Source: Selaginella tamariscina (lineage: Eukaryota > Streptophyta > Lycopodiopsida > Selaginellales > Selaginellaceae). From it: DNA of 64,000 nucleotides. This document shows positions 1 through 64,000 of the stretch, piece by piece. Where the stretch lies: NCBI GenBank assembly GCA_003024785.1, contig PUQB01000022.1:752001-816000 (forward strand). Reading direction: 5' to 3'. The notes beneath the pieces were generated by a model. That model did no database searches, was not told the DNA's origin, and was given only the letters and a program-made list of their open reading frames with translations. Position 1 is the first letter of the stretch. The number at the start of each line of letters is the position of its first letter. The position numbers and the translations under genes are program-made.

Positions 1-1107
1 ACTCTCTATAATCCTAATTAGTAATTTTTTATTATTTAATCAACATTTATTAATAATTATAAAATATTTAATATAAGAATATTTTTTAGGATATTCTATG
101 TTTAAAGAAAGAATGACGTGATTAATTATTAGAAATCTTAATTAAAAGATAGATTCTAAAGAATATACTATATCTTTATTACTCTCACCATTAGAATTCA
201 TGTATTTTCTTGTAGCCTTAATAAATTTGACATTTTAAATGTCTCTTAACGTCAATTATTTTTTCATTATAAAATTATGTTTCATCAAGGAGGCTTTTGT
301 TGTATCTCTTCTTCGTGTTATAAAGTAAAACAATAGAATTTTTATCACATCGTTTATTGTGATGACTTTAAGTTTGTTAATGACTTAACTTATCTAATGT
401 AGTTATATCATGAGAGTAAGAACGATAATCATGAGCTTCTTTCGACCTTTGCATTAGTCAAAACTTCATAAGGCTTTTAGGTGATCCCTTAGTCCATTTC
501 ATTAAGGATCAAATAGAGGCTTTTTTTTTTATGGATTGATGTAAGCTTTTGAATGCCTTTTTAATCCATTTTGTTGTGGATTTGATGTGTAGTACTGGGA
601 TCAGCAAGTATATTAAGTAATCACGTAGTTTTTCATTTTTTTTCTAAATGGCAACCATCTCCACCAATGCTTTTGAAAAGTCTTTATAGCTTTAAGTAAC
701 GTATAAGTGCTGTACTTGGGGAAGTTGAAATGTAATGCAGTTTCTACATTCTTAAACATAGTGTTTTATATCTTTGAAAGATAGCATTGTTGTTTGAAGC
801 CTTACCAAAACCAAACACTTATTTTTTTATTTAAACAACTTTAGCTGTGTGTAGATTGTTAGTAAAAAAAACCTCATAATTTTCTTGGAGATCTTAATTA
901 TATTCCACACTACAATGGTTTTTAATAAAATCTATGATCGTCAAAATGTGATAATCGGTCTTGATCACTATATAGGTTTAAGAATCAAATATTTTATTAC
1001 ACATGACAAAATTAGTATTTGACTAGATGAGCCTTCATCTATAAGAGATTATAGTTGATTTCGTTCATATTCCATGTTTACTTTTGTGCTATGCAAATCA
1101 TGTTTTG

Positions 1108-1138
<31 letters not shown>

Positions 1139-1556
1139 TCTGCTAATACACATACATATCATTATTAATGAACCACCTTACAACAAATATATGATAACAT
1201 TGGTATGAACTACCTTACAACAAATATATAACAATATTATTAACAAGTCATGAGCAATATTGAAGCACAATATGTTGAAGAATAATGTAAAAATGTATAT
1301 GTTGTAATCAACAAGAATACTTAATGACAACATTGCTCGTGTAATTTACTATGGTGACTAATCTCATTATTTAAGTGAATAAATAGTGACTAACACTACT
1401 CTCGTATGTTAGCATGGTAACCAGCTTTGCTCTTGAACTAGAAACTCATGACCAGCAAAAATTACTTGATGACTAACATGATGTAAGTTAGACATAATGA
1501 CCAACTCCGCTCATGAACAAGATAAGATGATGACCAACATTGTTCATGAATGTTAA
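1..1556. other. AT-rich intergenic or old repeat DNA, no gene seen
   Basis: No credible coding region is present. There is a (TA)n run near 1108-1135. Loosely repeated phrases such as 'ccttacaacaaatatat' occur near 1175 and 1210, and variants of 'gaccaacattgttcatgaa' at 1380-1550. The first about 150 bases share an 18-base string (tatgtttaaagaaagaat) and general layout with the interior of the MITE at 35712-35949, so a truncated relative may begin left of the window. That last point is weak. Confidence 0.5.
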
Positions 1557-1811
1557 TGTCATAACTTTTATAATAACTGTTATCTATTATATTTGATGAA
1601 CCCTAAATGTAGTAGGAAATAGGCCCGCTTAGTGCACTTGGGTATTTGGTGATGGTCCGGTTGAGTGTCAATAGATATTTACATAAAACTTTAGGTGAAA
1701 CTAGAACTTATCTTTTAAAAAAATTTCCCCCAATTTTGACATTTCAATTAGGTTTAGATGAATCCGACATGTTAAATAGGGTTATGAACACCCCTAGGGT
1801 CAACCTAAATC
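1557..1811 (+). mobile_element. Left piece of a solo LTR split by element D
   Basis: The piece begins TGTCATAAC and contains the phrase 'gtagtaggaaataggcccgcttagtgcacttggg', which recurs in every LTR of the D/G families. It stops at AAATC (1807-1811), where element D starts, and resumes after the second AAATC at 27216-27220. The base 5' flank is GTTAA (1552-1556) and the flank after the right piece is GTCAA (28498-28502), a TSD with one mismatch. No internal region remains, so this is a solo LTR of about 1.53 kb left by LTR-LTR recombination. It is the outermost and oldest layer of the nest. Confidence 0.85.
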
Positions 1812-4257
1812 TATCAGAGTTTTAACCCGGAGGCTAACACGTGGCCACCAAGTGGCCTTCTAACGTCAATTCCCTGTGTGAGCAATGCTAAGCTTTCCAA
1901 GATGACCCCAAGAGTTTGACTCAAATGCCTAGTTAAACAGAAGACTTAGAGTCCTACCCTAAGTCTCCTATAATGACCATCTCCTGAATCCTAAAGGATA
2001 ACCCGAGTAGACTTTAAGATTCTTTCCTAGTAGACCTAGACAAGCTCATGCCCTAATCTCATCAAGGAGATGTGCCTTATACATACCCTCATGATAAAGT
2101 TAAGGCATCGTCACTTACCCTTAAGGAATCACCATCATTTGGGTGTACAACCCTTTTAAGGCGACAAGGGGTATCCTAAACCACAACTAACCCTTAAGGG
2201 TTTGGGTGGTCAAGTTATACCCTAGACCTAAGGCTAGTACTTAGTGAGGACACAAGTGTGCGTCGTAGGCGGACACGAGTGTTTTGCTAAGTAAACTCCC
2301 TAACGTTAGGTTTGGATAACCCTAAGTACATGACCTTGCGAGTGCTTCACGAAAGGGCTTTTGCTAACAAGCTTAGACGGTGTCATGGGAAAATTTGGAC
2401 CATCACCTTGGTAGCCCGTGGTATGCATGTAGTGGACTAGTCTCCTACTTGTATTATATGTATCCATTTCACTTTACTATTCCCCTTCTTTGTCTTTTCT
2501 TGCATGGTGAAACTAGTCAATATTATTATGTTAATCCATATGGTTAGTACTTACTTTGACCATGCACATTTTCTTGTCTTCTTCCATGCACCACCTTCCC
2601 AAGTCAAAGTCAAGTCACCTTCTTCCATAACACCCATCATTTATGGGTCAAGTCAACCTTCTTCCATAACCCCTATCATTTATGGGTCAAGCCCACCTTC
2701 TTTCATAACCCTCATCATTTATGGGTCAAGCCCACCTTCTTCCATAACCCCATCATTTATGGATCAAGCCCACTTCTCATAACCCCCTACCATTATTCTT
2801 ATGTAACCCCTATTTTACACCTTCTCTTACCCTACCCTACATGCATTCTTTATATTATTTTGGGTATATAAGGATAGATATAAAGATATAGAGAAGAGTT
2901 TCTAGTTTCTTTTTTTCTTTTCTTACTTTATAAATAGGTGTGATGACATTATTTTGTGTGCTCTTATGATGAAATATAAAAATTAGTTAGTGTATCTTTT
3001 GTGTCATGAGTTTCATCTCATGTTTTCCCTTTTCTTTTCTATTCTTTTATTCATGTGTGTGATCATTAGCAAGGACTACGATGCACTATCACTAAAGTCA
3101 TCAAGTCCCAAACATCTGAGTCCCTGAATGATTTTCCTTCGACAACGGTTCAACCCCTAAATTCCAAGGAGAACACTCTCTTAGCCAAGTGTGTCAAAGC
3201 ACACCTAATTACTAGACCTAACCTCCCTTGAGTAGATGCCCAAGACTTAGCACCCTAGTGCGAGCACAAACATGCTTGTTTGCTAGAGTATCCAACCCTT
3301 TGGCGACAAACCCATGACACGACCCCAAAGGGCGTGCCTCGAGCGTTATATTGTGTGACGTCTAACCCAGTGTCGCATCTCCATGTGACACTACCTTCCA
3401 CAATGTGAACTATCATGCCATATCCCTTAGATTCAAGATTTGCACCAAGTGCCACAAACGTGGCTCCTAAATGCCAACTCTAAAACCCTTAGGAACTGGG
3501 TGATGTGAACCTGTCAAACAAAATCCCACGCTCATAGTTGGACAAGAATATAAATGTGCCTTGCTTGGTCATGAGTGTTACACCTAGCTTAACATGGAGA
3601 AGGAGGCTGGAGACATGCCTTAACCTCTGCCTCTAACGTGCATTCCGACAAAACCTTCTAGGCATGGATTCACCAACGTTAAGGGTGAGCTACCTCGAAA
3701 GTGGGACATACCCTTGTCATCTGGAAGTTAGGGCGGCACAATAAAGGGTTGTACCTTAACGACACAAGCTAAAGCTTGCACCAGCAAAAGAGCAACGAAC
3801 TTAGTCATGAACTCAAGAGTTCTCCTACATGTACTACTTAATATATGTGACAAAGCCCCCCCCCCCGTTTTCCTGTTTACTTAAGTGGGCTGGCACGGAA
3901 TCTCATTCCCAAAGAGAATATACTTGGTGATTAATTAATGACACATTAACCCCTAAACCTTAACATGTCAAACCTAGGGGTATTTCTAAATATATCCGAC
4001 ATGCTGAACTCACAAGAACTAACCATTAACCCAACTGGGACATGAAAAACTAGGGTCAGAGGTTTTTAGAAGGTAAGTTTTAGTTTCGCCTAGAGTTTCC
4101 TGCAAATACCTAATGACACACGGTCGGACCATCACTAGATACCCAAGTGCACTAAGCGGGCCTGTTTCCTACTACATCTAGAGTTTATTAACATAGTTTG
4201 GTAGGTAATAATAGTCAACATCCAAAGTAAAGAGGAGTCATAGTAAAAACTATGACA
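1812..4257 (-). repeat. 3' LTR of element D, interrupted by solo LTR E
   Basis: The LTR pieces are 1812-2380 and 3145-4257 on the reverse strand. The LTR ends in ..ACTATGACA at 4257. It aligns along its length with the other LTR of D (7985-9013, 14233-14397, 26695-27215). The next bases (4258 on) match the reverse complement of the sequence just inside the 3' LTR of element G, which fixes this end as the 3' LTR. Confidence 0.8.
2381..3144. mobile_element. Solo LTR E (about 765 bp) inserted in the D LTR
   Basis: The other D LTR has no such sequence at this point, so the insertion boundaries are clear. It starts TGTCATGGG and ends TTCGACA, with the 4-base duplication ACGG (2377-2380 and 3145-3148), or 5 bases with one mismatch. 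TG..CA ends fit a solo LTR from a family not otherwise seen here. It carries about four tandem copies of a 38-39 bp unit containing 'catcatttatgggtcaag' (about 2620-2770). A short open frame through those repeats is not taken as a gene. Confidence 0.65.
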
Positions 4258-7200
4258 CACTCCACGCCTTTGAAAATGTCAATGTCCTTGTTGACGTCCA
4301 ACTCCAAGACTAGATAATGCTAAAAAAAATTAACCAAAACTAACATATCACTCTATGCAGAGTTAGCCAAAAGTTCACATAAGTTTTATTACCCCCCTTG
4401 CATTACGCGAAACCAAGTATTTCATAACCGTCATTCACTGAGTCATAAACCCAGCTGCGGAGGAACCACTTGCGACATGAAGTCACATGGAGACCTTTTG
4501 CACGTCTGCAAAGTCTGTCACCCGACACACACAACACAATGATTAATTTCTTTATTTAATTAAAATTTATATTGGAAGCCTCTAGTTAGTGTTGTTACCG
4601 ACCCCTTGGTTAACAAGAAATAAAGGCTTACTTTATTTCTTAATAATAAACGTTGTTGACGACCCTTGTCATCTAGCACCCAATAAGCAATTTGAGTTAA
4701 CCTCAAATGCCTGACCAAACGCCTTCGCATTTCTCCAATTGTTCCACATTTTCACATGTTACGGTATTATAGCCTCACATTTCTATATCCCTCGATGTTT
4801 CTCATTACCCCTTTACATAAGGGTCTGCTACTATACCTATCCCTCGTTAGTATATAGCTACGCCAGACTAAGTATGAGACTTTTATCGGAATCAAGCTCT
4901 TTTTCGATACAAGAGTACTATTTGTAAAAAACCTTGTTCTTTGTAAACATGTCAATCTAGCTAGAGGCGATCATAAAGGCACATGGCTATACACATGTAT
5001 ACAACAAGGTCATGCCAACCTGCCATCCACTTTGTGTTATTAACATAAATTTCTTTCTAGTATGAATCAAATTCAGTCAAATCCACGACCAAGTGTGATA
5101 GCACTACCATTCGTCTTTTGCAACCAACTTGTACTCTTTAATAACACCAACCAATTCAGGGAATAGATAAGCTAACATACCTTTCATACAAACCAATGTG
5201 GAAACTAGGCAATTGAACCCATCTCCAATGCCTCAATTGATGACTTTTAAATAGCACGTGTATTAACTAACACACTCATTGTACTCATTCTTCAAAAAGC
5301 ACAACATACTAGATGCCATTCAATAATTCCTAACTCCCATCTCACTAAGTTCAAAATACTAAATTTTAAAACTTAATTTCCACGATAAGAGTCTTCCTGA
5401 ACTCATAATATTGCATACCTTTGTAACATTATATTCATTCCAACTCTCAAACTGATTATGTAAATGTCCCCTAACACTATATATAACATTTTCACTAATT
5501 CGAGCAATTAGTGTTTTTGTCAAGCAACTTCAAATTAATCCTTAATCCATAAACAGTTGCAATTTCGATATTGATACTCTTGAACGGATATTGATCATCT
5601 TAACGTCCAAATCCTAAGTTTACCAACTAGTTATTATACTAGTGGATATAACCTTACAATTGTATCAATTTATTAAACTATAATTATAATATAGATATGG
5701 TTTTAGTTTACATGAATCGAACTTCAATTTGAGATGGAAATATAATGGTACCTAGTATTTCGAGTAATCGTTTAGAGACTAAGAGGAATCATGAATGAGT
5801 GTTTAGTTTGTCTAACTAATTTAGTAAGATATTATTTTTCACACTAATGTTATCATGACACCAAAGTGCCACATTAACTTCATGTTTCAGTTATATTATC
5901 TCATAATTCAGCAAATTTTCCCAAATATGAATAAGATATTTAATTCAGTATGTCGAACTAAGATACATTATCCATTTAAACACCTAGCAATCATTAAAGT
6001 ATCACATTGCTCTTTAAGCATCGTATTGACTATTTCTTAACTAACTTGAAAACAAATTTCAAATTATAACACTAAAGTATTGCCTTGCCAAAGTGTAGGA
6101 CTCAAATTTGCTTAAACCTTTTTATTTCATGATTATGGCCACCTCATGTGATTATAACAAGTCTTAATATTGAGCATTCCAAACTCAATATTTAGGAAAT
6201 ATTATAAAGTCATTTATAACCAATCTTAAAAAGATTGTCATAAATATTTTCAAAATTTAGAATATAAATATCTCAATAAATGAGGTGATAGGAAACCTCA
6301 TATTTTTGTATTAGATATTGAACCATACAATAGGAACCATGAACCATAATCATCAAGAAGGGACACCATCTTCTTGAGTTAATCACAAAACTCGATATAG
6401 TACTTTCACGAATGTTAAACTAAACTTAAGGGACACCATCAGATCTTGAGATAAAACTTGTAATGAACCTAAGGAACATCATCAACCTTGAGACAAGAAA
6501 AGTTCTACTTTTCAATATTCCGAAGGACTGAAGATACATACTTTATTTGTTCTTTAAGTGCCCACATTTGCAACCATGATGCAGAATCAAGAAATAGTCT
6601 TTTGAATAATCGTATTCGACTCTAAAATAAAATCCATATAAAAAACCAATAGCAATTTTTAATTGAATACCAACTCTTTGAGGAGGTACATGTACTTAAA
6701 CCTCTAATGGAAATCCGATTGTTACTAGCTCATCAATAATTCTCAACATAAGTTATCAAACTTAGTAAGTTTTCTTACTTAGCCAATAATCAAAGTGAAA
6801 AATCCCAAATTATGCTCTTCTTAATCAAGGAATCACCCTTGTTCAAGAGCTTATCCCCACAACAACATTACAGATTCCAAGATTAAAGAGTTAATAATGA
6901 AAATGCACAAGTGTGTGCCGATCGCCTTCACTATGCAAGTCCTTCATTACTTAGTAAACTGAAAATATAAACGTATGTTTTCAACATTACTTTTTGTGAT
7001 AAATCATGCTATCTATCCAAAAGCTGCATTGATAGGGATGCAACATTAAATTCATCTGCTACCAAAATTTATTATTTTATTTCATTCTTATGATTTCACA
7101 TGAGATAACTTCATAATCAAGTTAGTCGAGCTAGCTAACTTAAATACAAAGTGCGTACTTACAACTAACTAAGGTTTCAAGTTGTACTTTGTTTAAATTA

Positions 7201-7984
7201 AGTGATTTGAACTTAGTAAATTATTCCACCTAATGTTACTTGTAACTAGCGTCATCAAAATATTACGAACATTAAACAATATTTTGATTATATTTGGATC
7301 TTCGAACCAACTACTTAACATATTCATCATATGTTAATATCTGACATTCTGTTGTATTATAAGTTCATCATTATAGTTTGCTTCTGGAGTTACACTCTCG
7401 AAAACATGCATTATAATGAGAGCTCTTTCTACAACTTCTGTCAAAATGTAGTGTTCACTTTTATCCTTCTTTCGAAGTCAAAGACGCACATTTGAACATA
7501 AGTCTTTCCCCATTTGAACACTATTGTTGGAACCAATATTGAATCCAAAACTCAATGGACACTGTTTGTTTCCAAATCATAAGTTCAAACACCTTTAAAG
7601 AAAAAAGAAAAATTTCAATAATGTGTAAACTTAGGATATCACAAGACTCACCTCACAAGACTTAGTTTGTAAGCCAAAACAAACTAACATGCAATGTCTT
7701 GTGGAAGTAGATGGTGGACAACCATAAGGTAAAATAACTTGGCATATAATTTAGAAGTTGACTTTCAAATGTTACCTTCGACATTCGAGTCCATAACCCA
7801 CACCCACTTATGAAGTAAGTGTACTTTGAAGAGTTATAGATCTTAGGACCAACTCCCCACTCAAAATTCAGACGTTAGCTGAAAGTGATAGAGTACTTTA
7901 AGAATTTAGAACTAGCTAAACTCTAAAACACCCTACAACTTTAGGCAGTCCTACTGACCGCAGAGAATAAGCTCCGATACCAAT
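4258..7984 (-). other. Internal region of element D, no coding recognised
   Basis: The region between the two D LTRs is AT-rich with no open frame above about 65 codons. Only its ends are recognisable. Bases 4258-4540 match, in reverse complement, the 3' internal end of element G, including the phrase around 'gacagactttgcagacgtgc'. Bases about 7840-7984 match the G leader next to the primer-binding site. The central about 3.3 kb holds nothing I can assign. It may be heavily decayed gag-pol or non-coding filler. Confidence 0.6.
7971..7982 (-). promoter_or_regulatory. Primer-binding site of element D
   Basis: On the minus strand, 3 bases inside the 5' LTR, the sequence TGGTATCGGAGC differs at one position from TGGTATCAGAGC, the usual plant initiator-Met tRNA primer site. 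The same variant follows the 5' LTR of element G at 42256. Confidence 0.75.
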
Positions 7985-9013
7985 TGTCATAATTTTAACT
8001 CGGAGGACTAACACGTGGCAACATGTGGCCGCCAAGTGGCCTTATAGTGTCAATTCCATGTGTGAGCAACGTTAAGCTTTTCAAGATGACCCCAAAAGTT
8101 TGACTCAAATGCCTAGTTAAACAGAAGACGTAGAGTCCTACCCTAAGTACCCTATAATGACCATCCCTCGAACCCTAGAGGATAACCTGAGTAGACTTTA
8201 AGATCCTTTCCTAATAGACCTAGACAAGCTCATGCCCTAACCTCATCAAGGAGATGTGCTTTATACATACTCCCGTGACAAAGCTAAGGCATCGTCACTT
8301 ACCCCTTGAGGAATCACCCTCATCTGGGTGTACAACCTCTTTAAGGCGACAAGGGGTACCCTAAACCATGACTAACCCCTAAGGGTTTAGGTGGTCAAGT
8401 TATACCCTAGACCTAAGGCTAGTACTTAGTGAGGACACGAGTGTGCCCCGTAGGCGGACATGAGTGTTCTACTAAGTAAACTCCTTAAGGTTAAGTTTGG
8501 ATAACTTTAAATACATGACCTTGCGAGTGCCTCAAGAAAGAGTTTTTGCTAATAAGCTTAGGTGGTTCAACCCCTGGATTCCAAAGAGAACACTCCCTTA
8601 GCCAAGTGTGCCAAAGCACACCTAGTTATGAGACCTAACCTTCTTTGAGTAGATGCCCAAGGCTTAGCACCCTAGTGCAAGCACAAACATGCCTATTTGC
8701 TAAAGTATCCAACCCCTTGGCAACAAACCCATGACACGACCCCAAAGGGCATGCCTCGGGCATTGTATTGTGTGATGTCTAGCCTAGTGTCACATCTCCA
8801 TGTGACACTGCCTTCCATGATGTAGGCTATCATGCCATAGCCTTTAGATTCAAGATTTACACCAAGTGCCACAAACGTGGCTCCTAAATACTAACTCTAG
8901 AACCCCTTAGTAAACCCTTAGGAACTGGGTAATGTGAACCTGTTAAACAAGATCCCACGCCCACAATTGGACAAGGACATGAATGTGCCTTGCTTAGTCA
9001 TGAGTGCTACACC
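7985..9013 (-). repeat. 5' LTR of element D, first of three pieces
   Basis: Reverse LTR starting TGTCATAATTTT. It continues at 14233-14397 and 26695-27215 after the insertions of elements C and A. It corresponds segment by segment to the LTR at 1812-4257. Confidence 0.8.
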
Positions 9014-10021
9014 TGTCAAGCCACGATCCAGGAACAAGGAAGTGAGCAGGAATCTGAGAACAAGGAGGCTTGACTCAGGAGCAAGACAAGGAGCATGACA
9101 GGAACTTAGAACTCAGGAGCAGAACAAGGAGCATGACAAGGAGCAGGATAGGAACCGTAACAGGATAGGAACTAGAAACTCAGGAGTAGGACAAGGAGCA
9201 TGACAAGAACTTGGAACTCAGGAGCAAAACAAGGAGCAAGACAAGGAGCAGGATAGGAATCGGAGCAGGATAGGAACTAGGAACTCAGGAGTAAGACAAG
9301 GAGCAGGATAGGAACTAGAGCAGGATAGCAGGACAAGGAGTAGGATAGGAACCGGAGCAGGATAGCATAACAAGGAGCAGGATAAGAAATGGAGCAGGAT
9401 AGCAGGATAAGGAGTAGGATAGGAAATGGAGTAGGATAGCAGGACAAGGAGTAGGATAGGAAATGGAGCAGGATAGCAAGACAAGAAGTAGGACAGGAAC
9501 TAGGAACTCAGGAGTAGGACAAGGCACATGACAAGAACCAGGAACTCAAGAGTCATGAGTTGGACAGGATCTAGGAGCAAGACAGGAGCAGGACAGGATC
9601 CAAGAGCGAGACAGAAGTAAGACAGGATCCAGGAGCGAGATAGGAACAGGACAGGATCCAGGAGCAAGACAGGAACAAGACAAGATCCAAGCAAGAGGCA
9701 AAGAGCAAGACACAAACAAGACAAGAACAAGAATGATCGTAGAATGACTGGTGTTGATAGTAACTGATTGTACAACAATTAGGTCGGAGCTTTTATGCTC
9801 ACAACTCCAAGCTAATCTGGTCATGAGTCTAATCTAGTCATGAGTTAAGAATAGTGACCCTATTCTCTAGGCATATCCTGTAGCATATCCTATAGGCATA
9901 TCCTGTAGGAATATCCTGTAGAAATATCCTGCAAGCATATCTTGTAGGTATATCCTATAACCCGTATCCTGTAACCTATATCTTGTATTTGGAATCTTGC
10001 ATTCTGTATCAGGTTGTGACA
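9014..10021 (-). repeat. 3' LTR of element C, internally expanded
   Basis: About 1.0 kb, against about 0.5-0.6 kb in A and B. The extra length is made of degenerate tandem units such as 'aaggagcaggataggaac' (9050-9720). The outer end carries a run of about 13-bp units resembling AATATCCTGTAGG (about 9870-9990). Open frames through these repeats are low-complexity artefacts. Confidence 0.85.
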
Positions 10022-11403
10022 GCACCTCCTCCCTAAGGACGAGTTCCACGAGTCTTGGGACCTAGTTTAGCAGGATAATGTCGATGGAAAGCAGCAACTT
10101 TGGAAGAAGCATGGAATAAGTTGGATGCAGGTTCCCAAGTGCAATCGGTAAGCAAATAACCTTTCCAATCCACCAAGTATTAAAGTTGGCGGCGATGAAG
10201 ACGAGAATCAAGGATGACTACAACTTCATACTCAGGTTCACCGGCAATGACCACATGAGGGGGAGGAGAAGAAGCACGACCAGGAAGAGAAGAAGGATGA
10301 TACGGCTCTAACAAGAAGGTGTGAAACACAGGATGAAGTTTCACCGTAGATGGTAACTTGAGTCAGAAAGTTACAGGATTGACCTCCGCCACAATCCTGT
10401 AAGGGCCTAATCGTTGAAAATCCAACTTAGAAGAAGGCTTATTAGTGCGAATATGTCGACGAAGAAGCCAAACGAGGTCACCAACCTTGTATGTAGGTGC
10501 TGGTTGACAGTGAGTATCAGCATGATACTTGTATTGTTCTTGTGCCTGCTGAAGATGAATCCGAAGATCATCCTGTACCTGACGAAGATGCTGGAGACGA
10601 TCCTGTACTACAGAAGCGGAAGAAGGAGAAGCAGGAGGAGCAAAGTCAAAACGTGGATGGTGGCCTGTAAGAGCAAACTAGTTGTCTTATTGGTAACTAA
10701 TGAAGCAACAAAGATACTGTTCCAAGATCTGAATTGTGCGTTCTGACTGCCCATCAGTTTGCGGATGATATCCTGAAGAAATATCCGCTTTAACCTGTAG
10801 ACTCTGAAGAAGTTCTTGCCAAAACTTGGACATGAATTGTGGACAAACAATGCTCTTAGGAAGACCATGATGTCGGAACACTTCGCGAATCACCAACTCA
10901 GCAGTTGTCTGACCTGTAGCTGTCTTGTTACAGGGTAGGAAATGAGCTTGCTTGGTGAAACAGTCAACCACCACAAGAATTGCATCGAATCCACGAGGAG
11001 GAAGATCTGTGAGGAAATCCATAGAAATGGATCTCTAAGGAACAGAAGGAATAGGAAGAGGACGAAGAAGAGCATGATGAGGCATCTTCGACCTATTACA
11101 AGTGTCACAGCTCCGTACAAACCTTTTCACAAAACCTCGCAACCCAGGCCACCAATAGTTGCGAGTCACCAACTCCACTGTCTTGGCCACACCAAAATGT
11201 CCTGTAGCCGGGGTATCATGACAATCCTGTACCACACGAGTCCTGCAAACACCAACAGGAACGTATAGGAGATCCTCCCGGTATAGGAGTTTGTTCTGTA
11301 TGACAAATAGCTTGTAGTCTGAACGGGAACTGGAGGAAGAGGAGTTTGCAATGTCAGGACTAATGTGTGAGAGCACATTCCTTACCAAGTTGTTTGTAGC
11401 CAA
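10022..11403 (-). pseudogene. Element C integrase and chromodomain remnant
   Basis: Integrase carries out strand transfer of retroelement cDNA. On the minus strand, frames here show an HHCC zinc region (GHFGVAKT, then CDTCNRSK, about 11080-11220), the catalytic-core start SMDFLTDLPP-like (about 11000-11030) and YHPQTDGQSERTIQ with the catalytic E near 10740. Near 10030-10330 the sequence matches the chromodomain of A and B at DNA level but is broken. At least three frameshifts interrupt the reading frame (for example the DRGPQ motif near 10860 is damaged), so no intact protein is made from this copy. Confidence 0.75.
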
Positions 11404-12387
11404 CTACGAACGAATGTCTTGTAAAAGTGTTGAATCTGCTGGAGCCTGATGAACCTGTAGTGCTGATGAACGGAAAAGGGGTGAATCCTGTCGAAGAGGA
11501 ACCTTCGATATTGATACAGGATTAGAAGAACCCTGTATAGGAATCCGCAAACTTACAGGAATGGAGAAAGCCTGCGGATGTGCTGAGGAACCAACAGGAG
11601 GTGGATCCTGTTGAGGAGGAACCTTCGACACTGATATAGAATTGGAAGAACCCTGTATAGGAATTCGCAAACTTACAGGAGTGAAGAGAGCCTGCGGATG
11701 TGCTGAGGAACTGACATGAGGTAAATCCTGTTGAGGAGGAGTCTTCAATACTGGTATAGGAACAGGCACAGTCAATCCTGTAGCTTGCACTGCCTCAGAT
11801 ACTAAGGATGTATCCTGCACGCAGGAAGGTACATGATTGATCCTGGCTGCCGAAGAGGAAAACGTGAGCGTCCTAGACCTCCAGTCGATTTGAGGATTTG
11901 CAACCACAAACCATGGCATACCCAAAATGATGGGAGTCGACCGGGTCTTGATCAAGTTGAAGGAAATCGAAAAGTTGAATGCGCTATGACTGCAAAAGAA
12001 AGGTTTGGTAACATGGGTAATTACACCAGAAGCAATCAGACAACCATCGGTCACCTTTACAGGAACTGCACGCTTCAACTTCACCACCGGAATGCCATGC
12101 TGAGTTGCAAAAGTATCATCCACAAAGCATGCATTTGCACCAGTGTCTAACAGGGCAAACTCCTTGAGTTCACGATTGTTGAGGTAGATCAGTGGACATT
12201 GAACTTCGGCTTCAACTTCACATGTCTTGAACTTTCTGGCTTTAACAGGACATTCCGCCACTTTATGTCCTGTTTCACCACAATACAAGCATAAGTTCTC
12301 ACTGTGATGGTGTTGCTTTTTTGCAGCTAAAAGTGGACCACGCTTGTATTTCTCAACCTCCATAGGGACTACTCCAGAAGGTGTCAT
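11404..12387 (-). pseudogene. Element C zinc knuckle-protease frame fused to integrase leader
   Basis: A single 327-codon frame. Near its start it has the nucleocapsid zinc knuckle CLYCGETGHKVAEC (CX2CX4HX4C). Near residue 80 is the aspartic protease motif LLDTGANACF, followed by the second protease strand IILGMPWFVV. Next comes a proline-rich linker with two about 48-residue repeats (each with VPPQQDPPPV-like and SSAHPQA phrases). The frame then passes directly into [16 protein letters not shown], which in element A lies at the start of integrase, downstream of RNase H. So the RT-RNase H block has been removed in frame. The original start is upstream in gag; this frame begins at a downstream Met. 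Confidence 0.75.
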
Positions 12388-12444
12388 AGGAACATGTGCT
12401 ACAGATGCAGGATTGACTTGCAGGAACTATTGACGGGATATTTC

Positions 12445-13145
12445 CTAACGACGCTCGAACAAACGGTTGTCACAGCGAATGGCCTGGTGCATGATCTCCG
12501 CTAAGGTTTGGGCATCTGGTAATGTAAGGAGAAGGTCCTTCACGTCATCCCTCAACCCAAAATAGAAATGTTCGATCAATGCAGTCTCGTCCCATGGAAC
12601 GTTCGTGCAAAGTTGCTGAAATGCGGATGCATAGACGGAAATTAGTCGGGATCCTTGTGTGAGCTTCTGTAACTTCGTGCATGCAGAACGGTACTTATCA
12701 GGATCTCCAAAATAGGCTTCAAAGGCAGCCACAAATCCTTTAAAGTCATTCATCAATGGGTCGTCACGCTCCAGTAAAGGAGCAACCCAAGCTCGTGGAG
12801 ATCCAACTAGTAAAGATGCTAAAAGGCCAACCTTTTGTGCATCAGTCGAGTAATGGTGTGGTTGCATGCGGATCAAAAGCATGATCTGATTCAGGAACCC
12901 TTGAAAATTGGCACAATTGCCACTAAACTTCTCTGGCATGCTGATTTTGGTTCTGAAGAAGAGTTTGATGGAGAGGAAATCATGGATGCTTGAGAGAGAG
13001 CTTGTGCAGCAGCCTTAAAGGATGCATCAGCAGTTGCATGCGCTGCGTTAGTGGAACCTTGCAGATCCGTGACCACTTGGCGCAAAGTGGCCAACTCATG
13101 AAGTAATATTTGGTGCTCGCGTTGAATCTGCTCAAAAACGGCCAT
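12445..13145 (-). pseudogene. gag: Element C gag (one frameshift)
   Basis: The structural capsid protein of the element. It starts at the ATG whose complement lies at 13143-13145. The N-terminal coiled part (LLHELATLRQVVTDLQGS) is followed by a frameshift near 12930, then the capsid-like domain with MPEKFSGN, LASLLVGSPRAWV and a DDVKDLLLTLPDAQ tail. It is about 80-85 percent alike by eye to gag of element A (15046) and is more diverged than A is from B, so C looks older than B. Confidence 0.8.
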
Positions 13146-13240
13146 GATCTATGAAAAGAAAAAAGGAGGAAAACGGAGAAGAACCAAGAGAAAAAAAGTA
13201 ATAAAAAATTGGGGAGCTATGAAAGCGGTTACTATCAAAC

Positions 13241-14227
13241 TGTCAAGCCACGATCCAGGAACAAGGAAGTGAGCAGGAATATGAGAACAAGGAGGCTTGA
13301 CTCAGGAGCAGGACAAGGAGTAGGACAGGAACTTGGAACTCAGGAGCAGAACAAGGAGCAGGACAAGGAGCAGGATAGGAACCGGAACAGGATAGGAACC
13401 AAAACAGGATAGGAACTAGAAACTCAGGAGTAGGACAAGGAACAGGACAGGAACTTGGAACTCAGGAGCAGAACAAGGAGCAGGATAGGAACTAAGAACT
13501 CAGGAGTAGGACAAGGAGCAGGATAGGAACCGGAGTAGGATAGGAACCGGAGCAGGATAGCATGACAAGGAGCAGAATAGGAAATGGAGCAAGATAGCAG
13601 GACAAGGAATAGGATAGGAAATGGAGCAGGATAGCAGGACAAGGAGTAGGATAGGAAATGGAGTAGGATAGCAAGACAAGAAGTAGGACAGGAACTAGGA
13701 ACTCAGGAGTAGGACAAGGCACATGACAAGAACCAGGAACTCAAGAGTCATGAGTCGAACAGGATCCAGGAGCAAGATAGGAGCAGGACAGGATCCAAGA
13801 GCGAGACAGGAGCAAGACAGAATCCAGGAGCGAGACAGGAACAGGACAGGATCCAGGAGCGAGACAGGAACAAGACAAGATCCAAGAGCAAGATAAGAGC
13901 AGGAGGCAAAGAGCAAGATACAAACAAGATAAGAACAAGAATGATCGTAGAATGACTGGTGTTGATAGTAACTGATTGTACAATAATTAGGTCGGAGCTT
14001 TTATGCTCACAACTCCAAGCTAATCTGGTCATGAGTCTAATCTAGTCATGAGCTAAGAATAGTGACCCTATCCTCTAGGCATATCTTGTAGCATATCCTA
14101 TAGGCATATCCTGTAGGAATATCCTGTAGGAATATCTTGCAGGCATATCCTGTAGGTATATCCTATAACCCGTATCCTGTAACCTATATCCTATCCAGAA
14201 TCCTGCATCCTGTATCGGGTTGTGACA
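13241..14227 (-). repeat. 5' LTR of element C
   Basis: Reverse LTR with TG..CA ends, about 987 bp, near-identical in plan to the 9014-10021 LTR, including the expanded 'ggagcaggataggaac' units and the 13-bp AATATCCTGTAGG-like units at 14085-14200. Confidence 0.85.
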
Positions 14228-14397
14228 ACACCTAGCTTGACGTGGAGGAAAAGGTTGGAAACATGCCTCAACCTTTGCCTTTTAGAACGTGCATTATGAC
14301 AAGACCTTCCAGGTATAGATTCGCCAATGTTAAGGGTGAGCTACCCCGAAGGTGGAACGTACCCCTATCATCTGGAAGTTAGGGTGGTGTCACGACC

Positions 14398-14952
14398 CGA
14401 TACAGAATACAGGATTCCGGATACAGGACATGGGTTGCAGGACTTTCCTACAGGATATTCCTACCAGGATTCCGGACACAGGATTCGGTTGGATATTCCT
14501 ACAGGATATACAGGATATGCCACAGGATATGCCTAGAGGATAAGGGACATGTGGACTCATCTTAGCCTCTGCATGCATGCAATCACTTTTGCATGCATGC
14601 CTAGATTAGCTCTTGGAGTTGTGAGCATAAAAGCTCCGACCTAATTGTTGTACAATCAGTTACTATCAACACCAGTCTTACTACGATCAATTTCGTCTTG
14701 TCTTGTTCTCGTCTTGTTTCCTGTCCTGTTCCTGTCTCGCTCCTGTTTCCTGTCCTGCCCCTGGATCCTATCCTGCTCCGGGATCCTGTCCTGTTCCTGT
14801 CTTGCTCCCGGATCCTATCCTGATCCTGTCTTGCTCTTAGATCCGTCCTGTTCCTATTTCCAGTTCCTGTCCTGCTCTCGGTCCTGTTCCTGAGTCAGGC
14901 CTTCCTGTCCTTGGAATCCTGTTCTTCCTGGTTCCTGGATCGTGGCTTGACA
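14398..14952 (+). repeat. 5' LTR of element A
   Basis: 555 bp, TG..CA ends. In order it holds short CAGGATATTCCTA-type units (14430-14530), a cluster of CATGCATG (RY-like) motifs at 14569-14602, a conserved 'ttggagttgtgagcataaaagctccgacc' block with a TATA-like 'cataaaag' (14613-14641), and CCTGT-rich repeats (14690-14940). Confidence 0.9.
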
Positions 14953-15045
14953 GTTTGATAGTAACTGCTTCATAGTTCTCCGTTTTCCAGCTACCTTTTT
15001 CTTGATTCCTTTCCTTCATTTTCCTCCTTTTTTCTTTCCTAGATC

Positions 15046-15837
15046 ATGGCTGATTTTGAGCGTTTTCAACACGAGCACCAAATGCTACTTCATGAGCTGG
15101 CCACTTTGCGCCAAGTGGTCACCGACCTGCAAGGTTCCACCACTGCGGCACATGCAGCTGCTGATGCATCCTCCAAGGCTGCTGCGCAGGCTCTCTCCCA
15201 GGCATCGGTGGTTCCCTCTTCATCAAACTTTTCTTCGGAGCCGAAGGTTAGCATGCCAGAGAAGTTCAGTGGTAATCGTGCCGATTTCCAAGGTTTCCTG
15301 AATCAGATCCGGCTCTTGATCCGTATGCAACCACGGCGCTACTCGACTGATGCTCAAAAGGTGGGTCTTTTGGCATCCTTACTAAGTGGATCTCCACGGG
15401 CTTGGGTTGCCCCCTTGCTGGAGCGTGACGATCCATTGATGGAAGACTTTGAAGGTTTCGTGGCTGCCTTTGAAGCCTGTTTTGGAGATCCTGATAAGTA
15501 CCGTTCTGCATGCACGAAGTTACGGAAGCTCACTCAAGGATCCCGACCAGCTTCCGTCTATGCATCCGAATTTCAGCAACTTTGCACGAACATTCCATGG
15601 GACGAGACTGCATTGATCGAACACTTCCGTTTTGGGTTGAGGGACGACGTGAAGGACCTTCTCCTTACGTTACCGGATGCCCAAACATTAGCGGAGATCA
15701 TGCAACAAGCTGTTCGTTGCGACAACCGTTTGTTCGAGCGTCGTCAGGAAAGATCCCGTCAACAGTTCCTGCAAACCAATCCTAGCTGTGGTACATGTTC
15801 CTGCACCACCTTCTGGAGTAGTTCCTATGGAGGTTGA
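15046..15837 (+). CDS. gag: Element A Gag
   Basis: 263-codon frame from ATG 15046, which lies about 95 bases inside the LTR. The N-terminal 40 residues look coiled-coil (LLHELATLRQVVTDLQGS), followed by an Ala/Ser-rich linker and a capsid-like domain (MPEKFSGNRADFQGFLNQIR, SPRAWVAPLLERDDPLM, FGLRDDVKDLLLTLP). A one-base frameshift near 15785 takes the frame to an early stop. The nucleocapsid part continues in another frame from 15788. Gag forms the particle in which cDNA is made. Confidence 0.85.
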   Translation: MADFERFQHEHQMLLHELATLRQVVTDLQGSTTAAHAAADASSKAAAQALSQASVVPSSSNFSSEPKVSMPEKFSGNRADFQGFLNQIRLLIRMQPRRYSTDAQKVGLLASLLSGSPRAWVAPLLERDDPLMEDFEGFVAAFEACFGDPDKYRSACTKLRKLTQGSRPASVYASEFQQLCTNIPWDETALIEHFRFGLRDDVKDLLLTLPDAQTLAEIMQQAVRCDNRLFERRQERSRQQFLQTNPSCGTCSCTTFWSSSYGG

Positions 15838-16960
15838 GAAATCCAAGCGTGGCTCTCTTTCCGCTGCCGAGAAGCAACGTCGTCGCAGTGAGAACCTGTG
15901 CTTGTATTGTGGTGGAGCAGGACACAAGGTGGCAGATTGTCCTATTAAAGCCAGGAACTTCAAGACGCGTGAAGTCGAAGCTGAAGTTCAGTCGGAAAAC
16001 TCCAATGTCCACTTCGTCTAGGAGCCGCGAAGTTGGACGTAGGTGCAGGCTCCATTGGTGCTGCTCATACCATCCCGTCACTTAAGTTTCCTGTACACAT
16101 TCATCTTAATAATCGAGAGCTCATGGAGTTTGCCTTGTTAGACACTGGTGCAAATGCATGCTTCATGGATGACACGTTTGCAACTCAACATGGCATTTCG
16201 GTGGTGAAGTTGAAGCGTGCAGTTCCTGTAGAGGTGGCCGATGGGCGTCTAATTGCTTCTGGTGCAGTTACCCATGCTACCGAACCTCTCTCCTGCAGGT
16301 ATGGCACATTCAACTGTTCAATTTCCTTCAACTTGATCAAGACTCGGTCGACTCCCATCATTTTGGGCATGCCATGGTTCGTTGTTGCAAATCCGCAGAT
16401 CGACTGGAGGTCTAGGACGCTCACGTTTTCCTCTCCAACTGCTAGGATCAATCCTGTACCTTCCTGTGTGCAGGATACATCCTTAGTATCTGAGGCAGTA
16501 CAAGCTACAGGATTGACCGTGCCTGTTCCTGTACCAGTGTTGAAGACTCCTCCTCGACAGGATTCACCTCATATCAGTTCCTCAGCATATCTGCAGGCTC
16601 TCTCCACTCCTGTAAGTTTGCGGTGTCCTGTACAGGGTTCTTCCAATCCTGTATCAGTGTCGAAGGTTCCTCCTCAACAGGATCCACCTCCTGTTGATTC
16701 GTCAGCACATTCGCAGGCTTCTTCCACTCTTGCGCAACCACGGACTCCTGTACAGGATTCTTCCAATCCTGTACACTCATCAACACCACACAGGTTTTTT
16801 CCAATCCTGCTTCTTTCTGTTACCTGTTCTATTCCCCCAAGATCCTTCCTCTTTTTCAGTCACAGCTCCCTCCTTCTCCTCTCCGAGTTCTTACTACTAC
16901 CATGCATGAACTCGCCATTGATCCTGCTCCCTTCCACCTTTTTGCCTTTCAAGTAACTCC
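15788..16960 (+). pseudogene. Element A nucleocapsid zinc knuckle, protease and linker
   Basis: The zinc knuckle CLYCGGAGHKVADC lies at about 15899-15940. After another frame change near 16020, the protease frame (from 16033) shows NRELMEFALLDTGANACF, with the catalytic D in DTGA, and IILGMPWFVVANPQIDW. Next is a proline-rich linker with about 48-residue repeats ending near 16800, made from DNA repeats rich in CCTGTA. The protease cuts the polyprotein into parts. Frameshifts at about 15785, 16020 and 16790 separate gag, protease and RT frames, and at least some must be errors or decay. Confidence 0.75.
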
Positions 16961-18410
16961 TACGTCCTCTTCTACCTTTCCTGTATCCGACTCCCCTGTT
17001 TTTTCTCCTTCTCCTTCTCCTTCTCCTCCTTCTTCCCTACCATCCAAGTACCACGACTTTAAGGACGTTTTTGACAAGCACAAGGCTGCAGTTCTTCCTG
17101 TTCACAGGTCCTACGACTGTCCTATTGATCTTGCGGAAGGAAAGACTCCACCATTCGGACCGATTTATGCATTGTCACCCACAGAGTTGGAGGTTCTTCG
17201 TCAGTACATTGAGGACAACTTGGCATCCGGCTTCATTCGTCACTCAAAGTCCCCTGCAGGAGCTCCTATCTCTTTGTCAAGAAGAAGGATGGGAGTTTAC
17301 GTTTGGTTGGACTACAGGGGTTTGAATCAAGTCACCATTCGGAATCGGTACCCGTTGCCATTGATCCCGGAACTTCTCGATCGGTGCGAGGAGCAAAGGT
17401 GTTCACGAAGATCGACTTACGAGGAGCCTACAACCTTGTACGGATTCGTCCCGGCGATGAGTGGAAGACTGCCTTTCGTACAAGGTATGGACATTTTGAG
17501 TACACGGTAATGCCTTTCGGCCTTACCAATGCCCCAGCTGTGTTCCAACACATGGTGAACGACATTTTCCGTGACTTCTTGGACCAGTTTGTGGTGATCT
17601 ACCTCGACGACATTTGATTTTCTCCAAGGACCAGGCGGCACATGACAAGCATGTACGTAGTTTTAGACGGCTTCGCGAGCATGGCCTGTACGCGAAGTTG
17701 GAGAAGTGTTTTTTCGATAGGGATTCGGTGGAGTTCTTGGGCTACATCGTCTCTCCTGCTGGCGTTTCCATGGACATGCACAAGGTGAAGACCATCGTGG
17801 AGTGGGAGAGGCCCAAGTCGTACGAGATGTACAATGTTTCCTTGGCTTTGCAAACTTCTACAGGCGGTTCATACAGGACTTCTCCAAGCGTGTACTTCCA
17901 CTCACGAACTCACCAAGCGCACAGGGTTTTCTCTTGGTCCACAAAGGCGGAACATGCATTCACAACACTCAAGGACGTTCACGACAGCTCCGATTTTAGC
18001 ACATCCTGATTCTCATCCTTTCTTCATTGAAGCAGATGCCTCGGATTTTGCAGTAGGATCCGTCTATCGCAAGTTGGAGAGGACAAGTTGCTTCACCTGT
18101 AGCTTTTCACTCTCGTAAGTTCCTGTCGGCGGAGATCAATTAGATTCATGACAAGGAACTCAAGGCCATTGTGGATTCGTTTGAGGAGTGGCGGCATTTC
18201 CTGGAAGGTGCTGCACATCCTGTACAAGTTCTTACGGATCACAAGAACCTGGAGTACTTTCAAACGGCTCGGGTCCTCAGTCGGCGAAGGCTAGGTGGGC
18301 AGAGTTCCTATCACGTTTTGACTTCGTCATCGTCTACAGGCCCGGCTTTCGGAATGGCAAGGCGGACGCATTGTCTAGGCGCTCTTACCTTGCACCAAGC
18401 CCGGGCGATC
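16902..18410 (+). pseudogene. Element A reverse transcriptase and RNase H
   Basis: RT copies element RNA into DNA and RNase H removes the RNA. RT motifs in order: [19 protein letters not shown] (about 17305), [19 protein letters not shown] (about 17401), [13 protein letters not shown] (about 17511) and the catalytic YLDD (about 17600). Immediately after YLDD one T is missing from a run, compared with element B at the same place, creating a TGA stop. RNase H shows EADASDFAVGS (about 18030), TDHKNLEYF (about 18234) and [10 protein letters not shown] (about 18352). At least five frame changes are needed to read it all. Confidence 0.8.
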
Positions 18411-19616
18411 CTGCATTTGACGGTCAAAGGCAAGTGTTGTTGGGTCCTGATCGTTTCCGGCTTGCGGCATTGCAGGTTCATCAGGCTCCAGCAAATTCAA
18501 CACTCCTACAGGACGTCCGTTCGCAGTTGGCTACAGACGACTTGGCAAAGAATGTGTTCTCACACATTCATCCTGACGTTGCAAGTTCCTCTTCCTCCAG
18601 TTCCCGTCCAAACTACAACCTGTTCACCATACAGGATGGACTCCTGTACCGGGAAGGTCTCCTGTACGTTCCTGTTGGTATTTCCAGGACTCGCGTGGTA
18701 CAGGATTGTCATGATACCCCGGCTACAGGACATTTTGGTGTGGCCAAGACAATGGAGTTGGTGACTCGCAACTATTGGTGGCCGAGGTTGCGAGGTTTTG
18801 TGGAGAGGTTTGTACGGAGTTGTGACACTTGTAGCAGGTCGAAGATGCCTCATCATGCACCCTCTGGTCTTCTTCGTCCTCTTCCTGTTCCATCTGCTCC
18901 TTGGAGATCCATTTCTATGGATTTCCTCACAGATCTTCCTCCTTCTCGTGGATTTGATGCAGTTCTTATGGTTGTTGACCGTTTCACCAAGCAGGCTCAT
19001 TTCCTACCCTGCAACAAGACAGCTATAGGTCAGACAACTGCCGAGTTGGTGATCCGCAAGGTGTTCCGACATCATGGTCTTCCTGAGAGCATTGTTTCCG
19101 ATCGAGGTCCACAATTCATGTCCAAGTTTTGGCGAGAGCTTCTTCGGAGTCTACAGGTCAAAGCGGATCTTTCTTCAGGATATCACTCACAAACCGATGG
19201 TCAATCTGAACGCACAATTCAGACCTTAGAAGTATCTTCGTTGCTTCATCAGTTACCAGCAGGACATGGTTGGACCTCCTTCCAATGGGGAGTTTGCCTA
19301 CAACAACTCCATCACACTCTACAGGACAAACACCTTCTTTGCTCTTACAGGCACCATCCGTTTTGACTTTGCTCCTCCCGCTTCTCCTTTCTTCCGCTCC
19401 TGCAGTACAGGATCGTCTTCAGCATCTTCGGCAGGTACAGGATGATCTCCAGGTTCATCTTCAACAGGCACAGGAACGATACAAGCATCATGCTGATGCT
19501 CACCGTCAGCCGGCACCTGCATACAAGATTGGTGATCTCGTGTGGCTTCTTCGTCGACACATTCGCACCAACAGGCCTTCTTCTAAGTTGGATTTTCAAC
19601 ATTGGGCCCTTATAGG
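18410..19616 (+). pseudogene. Element A integrase, interrupted by element B
   Basis: The frame 18188-19366 carries most of integrase: zinc region with GHFGVAKT and CDTCSRSK (about 18728-18846), core aspartates in SMDFLTDLPP (about 18912) and SDRGPQFMSKFW (about 19096), and the glutamate in QTDGQSERTIQ (about 19189). A frameshift near 19230 moves the C-terminal part (QDRLQHLRQVQDDLQ, YKIGDLVWLLRRH) to another frame. The reading stops at ATAGG where element B is inserted and continues at 25713. Confidence 0.8.
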
Positions 19617-20119
19617 TGTCAAGCCACGATCCAGGAACCAGGAAGCAAGTAGGATTCCGAGAACAGGAAGGCTTGACTCAGGAACAGGACCGAGAGCAGG
19701 ATAGGAACTAGGAACAGGAACAGGACGGATCCAAGAACAAGACAGGATCTGGGAGCAAGACAGGAGCAGGAGGCAAAGAGTAAGACAAGAACAAGACAAG
19801 AACAAGGAACAAGAATAATCGTAGAATGACTGGTGTTGATTGTAACTGATTGTACAACAATTAGGTCGGAGCTTTTATGCTCACAACTCCAAGCTAATCT
19901 GGTCATGAGCCTAATCTAGTCACTAGCCAAAATTGGTCATCCTTATCCTATAGGAATATCCTGTAGGAATATCCTGCGGGAATATCCTGTGAGAATATCC
20001 TGCGGGAATATCCTGTGGCATATCCTGTGGGAATATCCTGCGGGCCGAAATCCTGTATCACATATCCTGTAGGCTGAATCCTGTATGTCGTATCCTGTAT
20101 CCTGTATCGGGTCGTGACA
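19617..20119 (-). repeat. 3' LTR of element B
   Basis: 503 bp, TG..CA ends, nearly identical to 25200-25712. It has 13-bp units of the AATATCCTGYGGG type at 19950-20045. Confidence 0.92.
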
Positions 20120-20130
20120 GCACCTCCTCC

Positions 20131-20412
20131 CTAAGGACGAGTTCCACGAGTCTTGGGACCTGGTTTAGCAGGATAACGCCGATGGAAAGCAGCAACTTTG
20201 GAAGAAGCATGGAGTAAGTTGGATGCAGGTTCCCAAGTGCGATCGGTAGGCAAATAACCTTTCCAATTCACCAAGTATTGAAGTTGACGACGATGAAGAC
20301 GAGAATCAAGGATGGCTGCAACTTCGTACTCAGGTTCACCAGCAATGACCATAGGAGGGGGAGGAGAAGAAGCACGACCAGGAAGAGAAGAAGGATGATA
20401 CGGCTCCAACAA
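20131..20412 (-). CDS. Element B chromodomain tail
   Basis: A 93-codon frame ending just before the 3' LTR. It contains [13 protein letters not shown] and QYLVNWKGYLPTDRTWEPAS, the classic chromodomain pattern (Y, W, W aromatic-cage-like positions) found at the C terminus of chromoviral integrases, where it is thought to steer integration towards marked chromatin. It is the end of the pol polyprotein, not a separate gene. Confidence 0.85.
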   Translation of the reverse strand: MLEPYHPSSLPGRASSPPPPMVIAGEPEYEVAAILDSRLHRRQLQYLVNWKGYLPTDRTWEPASNLLHASSKVAAFHRRYPAKPGPKTRGTRP

Positions 20413-20689
20413 GGGTGTGAAACACAGGATGAAGTTTCACCGTAGGTGGTAACTCGAGTCGAAAGCTACAGGATTTACCTCCGCCACGATCATGTAAGGG
20501 CCCAATCGTTGAAAATCCAACTTAGAAGAAGGCCTGTTGGTGCGAATGTGTCGACGAAGAAGCCACACGAGATCACCAATCTTGTATGCAGGTGCTGGTT
20601 GACGGTGAGCATCAGCATGATGCTTGTACCGTTCCTGTGCCTGCTGAAGGTGAACCTGGAGATCATTCTATACCTGCCGAAGATGCTGA

Positions 20690-21980
20690 AGATGATCCTA
20701 TACTGCAGGAGCGGAAAAGAAGAGAAGCAGAAGAGCAAAGTCAAAACGTGGATGGTGACCTGTAAAGCAAAGAAAGGTGTCTGGCCTGTAGATGCGTGAA
20801 TGGAGTTGTTGTAGGCAAAACTCCGCCATAGGAAGAAGGTCCAACCAATTATCCTGTTGGTAACTGATGAAGCAACGAAGATTATTGCTCCAAGGTCTGG
20901 ATTGTGCGTTCTGACTGTCCATCAGTTTGCGGGTGATATCCTGAAGAAAGATCCGCTTTAACCTGTAGACTCCGAAGAAGCTCTCGCCAAAACTTGGACA
21001 TGAATTGTGGACCTCGATCGGAAACAATGCTCTCAGGAAGACCATGATGTCGGAACACCTCACGGATCACCAATTCGGCAGTTGTCTGACCTGTAGCTGT
21101 CTTGTTGCAGGGTAGGAAATGAGCCTGTTTGGTGAAACGGTCAACCACCACAAGAACTGCATCGAATCCACGAGAAGGAGGAAGATCTGTGAGGAAATCC
21201 ATAGAAATGGATCTCCAAGGAGTAGAAGGAACAGGAAGAGGACGAAGAAGACCAGAAGGTGCATGACGAGGCATCTTCGACTTGTTGCAGGTGTCACAAC
21301 TCCGTACAAACCTTTCCACAAAACCCCGCAACCCAGGCCACCAATAGTTGCGAGTCACCAACTCAACTGTCTTGGCCACTCCAAAATGTCCTGTAGCCGG
21401 AGTATCATGACAATCCTGTACCACAACGAGTCCTGCAAACACCAACAGGAACGTACAAGAGACCTTCCCGATACAGGAGTCCATCCTGTATGGTGAACAG
21501 GTTGTAGTCTGGACGGGAACTAGAGGAAGAGGAACTTGCAACGTCAGGATGAATGTGTGAGAACACATTCTTTGCCAAGTCGTCTGTAGCCAACTGCGAA
21601 CGGACGTCTTGTAGGAGAGTTGAATTTGCTGGAGCCTGATGGACCTGCAGTGCCGCAAGCCGGAATCGATCAGGACCCAACAACACTTGCCTTTGACAGT
21701 CAAATGCAGGATCGCCCGGGCTTGGTGCAAGGTAGGAGCGCCTAGACAATGCGTCCGCCTTGCTATTCCGAAAACCGGGCCTGTAGACGATGACGAAGTC
21801 AAAACGTGATAGGAACTCCGCCCACCTAGCCTGTCGCCGACTGAGAACTCGAGCCGTTCGAAAGTACTCCAGGTTCTTGTGATCCGTAAGAACTTGTACA
21901 GGATGTGCAGCACCTTCCAGGAATGCCCCACTCCTCAAACGAATCCACAATGGCCTTGAGTTCCTTGTCATGAATCTCGT
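20690..21980 (-). pseudogene. Element B integrase and end of RNase H
   Basis: The frames 20882-21931 and 21405-21971 (minus) hold the RNase H end ([32 protein letters not shown]), the HHCC zinc region ([16 protein letters not shown]) and the integrase core (SMDFLTDLPPSRGFDAV, SDRGPQFMSKFW, HPQTDGQSERTIQ). The frameshift near 21425 lies in 'gtaccacaacgagtcc', where A and C read without the extra A. The C-terminal part reads in yet another frame at 20490-20880. Confidence 0.8.
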
Positions 21981-23100
21981 AATTGATCTCCGCCGACAGG
22001 AATTTACGAGAGTGAAAAGCTACAGGATGAAGCAACTTGTCCTCTCCAACTTGCGATAGGACGGATCCTACTGCAAAATCCGAGGCATCTGCTTCAACGA
22101 AGAAAGGACGAGAAGGATCAGGATGTGCTAAAATCGGAGCTGTCGTGAAGGTGTCCTTGAGTGTTTGTGAATGCATGTTCCGCCTTGTTGGACCAAGAGA
22201 AAACCTCTGTGCGCTTGGTGAGTTCCGTGAGTGGAAGTACACGCTTGGAGAAGTCCTGTATGAATCGCCTGTAGAAGTTTGCAAAGCCAAGGAACATTGT
22301 ACATCTCGTACAGACTTGGGCCTCTCCCACTCCACGATGGTCTTCACCTTGTGCATGTCCATGGAAACGCCAGCAGGAGAGACGATGTAGCCCAAGAACT
22401 CCACAGAACCCTATCGAAAAAACACTTCTCCAACTTCGCATACAAGTCATGCTCACAAAGCTGCTGTAGAACCAACCGTACATGCTTGTCATGTGCCGCC
22501 TCGTCCTTGGAGAAAATCAAAATGTCGTCAAGGTAGATCACCACAAACTGGTCCAAGAAGTCACGAAAGATGTCGTTCACCATATGTTGGAACACGGCTG
22601 GGGCATTGGTAAGGCCGAAAGGCATCACCGTGTACTCGAAGTGTCCATACCTTGTACGAAAGGCAGTCTTCCACTCATCGCCGGGACGAATCCGTACAAG
22701 GTTGTAGGCCCTCGTAAGTCGATCTTCGTGAACACCTTTCTCCTCGCAGCCGATCGAGAAGTTCCGGGATCAATGGCAACGGGTACCGATTCCGAATGGT
22801 AGCTTGATTCAAACCCTTGTAGTCCACAACCAAACGTAAGCTCCCATCCTTCTTCTTGACAAAGAAATTGGCGCTCCTGCAGAGGACTTTGAGTGACGAA
22901 TGAAGCCGGATGCCAAGTTGTCTCGATGTATTGGCGAAGAACCTCCAACTCTGTGGGTGACATGCGTAAATCGGTCCGAACGGTGGGTCTTTCCTTCTGC
23001 AAGATCAATAGGACAGTCGTAGGACCTGTGAACAGGAAGAACTGTAGCCTTGTGCTTGTCAAAAACGTCCTTAAAGTCGTGGTACTTGGATGGTAGAGAA
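21826..23100 (-). pseudogene. Element B reverse transcriptase and RNase H
   Basis: RT motifs on the minus strand: [13 protein letters not shown] and [11 protein letters not shown] (about 22520-22620), FTKIDLRG (about 22715), and the upstream finger region near 22800-23060. RNase H begins VEADASDFAVGSVLSQ (about 22080). Here the YLDDILIF block is in frame, unlike element A. Frame changes occur near 22240, 22400, 22640 and 22730. Confidence 0.8.
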
Positions 23101-23185
23101 GAAGGAGGAGAAGGAGAAGGAGTAGGTGAAGGAGATTGAAAAACAGGAGAGTCAGACACAGGAAAGGTAGAAGAGGACGTAGGAG

Positions 23186-24310
23186 TTACTTGAAAGGCAA
23201 AAAGGTGGAAAGGAGCAGGATCAGTGGTAAGTTCATGCATGGTAGTGGTAAGAACTCGGAGAGGAGCAGGAGGAGCTGTGATTGAAAAAGAGGAAGGATC
23301 TTGGGGGGTGGAATAGAAACAGAGTAATGAAAAGAAGCAGGATTGGAAGAAACAGATGTGGATGTTGACAAGTGTACAGGATTGGAAGAATCCTGTACAG
23401 AAGTCCGTGGATGCACAGGAGTGAGGAGAGCCTGTGAATGTGCTGATGGATCAACAGGAGGTGGATCCTGTTGAGGAGGAACCTTCGACACTGATACAGG
23501 ATTGGAAGAACCCTGTACAGGACACCGCAAACTTACAGGAGTGGAGAAAGCCTGCGGATGTGCTGAGGAACTGACATGAGGTGAATCCTGTCGAGCAGGA
23601 GTCTTCAACACTGGTACAGGAACAGGCACGGTCAATCCTGTAGCTTGTACTGCCTCAGACACCAAGGATGTATCCTGCACGCAGGAAGGTACAGGGTTGA
23701 TCCTGGCTGTGGAGAGGAAAACGTGAGCGTCCTAGACCTCCAGTCGATCTGCGGATTTGCAACAACGAACCATGGCATGCCAAAAATGATGGGAGTCGAC
23801 CGAGTCTTGATCAGGTTGAAGGAAATCGAACAGTTGAATGCACCATGATTGCAAGAGAGAGGTGTGGTAGCGTGGGTAACTGCGCCAGAAGCAATCAAAC
23901 GACCATCGGCCACCTCTACAGGAATTGCATGCTTCAACTTCACCACCGGAATGCCATGCTGAGCTGCAAAAGTGTCATCCATGAAACATGCATTTGCACC
24001 AGTGTCTAACAGGGCAAACTCCTTGAGCTCTCGATTATTGAGGCGAATGTGTACAGGAAACTTGAGTGATGGAATGGTATGAGTAGCACCAATGGAGCCT
24101 GCACCTACGTCCAACTTCGCGGCTCCTAGACGAAGTGGACATTGAAGTTTTCCGACTGAACTTCAGCTTCGGCTTCACGCGCTTGAACTTCCTGGCTTTA
24201 TTAGGACATTCCGCCACCTTGTGTCCTGCTGCACCACAATACAAGCATAGGTTCTCACCCCGTCGACGTTGTTTCTCAGCAGTTGAAAGTGGGCCACGCT
24301 TGGATTGTTA
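23186..24310 (-). pseudogene. Element B protease, linker and zinc knuckle
   Basis: The frame 23632-24114 has ELKEFALLDTGANACFMDD and the IIFGMPWFVV strand of the aspartic protease. The linker 23186-23680 has the proline-rich repeats seen in A and C. The knuckle (YCGAAGHKVAECPNKARK) reads near 24180-24245. Frame changes near 23715 and 24130. Confidence 0.75.
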
Positions 24311-24399
24311 ACCTCCATAGGAACTGCTGCTCCAGAAGGTGTCGCAGGAACATGTGCTACGGCTACAGGTTGGCTGGCAGGAACTGCTGACGGAATTTT

Positions 24400-25100
24400 T
24401 CCTGACGGCCTCGAACAAACGGTTGTCGCAGCGAACGGCCTGTTGCATGATCTCCGCTAACGTTTGGGCATCCGGTACGTAAGGAGAAGGTCCTTCACGT
24501 CGTCCTCAGCCCAAAACGGAAATGTTCGATCAATGCAGTCTCGTCCCATGGAATGTTCGTGCACAATTGCTGGAATTCGGATGCATAAACGGAAGCTGGT
24601 CTGGATCCTTGTGTGAGCCTCCGTAACTTTGTGCATGCAGAACGGTACTTATCAGGATCTCCAAAGCAGGCTTCAAAGGCAGCCACGAAACCTTCAAAGT
24701 CTTCCATCAATGGGTCGTCACGCTCCAGCAAGGGAGCAACCCAAGCTCGTGGAGATCCACTTAGTAAGGATGCCAAAAGGCCAACCTTTTGTGCATCCGT
24801 CGAGTAGCGGCGTGGTTGCATGCGGATCAAGAGCCGGATCTGATTCAGGAAACCTTGGAAATCGGCACGGTTGCCACTGAACTTCTCTGGCATGCTGATC
24901 TTCGGCTCCGGAGAAAAGTTCGATGAAGAAGGAACCACCGATGCCTGAGAGAGAGCCTGCGCAGCAGCCTTGGAGGATGCATCAGCAGCTGCATGTGCCG
25001 CATGGGTGGAGCCTTGTAGATCGGTGACCACTTGGCGCAAAGTGGCCAGCTCATGAAGCAACATTTGGTGCTCGCGTTGAAAGTGCTCAAAATCAGCCAT
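24400..25100 (-). pseudogene. gag: Element B gag
   Basis: Starts at the minus-strand ATG ending at 25100 and reads 201 codons with the same coiled N terminus and capsid-like domain as A. A one-base loss near 24500 (GLRDD region) ends the frame early. The rest of the C terminus, with DAQTLAEIMQQAVRCDNRLF-like codons, can be seen in another frame to about 24410. Confidence 0.8.
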
Positions 25101-25199
25101 GATCGTATGAAAGAAAGAAAGGAGAAAAACGAAGGAAAAGAATCAAGGAAAAAAAAAGTAGCTGGGAAACGAAGAGCTATGAAAGCAGTTACATCAAAC

Positions 25200-25712
25200 T
25201 GTCAAGCCACGATCCAGGAACCAGGAAGCAAGTAGGATTCCGAGAACAGGAAGGCTTGACTCAGGAACAGGACCGAGAGCAGGACAGGAACTAGGAAAGG
25301 AACAGGACGGATCCAAGAACAAGACAGGATCCGGAGCAAGACAGGAGCAGGAGGCAAAGAGTAAGACAAGAACAAGACAAGAACAAGGAACAAGAATAAT
25401 CGTAGAATGACTGGTGTTGATTGTAACTGATTGTACAACAATTAGGTCGGAGCTTTTATGCTCACAACTCCAAGCTAATCTGGTCATGAGCCTAATCTAG
25501 TCACTAGCCAAAATTGGTCATCCTTATCCTATAGGAATATCCTGTAGGAATATCCTGCGGGAATATCCTGCGGGAATATCCTGTGAGAATATCCTGCGGG
25601 AATATCCTGTGGCATATCTGTGGGAATATCCTGCGGGCCGAAATCCTGTATCGCATATCCTGTAGGCTGAATCCTGTATGTCGTATCCTGTATCCTGTAT
25701 CGGGTCGTGACA
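25200..25712 (-). repeat. 5' LTR of element B
   Basis: 513 bp, TG..CA ends, partner of 19617-20119. ATAGG follows directly. Confidence 0.92.
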
Positions 25713-26091
25713 ATAGGATCGTGGCGAAGGTAATCCTGTAGCTTTCCAACTCGAGTTACCATCCACGGTGAAACTTCATCCTGTGTTTCACACCTCTTTG
25801 TTGGAGCCGTATCATCCTTCTTCTCTTCCCGGTCGTGTTTCTTCTCCTCCCCTCTCCTGTGGTCATTGACACGGAACCTGAGTACGAAGTCGCAGCCATC
25901 CTTGACTCTCGTCTTCATCGTCACCAACTCCAATACTTGGTGGATTGGAAAGGGTACCTGCCTACTGATCGCACTTGGGAACCTGCATCCAACTTACTCC
26001 ATGCTTCTTCCAAGGTTGCTGCCTTCCATCGGCATTATCCTGCTAAACCAGGTCCCAAGACTCGTGGAACTCGTCTTTAGAGAGGAGGTGC
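25713..26091 (+). pseudogene. Element A chromodomain end, after the B insertion
   Basis: After the second ATAGG the A polyprotein resumes with IVAKV..-type codons, then [16 protein letters not shown] sequence, and at 25835-26080 the chromodomain [20 protein letters not shown] and YLVDWKGYLPTDRTWEPAS. It ends TRL-stop about 12 bases before the 3' LTR. The polypurine tract is probably the 'agagaggaggtgc' just upstream of 26092. Confidence 0.8.
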
Positions 26092-26689
26092 TGTCACGAC
26101 CTGATACAGAATACAGGATTCCGGATACAGGACATGGGTTGCAGGACTTTCCTACAGGATATTCCTACCAGGATTCCGGACACAGGATTCGGTTGCAGGA
26201 TATTCCTACAGGATATGTCACAGGATATGCCTAGAGGATAAGGGACATGTGGACTCATCTTAGCCTCTGCATGCATGCAATCACTTTTGCATGCATGCAA
26301 CCACTTTTGCATGCATGCCTAGATTAGCTCTTGGAGTTGTGAGCATAAAAGCTCCGACCTAATTGTTGTACAATCAGTTACTATCACACCAGTCTTACTA
26401 TGATCAATTTCGTCTTGTCTTGTTCTCGTCTTGTTTTCCTGTCTCGCTCCTGTTTCTGTCCTGTTCCTGTCTCGCTCCTGTTTCCTGTCCTGCCCCTGGA
26501 TCCTATCCTGCTCCGGGATCCTGTCCTGTTCCTGTCTTGCTCCCGGATCCTATCCTGATCCTGTCTTACTCTTAGATCCGTCCTGTTCCTATTTCCAGTT
26601 CTTGTCCTGCTCTCGGTCCTGTTCCTAAGTCAGGCCTTCTTGTCCTTGGAATCCTGTTCCCTTCCTGGTTCCTGGATCGTGGCTTGACA
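26092..26689 (+). repeat. 3' LTR of element A
   Basis: 598 bp. It differs from the 5' LTR (14398-14952) mainly by indels, for example one more RY-type 'gcatgcatgcaaccactttt' unit near 26287 and an extra CCTGT repeat near 26440. GGTGG follows. Confidence 0.9.
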
Positions 26690-27215
26690 GGTGGCACAAT
26701 AGAGGGTTGTACCTTAACAACACAAGTTAAAGCTTGCACCGGCAAAAAAGCAACGAACTCAATCATGAACCCAGGAGCTCTCTTACATGTACTACTTAAT
26801 ATATGTGACAAAGCCCCCCCCCTGTTTTCTTGTTTACATAAGTGGGCTAGCATGGAATTTCATTCCCATAGAGAATATACTTGGTGAGTTAATTAATGAC
26901 CCATTAACCCCTAAACCCTAACATGTCCAAACCTAAGGGTATTTCTAAATATATTCAGCATGCCGAACTCACAAGAACTAACCATTAACCCAACCGGGAC
27001 ATGGAAAACTAGGGTAAGAGTTTTCTAGAAGGTAAGTTCTAGCTTCGCCTAGAGTTTCCTATAAATACCTAATGACACCAGCTGAACCATCACCAGATAC
27101 CCAAGTGTATTAAGCGGGCCTATTTCCTACTACATCTAGAGTTTATTAATATAGTTTAGTAGGTAACAATAATCAACGTCCAAAGTTAAGAGGAGTCATA
27201 GTAAAAACTATGGCA

Positions 27216-28497
27216 AAATCTCCACCCAAGGCAGGAGTTAGGTTAATTAAAACTCGTCTTGTTAACTAAGGGGCTGGGTTTTTGTGGCAATCCACTTACA
27301 CAAATAGGAAAAGAGGGGGGGGGGGGGGGCTCCATCACATAATAAGGTAGGTATATATAGAAGAGTTCTTAGGTTCATGATAGAGTTCATTATTCTTCTA
27401 CTGAACTGTAAGCTCTAGTTTGTGTCGTTAAAGCACAACCCTTTGTTGTGCTGCCTCAATTTTCAGATAATAGGAGTATGTCCACCTATAGAGTAGCTTA
27501 CTCTTAACGTTGGTGAATCCATACCTGGGAAGTCTTATCGGACAATATGTTTCAAGGGTCAGAGGTTGAGACTGTGTCTCCAACCTCTTCCATGCCAAGC
27601 TAAGAATAGCACTCATAACTAAGTAAGGCACATTTGTGTTCTTATCCAACTATGGACATGAGATTTTGGCTAATAAGTTTTCTTTACCAAGTTATTAAGG
27701 GATCAGAAAAGAGTTTTAGAATTGGCATTGGAGAGCCACATTCTCTTGATTTGGGAAATAGTGTCACATGAAGATGTGACATTAGGCTAGATGGCACATA
27801 GTATAATGCCGAAGGAAAACTTTTTGAGGTTGTCTCATGAGGTTAACGTTAAGGGGTTGGATACTCTAGTAACTAAGTGTGTTATTGGCACACTTGACTA
27901 GGGGGTGTTCTACTTGGGATCCAGGGGTTGAACAACTTAAGCTTATTAGTATGAGTTCTTTTGTGAGGCACTTGTGGGTTGTGTACTTAGGGTTATCCAA
28001 ACCTAACCTTGGGGAGTTTGTTAGCAGAACACTCGTGCTCGCGTATGATGCACACTCATGTTTTCACTAAGTACTAGCCCTAGGACTAAGGTATGATTTG
28101 ACCACTTGTGACAGAGCCAAGACATCATGACTTACTCCTTGAGGAATCACCCTCATCAGGGAGTACAACCCTCTTAGGGCGATAACGAGTGCCCTGAATC
28201 ATGACTAACCCCTAAGCAAGGGTATGTGCAGGCATGTCTTTTAACGGGGTTGGGGTATGAGTCTACATTGTCCGATGTTCGCAATATTTTGATGACGCTA
28301 GCTACAAATAACATTAGATAGAATAATTTACTAAGGGTAGGACACTAAGACCAGTCTTGTGCCTATTTGGGCATCTAAGTCAAGCTCTAAGAGTTGTCTT
28401 GAAAGACTTAGCATTACTCACATAGGTATTGATACCGGATATCCACTTAGTAGCCATGTGTTGCCACATGTTTGCCCTCCTGGTTAAAACTCTAACA
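27216..28497 (+). mobile_element. Right piece of the outermost solo LTR
   Basis: Continues the LTR begun at 1557, after the duplicated AAATC (27216-27220). It contains a G homopolymer of about 17 at 27314-27330 and ends ..CTCTAACA at 28497, followed by GTCAA. It holds no gene. Confidence 0.8.
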
Positions 28498-28703
28498 GTC
28501 AAAATAGTGTCCAATTCTACTCTGTACACTAGCTTGGCAACTAACAATGTTCTTGAACAATCAACATGAATAGTGTGTTGACTAACACTACACACATTAC
28601 TAACTCCATAACTGAATAACAAATTGAGTATTTTATGTGGGAGAAATCAAAGAATTGCGAATTATGTAATGTTATATTAGCTAAAATAATGAAAGAGAGT
28701 TAT

Positions 28704-29628
28704 TGTTAGAGTTTTTACTTGGTGCCACAAAGGCGGCTTGCCAGGTGCCAACCCTAGAATCCCCTCTCTAGAAACCCCATGGAATCTAGTAAAGTAACTC
28801 GTATTAGGACCCAACCCTTAGGAACGTAAGCCCCTAGCTGACCAAGTCCACAAACAAGGCTCACCTTGTAAATTAGGATATGCAGACAAGCTGAGATATA
28901 GGTGTCGTTCCTAACTTGGTGTGGTTGAGGCGGTTGAAGCAAGGCCTCAACCACTAATTTTGTGGAACATGGACTTAGGCAACGCCTTTGAGCTTGCGAG
29001 TAAGTTTTCAGCCCAAGGAAGTTGACTAATTCCTTGGAAGTAATGTACCTTGTCACAAAGGGCGAGATCTTGCCAACTATAAATGATAGTCTAACCACGT
29101 ACCCCTATGTGTAGAAGTTTGGGCGGCACAACAGAGGGTTGCGCCTTGATGACACAAAGCTTAGCTTGCACCAGTAGGAGGTTAATGAGCTCTCTTTTGA
29201 ACCCAAGAAGCCTCACTACATATACTTACCTTATTTTATGTGATGAAGCCCCAGTGGGCTGGCACGGAAATGCCAACCCTTACTGAAAAGAGATGCTTAA
29301 CTAACCCCTAGGGGGGGTTAGGGCAACCCTAGGGTTAGGGCAACCTAGGGTTAGGTCAACCCTAGGGTGTCCCTAACCCTTTTTGACAAGCTATACTTTG
29401 TGGAAAACCCAACCTAGAACGTCAAAACGGGGGAGAGTTCTCTAAATGGAAGTACTAACTTCGCTTAAAGTTTCTTGTAAATACCTAACGACACCCGGTC
29501 GGACCATCACTAGATACCCAAGTGCACTATGCATGATGTTTCTTTTACATTTAGGGTTCGCACAAATCTAGTAGGTAACAATAGTCAAACCCAAAGTAAA
29601 GGGTTAAGTTATAGTCAAAACTATGATA
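28704..29628 (-). mobile_element. Solo LTR, G family, reverse
   Basis: 925 bp, starts TGTTAGAGTTTT and ends ACTATGATA. The 5-base TSD GTTAT is exact (28699-28703 and 29629-29633). It matches the reverse complement of the element G LTR throughout, including 'ggtgccacaaaggcggcttgcc' at the start. Confidence 0.9.
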
Positions 29629-29633
29629 GTTAT

Positions 29634-30034
29634 TCTTGATTATAACATAAAAAGAGTAAATAAATTAAATGCAAGTTGCATTGTTCATTTTAGGCAAATG
29701 TAGTGCATTAGACATTACTATTATATAATACAATTATTCATATACTAACATGTAAAAGATTTCATATAATATTAAGGCACTAAGACTAATGAACACAACA
29801 TATCAATCATTCTATTATACAGCCAATATAATATGAGAAACATAATCATTGTCGACTCCCCATCCAATTTGCCACATGGCAATAGTTGAGATCTCTTATA
29901 TATGTAGCTATTAATGTTTCCATTATCAACCCCATATGAACCAAAATGAACCGTACACATGACATACATATGGCCAGTAAAAATCCTTTAAACATGTGCC
30001 ACTCAAACTAATGTACTTTTTAAAGTTAAAACAA
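29634..30034. other. Intergenic, nothing recognised
   Basis: AT-rich DNA between the solo LTR and the MITE, with no coding or repeat signal I can name. Confidence 0.5.
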
Positions 30035-30038
30035 GTTT

Positions 30039-30278
30039 ATGAACATTGTAATTAAAATAGGAATGATACATGAAAATGGGAATATAAAAAAATTCTTTAA
30101 TTAATATTATATATTAATTATTAATATTTTAAACATGCATTTTAAAAATATTCTTTCTTTAAATATATATTATTCTAAAAATTATTTCTTATATTAAAAA
30201 ATGTTAATTAACTAATTAAAATTGTTAATTATTAAGAAAATGGGATTATAGACATTCCCATTTTAGTACAACGTTTAT
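30039..30278 (-). mobile_element. MITE 1, deletion derivative of transposon T
   Basis: 240 bp, flanked by GTTT on both sides (30035-30038 and 30279-30282). Its left about 50 bases match the right end of transposon T (shared phrase 'tgaaaatgggaatata'), and its right about 100 bases match the left end of T (shared pattern 'tataatcccattttctta' against 'tatagtcccatttcctaa'). Ends read ATGAACATTGTAATTAAAAT and, inverted, ATAAACGTTGTACTAAAAT. It codes for nothing and would move only with a transposase supplied in trans. Confidence 0.8.
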
Positions 30279-30282
30279 GTTT

Positions 30283-32340
30283 ATTATTCCTGGTACTATA
30301 TTACATTAAAGATATTTTCCTCACAAATAAAATTAAAGTTATAAAGTGTATAAGATAATATTGATCGATGTGACTCATTTAAAATACTTTTAATGTACAT
30401 TGTCAATGGTATGTGTGGTTTAATCAAATGGAAAAGTTAAAATAGAAAAATCAAGGTAATATTAGAGACATACGAAAGAATGTATATACATTTATAAAAA
30501 TGTAAATTCAAAATCTAATATTACTTTATCAAGAATATGCTTTGGGTCACCTTCATAATACACCCCCCCAAATATATATCCTTTTTAATTATATATACAC
30601 ATACAGACATACGTGCGTAAAGGTCGTTTCGTGTCGACTCTGTCAAAGTCGTCGGAGACACGTCTAGACGGCTTCTTAATCTTTTCCTAAAGGACCTTTA
30701 CACTAGGAGTCACATATTATTTAATAAATTAGATTAATACTAATAGATTATATTTTGTTATAATATATATACTTAAAGTTTTTAAACTTCGGTTATTAAA
30801 CTTCAAAGGTATTACATAAATATTATTGAATTGAAATTAAATTATTTAAGTTCTAGGTTCTCTCAGCAATAGAATTCTAAATAGGAAATTGATTAATTTC
30901 ACCATTTAGTGAGTTAGAATCCCAATGTGAGTTTTAAGTTGTTACTGTGAATTTAGTAATATTAGTAAAGTTTAAAGAAAATATGTGTATATTCTTAAGG
31001 AATATGTATACCCTATAGCTTATATAATTGTGGTTCATTTTACAACGCTAGAACTAACAAAAAAGATATTAAAACAAAACAAAAGTAATAAATTGACCAT
31101 AACACATATTACAAAACAAATTATATTAACATTAGAAAATTCACCAGCAACAATTTCATTACAGAATAGATAATAATTAAATTTATAAAATTACATTTTA
31201 AATTTCAATAAATTTATAATTGAAGATAAAAAAATTTCTTGCAAAATTTTAGAATACTGACATTATGATATAATATTCAAATTATATTTTAAATTGTAGT
31301 GTGTTTATGCATATATATAATATTAATTAATTAATATAGAATTTAAAACATACAAATAAAAACCATATAATATATAGTTTTAAATATAAAGATATAACCT
31401 CTTTAAGTTTGAACTTACATAATCTATACGATTAAAATAATAAGTACGTGTCGTACACCGAAAGCATCCGGAGGACCCACACAACAGTAATAATAGAGTC
31501 CAATTAATTATTTAAAACATCTAACCTGTTTACAAAGCAAAAACATAAGATTCAATTATATAAACGTCACCTGTCGTGTGTGTATGTTTGAATGTGTAAA
31601 CACTAAATCTACTGGTGTATGTAAGTATAATAGTAAAGTTTTTATATACAAATAAGATCGAAATTTTAAACTCTTTTCTTTATAAATTAGTTATAATTAC
31701 ATAATATTATATACTAAATAAATATATATATTACTGTATATATTCACATATTATGGATTCCTTATATTAAAATAAATATTGTTAATTAATGAAGATAAAT
31801 ATGGTTTATAATACATATGTGATGTAAAACAGGAAAGTCCATAATAAATAAATTTGAATAAACCCTAAGTATTATATGGATACGATTTAAAACTACCTAA
31901 CAGCATATATATATATATATTTTGGTGTGGGTGCGTTGTGACTAAGACAGTTGGTCTGCCAGACCATAACAATTACATTTTATCTGTTATATGCAACGTG
32001 TATTAACAGCATTTGTAGATGTTTAATCTAATCTTATTCTGTATTTAGGTAGAATATAATTGGTTTACTAACATTTAATATCAAATGAATATTATTTATT
32101 TTAATATTTATGCTTCAAATGGACCATTTACAGATTAATGGTTTTTTTCTGACGTTAATAAATTAAAACGTTATAAAAATTATATGGAGTCTAAATTAGA
32201 TTATAGAAAGCAACTTATATTCTAATTAATTTCATATACTATAATATACTGATTAGAAAAGAACAATACGAATTTAAATGTTTCCTTGAAATGAAAAGTT
32301 CATATACATAAATAAATTAATAGAACATATATTGTATGTG
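30283..32340. other. AT-rich intergenic DNA
   Basis: No gene recognised. There is a short (TA)n run near 31905. The region is about 75-80 percent A+T by eye and lies downstream of the leftward oleosin gene. Confidence 0.5.
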
Positions 32341-32467
32341 GTGTGTACGTGTGTGTTAAAAGAGGAAAATATAAAATAGCCTATATCCATGATATCTCTC
32401 TCATACGCACGCACGCACGCACACACGATTTAATTGAGAAGAATTATTTAAAGTATGTTGTACAAGC

Positions 32468-32863
32468 TCATGGAGCAGCTTCATGCCTTTGCTCCGGCGT
32501 ACTCACGCCCTTTCTCAGCAGCCTGCTGCACAGATCCAGAAGTCTGTGCCGGGCAGCATCGAGCCTGTCCGATCCAATGGGATGGCGGCCCTTGAAGTAG
32601 TTGTAAACCCACTGTATAAAGGAGAAAAACACTAACGCACCGCCGACGGTGACAGAGACGCCAGACATAGCCAAGAACGCGACTATCCCGAGCGGAACTA
32701 ACACCGGACTGAACAACAGGAACACCGGGACTCCGATTACAAGTGCGAGAACGATTCCGCCGATGGTTAATCCTCCGGCAGTCAGAAGCGCGATTAGGAG
32801 CGCGATTAATCCCAAAACCTGCTTAGCATTTGTGGATCTCTTTCCCTGTGCTCCTCTATCCAT
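32468..32863 (-). CDS. Oleosin (lipid-droplet structural protein)
   Basis: 131 residues, complete from Met to stop with no intron. Residues 1-15 are hydrophilic and about 16-86 form the long uninterrupted hydrophobic stretch typical of oleosins. The proline knot PX5SPX3P is present as P46, S52, P53 and P57 (sequence VPVFLLFSPVLVPLGIVAF). The C-terminal 45 residues are amphipathic, beginning WVYNYFKGRHPIGSDRLD. Oleosins coat lipid droplets in seeds, spores or other oil-storing cells, with the hairpin buried in the oil. The gene is divergent from a second oleosin 270 bp away and shares a promoter region with it. A TATAAA lies 35-40 bases upstream of the ATG on the minus strand (32898-32903). 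Confidence 0.93.
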   Translation of the reverse strand: MDRGAQGKRSTNAKQVLGLIALLIALLTAGGLTIGGIVLALVIGVPVFLLFSPVLVPLGIVAFLAMSGVSVTVGGALVFFSFIQWVYNYFKGRHPIGSDRLDAARHRLLDLCSRLLRKGVSTPEQRHEAAP

Positions 32864-33133
32864 GATTGTTCAGATTTTACATGAATCGCACCAATCGTTT
32901 ATAACATGGACGGACATGCATTATGTCCACCCGACACGTGTCCATCAAATTGATGACGTCTGCAGTTTGGAAATAAATGTGCTAGGGTCACGTGGTGCAC
33001 AGGAAGGCGGCACAGGTGTGCGGCTAGCAGAGTGCATGCTCAAAAACTCGTGCTATAAGCAGAGCAGTAGGGCTGTAGAAGACGCATCTGCCGCCTTCTT
33101 CTTCCCCTGTTGTTCATCAAGTCGATTTCTTCA
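32864..33133. promoter_or_regulatory. Bidirectional oleosin promoter with G-box and RY motifs
   Basis: The 270 bp between the divergent starts hold CACGTG at 32935-32940 (within ACACGTGTC, an ABRE-like G-box) and at 32989-32994, TGACGTC at about 32953-32959, CATGCA at 32915-32920 and GCATGC at 33034-33039. TATA-like boxes point both ways: TTTATA at 32898-32903 for the left gene and TATAAG at about 33054 for the right. G-box/ABRE and RY motifs are the known targets of ABI5-type bZIP and ABI3/VP1-type B3 factors in seed oil genes. Use here is inferred. Confidence 0.65.
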
Positions 33134-33560
33134 ATGGACAAACACAGGGAAAGATCCGTGAGAAGTCTCCGAATGCAAGGCAAGTCATGGACTGGTGGCG
33201 CTGCTGGCCGGTGCCGTGGCGGTGTTGGCGATAGGCGGATTGCTGCTCGGCGGCTTTGTTCTGGCGCTCGTCATTGGGGTTCCGATCTTCCTCTTCTTCA
33301 GTCCCATTCTCGTTCCATTGGGAATCGTTGCCTTCTTGGCTGTGTCCGGGATTGTACTCACGCTCGGAGGTGTACTTGCGTTTGTGTGGGTCGTGTCGTG
33401 GGTGTATAATTACTTCAAAGGACGGCACCCTGTCGGGTCGGACAGTATTGATGCGGCCAAACAGCGGCTGTTGGGATCTGTCCAGCATGTGGCTGATAAG
33501 GGACGCGAGTATGGTGGGTATGCGGGATCTAAGGTACAGGAGGCTGCTCCAGGAGCTTAA
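33134..33560 (+). CDS. Second oleosin, start region out of frame
   Basis: The frame 33195-33560 encodes the oleosin hydrophobic hairpin with the proline knot (VPIFLFFSPILVPLGIVAF) and a tail beginning WVYNYFKGRHPVGSDSIDAA, closely like the divergent neighbour. The stop is at 33558-33560. In this frame there is no ATG before the hairpin, and a TGA lies at 33159. A good ATG at 33134 starts MDKHRERSVRS.., which resembles the neighbour's MDRGAQGKRS.., but it is one frame off. A single-base indel around 33150-33194 would explain this, either a real mutation or a sequencing error. Without the ATG the gene would not make a normal oleosin. Confidence 0.85.
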
Positions 33561-34095
33561 GATGGGTTTAAAGAATAATTCGTAATGTCTTCTCCTGTTT
33601 ATTATAATCTCCAAGTACTCTTTAGTTATATCATCATACACACATAATATGTCTGTGTGTGTAAACAGTTACTTGAATTTTTATACAAATTCACACGCTC
33701 GCACGCACACACACAGCCAAAGAACGGCACAAGTAACGAAGACACATTTTATAATATTGAGTGCGTGTAAATTTTCTCAATTTTTTTATTAAAATATAAA
33801 TCATAGCAAATAGACTCAAATTTAAAAAATGATATGGTCGATTGATATACATACATACATAAACACACATATGAACGTATTTATTTAAGTAATTAAATGC
33901 ACCACGGTGGTGTACGTTCACATTGCTTTCATCAATGGTGGGATCTGTAGGTGGGAACCTACAGAGGGAAGGACCATGAATCAACACAAATCTCTATTGT
34001 ATTGAAACTTATTGGCAACATTTTAGGGTAGAACCACCTTTCACAGTGAGATGCATCCCTTGGTAGATTTTATATTACACTATTGAATTAATCAT
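33561..34095. other. Intergenic DNA downstream of the oleosin
   Basis: Contains short CA/GT-rich stretches (33630-33720) and nothing else I recognise. Confidence 0.45.
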
Positions 34096-35619
34096 ATCAT
34101 TGTTTGATAATATTATTTTAGAATTTAACTGTTGTTACTTATTATATTCCATGGTGAACTTCTAGATATGGTGGTGCAGTTATATGTTTAAGGATGGTTT
34201 GATCTATATAAAACTTACTTTCTAAAAACTTTCTCTTCATTTTCTGTGTTCTAATAAGTTTTGTTCTAATAAGTTTTAGTGACTTGACATATCAAATACG
34301 GTTAGAGACACCTCAACCCTACGGGTTTAAGATTAAGTTAAGTTAGGTCACTAAACTCATTAAACATTGAGGTTTGTACCAACTCACTCACAAATAGGAA
34401 AGGGGAAGGGCTCCATCACATATATAAATTAGGGTGTACGTAGCAAGAGTTTAGATGTTCAAAAGAGCTTTTTATTCTTTTATCGATGCAAACTTAAGCT
34501 TGTTATCAAGGCATAACCCATATTGTGCCACCATAACTTTTAATGCTTAGGGGTATGTCACACCCTTAAGGGCTACCTAAGCCTTATCGTTAGTAAATTC
34601 ATGCCTAGAAGGTCTTGCCAAAGTACACATTTTTTTAGTTAAAGACTGGAACCTATCTATAACCTCCTCTTCCACACTAAACTGAAAGCAACATTCACAA
34701 CTAAGCAAGGTATGTATTCTAACTCACATTGTGAGCACTATCCATGCCCTTGTCCAATTTGAGTGTGGTATAGGCAGGTTCTCATTACTATTCCTTAAAG
34801 GGGTTCTAAGGTTGGCATTTATGATTCTATAAACCATGTTCATAGCACCAAGTGTAGCTCTTAAGTCCAAGGGGTTATGATGAGATACCGTATGTCTTGA
34901 GAAATGGTGTCATATGAACATGTGACACTAAGTTAGTTAATATATGATATATACCAAGGCAAGCCCTTTGGGATTATGTCATGAGTTTGATGCTAAAGGG
35001 TTGAGTATCATGTCAAGTAGGCATGTTTGTGCTTACATCATGGTGTTAAGCCTTGGGCATCTGCTCAAGATCTTATAATCTAAGCTCATTAGTAAGGACT
35101 CTTTTATAAGGCACTTGTATGCACAAACGTTCAAGATTGTTCAAACCTAACCTTAGGGGGCTTGCTTAGTAGAACACTCATGTCTACCTACTGTGTCCTC
35201 ACTAAGTACTAGACTTAAGTAGGGTATGACTTAACCACTCAAATCCTTAGGGTTTAGTTGTGGGTCAAGGTATTCCTTACCATCTTAAAGGGTTGTACTC
35301 ATGGATGAAAGTATTTCTTTAAAGGGTAAGTCATGATGCCTTATCTCTATCGTGGGGGTATGTGCAAGGCATGTCTCCTTAATGGCTTGGGGTTATGTTT
35401 AGGTCTCTCGAGTTTACTTGTTTATTCTTTAGGGCTCAAAGAATAGTCACTCTAGGGGTCTTAGGGTAGGACCCTAAGTTTCATGCTTATTTGGATAGTT
35501 AAGTCAGACTCTCAGGGTTATCTTATAAGATTTGGCATTGCTCACATAAGTTGTCACCAAATAGCCATTTGGTAATCATGTGTTGCCATATATTGGCCCT
35601 TCAAGTTAAAATTCAAATA
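34096..35619 (+). mobile_element. Degraded solo LTR, D family, forward
   Basis: About 1.5 kb matching the plan of the D-type LTR: 'aactgttgttactta' near 34126, 'ctccatcacatatataa' near 34411, 'gatgtgacactaag'-type text near 34921, and an end 'gttaaaattcaaataa'. It is the most mutated of the LTR copies. The ends and TSD cannot be fixed. Confidence 0.6.
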
Positions 35620-35711
35620 AACCATCACATTAACTAATTAGTAATTGTTAGGGACCAAAAACAGAGCATGTAAGAATTGCATACATTGAACTTTTTTATG
35701 GTGGAGGAAAG

Positions 35712-35949
35712 CTCGTAGGAAAGTTACAATTAAAGTGGGAATGTTTATAGTCCATTTTCTTAATAATTAACAATTTTAATTATTTAATTAGCATTTTTTA
35801 ATATAAAATAATAATTTTTAAATAATATATGTTTAAAGAAAGAATATTCTTTAAAATGTATGTTTAAAATATTAATAATTAATATGTAAATATAGATTTT
35901 TTTATATTTCCATTTTCATGTATCATTCCCATTTAGTTATAACGTTCAT
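35712..35949 (+). mobile_element. MITE 2, deletion derivative of transposon T
   Basis: About 238 bp in the same orientation as T. The left about 100 bases match T's left end (GTGGGAATGTTTATAGTCC.. against ATGGGCATGGCTATAGTCCC..). The right about 60 bases match T's right end (CCATTTTCATGTATCATTCC against CCATTTTCACGTATCATGCC). AAAG on both sides (35708-35711 and 35950-35953) may be the 4-base TSD, but then the left end has about 5 extra bases, so the exact left boundary is uncertain. Confidence 0.7.
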
Positions 35950-35959
35950 AAAGCAGTAA

Positions 35960-36560
35960 AAAAAATCCTATAAGTACAAAAAAAATCCTACGACAGTAGG
36001 AAATATCCTACCCAGACAAGAGAACTAGACAGTCATGACGGTTAAAGTAGAATAGGATTTGGTTAGGACAAGAAGGGTAGGAGTGGGGTGAGGAAGGCTA
36101 TGAAGGCTATGGAGAGTAATGCATGAGAGAGAGAGAATCTGCTTTCTCTTGTAACTATTTAGTAATGTAAGTGCATAGTTATTATATAATATATATATTG
36201 AATATATTCTTATCCTATGATAAAACTATCTTATTAATGCTATAACATGGCAATGGCCAAAGCAAAATCCTATCCTTGACCTTAGAGACGAAAAAAGTAC
36301 ATATATAGATTATTTCAAGACAAAATTCCTTAACCTTTAACAAGGGAAGGCTTTTCTTGCGGTATGAACAGTGATTTCTACACATAAGAAAGTTCTCCAT
36401 GTTAACACATGGGGACCACGGAGGGATTTCGCCATTGTTATATAGGAATTCATGAAATTCCTAAGTGAGAAGTGATATATGAGAGTTTAAGTGAGAAAAA
36501 AAAATGTGTACATATGATGATGGATGGAGCCTTAGAAATATCATAATCTTAATTCATCTT
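35960..36560. other. Possible leader or LTR region of old element H
   Basis: Contains 'aaaaaatcctacgacagtaggaaatatcctaccc' (a small inverted motif) and a purine-rich stretch near 36060-36140. It precedes gag-like relics of element H and could be its 5' end, but I find no matching second LTR. Confidence 0.25.
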
Positions 36561-36899
36561 TAGCAAGAGAAGAGATAATAGGCAGGCCGAGAAAGAGGCT
36601 GCTCATGCTGAGTAGATGCTAATAGGTAAAAGCTCTTATAAGACTTATTGATCAAATAAGAGAAAGTGCCATTAAAATTGTGGAGGATATACAATACGGT
36701 GACTATTAACTCCGGAGAAGAGGAGTTGAAAGGAACTCCTTGGAGAACAAGATTTCATAGTAAATCGGGAGGAGAATCTCCTGAAAGTTATGTCTTAGTG
36801 CAGAGGAAGGTGGTAGAGAAAGCCCACCGAGAATGTCTAATATGACACTTTTTCTTGAAATGTTGGGAGGAACATTGATGTACACAAAATTTATTACAT

Positions 36900-37560
36900 G
36901 AAAGAAGGAAAATCCTAAAAGACACTTAATACAGTTTGAGTAAGTTATAAAGTTGTATAAAGTAAGTAATGTAAATAAGTTGCTTATATTTTCTCACACA
37001 TTAAAAGGAAATGCATCTAATTGGTATTATGAGTTAGAAAAAGATGTGAGAAAAGATTATAGAAAGTGACAAAAACTTTTAAAGAGAAGAGTTGCTGGAA
37101 GAGCATTTAAAAAAGCTCAAGAATATTCAGCAAGAAAAACAGAAACTATAAAGAATATACACACATTTTAAGAAGCATGAAAAGAAATGCAAACTATGTT
37201 AAAGAAGATGCTTTGCTTCAATGGTATTAGTAAGGATTGCAGAAGTCATATAGGCATTATGCAATGACCTTTCAGGAAGTAGACAGGAAAGATCTTATAA
37301 AGTATCTAAAATTATGAGAAGAAGAGGAGACAAATAAAGAATATAAAGTTCGAGACTATAAGGCTGATGAAAATGCTATTACAGTTAGTTAAGTCCTTAA
37401 AAAATAGTCCTCATATAAGGAATTGGATGCCAAGATATGGTGTGCCAAGTGTAAAATCATGGGCATATTGGGATGGATGTAGGCTAAAATTGCCAAAATG
37501 TCAAATATATGATAAAGAAGGACATTCGACAAAGGACTGTAAGTTTTCTTAATCAAAATA
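36900..37560 (+). pseudogene. Element H gag relic with damaged zinc knuckle
   Basis: Codons such as TLKGNASNWYYELEKDVRKD (about 37000-37065) resemble gypsy gag. The frame 37367-37552 ends with KCQIYDKEGHSTKDC, a CX2CX4HX4C knuckle whose second cysteine is tyrosine. TGT to TAT fits a single G-to-A change. Several stops interrupt the region. Confidence 0.55.
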
Positions 37561-38639
37561 TGACACGTGTGGAGAAGAAAGGAGGAATGAAGGGAGGAAA
37601 GAAGGTCGATATGAACATGTCACTTCCTGTGAAGCAACCTTTTGTTAACACATTCTCATCTTGTAATAAGAAGCTCTATTATGGAGCAGTACTGGAATTA
37701 GCAGGAAAGAAGGAACATAATCCTTTCGATAATAGAAGGAATGCTCCTTATACAAGAGGAAATAATAGGTTGAAAGAAATCATACTAATTATGTTCCTCA
37801 TACAAACCTTATATGGGAAGGAATGAGACTTCCTACAAAGGACCAAAAAGGTCATATTAAAGAAAAGAATATATAAAAATCAAAATGACTATAGACAAAG
37901 AGAAGTGCAAAGAAGGAATTCCATTAATTTACTTGTTATACATATGAAGAGAAATAACATATTTCTCCAAATTGTCTAGCAATCAACATTTTACTTCAAA
38001 CAATGCTTTTAAAAGACAACCTAGAGCTAGATTAATTGATGTAAAAGAGAGTAAGGTAGAAATTATCCTGTCGTAATATAAAAGAAAACATAAATCAGAA
38101 ATAGAAATACCTTACAACAGAAGAAGGAAATTCTGTATATATGTCACATGATAATATGCAAACATGAGGAGATGGAACATTCATTTCCAAGAATGAGATT
38201 TGAGTACATTTTAGATGATGATAAACAACCAACAAATATACATAAAGATCTAAAAATAAAGTATTATTTTAGGGAGGAATATTCAAGAGAAAAAGAATAT
38301 TCTTGTAAAATAGAGTATCCCTAGAAAACATAATATTCATGTGAAGCATATTCAATATGACATGGCAGAATCAATGGCTCTAAGTGCATTGAGCCAAGAA
38401 ATCAAAATTACGCTGGGACAATTAATACATATTTCCCCATATATTAAAAATCAAATTTTGCAAATGTTAAACACTGTCCCAAAATATTTACCTACCTATG
38501 CATGACAAGAAACTCACCGAATAGAAAAGTATTATGAAAAAAAAGGTGATTATGATAGGTATGTACCAAGTATCACAATATATATTGGTAAAAATAAGAT
38601 AAAAGGAGGGAGGTTCAAGAGTTAATTTTATTGAAGAAC

Positions 38640-38902
38640 ATACTTGTAAGAAAATGGATTTAAGACCCATTGAGCCTACTCCTTTTAATCTAAAAATGAT
38701 AGATCAAAGTGTTAAACTTGTAGGTATAGTGAGAGGAGTGACTATATTCATAAAAGATCTAAAGTATAAAGTGTCACTCATTATCCTCCAAATGAAAGGA
38801 AAGGATACTGTATATACTATGTTATTAGGAAGACCTTGGTTGAAAACGGGGAACATAAAAAATGATGCTAGGAGAAGGAGAAAGAAAACTAGTGATCTAT
38901 AA
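38640..38902 (+). pseudogene. Element H protease C-terminal relic
   Basis: An 82-codon frame with MLLGRPWLKTGN, the conserved second half of the gypsy-type aspartic protease. The catalytic DTG half is not seen in this frame. Confidence 0.5.
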
Positions 38903-39046
38903 TCATACTAAAATATATGTTAAAAGGGAAAACAAACCTTTTATTTTAGAAGGATATGACTGGTTTAATTGGTTACATGATCAGGAAGAGGTAGAAATCT
39001 TAAAGCATATCCTGACTTGAAGGTCTTAACAGATATAGACCTTAAT

Positions 39047-40006
39047 TGTCAGAGTTTTACTTGGTGCCACAAAGGCGGCTTGCCAGGTGCCAACCCTTAA
39101 ATCCCCTCTTTGGAAACCCCACGGAATCTGGTAAAGTAACCCATATTAGGAACTCAACCCTTAGGAACTTAAGCCCCTAACTGACCAAGTCCACGAACGA
39201 GACTCACCTTATGAATCAGGATACACGGACTAGCCAAGCTATAGGTGTCATTCCTAACTTGGTGTGGTTGAGGTGGCTGGAGCAAGGCCTCAACCATTAA
39301 TTCTGCGGAACGTGGACTTGGGCAATACCTTTGAGCTTGCAAGCAGGTTTTCGGCCCAAGGAATTTGACTAACTCCTTGGAAGTAACGTACCCCTATCAC
39401 AAAGGCAAGATCTTGCTAATGATAAGGATAGTTTAACCCAAAGGTGGAACGTACCCCTGTCATGTAGAAGTTTGGGTGGCACAACAGAGGGTTGCGCCTT
39501 AACGACACAAGCTTAGCTTGCACCAGTAGGAGGTTAACAAGCTCTCTTTTGAATCTAGAAAGCCTCACTACATATACTCTACCTTATTTATGTGACGGAG
39601 CCCCCCCCGTTTCTTACATGAGTAAGTGGGCTGGCACAGAAATGTCAGCCCCTTAGAGAAAAGAGATGCCTAACCTAACCCTAAACCTAACCCCTAGGGG
39701 GGGGTATTATGGCGTGGGGATAGGTCAACCCTAGGGGTGTCCCTAACCCTTATTTTGACAAGCTATACTTTGCAAAAAACCCTAACCTAGAACGTCAAAA
39801 TGGGGGAGAGTTTTTTAAATGGAAGTGCTAGCTTTGCCTAAAGTTTCTTGCAAATACCTAATGACACCCGGCTGAACCATCACTAGATACCCAAGTTCAC
39901 TATGCGGGCCCTATTTTTTCTACATCTAGGGTTCGTCACATAATTCAGTAGGTAACAACAGTCAAATCCCAAAGTAAAGGGTCGAGTCATAGTAAAAACT
40001 ATGACA
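39047..40006 (-). mobile_element. Solo LTR, G family, reverse, in element H
   Basis: 960 bp, TGTCAGAG..CTATGACA, with exact TSD TTAAT (39042-39046 and 40007-40011). It matches the reverse complement of the element G LTR. Confidence 0.92.
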
Positions 40007-40399
40007 TTAATGTAGTACTGAAAGGAAAGAAAATTATTTAGCAAAAGGAAAATGACATGAATAGATTAAAGGAAAAGTTTTATAAAGCAATCTCTTATGA
40101 GATTGATTTATAAGAAAAGCATGCAAAGTATACATATGTGTATACCACGGAACCTTTAGAGCAAGTGAATATAGACAAAAAATGAGCCTAAAATCTTATT
40201 CATTACTCAAGAATTAAATATAGAATTCTAGAAAAAAGGATTGAACTTACTTCAAAAGTATCAGAATGTTTTTGCCTAGTTATATAAAGATCTTAAAGGC
40301 ATACCTCTTGAATTGTGTATACACACTATACAATTATTATCAGGATGTGAACTTGTGAAACAAAGAGTATACATTATGAATCCTAATTATGCACAATTT

Positions 40400-41285
40400 G
40401 TTAAGGAGGAGATAGATAAACTATTAAATGTCAGTTTCATTTATCCTATAAAAGGTGCACAATAGTTATCACCACTTGTGATAGTTCTTAAAAAGAATGA
40501 AAAATTAAGAGTATGTATAAACTATAAAAAATTAAATGATGCCACAAAAAAGGATGTTTTTTCTATCCCGTTTACAGAGGAAATGTTGGATAGTGTGGCT
40601 TGACATGAAATGTATTCTTTTATGGATAAATTCTCAGGATATAACCAGATTCTAGTGGCTTAAGAGGATCAACATAAAACAGTTTTTATAAGCCCATGGG
40701 GTGTATATGCATACAAGGTTATGCTATTTGGCCTTTGTAATGCACCTTTTACTTTTCAAATGATTTACTTTCTGAGAATATTTACTAGATTTTATAAAAG
40801 TTTTTATGGATGATTTTAGTATCTATAGTAATAAGGAAAATCATCTTTACTGTTTAGAAAAATGTTTTCAAAAATGTAAGCAACATCAAGTTGCTCTAAA
40901 TTCTGAGAAACATAACTTTTGTGAAATCAGGAGTTTTCTTAGGGCATGTGGTATATAAAGAGGGAATCCTGGTTGATTAGAATAAGGTTAAAGTTATACT
41001 TACTTTATAACCACTGCAAAATTTAAAAGAATTAAGACGGTTTTTAGGAAAAATCGGCTATCATAGAAGATTTATTAAGGATTATGTTTGGATAGCCAGA
41101 CTTTTAATCGACATTTTAAAGGCAAGAATATCCTACATTTGGACTCATGAATATCAAGAATCCTTTAATAGATTACGGAAGTTCTTGGTGACAGCACTTA
41201 TATTAGTAAATCCTAAATGGGACATAGAATTTCATAAACATGTAAATGCCTCAGATATTGCAATAGGAGCAACCTTGACATAGAC
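40400..41285 (+). pseudogene. Element H reverse transcriptase relic
   Basis: Reading with stops: LRVCINYKKLNDATKKD (about 40504), YSFMDKFSGYNQILVA (about 40613, the aspartate of the first catalytic motif in MDKFSGYNQ), VMLFGLCNAPFTFQM (about 40720), the start of a connection domain, and DASDIAIGATLT (about 41248), where element G is inserted. In-frame stops and a damaged YxDD region (near 40800) show it is dead. Confidence 0.75.
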
Positions 41286-42253
41286 TGTCATAGTTTTTAC
41301 TATGACTCGACCCTTTACTTTGGGGTTTGACTGTTGTTACTTACCGAGTTATGTAACGAACCCTAGATGTAGTAGGAAACAGGCCCGTTTAGTGCACTTG
41401 GGTATCTAGTGATGGTTCAGTCGGGTGTCATTAGGTATTTGCAGGAAACTCTAGGCGAAGCTAGAACTTACCTTCTAGAAACTCTCCCCTGGTTTGACGT
41501 TCCAGGTTATAAGTATAGCTTGTCAAAATAAGGGTTAGGGACACTCCTAGGGTTGACCTAACCCTAGGGTTGCCCTAACCCCACACCCTAATACCCCCCT
41601 AGGGGTTAGGTTTAGGGTTAGGTTAGGACAACCAGTTTCTCTAAGGGCTGGCATTTTCGTGCCAGCCCACTTACTCATTTAGGTAAACAGGGGGGGGGGT
41701 TCCGTCACATAAATAAGGTAGAGTATATGTAGTGAGGCTTCATGGGTTCAAAAGAGAGCTCGTTAACCTCCTACCGGTGCAAGTTAAGCTTGTGTCGTCA
41801 AGGTGCAACCCTCCGTTGTGCCACCCAAACTTCCACATGACAGGGGTACAACCCACCCTAGGGTTAAACTATCCTTATCGTTGGCAGGATCTTGCCTTTG
41901 AGATAGGGGCACGTCACTTCCAAAGAGTTAGTAAGATTCCTTGGTCCGGAAACCTGCCCGCAAGCTCAAAGACATTGCCCGAGTTCACGTTCCGCAAAAC
42001 TAGTGGTTGAGGCCTTGCTCCGGCCGCCTCAACCACGCCAAGCTAGGAACAACACTTAAAGCTCGGCTAGTCTGTGTATCCTGATTCACAAGGTGAGTCT
42101 CGTTCGTGGGCTTAGTCAGTTAGGGGTTTGAGTTCCTAAGGCTTGGGTTCCTAATACGGTTATTTTACTAGATTCCGTGGGGTTTCCAGAGAGGGGATTC
42201 CAGGGTTGGCACCTGGCAAGCCGCCTTTGTGGCACCAAGTAAAAACTCTGACA
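41286..42253 (+). repeat. 5' LTR of element G
   Basis: 968 bp with a terminal short inverted region (TCATAGTTTTTACTATGA), CCCTAGGG-rich text at 41550-41610, and a poly-G near 41691. It contains no gene. Confidence 0.92.
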
Positions 42254-42581
42254 ATTGGTATCGGAGCAAGTTCTTTGCGGTCAGTAGGACTACCTTAAGT
42301 CGTAGGGTGTTTCAATGTTTAAATAACTCTAAATTCTCGATATACTCTATTGCTTTCGGTTAACATGTCTGTATTCTGCGCAGAGAGTTTGATCCTGTGA
42401 GTTGTCAAACTTCGGAGAACACTTGCTCAGTGAGTCGGCGTGAGATTCTAGGTTTGTCCGAAAGTCTTATGCTAGTTTAAGCTGATGTGTGTGGGTGTAC
42501 AACCTGTGCAGGGTGTTTCCAGTTTCACATTGGGAATATTCCAAGCATATTCTCTGAGTGTTGACACAAGGGTTCAATACG

Positions 42582-43709
42582 ATGAGCAAGAGAAAGCAAC
42601 CAGAGCCTGAGGCAGAGAGGGCTGTCGCAGAGGCTCCAAATGAGGAGATGGATGAGGCTGATCCAGGTCGCCCCCCTAGAGTTAGACAACGACCTGGATG
42701 GCGAGAAATAATGATGGATGCCCTAAACGAACTTCGAGGGGATGTTTTGGGGTTAAACGACCGAATCAATAATGTTGCCGTTCGGATTCCGACGAATACT
42801 GCAGTGCCAGATGTTCCGCAATCAGACACACGGAAAAAGAAGAAGAAGCATGACTCAGAGTCAGGTTCCTCTGAATCAGATTCTTCGACAGAAGAAGGTG
42901 GTAGAGGTCCCAGTAAATTCAAACTGGTAAAGCCTTCGAATTTCATGGGTTCAAAGGATTACAAGGTTTTGGATGACTGGTTTCTAGTCTTACCATTCGG
43001 GTTGTGCAATGCTCCAGCAACTTTTTGCACAATGATGGATGATGTGTTTAGAGACTATCTTGACGAGTTCGTAGTGGTGTATATTGATGACATTCTGATT
43101 TTCAGTTCGACAATCGAGGAACATGTGGAACACTTAGAGAAAGTGTTTCAGAGGTTGAGAGAGAACCAATTGTATGCTAAAGAAAGCAAGTGCGCATTTG
43201 GTCAAACCAAGATAGATTTCTTGGGACACTTGATCTCAGGTGGGGAGGTTGCCATGGACCCAAAGAAAATTCAAGCTATTACCGAGTGGATGACTTTAAA
43301 AGATGTGCATGAAGTTAGATCATTTCTTGGTCTGACAGGGTATTACCGAAGATTCATAAAGGGTTACTCGGAAATAGCGGCCCCATTGACAGATCTTACG
43401 AAAAACATTCCATGGCATTGGACTCCAGAGTGCCAACGTGCGTTCGTCAAACTCAAAGAGGCTATCTCTTCTGAGCCAGTTTTGCAGTTGCCCATCTTTG
43501 AAGATCCCTTTGAAGTAGAATGTGACGCTTCCGACTTTGCAATTGGTGGTGTATTGCAACAAAAGGACATCCAGTGTCCTTTTCTCGAAAAAGTTAGATG
43601 CGCAAACTCGATGGCCTACTCACGAAAAGGAGATGTATGCTATTGTTGCTTCCTTGGAGTATTGGCGTCATTATCTTCCAAGTCATGGCACTGTGGTTTG
43701 GACAGATAG
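42582..43709 (+). CDS. Element G gag-RT fusion frame
   Basis: From ATG 42582 (MSKRKQPEPEAERA..) the frame encodes an acidic gag N terminus with a lysine/serine-rich stretch and FKLVKPSNFMGSKDYKVLDD, the usual start of a gypsy capsid domain. It then joins in frame to LPFGLCNAPATFCTMMDDVF and VVVYIDDILIFSS, the second half of RT with its catalytic YIDD. It continues through the connection domain (FLGLTGYYRRFIKGYSEIAA) into the RNase H start (ECDASDFAIGGVLQQ), where a frameshift near 43570 ends the match. The first RT aspartate is gone, so it cannot be an active polymerase. Confidence 0.8.
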   Translation: MSKRKQPEPEAERAVAEAPNEEMDEADPGRPPRVRQRPGWREIMMDALNELRGDVLGLNDRINNVAVRIPTNTAVPDVPQSDTRKKKKKHDSESGSSESDSSTEEGGRGPSKFKLVKPSNFMGSKDYKVLDDWFLVLPFGLCNAPATFCTMMDDVFRDYLDEFVVVYIDDILIFSSTIEEHVEHLEKVFQRLRENQLYAKESKCAFGQTKIDFLGHLISGGEVAMDPKKIQAITEWMTLKDVHEVRSFLGLTGYYRRFIKGYSEIAAPLTDLTKNIPWHWTPECQRAFVKLKEAISSEPVLQLPIFEDPFEVECDASDFAIGGVLQQKDIQCPFLEKVRCANSMAYSRKGDVCYCCFLGVLASLSSKSWHCGLDR

Positions 43710-43850
43710 TGTAACTCTAAGGTATTTTGAAACGCAGCCGAAGCTATCGCCGAAGTATGCTAGATGGCAGCAAAGTTGGCACGATTTCAACCTGAAATCA
43801 AACATAAAGCGGGAAAGGACAATGTGGTAGCTGATGCACTCAGTAGGAAA
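43560..43850 (+). pseudogene. Element G RNase H remainder
   Basis: Read in other frames: HEKEMYAIVASLEYWRHYLP (about 43618), WTDSVTLRYFETQPKLSPKY (about 43695) and an NVVADALSRKGH end (about 43820). Two frame changes are needed. Confidence 0.7.
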
Positions 43851-45249
43851 GGCCATCTTCGAATTATGTCAGCACCCGTGTTCAACTTTGGTGGATGAAT
43901 TTGTGACGGCGTATCCTCAGGACAAGTTTGCTAAGGAGGCTTTGAGCCTGGTGGCAAAGAGGAAACAAGTTCATCAGTTACGAAGAGATGGTAATATTCC
44001 AGCAGGAATAGAAAGTCGAATGGATGCACTCAAACAGGCACATTTTGCGGTACGAGATGGAGTTCTTTATTATAAAGAAAAGAGACTCTATGTTCCAGAA
44101 GGGACATGGAGGGAGAGGCTGTTAAGAGAGCATCATGACGTTCCTTTGGCAGGACATGGTGGAAGGCATAAGACGTTGGCTTTGTTGAAACAGGGATTCT
44201 ATTGGCCGGGTATGATAGATGATGTTGCCAAGTATGTCAAGACATGCCCCACATGTCAACAAGTAAAGAGCCGATCGCAAAAACGAGCTGGGAAGTTGCA
44301 GTGTATACCGATTCCAGAGCGGCCATTTCAAAGTGTTACTTTGGACTTTATCATGGGATTGCCAAAATCTTGTGGTTTTAACGCTCATGGTGGTAGTCGA
44401 TCGGTTTTCAAAGGTTGCTCATTTCATTCCAACTGTAGAGACAGTGAATGCAATTCAAGCAGCGAAGTTGTTCTTCCACGAAGTCATAAGAGTGCGCGGA
44501 CTACGGAAACCATGATCTCAGATCGGGATCCTCGGTTTACGGGAAGTTTTGGGGGACATTGTTTAAGCAGTTTGGTACGATGCTCAAGTTCAGTACAGCC
44601 TACCATCCAAACTGATGGTCAAACGGAGAGGGTGAACCGACAAGTCGAGGACTATCTCAGATGCTATGTTCAAGGTGATCAACTTGATTGGGCTGAACAC
44701 TTAGATATGGCTGAGATATGTTACAATAACTCGATGCACACAGCAATCGGATGTAGCCCGATGGAAGTGTTAACTGGGAATAAGGGTGGTATTCCTCAGA
44801 GTATGGTGTTACCGAAAGACGATAGCAATCGAGTTCCATCTGTAGCAGAGTTCACAGGACAATTGTATCGAACATGGGAAGCTGCTCGTCAAGCGATGGC
44901 TGCAGCACAGGAAAGGTATCGTCAGCAGTACGATAAGCATCGGCGGGATGTAGAGTATCAGGTTGGGGACATGGTATTGTTGAGTACCAGAAACCTGAAG
45001 GTTCCAACGACTCTTTCGAAGAAGTTTCTATCGCACTACATAGGCCCATACAAGGTGGTGAAGCAAGTAGGGAAAGTGGCTTATGGGTTAGATCTTCCTC
45101 CAGAGTTGGGAACAATACACAATGTGTTTCATGTCAACTTGCTTGAGCCATTCCACAAGGATGAGAAACATCCACATAGATATCATAATTTACGTCCGCC
45201 TCCAGAGTTAGTTGGTGAGGAGAAAGAATTTGAAGTTGAGCAATATTAA
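43834..45249 (+). pseudogene. Element G integrase
   Basis: A 471-codon frame. It holds the zinc region (LAGHGGRHKTLALLKQGFYW, then CPTCQQVKSR), the core start SVTLDFIMGLPKS (about 44330), a region shifted out of frame (about 44390-44510, with VVDRFSKVAHFIP in another frame), then ISDRDPRFTGSF, TDGQTERVNRQVEDYLRCYV with the catalytic E, and YQVGDMVLLSTRNL. Compensating frameshifts restore the frame. The final FEVEQ runs to a stop where another one-base shift hides the chromodomain. Confidence 0.8.
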
Positions 45250-45400
45250 AGGGGCGAAACATTCATGGACGGCGAAAACGTAAACGTGAATATCTTGTTA
45301 AGTGGAAAGGGTACCCGGCATGCGAGTCGACATGGGAACCATTGGAGAATCTGCAAACGCGATGGAGTTAGTGAATGAGTTTGAGACAAGGTCTCAAACT
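45222..45400 (+). pseudogene. Element G chromodomain (frameshifted)
   Basis: After FEVEQ, reading one base off gives [21 protein letters not shown] and LENLQN, a chromodomain like those of other chromoviral integrases. The shift lies in 'gagcaatattaaagggg'. Confidence 0.7.
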
Positions 45401-45781
45401 GATTAAGAAATAAAGTTTCTTCTTAACCTAGGGGCCGACAGACAACCTTAACTAGAGGCCTCCAATATAAATTCTAGTTAACTTAAAGAAATTAACTAAC
45501 TGTTGTCTGTGTCGGGTGACAGACTTTGCAGACGTGCAAAAGGTCTCCAAATGACTTCTTGTCGCAGGTGGTGCCTCCGGCAGCTGAGTTCTCGCTCAGT
45601 GAACGACGGTTCTGAAGTATTTGGCTTCGCGTAATGCAAGGGGGGTAATAAAAACTTGTGAACTTTTTGCTGACTCCGCATAGAGTGATTAGTGTTAGTT
45701 TTCAGTTAATTTTTCCTAACCTAGTCTAGTCTTGGAGTTAGACGTCAACGAGGACGTTGACATTCTCAAAGGCGGGGAGTG

Positions 45782-46747
45782 TGTCATAGTTTTTACTATG
45801 ACTCGACCCTTTACTTTGGGGTTTGACTTGTTACTTACCGAGTTGTGTGACGAACCCTAGATGTAGTAGGAAACAGGCCCGTTTAGTGCACTTGGGTATC
45901 TAGTGATGGTCCGGCCGGGTGTCATTAGGTATTTGCAGGAAACTCTAGGCGAAGCTAGAACTTACCTTCTAGAAACTCTCCCCCGGTTTGACGTTCCAGG
46001 TTATAAAGTATAGCTTGTCAAAATAAGGGTTAGGGACACTCCTAGGGTTGACCTAACCCTAGGGTTGCCCTAACCCCACCCTAATACCCCCCCTAGGGGT
46101 TAGGTTTAGGGTTAGGTTAGGACAACCAGTTTCTCTAAGGGCTGGCATTTCCGTGCCAGCCCACTTACTCATTTAGGTAAACAGGGGGGGGGGGGTCCGT
46201 CACATAAATAAGGTAGAGTATATGTAGTGAGGCTTCCTGGGTTCAAAAGAGAGCTCGTTAACCTCCTACCGGTGCAAGCTAAGCTTGTGTGTCGTCAAGG
46301 TGCAACCCTCCGTTGTGCCGCCCAAACTTCCACACGACAGGGGTACAACCCACCCTAGGGTTAGACTATCCTTATCGTTGGCAGGATCTTGCCTTTGAGA
46401 TAGGGGCACGTCACTTCCAAGGAGTTAGTCAGATTCCTTGGTCCGAAAACCTGCCCGCAAGCTCAAAGACATTGCCCGAGTTCACGTTCCGCAAAACTAG
46501 TGGTTGAGGCCTTGCTCCGGCCGCCTCAACCACGCCAAGCTAGGAACGACACCTAAAGCTCGGCTAGTCCGTGTATCCTGATTCACAAGGTGAGTCTCGT
46601 TCGTGGCTTAGTCAGTTAGGGGTTTGAGTTCCTAAGGCTTGGGTTCCTAATACGGGTTATTTTACCAGATTCCGTGGGGTTTCAGAGAGGGATTCAGGGT
46701 TGGCACCTGGCAAGCCGCCTTTGTGGCACCAAGTAAAAACTCTGACA
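45782..46747 (+). repeat. 3' LTR of element G
   Basis: 966 bp, almost identical to 41286-42253. Confidence 0.92.
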
Positions 46748-47240
46748 TAGACACTGGAAAATAGAAAGGATCATTCTATCTACTATGCAAGTTGTAGGTT
46801 AACACCAGCAGAGGTAACTTATACTACTACAAAAAAAGAAACTTTAGGAATGGTATATGCAATCCATAAATTTAGACATTATTTTATTAACTAATAAAGT
46901 CAAAAATCATAAGGCTTTATTACACCTTCTAAATAAGCCAATTTGATTGGCTAGATGGTTCCTCCTATTATAAAAATATGATTTTCAGATAATACATAAG
47001 CTAAAAAGGTAGCATGAACAAGCTGACCACCTGAACCGTATTAAAACAAAAGAAGTTCCAATCCAGTATATGGATGACTTTCTTGATGCACATTTATTTC
47101 ATGTGCAAATTTCTCCTATATGAATGGATGACATAAAAATATATTTGTCCACAAAACTAGTTCCACCATCTTAGGACACGAATAACCAAAAGTTATTTAT
47201 CGTGAGAACATGACGTTTTTCTTTGGTGGGAGGAAAGTTA
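46748..47240 (+). pseudogene. Element H RNase H and linker relic
   Basis: After TAGAC the codons SIYYASCRLTPAEVTYTTTK and LGMVYAIHKFRHYF continue the RNase H domain, then EQADHLNRIKTKEVPIQYMD (about 47020) matches the end-of-RNase H tether of plant gypsy elements. Integrase is not found. The text beyond about 47240 is unassigned. Confidence 0.7.
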
Positions 47241-47427
47241 TATAAGACTAGTCAGGATAGAGTGTTGCCTGAGAAAAACCCATTCGGGTCTGAGCATGAG
47301 GACATTTCCGTAGAGGAAATATAACTGTCAAGAAAATATTTACATTCCGGATTGTGATGAGCCGGTTAGGTCACCCTAGGTCGACATGCATCGAAACAAC
47401 CAAGAACCTAATCAAGACAATAAAATC

Positions 47428-47902
47428 TGTCAAGCCACAATCCAGGAACTAGGAAGAAAACAAAGATTCTAAGAATAGGAAGGCTTGACTCAGAAGCAAG
47501 GATAGGAACTAGGAACAGGAACAGGACGAATCCAGAGCAAGACAGGATCAGGATAGGATCCAGGAGCAAAGACAGGATCAGGATAGGATCCAGGAGCAAG
47601 ACAGGAAAGCGCAGGACAAGATCCAGGAACAAGACAGAACAAGACAGGATCCGGGGACAGACAGAAGCAGGACAGGAAACAGGAGGAGACAAGAGCAGGA
47701 CAGGAAACAAGACAAAACAAGACAAGACGAGATTGATCGTAGTAAGACTGTGTTAATAGTAACTGATTGTACAACAATTAGGTCGGAGCTTTTATGCTCA
47801 CAACTCCAAGAGCTAATCTAGGCATGAGTGTTAAAAGTGGTTGCATGCATGCAAAGTGACTGCATGCATGCAAAGGCTAAGATGAGTCCACATGTCCCTT
47901 AT
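47428..47902 (-). mobile_element. Element F 3' LTR, part cut off by transposon T
   Basis: Begins TGTCAAGCCACAATCC and follows the reverse A/B/C LTR up to '..cacatgtcccttat', where T is inserted. The rest of the LTR lies at 62401-62550. In uninterrupted copies (element A, 14531-14546 and 26229-26244) this point reads, on the reverse strand, 'cccttatcctctaggc'. Confidence 0.88.
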
Positions 47903-47930
47903 ATGCAAGGTTGTAACTAAAATGGGCATG
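47903..47930 (+). repeat. Left terminal inverted repeat of T
   Basis: Begins ATGCAAGGTTGTAACT and ends AAAATGGGCATG. It pairs with 62374-62400 (inverted: ATGCACATTGTAACT, then AAAGTGGGCATG). Confidence 0.8.
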
Positions 47931-48412
47931 GCTATAGTCCCATTTCCTAATAATTAGCAATTTTAGCTATTTAATTAGCATTTTTCTAATATTAAAGGAA
48001 TATTCTTTAGAATATATGATTGAAAAGAGAATATTCTTTAGAATATTCTATTTTGTATTCTACCCTTTAATAAATTATAGCATTCATTGAACAAAAATTA
48101 ATAACATTATAAAGTAGAATGTATTAAATTATATATATTGCCTAATAACAATTAAGGAAGAGCATAAGAGGTACATTATATAAATATTGATGTTGTTATT
48201 AAAATATTAATATTTAAAATATAACATTATTAATTAAAAATTTGTAGTAGATAAATATATATAAAATCCTTATAATAATATAGTCAATCTTCCATATCAT
48301 TTTTTAAAATTTATATATAGTTAAGTATACAATTTGGTACTATTATTAAAGAGTTTATTAATTTATGAATATAAATATATGATATTTTATAATTTTGTAA
48401 TTGCTTTAAGCT
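47931..48412. other. Left subterminal AT-rich DNA of T
   Basis: The first about 100 bases are shared with both MITEs, and after that it is AT-rich without coding. GAATATTCTTTAGAATAT-type inverted motifs occur at about 47999-48047. Confidence 0.6.
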
Positions 48413-51400
48413 TCAGAAAACATACTTCCCTGCTGCAGTTTTGTTAATCGTGACTTTATCAACGCTTCTTGACATCCACCCATATCGAATGGATTTAACA
48501 TTTATAAAACATGCTGGGTCTTTTTGATTGGGAGACCATGTTTTCTCTAGGCATCCATTATATCTTTCGCCTCCTTCTCGTGTCGCCTTTTTTGTGGTTT
48601 GAACCATGCAACCTTAACAATACTATTTTTTGTGATTACTTCAGGTGTGTCGATAATTTGACCCATCCAAATAGGCTGATTATATGACGCATCTGGAGTA
48701 ATGAGAACCATCATTAGTTTTTGAAGATCCTTGCAGCAATCAAAGTATGCTTTAGGTTTTTGGTTCCTTTGTCCAACAAAATGTGGGGTTTGCACTTCCA
48801 CATCACTACTGGCTTCTATGTCGTCTGTGCTCAGTGATGTCATTTCAATCTCCTCTCGCCACCTTGTTTTAGGCCAAAAAGGGTGTTGCAATTCTGTACT
48901 TGTGACAGTAGGCCCTTCCAACTCTCGAACAACAGTCTCCCAATAGTTGACCACATGCTTATATAGTTCTGAGTAACCAGTTGCCTTATCAGAATTCTTT
49001 GCATCGATTTTTGAACCCATGCCACATATTTTTTGATGCCATCAATAATAACCTCTTGTTCCTTGAGCTGGGCACTCAATGGAATAGGGTCTGGTTGTCC
49101 TTCTGGGAGAAGTGGCTTTCCATCCTCTCCACTTTTGAAGAGCATTAACCCTCTTTCGGTAACCACTCATGCTCTGATGGCCGTAACTTGTACTGCATAA
49201 TAGGTATACCATCTCGTATGGAGAAAAAAATTGTAGCGGCACAAGGTGACCAACTAAAGAATCACTCCCTTCTTTTATATACTCCTTGAGAAATTTTTTG
49301 AAGTCTGGCACCTCAGTCACAAGCAAAGCACAACTTTTTTTGGAGATGCAATTTTCAAAAAGATTCATCATATGCGGTAAGGTAAGTGCACTTGTCCTTT
49401 TTGTAGAGTTGGAGACCTTGCTGAAGAACGCATCAATATCTTCATGAGTGTGACCAACCATAAGGAAACTGAGCGTGATTGTTTCAAACACACCTTTGGC
49501 AACAAGCATTGACAAGTATGCTAGCACATATCTAGAAAATAAAAGTAAGTATGAGCTTGAGAAACCCTTAAGTAAAATGATTTACCTATTTTTGTTCTCG
49601 CCTGCACAATTATCCATCTGTAAAAGCAAATGACGAGGAAGCTTATTTGATGTTGAGGACACATGTACACTATTTGAGCTAGATCCCTCCACTGAACCTG
49701 AACTCTCAACAGGGCCATTTGTTTTTTGTGCAGGTTGCTGACAATGCCTCTCATATTCCCAAGTAGCCTCAAGTGCAGATGTGTTCATGAGAGCATTATG
49801 TAAAGGTTGAAGGTGTTGTTTCTTCACTTTGAGATCACTGATAGGACTTGTCTGTGAGTGGGCTTCAAGGTTTCTGAAACACATGGCTAACGACCCAATA
49901 GTGAAATTGGAGTCGCTAGACCAATGTGGAAGTGAAAAGTGTCCATATGACTCACAACCGTGTCCATGTGTTAGCACACACTGTCAATGAAATCGGAAGT
50001 TTCATGACATTTCCAAGGCACTTTGGTGTTGCAAAGAGCTTTGGAATGCTGGTCTTTGAATGATCCATCTTGTCATGGATCAAGCACAGGTACTCTGATG
50101 GGCGTGACAACAGAAAGCATGCGGTGTGCATAGTACTGAGACCGGCAAGTTTGTTGTGCAATCATGTGGGCCTCCATCTTCCTTTGAATGGTAGTGATCT
50201 CCACCAAGGTTTTTGCACAAGCCTCTGCAGCCTTCAATGATGTACAAGTGTCACACTTAGAAAAGCTAGAGTGTTTTGCAATCTCCACATCCTTAAAATG
50301 AGTATTCCATATGTTGTTGAAGGTACCAGTGCAGATTGCTTGGAGCCCCATCAAACTGAGGCACTTGTTCACATGTTCACACAGTTTCAATTGAGTGTAG
50401 ATTGAAGGTAAAACCTTGAGATTTTCCCTGACCCCTGCATTTGTGGTTCGGCATTTGTGAGGCATCCTGTCTGCATTTGCTTCCACAAAAGCCTTGAGTA
50501 TCTCTATGGCTGCCATGATGTGAGAGCGGGTTTTGACCAAGCAGTGTTCCCATGAACTGAGGTTCGCGCTCCATCTAGCCACTCATCCCTCCGACGGTAG
50601 AACGTGGTCTTTGGGATCCCGTATATACTGTACCAAGCTTTGAAGCAGATGGCCACCTTATTAAATACCATGGATGTACTCTGATAACCTGTGTCCGAGG
50701 CCATTCCATCAATACACCCAGTTAGTGCAGCATATACAAACTCATGCCTTTGCTTTTGGGTGAGCATACGAAAGACATGTCTACATTGGGTAATTTCATT
50801 CCGGTCTGCCATCTGACAACACTTCTTCTTGCAACAGTCAATCGTGGAAATGCTCGTAACACTTTCGGAAGATGTAGGATCCATCTTTACCCTCTTGCTG
50901 AAACTTGCAGGGGAAGATCTACAACCCATGAATCGCCTTTTTCTTACAATAGGACCAATGCAAGGAACCTCTTCAAATATGAGTTGTTCTTCCGGGTTGT
51001 TATTATTGAAATCCAACCCAGAATATGTTGAACCATCTTGCCGTCTTAATTCAGATGTTCGCCACCTCACGAGGGATCCAGGATACAATGTGCCATTAGG
51101 TGAAACCTCTGTCACAACTACACCCACGAAGTCGGACCCTAGTTTCTCTTCTGACACTGCTTCCATTGGATTTATAGCTGTGATGATGCCTCTTCCGACT
51201 TCAATCTCACGAAGAAAGAGAATCACCTCATCCATCACAGCAGGCAAGCCATCATCTGGTAAACTCGTGCTACTATTTGTTTGTGACTCTGCATATTCTG
51301 TGTCAGCCTTGACTTCATCCAAATTCCACAATACAGGAGAACCCTCCTCAAATTCCATTCCCAGAACCTCAACATGCTTGTAAATGGTGTTCACCCATAC

Positions 51401-51523
51401 GTACACACAAGATCCTTGGGCAATATTGTGACATGATGCATTATTATCTCGAACTTCCACAGTTCCAGTGCCAACTATCTCGTTGTTCCGAAGAAGACAT
51501 ACTTTATCTCCAGTATTAAACAT
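48413..51523 (-). pseudogene. T gene 1: DDE-transposase-like protein (DUF7869-like), frameshifted
   Basis: About 1,000 codons, probably starting MFNTGDKVCLLR at 51523 just after a splice acceptor. In order: an N-terminal domain (NEIVGTGTVE.., VYVWVNTIYKHVEV), a nuclear-looking basic linker, a helical region (AWYSIYGIPKTTFYRRRDEW, VHGN), a CX2C motif (FSKCDTC), then three acidic motifs: LIHDKMDHSK (about 50080), LLLQMDNCAGENKNR (about 49600) and FLMVGHTHEDIDAFFSK (about 49450). This spacing fits an RNase H-fold DDE transposase. A 54-base intron (49532-49585) is clear. One-base frameshifts near 50535, 50100, 49985, 49155, 49010 and 48545 break it. The role is inferred to be T's transposase. Confidence 0.75.
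49532..49585 (-). other. 54-base intron in T gene 1
   Basis: On the minus strand GTAAATC..TTTTCTAG lies between ..GAGAACAAAAATAG and ATATGTGCTAGC. Removal joins GENKNR to YVLAYL exactly within the conserved catalytic motif. Confidence 0.85.
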
Positions 51524-51529
51524 ATTGTC

Positions 51530-52490
51530 CTGCACATAAATAATTGTATTATTTATGATATCTGTTTATGCAATATTTCTAAGAAATCTGAATTACGGTT
51601 ACTTAATAATATGCATATGCAATAATACATAATTATGTTTAGAGATAATATCTCATGTTTGATTAATACAACTGATGGGCGGGATTAATCCCGCCCACGA
51701 ATCCCTCCGACGAGGAACGGTCGGCGGGATTAATCCCGCCGCCGACTCAACCCCTTCGGAGAGAGTCGGCGGGATTAATCCCGCCTTGGACTCCCTCCGA
51801 CAAGGAAGAGCCGGCGGGATTAATCCCGCCCCTCTCCTCCTCGGGGGAGTCCGGCGGGATTAATCCCGCCGACTCTCTCCGACGAGGAAGAGTCGGCGGG
51901 ATTAATCCCGCCGCCGCTCCCCTTCGGAGAGAGTCGGCGGGATTAATCCCGCCCACAATTCTTACGACGGGGAATGTGCGGGATTAAACCCGCACATAAC
52001 TCTCTCCAAAACTATGATTTCAAAGAGATCTCGGGATAAATCCTGTCCCCAAATCTTAAAACAGGGAAGTGGTGGCGAGATTAATCCCGCCACCCCTTCC
52101 CTGCCTCCTAAAATGGTTGGCGGGATTAATCCCGCCGACAACTCTTTCTAATAAATTCTGGTAACTCTTCATCAGTTGAGAAGGTTATCGGCGGGATTAA
52201 TCCCGCCACTCTTTTTCAGTGGCGGAGAAGCATTGCCCGAGAGATGGTGGCGGGATTAATCCCGCCACCTCTTCGAAGAGGCAAAAAGAAATGGCCGGAT
52301 TAATCCCGCCGCCCCGGTTAACCTAGAATATTAAGTTAAAAGGATATTTAAACGGGATAAATCCCTAACGGAATATATTATAATCCTAATGCATTCCTAA
52401 ACCCCTAAATTGTAATTTTAAGAGAGAATGTAAGAGAGTGAATCTTTATAAGTATTTTTAAATTTGTTTATAATACTTACTTGTAAACAG
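51530..52490 (-). other. Putative first intron of T gene 1, containing palindrome array 1
   Basis: The acceptor TTTATGTGCAG ends at 51530, five bases before the proposed ATG on the minus strand. A consensus donor (ACAA then GTAAGT) begins at 52490. The upstream stretch 52491-52665 has the T-rich, non-AT-only look of a leader exon. Only RNA evidence could confirm it. Confidence 0.4.
51675..52312. repeat. Palindrome array 1 (about 14 copies)
   Basis: Copies of the perfect 18-bp palindrome GGCGGGATTAATCCCGCC start near 51678, 51724, 51769, 51813, 51853, 51895, 51937, 52119, 52190 and 52246, with variants near 51977, 52031, 52073 and 52290. The first seven are 40-46 bp apart. Spacers differ but share CTCTCCGACGAGGAAGAG-like text. 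Both strands read GGINPA in one frame, which is a by-product of the palindrome. The array lies about 150 bases upstream of the gene 1 coding start. Confidence 0.93.
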
Positions 52491-54480
52491 CACTGAAGGC
52501 GCCGTGCTTTCCTATAAAGAATAGCACCCAATTTAATCTCGCTCCTGAGATGATCACTATGAAGAAAAAAGAAGATCTAAAGAGTGAAAAATACAGAAAT
52601 GAAGAAACCCTTGCCGGAGAAAGAACCAGATCTGAATTTGAGTGGGAAATTAAATGCATTTTCAAATTTACATGTCAGACCGACAATACATATGTCAGAA
52701 ATTCAAATTTTTTAAAAAGAACAGAAAATAAAATTTAAGATGAGTTGACACAAATATCCGACACTCTGACATATATACTCTCCAGTTCCAATGAGTATTT
52801 TAAAATTGCATTTAATGTTATTCAAGTGATTCAAGCTGTTTAATATTACGAAATTTTAGACTATATTCTACATTCTTAGTATTCAAGTATATTTATATTA
52901 TATATATATATATAATATATACTTATACAATAAATAAATTGATATATTATTATGTATCATTTAAAATATATTCATAGTCTGTTTATTATTATTATTTTCT
53001 TAATTACTCGAGTATTTAGTTTTCATTTCCTAGTATCAATGGGATATTCTTTAATATTTTATTAATATTTGAAGAATATTCTAATATTAAACCTGATTAT
53101 CATAATTAAATTAGTCTTGTTCTTAATTATTGCAGTAATTATTCTACATTTGTATATATTAATGGGATTTTCTCAATTAATTTGTTATTATTTCAAGAAT
53201 ATTCATGTGTTAAACCTTATTATCAATATTAAATTAATACACACTATGAACATATTTTAAATTATACATAATAATACATCATTTTATCTAATATATAGTC
53301 ATATATAGTTTTAATAATATATATATTAATATCATTTCCTTAATTACTTGAGTAATTAATCTTCTTTATATTAATGGGATATTCTTTATTTTTTCTTATT
53401 ATTCCAAGAATATTCCAATATTAAACATGATTATGATAATTAATTTAGTTAATTATTTGAGTACTTAATTTACATTTGTATATATTAATGGGATTTTCTC
53501 AATTAATTTCTTATTATTTCAAGAATATTTCATGTTAAACCTTTTTATCAATATTAAATTAATATATATTATTAAAACTATATATGGCTATATATTAGAT
53601 AAAATCATATATTATTATGTATAATTTAAAATATGTTCCTAGTGTGTTTATTAATATTATTTTCTTAATTATTCGATGTTTGTTTTGCACACATATATAA
53701 ACACAATCATAAATTTACACACGCATTACAAGAACTTACAAAAACACATATGCACACACATGCACAACCCTAAACCAAACTGAAGAAATAGGTTGCTTCT
53801 TTATTGAAAACATCATGTTCAACGCATGTATGATATATGTACTCAATCTGTGTGACTGTATGTAACACATTGAATTTACATGTGTAATATTTATATTAAG
53901 CTTGTTGGGAGCAAACCCTAAACCCTAAACCCTAAACCCTAATATGTAACACAATGAATTTACTCATGTAATATGTATGTATGTCTGTGTGTATACACGT
54001 GTGCATGTATATATGTGTACTCTGTATGTATATATGTGTACTTTCTGTCTTCTCTCATACATACACACCATGCATGATCCATGTTAATATGTACTGTCTC
54101 TCTTCTCTCAAACATATACACCATGCATGATCTATAATATGTACTCGGTCTCTCTAATATTATGTACTAATATGTGTGTATGTCTGTGTGTATACACGTG
54201 TGTATGTATATATTATGTGTATTAATATATGCAATGTGTATGTATGTATTGATACACATGAAACTTTAACACTCTCATGGACACACACATGTTAAATCCC
54301 TGCATGATTTATATTTTTGAGGTGTATGTGATACACCCACGCACACGCACGCGCTAATAATATAATGAAAGAATATTCGTTTAGGGCGAATCTATATTTT
54401 ATTCTTTTTAGGGTTTAAGTATATTCTCAGAAGGAATATTCTATTAGGGTTAATATATATTTTAATTCCTTTAGGGTTTA
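52321..54480. other. AT-rich core of T between divergent genes
   Basis: Repeated phrases such as 'ttaatgggatattcttta' and 'attaatgggattttctcaatt' recur at 53035, 53158, 53370 and 53485, pointing to an old tandem duplication of about 330-400 bp. No convincing coding region. If genes 1 and 2 have the leader exons proposed here, this is their shared upstream region. Confidence 0.5.
53913..53942 (+). repeat. Interstitial plant telomere-type repeat
   Basis: Four tandem copies of AAACCCT, the plant telomere unit. The same core (AACCCTAAA, a telo-box) is known in promoters of plant growth genes. Its position upstream of T gene 2 fits either reading. Confidence 0.8.
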
Positions 54481-54545
54481 GGTATATTCTTAGGGTTTCA
54501 AGAGGCGGCGGCTGTGAAATCGGCGGCGGCGGCTGTGCACACAGG
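54480..54545 (+). other. Possible leader exon of T gene 2
   Basis: A short GC-rich island (CGG repeats, 'ggcggcggctgtg') in AT-rich DNA ends with CACACAG followed by GTGAGA, a strong donor. An acceptor (TTATTTTGCAG) lies at 57514-57524, 40 bases before the ATG of gene 2. The intron between would hold the simple repeats and array 2. Confidence 0.35.
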
Positions 54546-54552
54546 TGAGATC

Positions 54553-54554
<2 letters not shown>

Positions 54555-54583
<29 letters not shown>

Positions 54584-54847
54584 ATATGTATAGGAGTGTG
54601 CGTATAAATTTATTTATTAGTTTTATCTCTCGCACACACACGCACACTCCTGTGTATGTATATGTGTGTGTGGGTGTGTGTTTGTTTATCTGTATGATTT
54701 TATTTGTTTCGCTCACACACGCATACACACGATATACATATACACATATATATATACCTATATACATATATACATACATATATTATGTGTACCAGTATCT
54801 GTAAATTTTTTTTATTGATCTATCTCTCCCACACACACGCACACTGC

Positions 54848-54898
<51 letters not shown>

Positions 54899-54963
54899 TA
54901 TGTGTACCAGTATCTGTAAATTTTTTTTTATTGATCTATCTCTCCCACACACACGCGCACTGC

Positions 54964-55023
<60 letters not shown>

Positions 55024-55730
55024 ATCAATGCATATTAACAAATAGTATACAACACTAGTTTATATATATGCTTATATATTCATATGGGTTATATATCTAT
55101 ATACACACATATATATATGTGTGTGTTTATCTGTATAATTTTATTTATTTATTAGTTTTATCTCTCGCACACACACGCACACTCCTGTGTATGTATATGT
55201 GTGTGTGTGTGTGTTTGTTTATCTGTATGATTTTATTTGTTTCGCTCACACACGCATACACACAATATACATATACACATATATATATACCTATATACAT
55301 ATATACATACATACAACACTAGTTTATATATATGCTTATATATTCACAGACTCTCTCTCTTTCTCTATAGATTATATATCTATATACACACATATATAGT
55401 GTGTGTTTATCTGTATAATTTTATTTATTTATTAGTTTTATCTTTCGCACACACACGCACACTCCTGTGTATATATATGTGTGTGTGTGTGTTTGTTTAT
55501 CTGTATGATTTTATTTGTTTCGCTCACACGCATACACACGATATACATATACACACATATATATACCTATGTACACACATATATTAGGTGTACCAGTACT
55601 GTATAATTTTATTTATTTATCTATCTCTTGCACACACACGTACACTCCTATACATACATACATACATACATATATATATATTATACACACACACATATAT
55701 ATATGTGTGTGTTTTTATCTCGCTAAGCCC
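54555..55730. repeat. TG/CA and TA simple repeats in longer tandem units
   Basis: (CA)n tracts at 54851-54884 and 54968-55000, plus (GT)n and (TA)n runs. A larger unit containing 'tttgtttatctgtatgatttta' and 'cgctcacacacgcatacaca' recurs near 54680, 55213 and 55493, so the block has expanded by duplication of units of about 280-530 bp. Confidence 0.85.
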
Positions 55731-55734
55731 CTCG

Positions 55735-57232
55735 AGCGGCGGGATTAATCCCGCCGAGGCCCTTCACGCAGGCTATGGGCGGCGGGATTAATCCCGCCGC
55801 TCTACGACAAACCGAAGAGCGGCGGGATTCATCCCGCCGCCCATAACCTGCGTGAGGGGCCTCGGCGGCGGGATTAATCCCGCCGCTCACCATGCCCTGC
55901 GCGGAATGCGGCGGGATTTATCTCGCCGGCAATGGCCTGTGTGAAGGTTCTAATGGGCGGGATTAATCCCGCCGGATTCCGCGCAGGGCATTTACAGGGA
56001 TGGGCGGCGGGATTAATCCCGCCGCCGAGGCCCCTCACGCAGGCCATGGGCGGCGGGATTAATCCCGCCGCTCTTCGGTTTGTCGTAGAGCGGCGGGATT
56101 AATCCCGCCGCCCAGGGAATTCACGCAGGACATGAACGGCGGGATTAATCCGGCCCCACGCTCATGCCCTTCGCGGAGGGCGGCGGGATTAATCCCGCCG
56201 CTCAGGCACTTCCGCAGGATATAAGCGGCGGGATTAATCCCGCCCCCCATCCCTGTTCAAAAATGCCGCAGCCAATATATATGTGTGAGCGCATGATTTA
56301 CGAGAGGGCGGCGGGATTAGCCTCCGAACCTTCATTACCCGGTGGCGAGATTAATCTCCGAACCTTCATTACCCCATTGGTATGTTGAATCAATCCCGAC
56401 TAACTCTGTCTGAGACGGAGAAGGTTTACAAAATACCAATGGAGGGAACTGAGAAGGGTGGTGGGATTAATTTCACCATCCCTTACATGGTGGGCGGGAT
56501 TAATCCCGCCGCGTACGCATGCCCTGCGCGGAATCGGGCGGGATTTATCCCGCCGCCATTGGCCTGCCTGAAGGGCCTAGGCGGCGGGATTAATCCCGCA
56601 AGATTTCGCACAGGGCATTGGCGTTCGGCGGGATTAATCCCGCCGACTAAGGCCCGAGTGAAGGGCCTGGGAGGCGGGATTAATCCCGCCGGACGCCAAT
56701 TCCCTCGGAATCGGGCGGGATTAATCCCGCCGCCATTGGCCTGTCTGAAGTGCCTAGGCGGCGGGATTAATCCCGCCCGATTCCGCGAAGGAATTGGCGT
56801 CCGGCGGGATTAATCCCGCCGCATAGGGACCGAGTGAAGGCCCTGGGCGGCGGGATTAATCCCGCCGAGTCTTCAATGCCTGTTGGAGGAATGAATCCCG
56901 CCACCCTTCCTTTGTTTTCTCCATTGGTGAGTCGGACCAATCCCAAACGTTTCTGTCTGAGACGTAGAAGGTTTTCAACATACCAATGGAGAGAATTGGG
57001 AAGGTGGGAAATTCATTTAACCATCACTTACATGGTGGGCGAGATTAATCCCGCCTCCTTTCTGGAGTCACTGAAGGGGTGTGAGAAATAAATCCTGCCC
57101 AGTTCTCTCTGAGACCGAGAAGGGTGGCAAGATTAATTCCGCACTCCCGTTCAAGGCCTCCAGAAAGGTGGCGAGATTAATCCCGCCCACTCTTTCAGGA
57201 GGCATTGAAGGGGTGGCGAGATTAATTTTATG
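55735..57232. repeat. Palindrome array 2 (about 28 copies)
   Basis: The same 18-bp palindrome as array 1, with about 20 near-perfect copies (for example 55738, 55781, 55864, 56004, 56050, 56091, 56180, 56494, 56626, 56715, 56804, 56850) and decayed ones (56308, 56343, 56457, 57039, 57125, 57168, 57211). Spacing is mostly 41-49 bp. Spacers recur in both orientations, e.g. CTCTACGACAAACCGAAGAG at 55800-55819 and its exact reverse complement at 56071-56090. The array ends about 330 bp before the gene 2 ATG. Confidence 0.93.
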
Positions 57233-57334
57233 TGAATATATATGTGTATTAGTATATATAAGTTGCATATCTCATTTTATTTACTTTTATCATCTTATCA
57301 TAATATTTCGAGTAAAAGCTAGGAATCTATGTAA

Positions 57335-57421
57335 AACTGTCCAGAGCTCACATTTGTGGTGGTTCTAAAACGAAATGTTATCTTTCTTTTGCACTAACAC
57401 AAATGTGAGCTTCGGACAGTT
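57335..57421 (+). other. Imperfect 24-bp inverted repeat upstream of T gene 2
   Basis: Arms at 57335-57358 (AACTGTCC..GCTCACATTTGTG) and 57398-57421 match at 22 of 24 positions around a 39-base loop. As RNA it would form a stable hairpin. It may lie in the proposed first intron. Function unknown. Confidence 0.7.
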
Positions 57422-57563
57422 AATTACGTCTACTTCTCTCTGTGTATTATTTTTGTATATTCGGGTTTATACAAGTGTGTGTGCGTTTTTATATAATTTA
57501 TATTTATAGTGTATTATTTTGCAGAAGGACGATTTGATCAAACAAGGAGATCGAGTCATTAGT

Positions 57564-60500
57564 ATGGAGTCGTCGTCAAATTCTGGGTAAGAATTAAAAT
57601 AAAATCTGTTATACTCGGATACTTGAACTAATCATTTTTGTATTCAGATGTGGAATTGAAGTGACATTAAAGACAAGAGCAGGAGAAGAGATGGGCAGGG
57701 GGATTCTGGAATCAACTTGGCCATATTTTAAGATAAATGGGAAGCGCATTGGAGCAACCATGGTTGCTGTCAAATTAACCTCTGTCACATCTCATGGACA
57801 AGCAAAACAATGGAAAGTAGATTCGCTAGTCAAGCACCCGAAAGCAGGCTGCGAACCCAGATTGGACGATGCTCGACAGATATGCCTTGTTCCATCCAAT
57901 GTCACGTTCTCGGATCCAGAGGTCGTCAGTTACAACATTAATCTCGGGTGGTTTTGTCGACTTGTGGATAATGACGTTCACGTGTTCACTAATGATGTTG
58001 ACCTTGGAGTTCTTCTTCAACTCAACGAAAGCCCATCTATGGAGGGGATCCATCTGGATGTCTACTTCGAAGATCTTCAGACTCATCGAGTAGGTGTATT
58101 GTCAGGAGATATTGCTTCACAATACAGAAAATCAGCAAGTGGAGCAATCTTCCCTCTTCACATTGAAGAAGAACACAGCGACATCATAAGGAGATTGAGA
58201 GGGTGGCTCGGTCTCAGGTTCTCTACAGATCACGTTCAATTTGCTTAGGAACTTCGGGAGCTGGAAGAGTGTGCCGAGAACACTAGAACAGCTGCAGTCG
58301 GGGATCACACATGTTGATTCGGATCGCAAAAGAAAATCATCAATCGTTTTGTCAGCTGCACCTGTGGCATCTCATGCTGCAATAAGTCACAAGGAAATGA
58401 TGTTGGATGATAAGATTTATCCTTGTAGGGTTAAATATTGCAGCGTCAACCCAAACTTCAATTACAGGCCACTCAACCAGGAACGTGTAGCTGAGCTCAT
58501 GGAGAAGATGAAGGACGACAATTCTTATACCGTTCCACATAATGCTGTTTTGTGTCCATACTATGAAAGAAGAAAGGGTGCTGACAAAGTCTGGATCACA
58601 ACACCAGAACAACTCATGAAGATTCAGACGGAGAATAAAAGATCTATCAAGTACTACATCATTAGTGGCCAGCACACAATAACGGCAGCCCAACGACTTC
58701 TCGATGAACACAACAAAGGAACGATGGCAACAAAACTTTCCGAGCATACCCGTGAGAAGCTGACAAAAAGATCGGCGTTTTTAGCTAAGCCGAATCTCAC
58801 AATCGAGCAGTACCATAAGTTATCGGCGGAATGGGACGCTGCCGACACCAACCACTACAACAGCAAAATATGGGAGAAGTTTAAACACACGCGAGCCGTG
58901 TGGGAATCTCTTCAGCGACCACAAAGAGCTACCGCAGGGAATACACAATCTGCGGAATACCGGGTAAGCAAATTGTTTGGGCGGGATTTATCTCGCCGGT
59001 ATATTAATCTGTCTTTTTCCTCAGAGAGTTGAAGAAATTGCAGCAGTTGATTTTGCCCAGGTGGGCGGGAAGGAAACATCATTTCTGATGATGTTGATTT
59101 CTTGCCCCGAAGATAGGATCTTTGCCAAATGGTTGGGGATTATGGAATCCTTTTCAAAAGGAACACTGAAGAAGAAGCAGACAAGTGAAGGGGAGCCCTC
59201 AGAAAAGTCTGCAAAGAAACCCAGTAAGACGCCGAAGGCTAAGTCTGTTCAATCTACAAAGGATGTAGACAACGATTTCAAGCTCACATGGTTGAAGCCT
59301 TTAAATGGAACAACGATGGAGGAGATGGAAGTCTTGGCTGATTTGGTGATCGATGGCAAACTACAAATTAATAACAGCAGCCCAACCTCTCCTTTTCATC
59401 TCAAGGCAATGGAGTTGAAGACGGTCAGGCATTTCAAGGAGTGGTTGGGAATACACTGCCACAAACTGGGTTGGACCTCGACTTCAACATATGAAGAGGT
59501 TAGCAAATATTTGCATGTGACGAACGATGATATGCTTGTCGAATGGGTGAACCAATCGGAAGATCTAGGCAAGAATCTATTGCACGCCAACGCCAAAAAG
59601 GAGAACATTGGGATGACGCCTTCTCTTATGGCAGTCCTTCAGCAGCGGAGAACCGAATTGAACCTTATAAAGGAGGATGCTACGAATCACGACAAGCCCT
59701 ACAGATGTTTGTTGTTAGATTCGGAGACTTTATGGGGTAACATCACTGCTTGTAGGAAACCGTTTCAATTGTTCGTGATGGATCGGCGGGTGTCAAAAAA
59801 TCTTTCGACAGATAGGGCACTAGAGGATCTGGTGGAGAAACTTAGCCGTGCAAGCATATACATAGAAGGTATTTATTATTGAATTCATGCTTGCGCTCTT
59901 CACTGATACCTACTTTTTCAGGTATTTATTTCTTGATTCTTGCTCATGTCACCGATACTTTTGCCTTCGCCTTCGCCAAGAAGAATAGACATCGTTGGAC
60001 AGGATTTTATATGAACGATGCTAATCCCAAGTGCATTGATACTGTTGTTCACTTGGTTGTTAGGAATGCGCCAAACAATTTCAAGCTTCCAAATGACTGG
60101 CCAGGCATCTGTTTGCACTCCAACGGCCCTGAACCTCCATCCGATACACCGATAGGTATGAGTGACGTATTCGGCAATGTACGTTATCCAAACATTACAA
60201 GTCAAGCGGCACGGAGCATCGTCAACTTGATCAGGGGTCCTCACAGTGATGCGTGGGTTTTTGACTACTGCACTAGGGGGTCCGTCTTGAAGGAGTGTTA
60301 CCTTCGGCATACATGTGTGTTTGCCGTTGAGAAGGATAAGACCATGGTTGAGGACCTGAACAAGTGGATAGATTGGGTCTCAACTGAGTACCCCAACGAA
60401 TCCATAAAGGCGTATTTGAGAAAGTTCCCTCCAGATAAGTGCGATAGCTCTGAAGGTGAATCTGGTTCAATCTCGGAGTCTGAGAACGAACATCAATCAG

Positions 60501-60655
60501 ATATTAGACCGGAAGTTATCTCGAGGAGTACAGAACATTCGCACACTCCAGGACCCATGGAAACATCAATAGAAGATGCAGAAGATCTTGAACCATCTCA
60601 CAAGCGGCTTAGACCTTCTTCGCCTCATCAGAAGGTAATAGCGAAGAAGAATTGA
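57564..60655 (+). pseudogene. T gene 2: ParB-like and methyltransferase-like fusion protein
   Basis: Starts MESSSNSG at 57564. Introns with good borders are at 57587-57647, 58964-59024 and 59879-59921, giving about 975 codons. The first domain (EMGRGILEST, FKINGKRIGATMVAVKLTSV) resembles the N terminus of T gene 1. At about 58400-58700, NYRPLNQERVAELMEKM and YYIISGQHTITAAQRLLDEH follow the ParB/sulfiredoxin-fold pattern, with T in place of the usual R of GxxR. Next is a Lys/Ser-rich linker (59150-59260) and a region ending DAWVFDYCTRGSVLKEC..VFAVEKD (about 60248-60340), like the AdoMet-binding motif of amino-methyltransferases but with no clear catalytic NPPY/DPPY. The C terminus is acidic, then KR-rich. 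A TAG at 58246 and a frame change before 58310 break this copy. Confidence 0.65.
58964..59024 (+). other. Gene 2 intron carrying one palindrome copy
   Basis: A 61-base intron GTAAGC..TTTTTCCTCAG joins ..SAEYR to RVEEIAAV. At 58979-58998 it contains GGCGGGATTTATCTCGCC, a two-mismatch copy of the array palindrome, making up about a third of the intron. Confidence 0.8.
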
Positions 60656-60938
60656 TAATGAATTGATAGAGTGATGAATAGTTGTAAATGAGTGTAACAT
60701 AAGGCATTTTTGTATATTTCTTTTATATTTGTACAGAAAATAAATTCTCAAGGATTAATGAAGCTTTTAGTTCAAACATGGGTCACACATTAACAAGGTA
60801 AATAATATACCTTGATAATTTTAAGGTCAGCTAATTATCATTTTGCAGATGTAATGAAATAATTGAGAACATGGATTTTCAGCATTGCCATGAGGTAAGA
60901 GAGGGGTTTGGCGACAATTTCTTGTGCCACATGTCAGA

Positions 60939-62112
60939 ATGACAGAGTTCATGCAGGAAATGGATAATAATGCAGCTCAAAACATCGTTACCATGGGGGC
61001 CACTTCAGTTTTTGCATCATCATTTTTATTGGCTTCAGTTCCGAAATCAATTTCTTCAGCGCATGCAATATCTGAATCTTGTAAGGATGATGTACAATTA
61101 AATGATGAAGGGATAGGCAACGAATAGTGGCAACGGATAAATGTGAAAGGGAGCAAACAAGTGATTTGCAAAGTATTCAAGAGGCAACGCTATCTCATGT
61201 TACTCATGGCCATATTGTGTTGTTGGATGTCAATGGTGTTCTGCTTCATCGACAAAGGCCCAGGATAGAAAAACAGAAATCAAACAAGGAGATTTCATTC
61301 CTTGTCATGGTAAATTTCGATATGATATTATTTTTCGTCCAGGGTTGGATCGTCTCTTTCAAAAGCTTAAGGAGATGGGTGCGCTTGTGGGGATTTGGTC
61401 ATGCATGCAGATTCATAACTTAACACCGCTGTTGAGTTTACTTAAGAAACATTGTAGTGTTGCAGAAGAGGTGATTCGTAAAGATTGGATTTTTGACCAG
61501 CGAATGTGTTATAAACCTCTCGAATTTCACAATATAAGAAAGGAAAGCAAGCCATACTTCTTCAAGAATGAAAGAATAATTGGGACTCATGGGGAGATCA
61601 GTCGCTTAAGGATAACGAAGAATGCACATATCTTAGTAGTAGACGACTCTCCTCAGAAGGCTATGCTCAACCAAAACATTGCTTGTATTCATCCAATCAC
61701 TTTCGATCCATATTCTGATACCGATATCATGGATGAGCTAGTGAACTACTTGGATACGTGCCTCAGAAAGAAGAATCTCGAAAATTTTTGTGAGCAGTAT
61801 CCACCGTATCATACATTTCCTGAAGCTTTTCTTTCTCGTGATATTGAATTTTATAAAATGAAGGATAGCAACCGGGCGCTTTATAATATTATTCTTAAGG
61901 AACGTCAGTTTTTAGATGAGCCTTTATGCAGACCTTCTCTTATCACATCTTATGTATTAACAAGGATGGCAACTCCCAATTGCATTCGTGAGAGTGTTAA
62001 GTGGTGGCAACAACATCAAGATATTGACCAAAATGATTTGATTAATCCGGAGAGTGATGATTTAGACAAAATGAAAAGATTTCTTTGTATGATAGAAAGA
62101 AAGTATTTATAA
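60939..62112 (+). pseudogene. T gene 3: FCP1/NIF-type (HAD) phosphatase-like protein
   Basis: About 390 codons in three frames. After a splice acceptor (CATGTCAG at 60930-60937) the reading starts MTEFMQEMDNNAAQN. The phosphatase domain begins HIVLLDVNGVLLHR (about 61210), where the catalytic DxDxT/V motif reads DVNGV, so the second Asp is Asn. FRPGLDRLFQKLKEMG and LVGIWSCM (about 61335-61400) and the metal-site HILVVDDSPQKAML (about 61627) follow. The C-terminal 110 residues are unrecognised. FCP1/NIF enzymes remove phosphate from serine, often on RNA polymerase II tails. Loss of the general-acid Asp may reduce activity. Frameshifts near 61122 and 61300. Upstream, GTAAAT..GCAG and GTAAGA..TCAG pairs suggest two leader introns (60799-60937). 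Confidence 0.7.
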
Positions 62113-62373
62113 AAAATTAACATGTTGATAAGAAAATGATTTCATTTGTAATTATGTTTGATAGTATTTCTTCATTATTGTAAACTATTTTTAGAATAAT
62201 ATGAATATTCTAAGATATTTTAGGAATATTCCTTACTAAGTAAGGTTATTGAAGGATTAATTAATTAATTAATTAATATTTAAGGCTTAATTACATATTA
62301 ATTAAATGATTAATTAATAATTAAAACTTAAGTATTAATTAGTAATTTATTTTATATTCCCATTTTCACGTAT
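62113..62373. other. Right subterminal AT-rich DNA of T
   Basis: Non-coding, with a (TTAA)n run near 62255. The last about 50 bases are shared with the MITEs. Confidence 0.6.
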
Positions 62374-62400
62374 CATGCCCACTTTAGTTACAATGTGCAT
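62374..62400 (-). repeat. Right terminal inverted repeat of T
   Basis: Inverted partner of 47903-47930. TTAT follows at 62401-62404. Confidence 0.8.
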
Positions 62401-62550
62401 TTATCCTTTAGGCATATCCTGTGGCATATCCTGTAGGAATATCCTGCAACCGTATCCTATGTCCGGAATCCTGGTAGGAATATCCTGTAGGAAAGTCCTG
62501 CAACCCGTATCCTGTATCCGGAATTCTGTATCTTGTATCGGGTTATGACA
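62401..62550 (-). repeat. Element F 3' LTR, remainder
   Basis: Resumes with TTATCCTTTAGGCATATCC, contains 13-bp AATATCCTGTAGG-like units and ends GTTATGACA at 62550, next to the F internal region. Confidence 0.88.
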
Positions 62551-64000
62551 ACACCTCCTCTCTAAAGACGAGTTCCACAAGTCTTGGGACCTGGTTTAGC
62601 AGGATAATGCCGATGGAAAGTAGCAACCTTGGAAGAAGTATGGAGTAAGTTGGATGCAGGTTCCCAAGTGCGATTAGTAGGCAAATAACCTTTCTAATCC
62701 ACCAAGTATTGGAGTTGGTGGCGATGAAGACGAGAATCAAGGATGGCTGCAACTTCGTACTCAGGTTCAGTGTTAATGACCACAGGAGGGGGAGGAGAAG
62801 AAACACGACCGGGAAGAGAAGAAGGATGATACAGCTCTAACAAGGAGGTGTGAAAACACAGGATGAAGTTTCATCATAGATGGTAACTCGAGTCGGAAAG
62901 CTACAGGATTTACCTCCACCACAATCCTGTAAGGGCCCAATCGTTGAAAAATCTAACTTAAAAGAAGGCATGTTGGTGCGAATGTGTCGACGAAAAAGCC
63001 ACACGAGATCACCAATCTTATATACAGGTGCTGGCTGACGGTGAGCATTAGCATGATGCTTGTATCGTTCTGTGCCTGCTGAAGATGAACCTGGAGATCA
63101 TCCTGTACCTAACCAGATGCTGGAGACGATCCTGTACTACAAGAGTGGAAAGAAGGAGAAGCAGGAGGAGCAAAGTCAAAACGTGGATGGTGGCCTGTAA
63201 AGCAAAGAAAGGTGTCTGTCCTGTAGATGCGTGAACGGAGTTGTTGTAGGCAAACTCCGCCATTGGAAGAAGGTCCAACCAGTTGTCCTGCTGGTAACTG
63301 ATGAAGCAACGAAAATACTGTTCCAAGATCTGAATTGTGCATTCGGACTGCCCATCAGTTTGCAGATGATATCTTGAAGAAAGATCCGCTTTAACCTATA
63401 GACTCAGAAGACTCTCGCCAAAACTTGTACATGAATTGTGGACCTCGATCGAAAACAATGCTTCTCAAGAAGACCATGATGTCGAACACTTCACGGATCA
63501 CCAATTCAGTAGTTGTCTGACCTGTAGCTGTCTTGTTGCAGGGTAGGAAATGAGCTTGCTTAGTGAAACGGTCAACCACCATAAGAACTGCATCGAATCC
63601 ACGAGAAGGAGGAAGATCTGTGAGGAAATCCATAGAAATGGATCTCCAAGGATCAGAAGGAGCAGGAAGAGGACGAAGAAGACCAAAGGGTGCATGATGA
63701 GGCATCTCGACCTGTTACAAGTGTCACAACTCTGTACAAACCTTTCCACAAACCTCACAACCCAGGCCACCAATAGTTGCAAGTCATCAACTCCACTGTC
63801 TTGGCCACAACAAAATGTCCTGTAGCCGAGGTATCATGACAATCCTGTACCACACGAGTCCTGGAAACCAATAGGAACGTACAGGAGACCTTCCGGTACA
63901 GGAGTCCATCCTGTATAGTGAACAACTTGTAGTCTGAACGGAAACTGGAGGAAAAGGAACTTGCCATGTCAGGATGAATGTGTGAGATCACATTCTTTGC
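62551..64000 (-). pseudogene. Element F chromodomain and integrase, running off the window
   Basis: Reverse relics collinear with element B: chromodomain (about 62570-62830, broken), integrase C-terminal part (WLDLLPMAEFAYNNS, about 63260), core (SMDFLTDLPPSRGFDAV, about 63620; TDLPP region intact, the YHPQTDGQSE stretch damaged near 63370) and zinc region (about 63755-63850). At least six frameshifts. The rest of F lies beyond 64000, so its TSD cannot be checked. Confidence 0.8.

Follow-up and report, generated by a model that had tools for sequence, protein, structure and literature searches.

The DNA analyzed here, the window, is a stretch of 64,000 nucleotides from Selaginella tamariscina (assembly GCA_003024785.1, contig PUQB01000022.1, positions 752,001–816,000 of the forward strand), and all coordinates are positions in it. 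An insertion of 14,498 bp occupies 47903..62400 and interrupts the LTR of an older Gypsy retrotransposon. It carries a DUF7869 gene, a five-exon middle gene on the opposite strand, a piece of a phosphatase-like gene, and arrays of an 18-base palindrome. The modules are separated by AT-rich and microsatellite stretches (about 52300–55700), in which 4.3 perfect copies of AAACCCT, the plant-type telomere unit, were found at 53913..53942.

Boundaries, inverted ends, and short relatives

The limits of the element were determined by comparison with two sister LTRs on the minus strand, 26360–26082 (92% identity over 282 columns) and 14642–14383 (84% over 285 columns). Both showed an uninterrupted CCCTTATCCTCTAGG at the insertion point, so the target-site duplication is exactly TTAT, four bases, with its copies at 47899..47902 and 62401..62404 (plus strand). 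At the left junction, the flank ending in ATGTCCCTTAT passes into the element start ATGCAAGGTTGTAACTAAAATGGGCATG at 47903, and at the right junction the element end CATGCCCACTTTAGTTACAATGTGCAT at 62400 is followed by the flank TTATCCTTTAGG. An earlier note on this DNA had described an insert bounded to the base within an LTR, with empty sites in sister LTRs and a 4-base duplication; the two sister LTRs agreed on this, and TTAT was present on both flanks and single in the two empty sites. The left part of the interrupted LTR extends over 47424..47902, as far as similarity to the sister copies, and the right part over at least 62405..62560, as far as the joined query reached. A third, more diverged match across the joined query was seen at 9781–10031 (70%); the empty site was read from the other two.

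The element ends in terminal inverted repeats of 28 bases on the left (47903..47930, plus strand) and 27 bases on the right (62374..62400, minus strand). These are imperfect: 24 of the 27 positions in an alignment with a single gap were identical (counted by eye), and 21 of 28 without a gap. In letter-shuffled window sequence, 1,279,460 positions in all, no match to the left 27 bases exceeded 20, a value reached once. Matching ends of 27–28 bases had been noted previously. Two short copies carrying both ends were found in the window. Copy A (30039..30278, minus strand, 240 bp) is flanked on both sides by a GTTT duplication and matched the element in blastn at 80% over 142 columns and 83% over 88 columns. 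Copy B (35716..35949, plus strand, 234 bp) matched at 80% over 140 columns and 78% over 88 columns, and inspection of its flanks revealed no matching duplication. The expectation that other loci would share both ends was therefore borne out by these short copies, but not by a second long copy in the window. Target sites were read at two places in the window only, TTAT for the long element and GTTT for copy A.

Genes and palindrome arrays

The DUF7869 gene was located at 48413..51523 on the minus strand by reading frames, by tblastn with homologs along the gene, and by a Pfam match (PF25273, E 1.4e-26) on two pieces scoring 93.7 and 41.8 bits against a curated cut-off of 26, which substantiated the DUF7869 label of the earlier note. 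Reading frames and tblastn indicated frame shifts at about six places, and one 54-base GT...AG gap after NKN reads as an intron; the acidic motifs IHDKMD, LQMDN, and GHTHEDID are all legible. Its named homologs belong to a liverwort, molluscs, a coral, and sea urchins. The structure model of one homolog points to a core of the RNase H-like integrase/transposase type, and on the strength of this model the DUF7869 gene most likely encodes a transposase of the DDE/DDD class. Solved structures yielded no match to a profile of the DUF7869 alignment (best E 0.75), the fold search in BFVD returned no hit with an E of 0.001 or less, and none of 31 pattern matches in viral contigs was confirmed as DUF7869.

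A piece of an NIF/FCP1-like phosphatase gene lies at 61109..62112 on the plus strand in two frames, 61109–61423 and 61165–62112. The latter matched Pfam PF03031 with E 1.5e-9 and 38.2 bits (curated cut-off 21.8), so the phosphatase cargo claimed earlier does have its NIF domain. The motifs LDVNG and VVDDS are present and the frame is broken; it is most likely, we infer, a captured host gene that is now decaying. Since both the transposase and the phosphatase-like genes of the 14.5-kb copy are broken, the element today is probably non-autonomous.

The middle gene was modeled at 57564..60655 on the plus strand as five exons (57564–57586, 57648–58217, 58249–58963, 59025–59868, and 59922–60655) encoding 961 residues. 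The gaps of 61, 31, 61, and 53 bases between them are all GT...AG, and the reading is otherwise unbroken. Its product had been called ParB-like. This label retained one motif, IISGQHTITAAQRL, which resembles a ParB motif and aligns with IIAGHGRL-AA--L of 35 viral-contig proteins, but no profile library gave a match, leaving the label weaker than claimed. Pfam returned no match for the whole protein or the exon frames, and PHROGs and NCBIfam gave weak matches only (0.04 or worse) for three pieces without the N-terminal exons. Protein searches with the whole protein (words from its first 500 residues) and with residues 255–462 found no relative; there was no credible match in phage records, for a 188-residue piece against viral contigs, or for two pieces against solved structures (best E 0.98). 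A profile was also built from 35 proteins, length-filtered from the 44 with both motifs among 80 fetched loci. With it, hmmsearch did not recover the middle protein, which scored −1.7 bits; its reversed sequence scored −0.8, and the highest-scoring of 2000 shuffles reached 7.3. In hhalign, the ParB region scored 24.0, the top of 60 shuffles being 22.4; in a larger run, which is the one we counted, 5 of 800 shuffles reached at least 24.0. Predicted without an alignment, the structure of the ParB-like piece had a pLDDT of 44. A methyltransferase domain was likewise undetected in the middle protein by Pfam, PHROGs, and NCBIfam profiles, and its hhalign score fell within the shuffles.

The palindrome GGCGGGATTAATCCCGCC occurs at 40 sites in the window at up to four mismatches, and 40 of 40 lie inside the element, as against a mean of 0.0 in 20 letter shuffles, confirming the arrays reported before. 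Both arrays are upstream of a gene: array 1 (51678..52310, 13 sites) is separated by 155 bp from the start codon of the transposase, and array 2 (55738..57187), with 26 sites, by about 380 bp from the middle gene. A single palindrome with two mismatches (58980..58997) falls within the third intron of the middle gene. Exact pairs of the palindrome numbered 0 in viral and prokaryote contigs. Separately, the pairing of spacer arms in the arrays came to 3.77 of 8, whereas re-paired halves gave 2.77, with a maximum of 3.68 in 2000; because the sample is limited to 31 spacers of 15–60 bases, which lie between 35 of the 40 sites, this is given as an observation only.

Comparison with known transposons

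The earlier note had regarded a cut-and-paste element with such cargo as unfamiliar. This was too strong, as a Sola1 with a ParB-methyltransferase gene has already been published from the brown alga Ectocarpus (PMC12477816). In the available part of that account, Sola1-1_Ec32 is a 21.5-kb element in which the strand opposite the transposase carries a gene combining ParB-like and DNA methyltransferase parts, with red and green algal counterparts, and the transposase gene of the giant families treated there is often decayed. The Selaginella element resembles it as a giant DNA transposon whose accessory gene lies opposite the transposase (plus versus minus strand) and encodes about 1,000 residues. 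However, the second protein of Sola1-1_Ec32, of 1104 residues, has recognized ParB-like and N4/N6 DNA methyltransferase domains (PMC12477816), whereas the middle protein has the ParB-like motif only, and profiles and hhalign detected no methyltransferase. The palindrome arrays and the phosphatase-like gene are without counterpart in the portion of the description at hand (PMC12477816). ParB-methyltransferase fusions are also described from phages, according to the text available (PMC12704722); IISGQHTITAAQRL lines up with their motif, without significant overall similarity to the middle protein. As we read it, the middle gene most likely corresponds to the ParB-methyltransferase accessory gene of Sola1.

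As far as the accessible descriptions go, Sola transposons generate 4-base duplications, AT-rich in Sola2, and have inverted ends of 11–1124 bases (PMC10741241, PMC3627910, PMC9033089, PMC6786969); they are mostly 2–9 kb, some exceeding 15 kb, encode a DDD transposase, and occur in a moss and in ferns (PMC10741241, PMC6786969). The 4-base duplications (TTAT, GTTT), the 28/27-base ends, and the length of 14,498 bp agree with these published descriptions, as does the Sola-like label that the earlier note gave as inference. KDZ transposons (Kyakuja, Dileera, Zisupton) are, in the available text, also DNA transposons with accessory genes (PMC12730594). Membership there was ruled out, since their duplications are given as 7 bases in Kyakuja and 8 in Zisupton-1_PGr (PMC12730594), versus 4 here. 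We read the element as a Sola-like giant transposon that differs from the published Sola1, and as a putative member of Sola.

Interpretation and alternatives

The structure of the insertion, the shared ends, and the integrase/transposase-like model of the homolog together indicate a cut-and-paste element, its chemistry being what we infer; target-site duplication, empty sites, inverted ends, and short relatives upheld the earlier description of a DNA transposon that carries further genes beside a transposase of DDE type. The account we favor, and hold to be reasonably probable, is a giant cut-and-paste transposon in a Gypsy LTR with a DUF7869 transposase, belonging with or next to the giant Sola elements, the middle gene being a Sola1-type accessory. 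The transposase would bind the 27–28 base ends, excise the element, and integrate it at an AT-rich target of 4 bases, and the short copies may be derivatives mobilized by the same kind of enzyme. Because the transposase frame is broken, the 14.5-kb copy would be mobile only with an enzyme from an intact relative. The middle-gene product may bind the palindromes of the element itself, whose two arrays each lie upstream of a main gene, and may mark or shield the element's DNA.

DUF7869 could instead define an unnamed DDE/DDD superfamily separate from Sola1-3, sharing the 4-base duplication by chance. It was named nowhere in the literature searched, the likeness to Sola is one of published description, and the named homologs are those of liverwort, molluscs, coral, and sea urchins. 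However, size, duplication length, transposase length, and acidic residues match the Sola descriptions as far as available, and the accessory gene opposite the transposase matches Ectocarpus Sola1 (PMC12477816); we consider a separate superfamily unlikely. Similarly doubtful is a composite origin, in which a shorter DUF7869 transposon received inserted or captured genes and a palindromic satellite, the middle gene and arrays having no role in transposition. The lack of a relative for the middle gene in the searches run, the broken phosphatase frame, and the AT-rich and microsatellite stretches between modules would fit this; against it, a single palindrome type recurs ahead of each of the two main genes as well as in the middle-gene intron, and the middle gene is open over five exons despite a decayed transposase, which suggests that it has been kept in use.

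That the element is intact and its transposase and phosphatase frame breaks are assembly errors seems less probable still. Single-base frame changes are a common assembly error type, but the middle gene is open over all 961 residues except for its GT...AG gaps, whereas the frame of the transposase shifts about six times. Least likely, in our estimate, is a parS-like system, in which the middle protein would be a ParB-like clamp that loads at the palindromes, spreads along the transposon, and controls the two main promoters, copy maintenance, or silencing. If true, a ParB-type clamp would be acting in the nucleus of a plant-like eukaryote, on one of its transposons.

These results suggest that DUF7869, which Pfam lists as a domain of unknown function, is the core of a DDE/DDD transposase, and they provide a giant element delimited to the base by its empty sites. 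Its 18-base palindrome arrays lie beside an accessory gene whose published counterparts, in the descriptions available, are believed to bind the transposon that encodes them and to modify it. With the arrays adjoining this gene, palindrome binding by the accessory protein therefore becomes a concrete, testable question.

Insertion site and short relatives

The LTR interrupted by the giant Sola-like candidate stops with CCCTTAT at 47902 and restarts with TTATCC at 62401, and comparison with the empty site in other LTR copies gave a whole element of 47903-62400 (14,498 bp). The joined flanks of the element were used as a query against the rest of the window. Two LTR copies on the minus strand were uninterrupted at the insertion site: one at 26360-26082, with 92% identity over 282 columns, and the other at 14642-14383, with 84% over 285. 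Both read CCCTTATCCTCTAGG at the empty site, which makes TTAT the target site duplication, 4 bases long. These observations established that the boundaries proposed in the earlier note were right to the base. A further, more diverged match across the join was located at 9781-10031 (70% over 286 columns). The termini of the element are ATGCAAGGTTGTAACTAAAATGGGCATG and, in reversed orientation, ATGCACATTGTAACTAAAGTGGGCATG. Several related Gypsy copies of variable LTR length, including the interrupted LTR, occupy 9000-26700 and 62402-64000.

With the element masked, the rest of the window was then compared for further ends. The left 142 and right 88 bases of the element matched 30275-30039 (minus) and 35720-35949 (plus), with E-values of 7e-27 to 4e-11 at the two places. 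Alignment of the ends gave spans of 240 bp for copy A (30039-30278, minus) and 234 bp for copy B (35716-35949, plus). GTTT was observed on both flanks of copy A, a 4-base match with a chance probability of 0.0045 at this base composition; no matching 4 bases were found on the compared flanks of copy B. Judged from their sequences, copies A and B are short relatives sharing the element ends; a cut-and-paste family would be expected to include such copies. At the left edge of the window, positions 15-102 matched the left subterminal region of the element (69%, E 0.005) and positions 777-583 (minus strand) matched its transposase at 33.8% along 65 residues (E 0.002), which may represent a degraded further relative (15-102, 583-777).

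Palindrome arrays

The palindrome GGCGGGATTAATCCCGCC occurred at 40 sites in the window at ≤4 mismatches (26 perfect), all 40 within the element, compared with a mean of 0.0 in 20 letter-shuffled windows. Array 1 (51678-52310, 13 sites) lies upstream of the transposase gene, beginning 155 bp from its start codon; array 2 (55738-57187, 26 sites) ends ~380 bp upstream of the orphan middle gene, and a single palindrome at 58980 lies in an intron of that gene. The spacing was mostly 40-46 bases. Since the spacers (51678-56885) tend to be inverted repeats themselves, the arrays could fold into rows of hairpins. Exact GGCGGGATTAATCCCGCC pairs 15-35 bases apart were absent from the viral and prokaryote contigs searched. 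Between both arrays, 53700-55720 contains a long microsatellite-like stretch of CA/TG/TATA repeats in which blocks of ~186 bases recur, and 4.3 perfect copies of AAACCCT, the plant-type telomere unit, are found at 53913-53942.

Phosphatase-like and middle genes

The third gene ORF (61165-62112, +) matched the NIF/FCP1-like phosphatases (PF03031, E 1.5e-9), which bears out the phosphatase cargo noted earlier, though its frame is broken, because VVDDS is present in this ORF and the preceding motif LDVNG sits in a different frame (61109-61423). The usual motif of such phosphatases is DxD; the third gene carries N at the second acid position.

The middle gene (57564-60655, +) was modeled from sequence in this analysis as five exons encoding 961 residues plus stop, with gaps of 61, 31, 61, and 53 bases, all GT...AG. 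The 31-base gap (58218-58248) restores the reading frame; it is an insertion if it is not an intron, and as an intron it would be very short, usual plant introns being longer than 31 bases. No homologs below the limit were obtained among 7994 candidates for the whole protein and 305 for residues 255-462. Searches of protein pieces against PHROGs and NCBIfam gave nothing of note, and neither phage records, nor viral contigs searched with a 188-residue piece, gave a match.

The ParB-like label proved weaker than in the earlier note. The protein contains KIYPCRVKYCSVNPNFNYRPLNQERVAELMEKM...IKYYIISGQHTITAAQRLL, which we take to be the motif order of a ParB-type domain. Using a profile of 35 viral-contig ParB-methyltransferases, hhalign aligned IISGQHTITAAQRL to the consensus IIAGHGRL-AA-KL (score 24.0, probability 3%); 5 of 800 shuffles of the ParB-like region equalled or passed this score, and none aligned to exactly the same profile columns. 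The whole protein had no Pfam match. With the same profile, hmmsearch scored it at −1.7 bits; its reversed sequence reached −0.8 and the highest of 2000 shuffles 7.3. For the C-terminal part, the expected methyltransferase place, hhalign scored 20.6 against a shuffle top of 24.8 (n=60). A published account describes a 21.5 kb Ectocarpus Sola1 family with an additional gene on the strand opposite the transposase; its product of 1104 residues has a ParB-like domain and an N4/N6 DNA methyltransferase domain (PMC12477816). Fusions of ParB-fold proteins with N6/N4 methyltransferases are described as frequent in phages (PMC12704722). The ParB reading, drawn mainly from analogy with this Sola1 layout, is a lead; the methyltransferase reading, drawn mainly from the same analogy, finds no support in the results obtained here.

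Comparison with published Sola transposons

According to a review, Sola transposons encode a DDD transposase, duplicate 4 bases of the target and carry inverted ends 11-1124 bases long; most measure 2-9 kb and some >15 kb. They occur in the moss Physcomitrella and are seemingly uncommon in flowering plants (PMC10741241). Sola is reported as more abundant in Azolla than in Salvinia (PMC6786969), a table of Sola1 hosts includes Physcomitrella and also Capsicum (PMC9033089), and amoebal Sola2 elements encode a transposase of 888 residues and have duplications of 4 bases that are AT-rich (PMC3627910). Liverwort proteins were among the homologs of the transposase; together with the telomere unit between the arrays, they would suggest that the element comes from a land plant or a close alga. 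A description of this element was not found in the literature searched, including for DUF7869. The element belongs to a kind of giant DNA transposon already known in outline, and is a variant worth recording for its transposase sequence family, palindrome arrays, and phosphatase-like gene.
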